DNA of 15,156 nucleotides from Rhodoferax sp. Its GTDB lineage: Bacteria > Pseudomonadota > Gammaproteobacteria > Burkholderiales > Burkholderiaceae_C. Within the stretch, counting starts at the first letter, position 1. Every line of letters begins with the position of its first letter. Positions 1 through 15,156 of the stretch are shown in pieces. The position numbers and the translations under genes were made by a program. Under the pieces are notes generated by a model. That model was not told the DNA's origin. It did not search any database and was given only the letters and a program-made list of their open reading frames with translations. The DNA lies in NCBI GenBank assembly GCA_021731215.1, contig JAKFXU010000156.1, positions 1 through 15,156 on the forward strand, in the 5' to 3' direction.

Positions 1-25
1 GAGTTGCACCATCCGTTCGGAACGG

Positions 26-757
26 ATGGTGCAACTCGAAGTGCTGCGCTACGACCCGGAGCAGGACGCCGAGCCGCATTTTCAGCGTTACGAAGTGCTG
101 TGCAAGGAAGAGTGGGTGGTGCTCGACGCGCTCAACGCCGTCAAGGAAAGCATCGACCCGACGCTGAACTACCGCTGGTCCTGCCACATGGCGGTGTGCG
201 GCAGTTGCGGCATGATGGTCAACGGCGAACCCAAGCTGTCGTGCCACGCCTTTTTGCGCGACTATGAAGGTGTGATCCGGGTCGAGCCGCTGGCCAATTT
301 CCCGGTCGAGCGTGACCTGGTGACGGTGGCGGACGACTTCATCGACAAGCTCAAGCGCGTCAAGCCCTATCTGATCCCCAAGGAGCAGAAGAGCATCGAC
401 CAGGGCGAGTACAAGCAGACGCCAGCGCAACTGATGAAGTACCGGCAGTTTTCCATGTGCATCAATTGCATGTTGTGCTACGCCGCCTGCCCCGAATACG
501 CCTTGCAGCCCAAATTTCTGGGCCCGGCCGCCATCACGCTGGCGCACCGCTACAACCTGGATTCACGCGACGGCGGACGCGATGAGCGCCAGCAAGTGAT
601 TGCCACCAACGAGGGCGTGTGGGAGTGCTCGTTTGTCGGCGCCTGCTCCGAGGTCTGCCCCAAGGCGGTGGACCCGGCCGGTGCGCTGCAACAGGTCAAG
701 GTCGCCAGCACCCTGGACTGGTTCAAGGAACATCTGTTACCCGGAGGCAAGCCATGA
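26..757 (+). CDS. frdB: Fumarate reductase iron-sulfur subunit FrdB (5' end uncertain)
   Basis: This is the electron-transfer subunit of quinol:fumarate reductase, which passes electrons from the membrane anchor to the FrdA flavoprotein during anaerobic respiration. All cluster ligands are visible in the 243 residues: [2Fe-2S] C53, C58, C61 and C73 (in a YRWSCHMAVCGSCG context), [4Fe-4S] C145, C148, C151 and C211, and [3Fe-4S] C155, C201 and C207. The length matches E. coli FrdB (244 aa), and the pattern fits the FrdB rather than the SdhB branch because FrdC and FrdD of the E. coli type follow. The ATG at 26 is plausible, but no Shine-Dalgarno is visible, the frame stays open to base 2, and bases 1-18 are an exact inverted copy of 20-37. 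The true start and frdA therefore cannot be judged here. The stop overlaps the frdC start by 4 bases. Confidence 0.95.
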   Translation: MVQLEVLRYDPEQDAEPHFQRYEVLCKEEWVVLDALNAVKESIDPTLNYRWSCHMAVCGSCGMMVNGEPKLSCHAFLRDYEGVIRVEPLANFPVERDLVTVADDFIDKLKRVKPYLIPKEQKSIDQGEYKQTPAQLMKYRQFSMCINCMLCYAACPEYALQPKFLGPAAITLAHRYNLDSRDGGRDERQQVIATNEGVWECSFVGACSEVCPKAVDPAGALQQVKVASTLDWFKEHLLPGGKP

Positions 758-1146
758 GCCGCAAACCCTTTGTGCGCGAGGTTTCCAAGACCGGCTGGTA
801 CTTGAAGCAGCCGCGCTACCTGCGCTACATGTCGCGCGAAGTGACCTGCATCTTCATCGGCGCCTTCGCCCTGCTGCTGCTGTGCGCGCTGGAGCGTCTA
901 TCCAAAGGGCAAGCCGCCTACGAGTCGTTCCTGGCGGCCATCACCGGCCCCTGGAGCGCGCTCGGGCTGCTGCTGGTGCTGGCCTTTGCCGTGCACAACA
1001 CGACAAGCTGGTTCAACGTCACGCCCAAAGCGATGCCGGTGCAGATCGGCGAGGAGTTTCTGGCCGGCAAATACATTGTGGGCGCGCACTACGCGGTGTG
1101 GGCACTGGTGTCGCTGCTGGTGCTGTTTTTTGCCGGAGTGCTTTAG
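754..1146 (+). CDS. frdC: Fumarate reductase membrane anchor subunit FrdC
   Basis: This is one of two hydrophobic subunits that anchor the FrdAB catalytic dimer to the cytoplasmic membrane and form the quinol site. The 130 residues (E. coli FrdC has 131) begin with the family's KPFVRE-type N-terminus, followed by three membrane segments at about 29-49, 67-89 and 107-129. R28, E29 and H81 (HNTTSWF) sit where E. coli FrdC has R28, E29 and H82, residues implicated in quinone chemistry. The start was chosen because ATG at 754 overlaps the frdB stop (ATGA) and is preceded by a strong GGAGG at 743-747. This arrangement implies translational coupling with frdB. A longer reading from 619 in this frame only overlaps frdB and is not real. 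Confidence 0.93.
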   Translation: MSRKPFVREVSKTGWYLKQPRYLRYMSREVTCIFIGAFALLLLCALERLSKGQAAYESFLAAITGPWSALGLLLVLAFAVHNTTSWFNVTPKAMPVQIGEEFLAGKYIVGAHYAVWALVSLLVLFFAGVL

Positions 1147-1148
1147 CC

Positions 1149-1490
1149 ATGGCCAAGTCCAACAAACCGATTGTCTGGAGCCTGTTTGCCGCCGGCGGCA
1201 CGCTGGCGGCCTTTCTGGCGCCAGTGCTGGTGCTGCTGTTCTTGCTGGCGGCGCTCGGCTACGCGCCCGAGCTGCTGCGCTATGAGCGACTGCACGCGTT
1301 TGCCGCCCACTGGTTTGGCAAGCTGTTCCTGTGGGGCGTAATCTCGCTGTTCCTGTGGCATGCCGCGCACCGCCTGCGCGTGACGCTGCACGACTTCGGC
1401 CTGCGCCAGGACGGCCTCGTGGCGGTGCTGGTCTACCTTGGCGCAGCGGCCGGCACGCTGCTGTCGCTGCTGTACCTGTGGCGTATCTGA
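1149..1490 (+). CDS. frdD: Fumarate reductase membrane anchor subunit FrdD
   Basis: This is the second membrane anchor of fumarate reductase; it pairs with FrdC. The 113-aa product (E. coli FrdD has 119) shows the family pattern: a short polar start, an AAGG..AAFLAPV first membrane segment (about 9-36), a YERLHAFA linker, a second segment (about 56-75) ending in an HRLR..LHD motif, and a third segment (about 89-110). The ATG at 1149 lies two bases after the frdC stop, with GGAG at 1135-1138 as a likely ribosome binding site. The same frame is open from 600, but the upstream portion overlaps frdB and frdC and should not be annotated. No convincing intrinsic terminator follows the stop. Confidence 0.92.
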   Translation: MAKSNKPIVWSLFAAGGTLAAFLAPVLVLLFLLAALGYAPELLRYERLHAFAAHWFGKLFLWGVISLFLWHAAHRLRVTLHDFGLRQDGLVAVLVYLGAAAGTLLSLLYLWRI

Positions 1491-2063
1491 AGCTGATAGG
1501 TACTGCGGCAAGACTCGACCGGTAGGCACTTCGAGGATGCCAGCCGTGGACGCGAATGGTCACGCATCCAAGCAGAACTTACGTTTTGTTGCGACATATC
1601 CTGGTCAGCCGACAAGATGCCTGATCTTTGACATATATTGGCACTTCACCAACTGCCCAGTAAAGACCGCATGCCAAAAACAACCAAAAACCAGTTCAAG
1701 AAATTGACTCAATTATTGGTCTTTCTCTAACTCATGACTGCCTCAGTGCTCAGCCTGCTGTTATCCAAGCGGCTTCTCGCACCGACCAGTCCTTGGCTGC
1801 CACCGGTCTCTTATTCTGCGGCTCGGCCAGAAACAAAACGGCGTGTGCTGGCGTGATGCCCTTTCATCTGCAAGCGCCCTGTGTTTAGCGGGTCAACTAA
1901 TTTCTTCGTTTCGCGAAGCAAAATTAACGGCAAACTTGCTTGCGATGGCTGTTGGTACGGTGTTTTTGTGGGCCCCTGGTGTGTCTTTGGCGCAGAGTGG
2001 CAACATGATGAATAGTGACGATAACATCGTCAGCGCGACTGAACAACCCTCTTGACCTTGAAA
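1491..2063. other. AT-richer, poorly coding gap between frd and the signalling operon
   Basis: This stretch of about 570 bases contains no recognisable gene. Hand counting gives about 43% G+C for 1561-1740, well below the flanking genes. It holds a 40-codon ATG ORF (1734-1856) of no recognisable family and the 70-codon ORF listed separately. TTGACA-like hexamers at 1628 and 1704 lack good -10 partners, so I do not call a promoter, although the promoter of the downstream operon is expected somewhere here. No oligo-T hairpin terminator for frd was found. The region may be decayed coding DNA or a long regulatory leader. Confidence 0.5.
1843..2055 (+). CDS. Possible small secreted protein or signal-peptide remnant
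   Basis: I do not recognise this ORF. Read from GTG at 1843 it has 70 codons; an ATG at 1945 would give 36 residues. Its distinctive feature is a hydrophobic stretch beginning LLAMAVGTVFLW and ending at an SLA-Q junction that resembles a signal peptidase I site, followed by a short polar tail of about 20 residues rich in N, S and D. The stop (TGA 2053-2055) overlaps a TTG codon at 2052 that is in frame with the large sensor gene, so it could be a translated leader for that gene. No convincing Shine-Dalgarno is present and the upstream half has poor coding character. It could equally be the stub of a lost periplasmic protein gene or a chance ORF. Confidence 0.25.
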   Translation: MCWRDALSSASALCLAGQLISSFREAKLTANLLAMAVGTVFLWAPGVSLAQSGNMMNSDDNIVSATEQPS

Positions 2064-5000
2064 ATGAACTTTCGTATCTTTCAGTGGCGATCTCTAATGA
2101 CAAGAGTGACCCTCTTCACACTGGCTATTTTCCTGGTCGGAATTTGGTCGCTGGCGTTCTACGCCAGCCGGATGCTGCGCGAGGATATGCAACGCCTGTT
2201 GGGCGAACAGCAACTCTCAACGGTATCTTTCATCGCCGCTGAGGTCAATGAGCAATTGGACAACCGGTTAAGGGCGCTGGAAAAAGTTGCCGCAAGCGTT
2301 AGCCCGGCCATGCTGGAGGATACCGCGGTCTTGCAGACATTCCTGGAACAGCGCCCGGCTCTTCAGGATCTGTTCAATGGTGGCACCTTCACCACCCGGC
2401 TTGATGGCACCGCGACTGCTTCCCTTCCGCTCTCGGCAGAACGGTTCGGTGTCAATTACATGGACAGAGATTACGTAGCCGCCACGCTCAACGAGGGGAA
2501 GGCGACGATCGGCCGGCCAGTCATAGGCAAGAGGCTATTGGCTCCTGTTTTCGTCATGGCGGCACCCATTCGCGATGCGCAGGGCAAGGTCATCGGTGTC
2601 TTGGCCGGTGTGACCAAACTGGGCATGCCCAATTTTCTGGACAAGATTACCAAAGGCAGCTACGGGAAGACTGGCGCCTATCTGCTGGCTGCGCCGCAGC
2701 ACAACCTGTTCGTCACCGCTTCCGACAAAAGCCGCATCATGCAGCCGCTACCCGCCCCCGGCATCAATCCGCTGCACGACAAGTTCGCGCAGGGCTTCGA
2801 GGGCTATGGCCTTCTTGTCAATTTCCGTGGCGAGCAAGAACTCGCTGCTGCCAAAAGCATCCCGGTGGCGGGCTGGTTTATGGGCATCGCGCTACCGACC
2901 GCCGAAGCCTTTGCTCCGATTCGCGCCATGCAGCAGCGCATGCTGCTAACCGCAATCTTTCTGACCTTGCTGGCGGGTGCACTGACCTGGTGGATGCTAA
3001 GACGCGAACTTGCACCGATGCTGGCGACCGCGAGAACGCTGGCCACCCTGTCGGATACCAACCAATCCCCGCAGCCCTTGCCCATCACCCGGCAAGACGA
3101 AATCGGCCAACTGATCGGCGGCTTCAATCGTCTGCTGGAAACCCTGGCGCAACGGGAAGACGCATTAAAAGAGAGCGAATTCCGCTGGAAATTCGCCATT
3201 GAAGGTTCCGGTGACGGCCTTTGGGATTGGAACATGGCCAACAACACCGTATTTTTCAGCAACCGCTGCAAGGCCATACTCGGCTTCGCCGAAGACGAGA
3301 TTGGAAATGGTCCGCAGGAATGGCAGAAACGCATCCACCCTGAGGACCAGGCCAACACCCACAGCACACTGCAGGACTATTTAGACGGCAAGACCTCAAG
3401 TTACTTCAGCGAACACCGGGTCTGCTGCAAGGATCGGAGCTACCAGTGGATACTCGAACGCGGCATGGTAGTCAGCCGCAGCGAGGACGGCAAACCCTTG
3501 CGCATGATCGGCACGCATACCGACATCAGCGCGCGCAAGCGGGCCGAAGACTTGCTGAAAACACAACAAACGCAGATCAAACTCGCCGCCCAGGTATTCG
3601 CACACGGCCGTGAAGGCATCACCATTTCCGATGCGCGGGGCCATATCGTCTTGGCCAACAAGGCCTTTACCGCGCTTAGCGGCTACACCGAGGCTGAGCT
3701 GCTGGGCAAGAACACGCGCATCCTGTCTTCCGGGCGGCACAGCCCGGAGTTCTACCGTGCCATGTGGGATGCCATCAACACCAAAGACTGCTGGGCCGGC
3801 GAAATCTGGGATCGCCGCAAAGATGGCACTGAGTACCCCGCGTGGCTGGCGATCTCGACCATGCGCGACGCGCAAGGGCAGATCACGCACTACATCGGCA
3901 ACTTCAGCGACCTGAGCGATGCGAAGGCCGCAGAAAATCGCATCCAGCGATTGTCCTATTTCGACGCCCTCACCGGCCTGCCCAACCGCGCCCTGCTGCA
4001 AGACCGCACCGCGCACGCCATCAGCATGATGCAGCGCGCCAGCGAACCCCTGACCATGATGCTGGTGGCCATTGACCATTTCAAGAGAATCACCGACACG
4101 CTGGGCCACAGCATCGGTGACGAGCTACTGGTGGAAATGGCCAAACGGCTCAGCGGCTCGGTGCGCGCCCAGGACACTGTGGCACGCTTGGGCGGCAAGG
4201 AATTTGTGCTGGTGCTGCCCAGCACTGCTTCGGACGGGGCGGCACACCTGGCCGCCGAACTGCTGCGGGAACTGGCTCAACCCTGCCAGTTGGGCGATCA
4301 CGCGCTAACAGTGACCGCTTCCATCGGCATCGCCAGTTACCCCGACAACGCAAGCGACTTTGACGCGCTGCTCAAGGCCGTCCAAATTGCCATGCACCGC
4401 GCGCAGGTCAGTGGGCGTGACACCTTCCAGTTCTACAGCGACGACATGTACCAGCAGGTGCGTGCACGCGACCATATGGTGAAGGCCTTGCGCCATGCGG
4501 CCACACTGGATCAGTTGCAACTGGCCTACCAGCCGCTGGTGGACTTGCAGACCGGACAGATCAGCGGCGTGGAAGCGCTGTTACGCTGGCAGCACCCCGA
4601 TCTGGGTGCGATCTCGCCGGTCCGGTTCATTCCCCTGGCCGAAGAGTTTGGCCTGATCAAGGGCATTGGCGAGTGGGTGTTCCGGCGCGCCTGTCGTGAC
4701 CTTCGCACCTGGCTGGGCAAGGGCATCCAAGTCCCGCACGTGGCCATCAATGTCTCACCCTTGCAGTTTCATGATGCCGATTTGATTGAGCAGGTGAAAA
4801 GCGCCCTCTCTGATTACCAAGTCGATCCCGCGCTTATTTACCTCGAAGTGACCGAGGGTGCACTCATGGATGATGTTCCCCGCAGCGAGGCCATGCTCAA
4901 AGAGCTCAAGAACTTGGGCGTGAAGCTTGCGCTGGACGACTTTGGCACCGGTTACTCATCACTGAGTTACCTCAAACGCTTTCCCTTTGACAAGGTCAAG

Positions 5001-6071
5001 ATCGACCAATCCTTTGTGCGGGACATCACCACCAGCCAGAGCGACGCCGTGATCGTGAAGGTGATCGTCGCCATGGCCCATGGTCTGGGTCTGAAGGTGA
5101 TCGCCGAAGGGGTAGAGACCGAAGCCCAGTGCGAGATCATGCGCACCAGCGGCTGTGACGAGATCCAGGGTTACTTCTTCTCCAGACCCATTCCTGCCCA
5201 GGCCATTGAAGAACTTTTTTCTGAGGGCCGGCAGTTGCCACTCCATCTGCTGCGCCTGCAAAAACCGCAACGCACCCTGCTGCTGGTCGATGATGAACCC
5301 AATATCGTGGCCGCGCTCAAACGCCTGTTCCGGCGCGATGGCCACACCATTTTGACTGCCAACAGCGGGGCCGAAGGCCTGGACGTGCTCTCCAGGCACA
5401 GGGTCGATGTCATCATCTCCGACCAGCGCATGCCGGGCATGACCGGCGTCGAGTTCCTGCGCGCCGCCAAAGTCCACTACCCCGACACCATTCGTATTGT
5501 CTTGTCTGGCTTCACCGAATTGCAATCCGTCACCGACGCCATCAACGAAGGGGCTATCTACCGCTTCCTTACCAAACCCTGGGAGGACGAACAACTGCGC
5601 GAGCACGTCAACAAGGCCTTTGAGTACAAGGAACTGCTGGATCAAAACCAGCAGCTCGACATCAAGGTTCGCACCACGAACCAGGAACTTGTGGCCGCCA
5701 ACCGGCAACTCGGTGACGTGCTGCAAAAGACGCACCACCAGATCGAACGTGACGAAGCCAGTCTGGCGATCGTGCGCGAAGCCTTGCAGCACGTCCCCGT
5801 GCCGGTCATTGGTGTGGACGATGAAGGTCTGATGGCCTTTGTCAACGCAGCCGCCGAGCATCTGTTCGCACGCGAAGGACCGCTGCTGGGCGTCGAGTTG
5901 GCCAACGCCCTGCCGACCATCGACGCAGCCATTGCGGTTGCAGCCGAAGGAGTACCCTACGCACTGCTGATTGAGGACACCAGCTATGATGTCAAGTGGA
6001 ACACCATGGGGGCAAACTCGCGATCTCGGGGCAGATTAGTGACTTTGACCAAGGCCGGACTGAATTCATGA
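2064..6071 (+). CDS. Membrane sensor: Cache-HAMP-PAS-PAS-degenerate GGDEF-EAL-REC-PAS, probable c-di-GMP phosphodiesterase
   Basis: This is a 1335-aa membrane sensor predicted to hydrolyse cyclic di-GMP. Domain order from ATG 2064: membrane helix 14-34, periplasmic Cache-like region about 40-285, helix 294-312, HAMP 312-366, PAS about 371-491, PAS about 505-626, GGDEF about 627-793, EAL about 815-1055, REC about 1070-1190, coiled coil, and a C-terminal PAS about 1233-1330. The EAL residues look complete: E837 (EALLRW), N896, E928, D958-D959 (DDFGTG), K979, E1015 and Q1035. The GGDEF signature is GGKEF (710-714), with A669 and T677 replacing usual metal and guanine ligands, so cyclase activity is unlikely; an RxxD inhibitory-site motif (R701-D704) is kept. 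REC has D1076, D1077, D1120, S1148 and K1171. Start alternatives are TTG 2052 and ATG 2097; none has a clear ribosome binding site. The stop overlaps the next gene (ATGA). Confidence 0.9.
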   Translation: MNFRIFQWRSLMTRVTLFTLAIFLVGIWSLAFYASRMLREDMQRLLGEQQLSTVSFIAAEVNEQLDNRLRALEKVAASVSPAMLEDTAVLQTFLEQRPALQDLFNGGTFTTRLDGTATASLPLSAERFGVNYMDRDYVAATLNEGKATIGRPVIGKRLLAPVFVMAAPIRDAQGKVIGVLAGVTKLGMPNFLDKITKGSYGKTGAYLLAAPQHNLFVTASDKSRIMQPLPAPGINPLHDKFAQGFEGYGLLVNFRGEQELAAAKSIPVAGWFMGIALPTAEAFAPIRAMQQRMLLTAIFLTLLAGALTWWMLRRELAPMLATARTLATLSDTNQSPQPLPITRQDEIGQLIGGFNRLLETLAQREDALKESEFRWKFAIEGSGDGLWDWNMANNTVFFSNRCKAILGFAEDEIGNGPQEWQKRIHPEDQANTHSTLQDYLDGKTSSYFSEHRVCCKDRSYQWILERGMVVSRSEDGKPLRMIGTHTDISARKRAEDLLKTQQTQIKLAAQVFAHGREGITISDARGHIVLANKAFTALSGYTEAELLGKNTRILSSGRHSPEFYRAMWDAINTKDCWAGEIWDRRKDGTEYPAWLAISTMRDAQGQITHYIGNFSDLSDAKAAENRIQRLSYFDALTGLPNRALLQDRTAHAISMMQRASEPLTMMLVAIDHFKRITDTLGHSIGDELLVEMAKRLSGSVRAQDTVARLGGKEFVLVLPSTASDGAAHLAAELLRELAQPCQLGDHALTVTASIGIASYPDNASDFDALLKAVQIAMHRAQVSGRDTFQFYSDDMYQQVRARDHMVKALRHAATLDQLQLAYQPLVDLQTGQISGVEALLRWQHPDLGAISPVRFIPLAEEFGLIKGIGEWVFRRACRDLRTWLGKGIQVPHVAINVSPLQFHDADLIEQVKSALSDYQVDPALIYLEVTEGALMDDVPRSEAMLKELKNLGVKLALDDFGTGYSSLSYLKRFPFDKVKIDQSFVRDITTSQSDAVIVKVIVAMAHGLGLKVIAEGVETEAQCEIMRTSGCDEIQGYFFSRPIPAQAIEELFSEGRQLPLHLLRLQKPQRTLLLVDDEPNIVAALKRLFRRDGHTILTANSGAEGLDVLSRHRVDVIISDQRMPGMTGVEFLRAAKVHYPDTIRIVLSGFTELQSVTDAINEGAIYRFLTKPWEDEQLREHVNKAFEYKELLDQNQQLDIKVRTTNQELVAANRQLGDVLQKTHHQIERDEASLAIVREALQHVPVPVIGVDDEGLMAFVNAAAEHLFAREGPLLGVELANALPTIDAAIAVAAEGVPYALLIEDTSYDVKWNTMGANSRSRGRLVTLTKAGLNS

Positions 6072-6400
6072 TCAACCAGGAACTTCATCTGAGGTTGGAG
6101 CACGCCAAGGCAGGCATGACGCTGGCGCGCGCCCTGATCGACACCAGAGGCGAGGTGTTGATGGCGCCGGGCATGGAACTGAGCGATGCCACTATTGCCG
6201 CCCTGCACCGGCGCAACGTCACGGAACTCTGGGTGCTCGATCTCCAGCCGCAAGCCGCTGACCCCAAGAACCAGGAGGCCGCGCTGCGCCAGCATCACCA
6301 CGGACGCCTGGCGCGATTGTTCCGGCATGTCAACGAAAGCCCGGATCATCGCTACCTACTCGATCTCATGACCCGCTACCGAGGGACCGAAGCGCCATGA
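6068..6400 (+). CDS. Small protein related to the C-terminal tail of the operon's HD-GYP protein
   Basis: This 110-aa soluble protein has no catalytic motif I can name. Its first 60 residues contain an AGMTLARALIDTRGEVLM segment that aligns with the tail of the REC-HD-GYP protein encoded by the last gene of this operon (VGMVLSRDLITPSGLLML); both are followed by a helix and a short strand. It is therefore best described as a stand-alone copy of an HD-GYP-associated accessory domain. Residues 75-110 are basic, with HHHGR and a predicted helix. ATG at 6068 overlaps the upstream stop (ATGA) and the stop overlaps the next start (ATGA), so it is translated as part of the chain. An extension of the frame to 5996 lies wholly inside the previous gene and is rejected. 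The role as an adaptor or regulatory domain is inference. Confidence 0.8.
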   Translation: MINQELHLRLEHAKAGMTLARALIDTRGEVLMAPGMELSDATIAALHRRNVTELWVLDLQPQAADPKNQEAALRQHHHGRLARLFRHVNESPDHRYLLDLMTRYRGTEAP

Positions 6401-7239
6401 ACGCCATCGTGCTGGACGAAGTCCTGCGAAGAATCCACAAGCTGCCGTCCCTGCCGACGGTGGTGATGGCGTTGCTGGCGAGCATGGACCAGGAAGAAGT
6501 CAACATCGATGCGCTGGCGCAAAAAATCGCACAAGACCAGGCACTGACAGCCAAAACGCTGCGACTGGCCAATTCCTCTTTCTACGGTATGGCGCACCAG
6601 GTCGCCACCATCCAGGAGGCCATCGCCATCCTGGGATTCAGAACCGTGCGCAGTCTGGCCTCCACCGCTGCCCTGATTGGCACCTTTGCCGGGAGCACGC
6701 ACACCCGTTTCGATGCCACCCCATTCTGGCGACACGCGATTGCGACGGCTGTTTGCGCCAGGGAACTGGCCGCCCACCTCAATTTGAATCCGGAGCACGC
6801 CTACTGCGCAGGGCTGCTGCACGACATTGGCCGACTGGTACTGGCCACCCTGTTCCAGCCCAATTACGAAGCCACCCTGGCTCACCGGGCACAGCACGAT
6901 TGCAACCTGCTCACCGCCGAGCAGACAGTGCTCGGCGTTGACCATGCGGCGGTTGGCCATGCGCTCACCCGGCATTGGAAGTTCCCCGAGGAATTGCAGC
7001 AAGCGGTGGCCGCTCACCATGCACCACTAGTTCAGGGCACGCATCGGCTGTCAATGGTCATTCTGGCAGCCGACGCCATTGCACACGCGCTCGACCTGTC
7101 GATGGACCAGGACGACCTGGTGCCGCCTGTTCCCATCGGCCTGTGGCAGCAACTCGGACTGGATGACAACGCACTGCTGGAGGTATTTAACAACACCGAA
7201 AAGCAATTTGCGGGTGCCAGCCTCGTGTTGAACACCTGA
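6397..7239 (+). CDS. HDOD domain protein
   Basis: This 280-aa cytoplasmic protein is a single HDOD domain, a class related to HD phosphohydrolases that usually acts as a signalling or scaffolding module rather than an enzyme. Typical features are the N-terminal LPSLPTVV segment (16-23), DQALTAKTLRLANSSFYG (47-64), an ILGFRTVRSLA block (78-88) and LLHDIGRLVL (140-149). Histidines that could still form a metal site remain: H113, H142-D143, H183 and H207-H208, so residual HD chemistry cannot be excluded. It begins with ATG overlapping the stop of the 110-aa gene and ends 13 bases before the kinase gene. The operon setting suggests it works with c-di-GMP enzymes and the kinase; its exact partner is unknown. 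Confidence 0.9.
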   Translation: MNAIVLDEVLRRIHKLPSLPTVVMALLASMDQEEVNIDALAQKIAQDQALTAKTLRLANSSFYGMAHQVATIQEAIAILGFRTVRSLASTAALIGTFAGSTHTRFDATPFWRHAIATAVCARELAAHLNLNPEHAYCAGLLHDIGRLVLATLFQPNYEATLAHRAQHDCNLLTAEQTVLGVDHAAVGHALTRHWKFPEELQQAVAAHHAPLVQGTHRLSMVILAADAIAHALDLSMDQDDLVPPVPIGLWQQLGLDDNALLEVFNNTEKQFAGASLVLNT

Positions 7240-7252
7240 AGGAGAAAAATCC

Positions 7253-8722
7253 ATGACCGAACCCAAGCAGGCAAGCACCATGGCAGCACAAGGTCTTGCT
7301 GGCGTGGAGCAGGCCGATTTTTTTGATGGCAGTCCGGTCGCCATGTTCGTCATCGACTCGGACCATATCGTTACCCACTTCAACAAGGCGTGCGAAAACC
7401 TGCTGGGGGTGACGGCCGCCAACATGATCGGCGAGCGCAAGCTCGGCCAGGTCTTTTATGGCCACGACCGGCCGGTCATGGCCGACCTGATTGTCGACCA
7501 GACCTCCTGCGAGGAGTGGGCGAGTCTGTACGCGGACCGGCCCCACCGATCACAACTTATCGCCGACGCCTACGAGACCGAAGGGTTCTTTCCTAACCTT
7601 GGCGACGACGGACGCTGGCTGTTCTTCACCGCCACGCCTTTGCGCAATGCCGATGGATCAATTGCAGGTGCGGTCGAAACTCTGCAAGACATCACCGACC
7701 GAAAACGTGCAGAAGAGGCGCTACGCAAGTACCAGAATGCCCTCGAAGAGCTGATCGAGAAGCGCACCATTGAGTTGGCTCAAGCCAACCGCACACTTTT
7801 GAAAGACGTTGTCCGGCGCGAGGCCGCCGAAGCCGCCCTGATGAGCCGCAATACAGAATTGAACGAGCTCAACGCCAAGCTGAGCATGGCGCAAGAGCAC
7901 TTGGTTCAGTCGGAAAAACTCGCCTCCATTGGCCAGTTGGCAGCCGGTGTTGCGCACGAAATCAACAATCCGGTTGGCTACATCTTCTCCAACTTCGGCA
8001 CGCTGGAAAAGTACCTTGCCGACCTCTTTCGGATGCTGGGCGCCTACGAAAAGGTGGAAAATCGTCACAGCGATGCCCAGACCCTGTCCGAGCTTGTGAC
8101 CTTGAGAAAAGAGATCGAACTCGACTTTCTCAAGGAGGACATTCCGACCCTGATGCGCGAATCCAAGGAGGGCATCGTGCGGGTGCGAAAAATCGTGCAG
8201 GATTTGAAGGATTTTTCGCATGTGGACACCAACCCGGATTGGCAGTTCGCCAACCTGAACCAGGGCATCGACTCCACGCTCAACGTGATCAACAACGAGT
8301 TGAAATACAAGGCCGATGTGGTGAAGGAATACGGTGATATTCCCGAGGTGCAATGCATGCCCTCACAGATCAACCAGGTGGTGATGAACCTGATGACCAA
8401 CGCCGCCCACGCCATCGGGCCTGAGCGCGGCAAGATCACGGTACGCACCGGGGTCGAAGAGGACAGGGTGTGGTTCGAAGTGGCCGACAGCGGCAGTGGC
8501 ATCCAGAAAGACGTGCTGCCGCGCATTTTTGACCCCTTCTACACCACCAAGCCGATCGGCAAGGGCACCGGCCTGGGGCTGTCGCTGTCTTATGGCATCA
8601 TCCAAAAACACCACGGCCGTGTCGGCGTACAGACCGAACTGGGCAAGGGCACCACGTTTCGCGTCACCCTGCCCATCAGGCAGCCGGCCACACCAGCCGC
8701 CAACGGAGCCAATCCCACATGA
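7253..8722 (+). CDS. Soluble PAS-domain sensor histidine kinase
   Basis: This 489-aa kinase has no predicted membrane segment, so it should sense a cytoplasmic signal. A PAS domain spans about 20-150, ending in the usual DITDRKRAEEAL exit helix, and is followed by a coiled coil (about 150-220). HisKA follows with phosphoacceptor H235 in AHEINNPVGY; its two helices are separated by a long insert. The HATPase_c domain has N383 (N box), D412-G416 (DSGSGI), an FDPFYTT F-box (427-433) and GKGTGLGL (436-443). All catalytic boxes look intact. A clear ribosome binding site, AAGGAGA at 7240-7246, precedes ATG 7253. The stop overlaps the start of the REC-HD-GYP gene, so that protein is the most likely phosphotransfer partner, with the REC of the large EAL protein as a second candidate. 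Confidence 0.94.
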   Translation: MTEPKQASTMAAQGLAGVEQADFFDGSPVAMFVIDSDHIVTHFNKACENLLGVTAANMIGERKLGQVFYGHDRPVMADLIVDQTSCEEWASLYADRPHRSQLIADAYETEGFFPNLGDDGRWLFFTATPLRNADGSIAGAVETLQDITDRKRAEEALRKYQNALEELIEKRTIELAQANRTLLKDVVRREAAEAALMSRNTELNELNAKLSMAQEHLVQSEKLASIGQLAAGVAHEINNPVGYIFSNFGTLEKYLADLFRMLGAYEKVENRHSDAQTLSELVTLRKEIELDFLKEDIPTLMRESKEGIVRVRKIVQDLKDFSHVDTNPDWQFANLNQGIDSTLNVINNELKYKADVVKEYGDIPEVQCMPSQINQVVMNLMTNAAHAIGPERGKITVRTGVEEDRVWFEVADSGSGIQKDVLPRIFDPFYTTKPIGKGTGLGLSLSYGIIQKHHGRVGVQTELGKGTTFRVTLPIRQPATPAANGANPT

Positions 8723-10065
8723 CTGACGCCAGTGCCGCAGCCGACAACAGCGATGAAAAACTGCCCACGATTCTGTGCGTCGACGACGAGCCCAATATCT
8801 TGGCTTCACTGCGGCGTCTGTTTCGCGCCAAGGGCTTCCAGGTGCACGTGGCCGAGGGCGGCCAAGCCGCATTGGCGTTGCTGGAGAGCGAAACCGTTGA
8901 CCTCGTGATTTCCGACATGCGCATGCCGGAGATGGATGGCGCACAGTTTCTGGCCCAGGTGCGCGCACGCTGGCCCGACACCGTGCGCCTGTTGCTGACC
9001 GGCCACTCCGACATCAGCGCCATCATCGACGCCATCAACCGCGGTGAAATCTACCGCTACATCACCAAGCCGTGGGACGACCACGACATTGTGCTGATCG
9101 TGCGCCAGGCGCTTGAACGCAAAGCGCTGGAACTGGAAAAGAAGCGGCTCGAAGCCCTGACCCTGCGCCAGAACGAGAAGCTCAAGGCCCTCAACGCCAG
9201 CCTGGAGGCCAAGGTCGAGGCGCGCACCGCCGAACTCAGGGTCGCCAATGAATCACTGCAAAGCGCCAACGAGAAGCTCAAGACCAATTTCATCACCTCG
9301 ATCAAGGTGTTCTCCACCCTGATCGAAATGCGCGGCGGCAAGCTGGCCGGGCACTCGCGCCGCGTCGCCGATCTTTCACGGCGCATTGCCTTGAAACTGC
9401 AGCTCGACAGCCGGCAGGTGCAAGAAATCTTTGTCGCCGGCCTGCTGCACGAAATTGGCAAGGTCGGCTTTGCCGACGAATTGCTCAGCACCCCGGTGGC
9501 CATGATGAAACCGCCCCAGATGGAGGCTTACCGCAAACATGCGGCGCAGGCCGAACAACTGCTGCTGCCGCTGCAAGACTTGAGAGCCGCATCGGAGATC
9601 ATCAGCGCACAGTTTGAACGCTTCGACGGCACCGGCTTCCCGCAACAACTGTCGGCGGACGCGATACCTATCGGCACCCGGATTTTGACGCTGGCCAGCG
9701 ATTACGACAGTATGCAAATTGGCACTTTGACGCCAAGCCACCTCAGCCCGGAAGAAGCCCGGATCATCATCGTCCACAGCAGCGGCAAACGCTATGACCC
9801 TGAAGTGGTGAATGCATTCGTTGACTTGCTCAGCGACACATCACGCAAGCAAGCTGAGAAGGAACGGCCCGCTGAAATAGCGCTGCCCGCCCGTGAACTG
9901 CAAGTCGGCATGGTGCTGTCGCGCGACCTGATCACACCCAGTGGCTTGTTAATGCTGTCGGCGGAGCATGTATTGGATGAACGCATCATCAGCCGGATCA
10001 TCAGTTTCGAGCGATCAGGCAACCTGCAACTAAGCGTCTACATTTACCAGAATCAAAAAATTTAA
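8719..10065 (+). CDS. Response regulator with REC and divergent HD-GYP domain
   Basis: This 448-aa response regulator resembles RpfG-type proteins: REC (about 16-130; D22, D23, phospho-acceptor D66, T94, K117), a coiled coil (about 133-190), then an HD-GYP domain (about 195-375). Intact HD-GYP domains degrade c-di-GMP with a metal site. Here the motifs are altered: H212 (GHSRRV) and H274 are present, but HD is H244-E245, HHE is Q298-F299-E300 and GYP is G306-F307-P308. Catalysis may therefore be weak or lost and the domain could act as a binding or docking module. Residues about 388-448 form an extra tail similar to the 110-aa protein of the same operon. The start overlaps the kinase stop (ATGA), making the kinase the likely phosphodonor. 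It is the last gene, ending 26 bases from a convergent gene. Confidence 0.92.
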   Translation: MTDASAAADNSDEKLPTILCVDDEPNILASLRRLFRAKGFQVHVAEGGQAALALLESETVDLVISDMRMPEMDGAQFLAQVRARWPDTVRLLLTGHSDISAIIDAINRGEIYRYITKPWDDHDIVLIVRQALERKALELEKKRLEALTLRQNEKLKALNASLEAKVEARTAELRVANESLQSANEKLKTNFITSIKVFSTLIEMRGGKLAGHSRRVADLSRRIALKLQLDSRQVQEIFVAGLLHEIGKVGFADELLSTPVAMMKPPQMEAYRKHAAQAEQLLLPLQDLRAASEIISAQFERFDGTGFPQQLSADAIPIGTRILTLASDYDSMQIGTLTPSHLSPEEARIIIVHSSGKRYDPEVVNAFVDLLSDTSRKQAEKERPAEIALPARELQVGMVLSRDLITPSGLLMLSAEHVLDERIISRIISFERSGNLQLSVYIYQNQKI

Positions 10066-10091
10066 CCGGCAAATAACCCACTGCTACGCCA

Positions 10092-12320
10092 TCATTGCGG
10101 TCCTAGTACACGCAGCAGTTCTTCCAGCGTTGTCAATCCATTCTTGACCTTTTCGTAAGCGTCCTCACGGAGTGTTACGAATCCGTTCTCCCGCGCATAC
10201 CGCGCGATTTCCGTGATGGCCATTTGACTGGCAATCATGTGACGCAGATGGTCGTCCAGAGCCAACACCTCGTACAGGCCGATCCGGCCCTTGTAACCCG
10301 TGCCGAAACATGCCTGGCAACCAGCGCCCTTGAAAGTTGGCATCGTGGCACCGGCAAAGCGCCCCCCCAATCGCAGCAGCAAGCTTGCGTCGGGTACTTC
10401 TTCCGTGCTGCAATGCACACAGATTTTGCGCACCAGGCGTTGCGCAATGATCGCTTCGAGGGCGGTTGCGACGACGAATGGCTTGAGTCCCAGATCAAAC
10501 AGGCGGGAAATGGTCGCCAGCGCCGAGTTCGTGTGCAAGGTTGAGAATACCTGGTGCCCCGTGAGTGCTGCATGGAAGGCAACTTCGGCAGTTTCCAGAT
10601 CCCGGATTTCCCCAACCAGGAGCACATCGGGGTCTTGCCGCAGGATCGCGCGCAAGATGATGGGAAAGGTCATTCCGATTTTTTCGCGCACCAGAACCTG
10701 GCCTGCGCTATCAAGATAATATTCGATCGGATCTTCGATGGTGATGTAGTTCTTGTCCGGCGTTGCACTGCTTTGCAAGAGACTGTACAAAGTGGTGGTT
10801 TTGCCGCTGCCAGTCGGCCCGGTTGCCAGCACGATGCCTTGCGGCTTCTCGCTTGCATGGCGGATTTTGGCGAGATCGGCTGCCGAAAAGCCGAGTACCT
10901 GCAGGCTCAGTACGGCAGAATTTCGGTCAAGAACGCGCATCACGATCTTTTCGCCATTGACCGTGGGCAAGGTGGAGATGCGCAAGTCGACGATGCGCTG
11001 CGGCGTCTTCACGGAAAGGCGTCCATCCTGCGGCCGGCGCCGTTCCGAAATATCGAGTTCGGCCATCACCTTGATACGCGACACCAGGGACTGATGCATG
11101 TTGTGCGGGATCTGGATCTTGTCGACCAGTACGCCGTCGATGCGCAAGCGCACCATGATGTTCTTGGCGCGCGGTTGAATATGAATGTCGGAGGCGCCCA
11201 GCCGGATCGCCTCCAGCAGGATCGAATTGACCAGTCGTATGGCCGGCGGCTCGTCGGTTCCTTGCAGCAACTCTTCCAGCGACGCCCGTTCCGCATCGTC
11301 GTCTATAAAAATCTCGATGCCCTCGTAGGGATCGGAGGAGCCAATCAAGGTCACCAGATCTGCCAGATCGGTCAAACCGACTCGATAGACTTCCGCGATC
11401 TTGGCTTTGATCGCTGCGATAGAAGCCAGTACCGGCACCACCTCCAGTCCGGTAACAAAGCGCAGATCATCGAGCAAGCCACGGTCGAGCGGATCCGCCA
11501 TGGCCAGCGTCAAGCGCTTGTTGTCGGTCTTGAGCGGCATGACGATTTGCTGCTGACACAGCGTAGCCGGCACCAGTGCTGCTACCGACACGTCCACGCT
11601 GAACTCATCGAGGCTCACCTGCTGGATCATCAGCTCCTTGCCGATCAAGTCGTGGATGGCTTGCTCGGCCAGCCAGCCGCGCTCGACGATCAGCTTGATC
11701 ATCGGTTCTTTGCGCGATTGCTGCTGCAGTCTGACCAGTTCCTGCACTTGCAGATGGGTGAGCAAGCCGCGCTTGTTGAGCAAGATGGCCAATTGGCTAT
11801 GACTGGTAACACTGAATTTGGCGAGCTTCTCGATCTCCTTCGTTTGCTCCTGGTTGGCGCGTTGCAAATCGCTGTTTTTCTGCAACAGCTCGAACTGCTG
11901 CAGCGCCAACGCCACCGTGACGCGCAGGTCGTCATCGTTCCAGGGTTTGAGTATGAACTTGTAGACGGCACCGGCTTTCATCGCGCTGATTACGGCGTTG
12001 ACGTCGGCGTGGCCTGTCAACATGATGCGGATCATGCCGGGATAAAGCGCGCGCGCTTGCTTGAGCAGTTCGCCGCCATTCATGCCGGGCATCATGTAGT
12101 CGCTGATGATGACCTGGAAGGATTTCGCTGCCAACAGATCGAGCGCCTGCTTCGGTTCATTGCAGGTGACGATTTCATAGTTCTCTTGACGGAAGATGCG
12201 CTTAAGCGCCGCCAATACATTGGGCTCGTCATCCACCAGCAAGATCCGGTACGGCGTGACAATAGAAGCCGGTTGATCGGTCGGCGCCTGATCTCCGGTG
12301 AAGAGATGTCCGTAGCTCAT
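10092..12320 (-). CDS. REC-MshEN-PilB/GspE-type fusion ATPase
   Basis: This 742-aa protein fuses a response-regulator receiver to a type II secretion/type IV pilus assembly ATPase. REC covers about 24-140 (D30, D31, phospho-acceptor D74, T102, K125). An MshEN/T2SSE_N-like region covers about 170-310, then the motor: Walker A GPTGSGKTT (501-509), Asp box ITIEDPIE (526-533), Walker B LLVGEIRD (567-574), His box TGHQVFSTLHT (587-597), and zinc-type cysteines C634, C637, C668 and C671. The motor motifs are complete and are of the extension-type (PilB/GspE) class rather than PilT, because the tetracysteine and N-domain are present. No pilus or secretion structural gene is in the window. The start codon has no Shine-Dalgarno, lies 18 bases beyond the kinase stop and is in the same frame. 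It likely depends on translation of the kinase gene, whose product is its probable phosphodonor. Confidence 0.93.
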   Translation of the reverse strand: MSYGHLFTGDQAPTDQPASIVTPYRILLVDDEPNVLAALKRIFRQENYEIVTCNEPKQALDLLAAKSFQVIISDYMMPGMNGGELLKQARALYPGMIRIMLTGHADVNAVISAMKAGAVYKFILKPWNDDDLRVTVALALQQFELLQKNSDLQRANQEQTKEIEKLAKFSVTSHSQLAILLNKRGLLTHLQVQELVRLQQQSRKEPMIKLIVERGWLAEQAIHDLIGKELMIQQVSLDEFSVDVSVAALVPATLCQQQIVMPLKTDNKRLTLAMADPLDRGLLDDLRFVTGLEVVPVLASIAAIKAKIAEVYRVGLTDLADLVTLIGSSDPYEGIEIFIDDDAERASLEELLQGTDEPPAIRLVNSILLEAIRLGASDIHIQPRAKNIMVRLRIDGVLVDKIQIPHNMHQSLVSRIKVMAELDISERRRPQDGRLSVKTPQRIVDLRISTLPTVNGEKIVMRVLDRNSAVLSLQVLGFSAADLAKIRHASEKPQGIVLATGPTGSGKTTTLYSLLQSSATPDKNYITIEDPIEYYLDSAGQVLVREKIGMTFPIILRAILRQDPDVLLVGEIRDLETAEVAFHAALTGHQVFSTLHTNSALATISRLFDLGLKPFVVATALEAIIAQRLVRKICVHCSTEEVPDASLLLRLGGRFAGATMPTFKGAGCQACFGTGYKGRIGLYEVLALDDHLRHMIASQMAITEIARYARENGFVTLREDAYEKVKNGLTTLEELLRVLGPQ

Positions 12321-12338
12321 GTTGCGGCCAATGGTGCG

Positions 12339-13568
12339 TCAGGGGGTTTGGGCGTCTTGTATCGTCGGCAGGTAAACCGTGAAGGTGCTGCCAACACCTT
12401 GCGTACTGTCGACATCGATGCGTCCGCCGTGCGACACAGCAATGTCGCACGCGACCGTCAGACCCAGTCCCATCCCTTTGCCGATTTCCCTGGTGGTAAA
12501 AAACGGATCGAAAATTCGGGTCAGGAGGTCGGCCGCGATACCGCAGCCATTATCGGCAATCACGATCTGGATCTGGTTGCCTACCAGGCTGGTGGCGATG
12601 TGGATCAAACCTTCGCCTTGAATTGCCTGCACCGCATTCTGCAGTATCGACAGCAGCATTTGATTGATGCGGCTCTGGTCGCACACGATGGCGGGCAGCG
12701 GCTGCAGGTCGAAAGCGAGCGCGATGGGTAATTGGGGGGCTGCGATGTCGACAACCGCACGCAGGGCATCGTTAATATCCATTGGCGTCAACATGGCGCA
12801 ATCGAGACTCGCGTATTTTTTCAGATTCGCGACGATGCGCGCCACGCGGTCGGCGCCGGCCACCGATTCGGTCAACAGCCCAGGGAAATCCTGCAACACA
12901 AAATCCAGGTCGGCATTTTTCCAGAGCTGCGTCGCGCTGTTAATGTCCCCTATGCGGTAGGCGCTCAATATGGGCTGCATCTTATTGACGTATTCCAGGG
13001 CGCTGGCCAGATTGCTGCGGATGAAGCCGATCGGATTGTTGATCTCATGCGCCATACCGGCAGCCAGACTGCCGACCGAAGCCAGTTTTTCGGACTGGTA
13101 AAGCTGGCGTTGAGCCCGTTCGATCACGTCCACCTGCTGCTTGACGCGCTGCTCCAGTTGCGCGGACAGTTCGCGGTAACGGGTTTCCGATTCCTGTAGT
13201 GCAGCATGCTTTTTCTGTAACGCTTCAAAGTCGGAGTTGACCGCTTCGATATGCAGGTCGGCTGCCATTTGATAACGATAAGCGCCCGCCAGCACCAGCT
13301 CCAGCCAGGCAGCAGCAGCCGCGGCTGCTTCGCCCGGCACATCAGACGCCAACAACTTGCCTACGACATCGATATCGCAGTGCAGCGGTATCGATATCGC
13401 CGCGCCGCAAACACCCGACAGCGAAGTGCGCACCGCCTTGCCGTCGAGATCAGCCAGCTGCCATTGGGCACCGAGCAGCTTGCTCAAGGCAGCGTCCAGC
13501 CGGGTGCCGGACACGCCGCGCAATAATTCCGCGAGCGTTAAATCGCGGTCGAATTGGGGCGCCTTCAT
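12339..13568 (-). CDS. Soluble sensor histidine kinase paired with REC-ATPase
   Basis: This is a 409-aa cytoplasmic histidine kinase. Residues 1-100 form a small domain I cannot assign, possibly GAF-like, containing a run of seven alanines (81-87). A long coiled coil (about 105-160) leads into HisKA with phosphoacceptor H174 in AHEINNPIGF. HATPase_c carries N311 (N box), DNGCGI (339-344), FDPFFTT (353-359) and GKGMGLGL (363-370), all intact. The transmitter closely resembles that of the PAS kinase in the facing operon (shared SEKLAS.G.LAAG.AHEINNP). ATG at 13566-13568 overlaps the stop of the GTPase gene (ATGA) and has AGGA at 13574-13577, so the two are translationally coupled. Its TGA is followed by C and lies in frame with the REC-ATPase gene. 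The co-encoded GTPase may be an input or output of the kinase; that is inference. Confidence 0.93.
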   Translation of the reverse strand: MKAPQFDRDLTLAELLRGVSGTRLDAALSKLLGAQWQLADLDGKAVRTSLSGVCGAAISIPLHCDIDVVGKLLASDVPGEAAAAAAAWLELVLAGAYRYQMAADLHIEAVNSDFEALQKKHAALQESETRYRELSAQLEQRVKQQVDVIERAQRQLYQSEKLASVGSLAAGMAHEINNPIGFIRSNLASALEYVNKMQPILSAYRIGDINSATQLWKNADLDFVLQDFPGLLTESVAGADRVARIVANLKKYASLDCAMLTPMDINDALRAVVDIAAPQLPIALAFDLQPLPAIVCDQSRINQMLLSILQNAVQAIQGEGLIHIATSLVGNQIQIVIADNGCGIAADLLTRIFDPFFTTREIGKGMGLGLTVACDIAVSHGGRIDVDSTQGVGSTFTVYLPTIQDAQTP

Positions 13569-14215
13569 GCTGTTCCTGCGACCGCAGCGATGAAGGTCTG
13601 ACGCGTCAAGCCGTGCACGCGGTCAAGAGAAAATTGACGGTCGAGATTGGCGTAGACGCGACCGAGCAAGGTGTTGAACGTGTCGAGCACACCGCTGCCT
13701 TCCAGTGCCGAGGCAAAAGTAAGCGGCCAAGGCGCACTCGACCAGCGGGCGTCGATTTCCTCTTCTGTCAGGATGTCGCTTAGGTCGCGCTTGTTGAATT
13801 GCACCACCAGCGGCAACGTGGCCAAATCCAGGCCAACCAGCGGCGCGTTGCTTATAAGATTCTCGAAAGAGCTGCCATTGTTCATGGCTTGCTTGCGTTG
13901 CGAATCAGCGACAAAGACCACGCCATCGGTGCGCGACAGTACCGCTTTACGCGTGCCGTCATGCGCCACTTGACCCGGCACCGTGAAAACCTTGAACTTG
14001 ACCAACAATCCCGACGGCGCGGTAAATCCCAATGGGAGCAGATCAAAGAACAAGGTGCGGTCGCCTTCGGTTTCCAGCGTCATCATGTCGCCGATCAGTT
14101 CCGGCGCCAGCAAGTCGTGCAGTCGTGTCAAGTTGGTGGTCTTTCCGGACAAAGCAGGCCCGTAGTAGACGATTTTCACGGTCAAGCGATTGAGTCGTTC
14201 GTCCAGTTCAGCCAT
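13565..14215 (-). CDS. MglA-like Ras-superfamily small GTPase
   Basis: This 216-aa protein belongs to the MglA family of bacterial small GTPases, which set cell polarity and control type IV pili or gliding in Myxococcus. Residues that can be matched to my recollection of M. xanthus MglA fall at identical numbers: KIVYYGP (14-20), P-loop G19-T27, R53-T54 in DRTLFFD, T78 and Q82 in TVPGQ, then VFVADSQ (100-106) and NKRD (141-144). One difference is A21 where M. xanthus has G21 (the Ras G12 position). The C-terminus is about 20 residues longer than MglA. No MglB/Roadblock GAP gene is in the window. It is the first gene of a three-gene operon with a kinase and a REC-ATPase. The start ATG 14213-14215 has only a weak, distant AAAGG, but no better start exists. 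Confidence 0.9.
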   Translation of the reverse strand: MAELDERLNRLTVKIVYYGPALSGKTTNLTRLHDLLAPELIGDMMTLETEGDRTLFFDLLPLGFTAPSGLLVKFKVFTVPGQVAHDGTRKAVLSRTDGVVFVADSQRKQAMNNGSSFENLISNAPLVGLDLATLPLVVQFNKRDLSDILTEEEIDARWSSAPWPLTFASALEGSGVLDTFNTLLGRVYANLDRQFSLDRVHGLTRQTFIAAVAGTA

Positions 14216-14238
14216 AGTCAGCGTGACCTTTGGTCTGT

Positions 14239-14268
14239 TTTATAAATGCTTGACATGGCTTGGGTCAT
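14239..14268 (-). promoter_or_regulatory. Candidate sigma-70 promoter for the GTPase-kinase-ATPase operon
   Basis: Read on the minus strand, TATAAA (14239-14244) matches the -10 consensus at five of six positions and ATGACC (14263-14268) matches the -35 at four of six, with an 18-base spacer. It would start transcription about 15-20 bases upstream of the GTPase start codon. It is the only good promoter match I found between 14216 and 14430. Confidence 0.4.
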
Positions 14269-14317
14269 GGACTGATCGTCTGCCACAGGTTGATGCAACG
14301 TTACCATGAATGTCTAT

Positions 14318-14329
14318 TGAAACGTTTCA
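14318..14329. promoter_or_regulatory. Perfect 12-bp palindrome, LacI/FruR (Cra)-type operator
   Basis: TGAAACGTTTCA is a perfect palindrome with the central CG typical of LacI-family operators, and it matches the known E. coli FruR/Cra site core. It is about 103 bases upstream of the GTPase start and about 90 bases upstream of the inferred transcription start. A related sequence, TGCAACGTTACC (14294-14305, nine of twelve positions identical), lies one site closer with centres 24 bases apart. Which regulator binds is not shown by the sequence. Confidence 0.45.
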
Positions 14330-14378
14330 TTCTGCACCACCTTACGGCGTTGTGCGACCGAACCGGAAAACCGACGCA

Positions 14379-14412
14379 CCACCCACGCGCTGATCAGGCT
14401 TCTGATGGGTGG
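14379..14412 (-). terminator. Possible weak terminator hairpin after rnr
   Basis: CCACCCA (14379-14385) can pair with TGGGTGG (14406-14412), with an inner TCAG/CTGA pairing and a bulge on one side. In the rnr direction it is followed within about ten bases by a short TTTT run (complement of 14367-14370). The bulge and short T-run make it a weak candidate. Confidence 0.25.
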
Positions 14413-14430
14413 AAAAGGAGGTCGATCACC

Positions 14431-15156
14431 TCAGGAGCGTCGGCGTGGTTTTTTGCCTTTGTCCTTGCCCTTGACTGCCGCCGGTCTGGCGACCGCCTTC
14501 ACCGACTGAACGGCAGATTTTGGCGCCCGGTCCGAAGGCTCTGTCATTTTGTCTTTGCCAAGGGGTGGGCCCAGTCCTTCGCCCTCCTGCAGCAGCCGGA
14601 AATCGATGCGCCGGCCATCCAGGTCAACCCGGCTAACCTGCACCCGCACGCGCGAGCCAATGGCGTAACGCAGACCGGTGCGCTCGCCGCGCAGCTCCTG
14701 GCGTGCCTCGTCAAAGCGGAAATACTCGCCACCGAGTTCGGTGATGTGCACCAGCCCTTCGACATACATGGCGTCGAGCGTGACGAAAATGCCAAAGCTC
14801 GTCACCGAGCTGACCACGCCGCTGTATTCCTCGCCCAGGTGCTCGCGCATGTACTTGCACTTGAGCCAGGCCTCGACATCGCGACTGGCTTCGTCGGCAC
14901 GGCGTTCGTTGGCGCTGCAATGCATGCCGGCGGCCTGCCAGGCCTGGGTCTCCAGGCTCAACTTCTTGGGCTTGTGCCCGGGCTCGGCGACGCGCGCGGC
15001 CAGCCCTTTTTCCAGCCGGCGCGACAGTTTGGCGTGCGCTTCGCCCGGGATCGGCAGCAGTGGCAACTGGTACTTGGTCTTGGCCAGAATCGCCTTGATG
15101 ACGCGGTGCACCAGCAGATCGGGGTAACGCCGGATCGGACTGGTGAAATGGGTGTA
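14431..15156 (-). CDS. rnr: Ribonuclease R, C-terminal part (runs off the right edge)
   Basis: This is the last 241 codons of an RNase R (VacB) gene, a 3'-to-5' exoribonuclease that degrades structured RNA; the 5' part lies beyond 15156. The first visible residues, YTHFTSPIRRYPDLLVHR, are the RNB-family signature at the end of the catalytic domain. An S1 RNA-binding domain follows (SGVVSSVTSFGIFVTLD ... VEGLVHITEL), then a lysine/arginine-rich tail ending KGKKPRRRS, as is usual for RNase R and not RNase II. The internal GTG at 15109-15111 is not a start, because the frame is open and conserved upstream of it. The stop is 215 bases from the GTPase start codon on the same strand, and the intervening DNA holds an apparent separate promoter, so the two are probably independent transcripts. 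Confidence 0.95.
   Translation of the reverse strand, partial: YTHFTSPIRRYPDLLVHRVIKAILAKTKYQLPLLPIPGEAHAKLSRRLEKGLAARVAEPGHKPKKLSLETQAWQAAGMHCSANERRADEASRDVEAWLKCKYMREHLGEEYSGVVSSVTSFGIFVTLDAMYVEGLVHITELGGEYFRFDEARQELRGERTGLRYAIGSRVRVQVSRVDLDGRRIDFRLLQEGEGLGPPLGKDKMTEPSDRAPKSAVQSVKAVARPAAVKGKDKGKKPRRRS

Follow-up and report, generated by a model that had tools for sequence, protein, structure and literature searches.

Does a locus that joins a small GTPase of the MglA type, a histidine kinase and an assembly ATPase carrying its own receiver domain place a pilus motor under direct phosphorylation control? The question is raised by Rhodoferax sp. contig JAKFXU010000156.1 (GCA_021731215.1), of which positions 1..15,156 of the forward strand were analysed, hereafter the window. 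On its minus strand, where every feature of the triad lies, open reading frames and Pfam delimit an MglA-type GTPase with a Group 1 signature (13565..14215; 216 aa; also by phmmer), a histidine kinase (12339..13568; 409 aa) and a REC-MshEN-like-T2SSE ATPase of the PilB/GspE class (10092..12320; 742 aa). An earlier note on this DNA had read these genes as a GTPase, a kinase and a REC-fused ATPase forming one operon without pilus structural genes. Pfam, phmmer and alignments bear out the three identities, with all checked catalytic residues present. The tight packing, in which the GTPase gene runs 4 bp into the kinase gene (13565..13568, stop over start) and 18 bp separate the kinase and ATPase genes, agrees with a single operon. 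A Pfam scan of eight proteins of the window found no pilus structural gene (the window ends, 1-2000 and RNase R, were identified by eye only), and pilus genes were also absent from the gene families recurring across 87 loci under crude gene calling.

Conservation of the triad and its neighbourhood

Judged from sequence comparison, the triad is a conserved unit, co-inherited in many proteobacteria. The earlier note had named confinement to this one genome as a result that would refute it; instead, the triad is contiguous in 75 of the 80 loci found with the ATPase, the other five comprising four at contig ends and one ORF-start miscall. A separate search with the GTPase found it intact in 21 of 24 other GTPase-bearing genomes, a count that leaves out weak matches of 26-31% identity (G043, G250, G599, G605, G638, G742, G819, G841 and G845). 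For nine of the 12 order-sample genomes the adjacent ATPase was recognised without separate reading of its receiver, the ORFs there being at least 743 aa. With starts approximated, the median gap over the 75 loci is -4 bp at both junctions (ranges -17 to 92 and -8 to 1019 bp); the intergenic gap was read in nine loci, ahead of the tblastn count over the 87 loci. Judging by record titles, the triad is carried by members of Zoogloea, Dechloromonas, Azonexus, Aromatoleum and Janthinobacterium, among others.

The description of the locus as a compact module holds for the three-gene core but not for the whole, as the triad often lies within or beside a larger multi-kinase, multi-receiver cluster with REC-HD-GYP, stand-alone regulator and GGDEF-EAL-REC proteins. 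The plus-strand neighbours, unmentioned in the earlier note, are part of the same conserved neighbourhood. They encode a Cache-PAS-GGDEF-EAL-REC protein (2052..6071), an HDOD protein (6397..7239) and a PAS-histidine kinase, HK2 (7253..8722), all identified by Pfam and neighbourhood comparison, as well as a REC-HD-GYP protein (8719..10065; Pfam). The last gene is convergent to the triad in the window and lies immediately upstream of it in 43 of 80 relatives.

Properties of the three proteins

The GTPase matches the MglA structures of M. xanthus and T. thermophilus (phmmer, E 3.7e-41 to 4.9e-39) and has the P-loop GPALSGKT (14138..14161; sequence and alignment). In the accessible portion of Wuichet and Sogaard-Andersen (PMC4316618), Group 1 MglA proteins are defined by an arginine beside the G2 threonine and by TVPGQ in G3. 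Both signatures are present, R53-T54 at the position of the intrinsic arginine finger (14054..14059; each residue 76/76) and TVPGQ at 13970..13984 (76/76). A search for MglB-type proteins with PF03259 (roadblock/LC7) gave no match in the source genome, which is 84.7% complete, nor in 15 of the 16 other GTPase carriers that this test covered; the remaining carrier had a match of 34 positions and 24 bits. As a control, the same family matched in 51 of 378 genomes of the phylum. SofG and MglA offer an analogy that makes a role in location or switching plausible for this GTPase.

In the kinase, Pfam finds a HATPase_c domain (12363..12680; 7e-23) and a HisKA match (0.00026) that stays below the HisKA cut-off. 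H box, N box and G boxes are present, given that H174, the phospho-acceptor in AHEINNP (13047..13049), N311, D339, G343 and G363/365/367/369 occur in 77/77 kinases. The alignments A1 and A3 held 65 and 57 of the 77 available sequences, respectively. No transmembrane segment was seen by eye, and the protein is apparently cytosolic. Its N-terminal domain (13194..13535) has no Pfam family; the prediction for it is a GAF/roadblock-like fold that leads into a long helix. In the roadblock comparison set, 4 of 30 loci yielded no usable segment. The matches listed in a whole-kinase fold search were to kinase cores. The best NCBIfam match, to the 'T2SS_HK' histidine kinases (NF038348), scores 208 bits, yet this is far under the family cut-off of 450 bits. 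The positions that we take, from HK853-RR468 work, to contact the receiver are almost invariant in the kinase, and the likely contact faces are common to the kinases and receivers of the cluster.

The ATPase combines a Response_reg (8e-26), an MshEN (1e-20) and a T2SSE domain (4e-129; all Pfam). Within the receiver (11913..12245), the aspartate of the receiver site is D74 (12099..12101), for which the earlier note had proposed a phosphotransfer assay; it is conserved in 81/81 sequences. D30, T102 and K125 are equally invariant and D31 is kept in 80/81, so that acidic pocket, acceptor Asp, Thr/Ser and Lys are all present. Walker A, Asp box, GEIRD, His box and four Cys are intact in the catalytic domain (10110..11258), with GPTGSGKT, EDP, GEIRD, STLHTN and the four Cys found in 81/81 ATPases. 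This lends sequence-level support to the term assembly motor. The protein scores 562.2 bits against the PilB equivalog TIGR02538 (cut-off 675.65) and 546.3 bits against the GspE equivalog TIGR02533 (cut-off 630.25), below both.

An MshEN-like domain, which the earlier note did not mention, lies between receiver and catalytic core (11379..11798; Pfam and alignment). An N-terminal MshEN-like domain followed by T2SSE is shared with the c-di-GMP-binding ATPases of the MshE type; unlike in these, a receiver is added in front and the two-motif RLG...LxxxLxxQ pattern of c-di-GMP-binding MshEN is degenerate in 81/81 sequences. The second RLG is replaced by P-x-I/L/V/F in most, with Arg changed to Pro in 77/81, Gln to Glu/Asp in 79/81 and the Gly position occupied by Gly in 0/81, although perfect motifs are, according to the source paper on MshEN, not a requirement for c-di-GMP binding.

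A candidate mechanism and its rivals

A PilC/GspF-type platform and PilM are encoded elsewhere in 13/13 genomes tested (the source and 12 of the order sample). Because PilM is near-universal in the order (191/200 genomes), its presence hardly discriminates, and platform assignment by marker co-occurrence was rejected on this ground. Four PilM-bearing members of the source's own family (G049, G093, G133 and G171) are without the GTPase, so pili of this kind can exist in its absence and do not require the triad. Assignment by an ATPase-core tree was likewise rejected: its 29 rows, in which the REC-ATPases were the window's and 10 of the 80 relatives, left the backbone unresolved and joined these proteins neither to PilB nor to any platform type. 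For the other ATPases 22 stretches were taken, of which L126, L130, L139 and L140 gave no sequence under the script criteria. Platforms and extension-type ATPases (T2SSE matches under 1e-100, read by hand) number 2 and 4 in G145, 4 and 6 in G111, and 4 and 8 in G182.

The invariant kinase His and receiver Asp and the intact ATPase motifs fit direct phosphorylation control, and the sequences suggest direct phosphorylation of a pilus motor as an on-switch in these cells. The reading we favour, to which we give a little less than even confidence, is that of a phosphorylation-gated extra extension motor that uses a shared type IV pilus platform, while the GTPase gates or positions the kinase or the motor. 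The kinase would phosphorylate D74, and the phosphorylated receiver would alter the N-terminal ring of the ATPase hexamer, an input that may have taken over from c-di-GMP as the MshEN motif decayed. The motor would then engage a platform encoded elsewhere, most likely that of a type IVa pilus, and act there in place of the housekeeping PilB. The MglB-less GTPase would bind the N-terminal domain of the kinase or the motor and set place or time, in the way that SofG and MglA position PilB in Myxococcus, and other kinases of the cluster may feed the same receiver. A more specific form, in which the GTP state sets the kinase through an N-terminal domain acting as effector or GAP, the phosphorylated kinase charges the motor receiver and a c-di-GMP-free motor competes with PilB, we regard as possible but rather unlikely.

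The same phosphorylation and GTPase gating might instead serve another platform, such as an MSH-like pilus, type II secretion or several of these. In a comparison that included PilB, the core of the window's ATPase shared 37-49% identity with each of 18 other extension-type ATPases; no platform adjoins the REC-ATPase, and an MSH-like locus, identified by eye, is also present in G145. Yet the clear platform of the source genome is pilC beside pilB and pilD (a further partial T2SSF match lies on C289), and every other platform read in G145, G111 and G182 has its own adjoining ATPase, which makes this alternative unlikely in our judgement. That the REC-ATPase is an extra, platform-less paralogue in these three genomes would also suit a regulator rather than a motor, one that joins PilB in mixed hexamers or takes up the platform itself, phosphorylation releasing or imposing the block; a pure decoy, however, would not need the checked catalytic and zinc residues that are invariant in 81/81 sequences, and we consider such a role quite doubtful.

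Two further readings loosen the tie between the motor and its neighbours. In G562, GTPase and kinase are kept and a GGDEF-EAL-REC gene fills the motor slot, so the GTPase-kinase pair does not strictly require the motor. This pair could itself be the module proper. The GTPase would then be its output, as proposed for the actinobacterial conservon (PMC4316618), and the REC protein would be exchangeable and fed by a phosphoryl pool shared across the cluster, as the common contact faces would permit; but the swap occurs in only one of the 24 genomes of the GTPase search against 21 with the ATPase, and we hold this improbable. Two-component gene clusters are common and readily shuffled, and the three signalling genes might be neighbours without any functional link. 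Against this, beta- and gammaproteobacteria still share order, strand and overlaps where ATPase identity is 59-80%, and in G896 only GTPase and ATPase pieces remain, 148 bp apart, remnants that look as if a single deletion had removed the rest and so suggest block loss; chance adjacency is thus very improbable.

Relation to known systems

Judged by titles and abstract openings, none of the open-access papers listed in the literature searches describes the triad; its parts are already known, and the combination of GTPase, kinase and REC-motor appears to be new. The comparisons that follow rest on the accessible portions of the papers cited. In Myxococcus xanthus, MglA works with MglB, RomR and SgmX, and the orphan MglA protein SofG sets the position of PilB and PilT (PMC4316618, PMC7519303, PMC6428892). 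As proposed for the triad, a Group 1 MglA and a type IV pilus extension ATPase there belong to the same control circuit, which in the MglA case also includes a receiver protein. In that system RomR, as the receiver, is separate from the motor, and MglB serves MglA as its GAP; here, by contrast, receiver and motor form one fused protein, no MglB was found and a kinase gene lies between the GTPase and motor genes. The conservon (CvnA kinase, CvnB roadblock, CvnC and CvnD GTPase; PMC4316618) likewise unites a histidine kinase and an MglA-family GTPase in a single operon, but it has a Group 2 GTPase, a roadblock protein and no receiver-motor, whereas our GTPase is Group 1 by signature and no roadblock protein was found in the source genome. 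Receiver-bearing proteins are also linked to the extension ATPase in Synechocystis, where PixE and other PATAN-REC regulators act on PilB1 (PMC7690835), and in Pseudomonas and Xanthomonas, where FimX, with a REC domain lacking the acceptor aspartate, acts on PilB (PMC11656802). Unlike these separate PilB binders, the receiver studied here is part of the ATPase chain and keeps its phosphorylation residues.

In the accessible parts of the literature examined, pilus extension motors are controlled by separate PilB-binding proteins or by c-di-GMP. An extension-type ATPase with an intact receiver in its chain, next to a likely kinase and an MglA-type GTPase, would make direct motor phosphorylation testable with three purified proteins. 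If true, the proposed circuit would show how MglA can work without MglB, and it would offer a candidate example of an MshEN-type motor whose c-di-GMP input has given way to phosphorylation.

The triad and its conservation

On the minus strand of the window, an open reading frame for a GTPase of 216 aa (13565-14215) is followed by those for a histidine kinase of 409 aa (12339-13568) and an ATPase of 742 aa (10092-12320). The GTPase stop and kinase start overlap by 4 bp, and the ATPase start lies 18 bp past the kinase gene. Solved MglA structures of M. xanthus and T. thermophilus match the GTPase (E 3.7e-41 to 4.9e-39), and a Pfam scan gives the ATPase the domain order REC (residues 26-136), MshEN-like, T2SSE (355-737). 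RNase R, recognised by eye in its sequence, is encoded upstream on that strand (stop at 14431). Plus-strand genes for GGDEF-EAL-REC, HDOD, PAS kinase and REC-HD-GYP proteins (Pfam scan) converge on the triad.

An earlier note had read these genes as one module and called for a neighbourhood search, which upholds that reading: the triad is kept beyond this genome from either starting point. Among 84,980 species, each represented by one genome, 325 stretches encode relatives of the ATPase; in the best 80 of these 325 (59-80% identity; beta- and gammaproteobacteria by their titles), a scripted count found the three genes contiguous and on one strand at 75 loci. Four of the other five (L030, L031, L071, L079) are cut by a contig end, and the fifth (L041) has all three genes and falls outside the script's ORF-start criterion. 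Computed with approximated start codons, the median gap across the 75 loci is -4 bp at both junctions (ranges -17 to 92 and -8 to 1019).

Because this set had been selected by the ATPase, we repeated the test starting from the GTPase, in partly overlapping genome samples (200 from the order, 398 from the phylum and 369 from the class), each including the Rhodoferax genome itself. At a threshold of 50% identity or more, 24 other genomes carry an orthologue and 21 have an intact triad: 12/12 in the order (kinase read, ATPase judged from coordinates as the adjacent long T2SSE frame), 3/4 in the phylum and 6/8 in the class. In one exception (G562), GTPase and kinase are followed by a REC-PAS-GGDEF-EAL-REC gene (L116 3607-6816) in the motor's place, and none of that genome's three T2SSE genes adjoins the pair. 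Another (G896) retains only GTPase pieces and the last 80 ATPase residues, 148 bp apart, as if a single deletion had removed the remainder, and the third (G609) has a lone GTPase remnant. The triad genes are therefore mostly retained, or lost, as one. Their distribution is patchy, and the GTPase was not found in the 11 listed members of the window's own family in the phylum sample. The remnants in G896 and G609 (L165 7549-8233; L164 7478-7969) each have a regulator cluster of this type as neighbour.

Active sites and the ligand motif of the motor

We aligned the window's proteins with relatives from the best 80 of the 325 ATPase-found loci. Invariant among the 81 ATPases are receiver residues D30, D74, T102 and K125, together with Walker A, the Asp box, GEIRD, the STLHTN box and four cysteines; equally invariant are the phospho-histidine, N311, D339 and G-box glycines of 77 kinases, and R53, T54 and TVPGQ of 76 GTPases. 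No triad protein looks like a degenerate copy. Since the same arginine and TVPGQ define Group 1 MglA in the survey by Wuichet and Sogaard-Andersen (PMC4316618), the GTPase is Group 1 by signature. A short motif, Y..LFTG, occupies ATPase residues 3-9 ahead of the receiver, with F7 kept in 80/81; this conserved motif is possibly a docking peptide.

The c-di-GMP motif of MshEN domains is RLGxx...LxxxLxxQ, occurring twice (PMC5013675). With positions taken from the register of the PilB alignment, the glycine of the second motif is replaced by Ile, Leu, Val or Phe in 81/81 ATPases, the arginine by Pro in 77/81 and the glutamine by Glu or Asp in 79/81; at the first motif the residues vary (Gln 52/Arg 29; Ala 42/Gly 37). 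In MshE a change of the first glycine abolished binding, and the same paper cautions that binding is still possible with imperfect motifs (PMC5013675). Judged by sequence, the ligand motif of the REC-ATPases is lost, and we infer that c-di-GMP binding is weak or absent.

The surrounding phosphorelay cluster

Among the best 80 of 325 loci, a REC-HD-GYP gene is present in 52, directly upstream of the triad on the same strand in 43, and a further cluster-related gene, mostly a kinase, lies downstream of the ATPase in 28. The seemingly empty gap of ~570 bp upstream of the GTPase is, in 9/9 loci read, the gene of a stand-alone response regulator. By tblastn this regulator occurs in 53/87 loci (for example L078 5576-6139), in many relatives between REC-HD-GYP and GTPase, and its C-terminal tail is conserved (PGITxVxWxxDG in 46 loci); none stands beside the triad in the window. 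Under crude gene calling in the 87 loci, ATPase, kinases, receiver proteins and GTPase recur, HDOD rarely, and no pilus family is recurrent.

Both kinase types of the cluster have AHEINNPxG[FY]xxSN in common, and DDEPx[IV][LV]x[AS]LxR is the receiver consensus of the ATPase, HD-GYP and GGDEF-EAL proteins. At the positions we take to matter for specificity, the contact faces are alike among the kinases and among the receivers, which makes cross-phosphorylation within the cluster plausible. In the window's HD-GYP protein (8719-10065) the domain reads HE, with Asp as the second residue in 46/53 sequences; two later histidines are missing as well, so the protein may have lost its activity. In the 2052-6071 protein (GGDEF-EAL-REC), read by eye in translation, GGKEF replaces GGDEF and the EAL motif is present, so it may act as a phosphodiesterase. 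A 134-aa ORF (5996-6400) has no Pfam match and resembles, by eye, the C-terminal segment of REC-HD-GYP (GM-LARDL...G-LL pattern).

Platforms and the proposed mechanism

The Rhodoferax assembly (84.7% complete, 507 contigs) has pilB-pilC-pilD in one place, and PilM. Its other T2SSE genes resemble PilT/PilU (by size only), a Tad ATPase, a PilT-like gene located where a contig ends, and a second, PilB-like orphan ATPase. T2SSF platform genes are present in 13/13 genomes tested. By our reading, platforms and extension-type ATPases number two and four in G145, four and six in G111, and four and eight in G182. Because every platform in these three genomes adjoins its own ATPase and the REC-ATPase adjoins none, the REC-ATPase must share a platform or use none. 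In a tree of 29 ATPase cores, the REC family forms one clade (support 100/100) apart from PilB and the other groups (the names MSH-type, GspE-like and GAF-type are ours), with the backbone unresolved. More platform-less PilB/GspE-like ATPases are present among these genomes (L015 324-2156; L123; L137; L134; L103), and the tree sorts them into two groups, orphan and GAF-type; in Massilia frigida, about 4 kb separate the triad from an ATPase whose start resembles that of the orphan group.

From the demonstrated co-inheritance, overlapping genes, intact active-site motifs and union of receiver and motor in one chain, we propose the following mechanism. The triad genes would be translationally coupled; kinase H174 would pass a phosphoryl group to ATPase D74; phosphorylation would alter the N-terminal ring of the motor, replacing c-di-GMP input; the motor would dock on a shared platform, probably type IVa; and the GTPase would gate or place the kinase or motor. 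Precedents for the GTPase step are MglA-GTP with SgmX, which bring PilB to the pole (PMC7519303), and SofG, an orphan MglA that positions PilB and PilT (PMC4316618). PixE is a precedent for a receiver acting on PilB (PMC7690835), although its receiver is on a separate protein, whereas that of the triad lies inside the motor chain.

Our searches of open-access papers turned up no title or abstract opening that announces a GTPase-kinase-REC-ATPase operon; 'receiver', 'MglA' and 'GTPase' are absent from the main text of a 2024 review of PilB control (PMC11656802), and the available text of the GTPase survey, where Group 1 neighbourhoods vary, describes no such triad (PMC4316618). Within that literature the parts are known and their wiring is new to us. 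Of the candidate platforms for the REC-ATPase, the type IVa pilus has the widest distribution; since PilM is found in 191/200 genomes of the order, most of them without the triad, the triad is an accessory at best.
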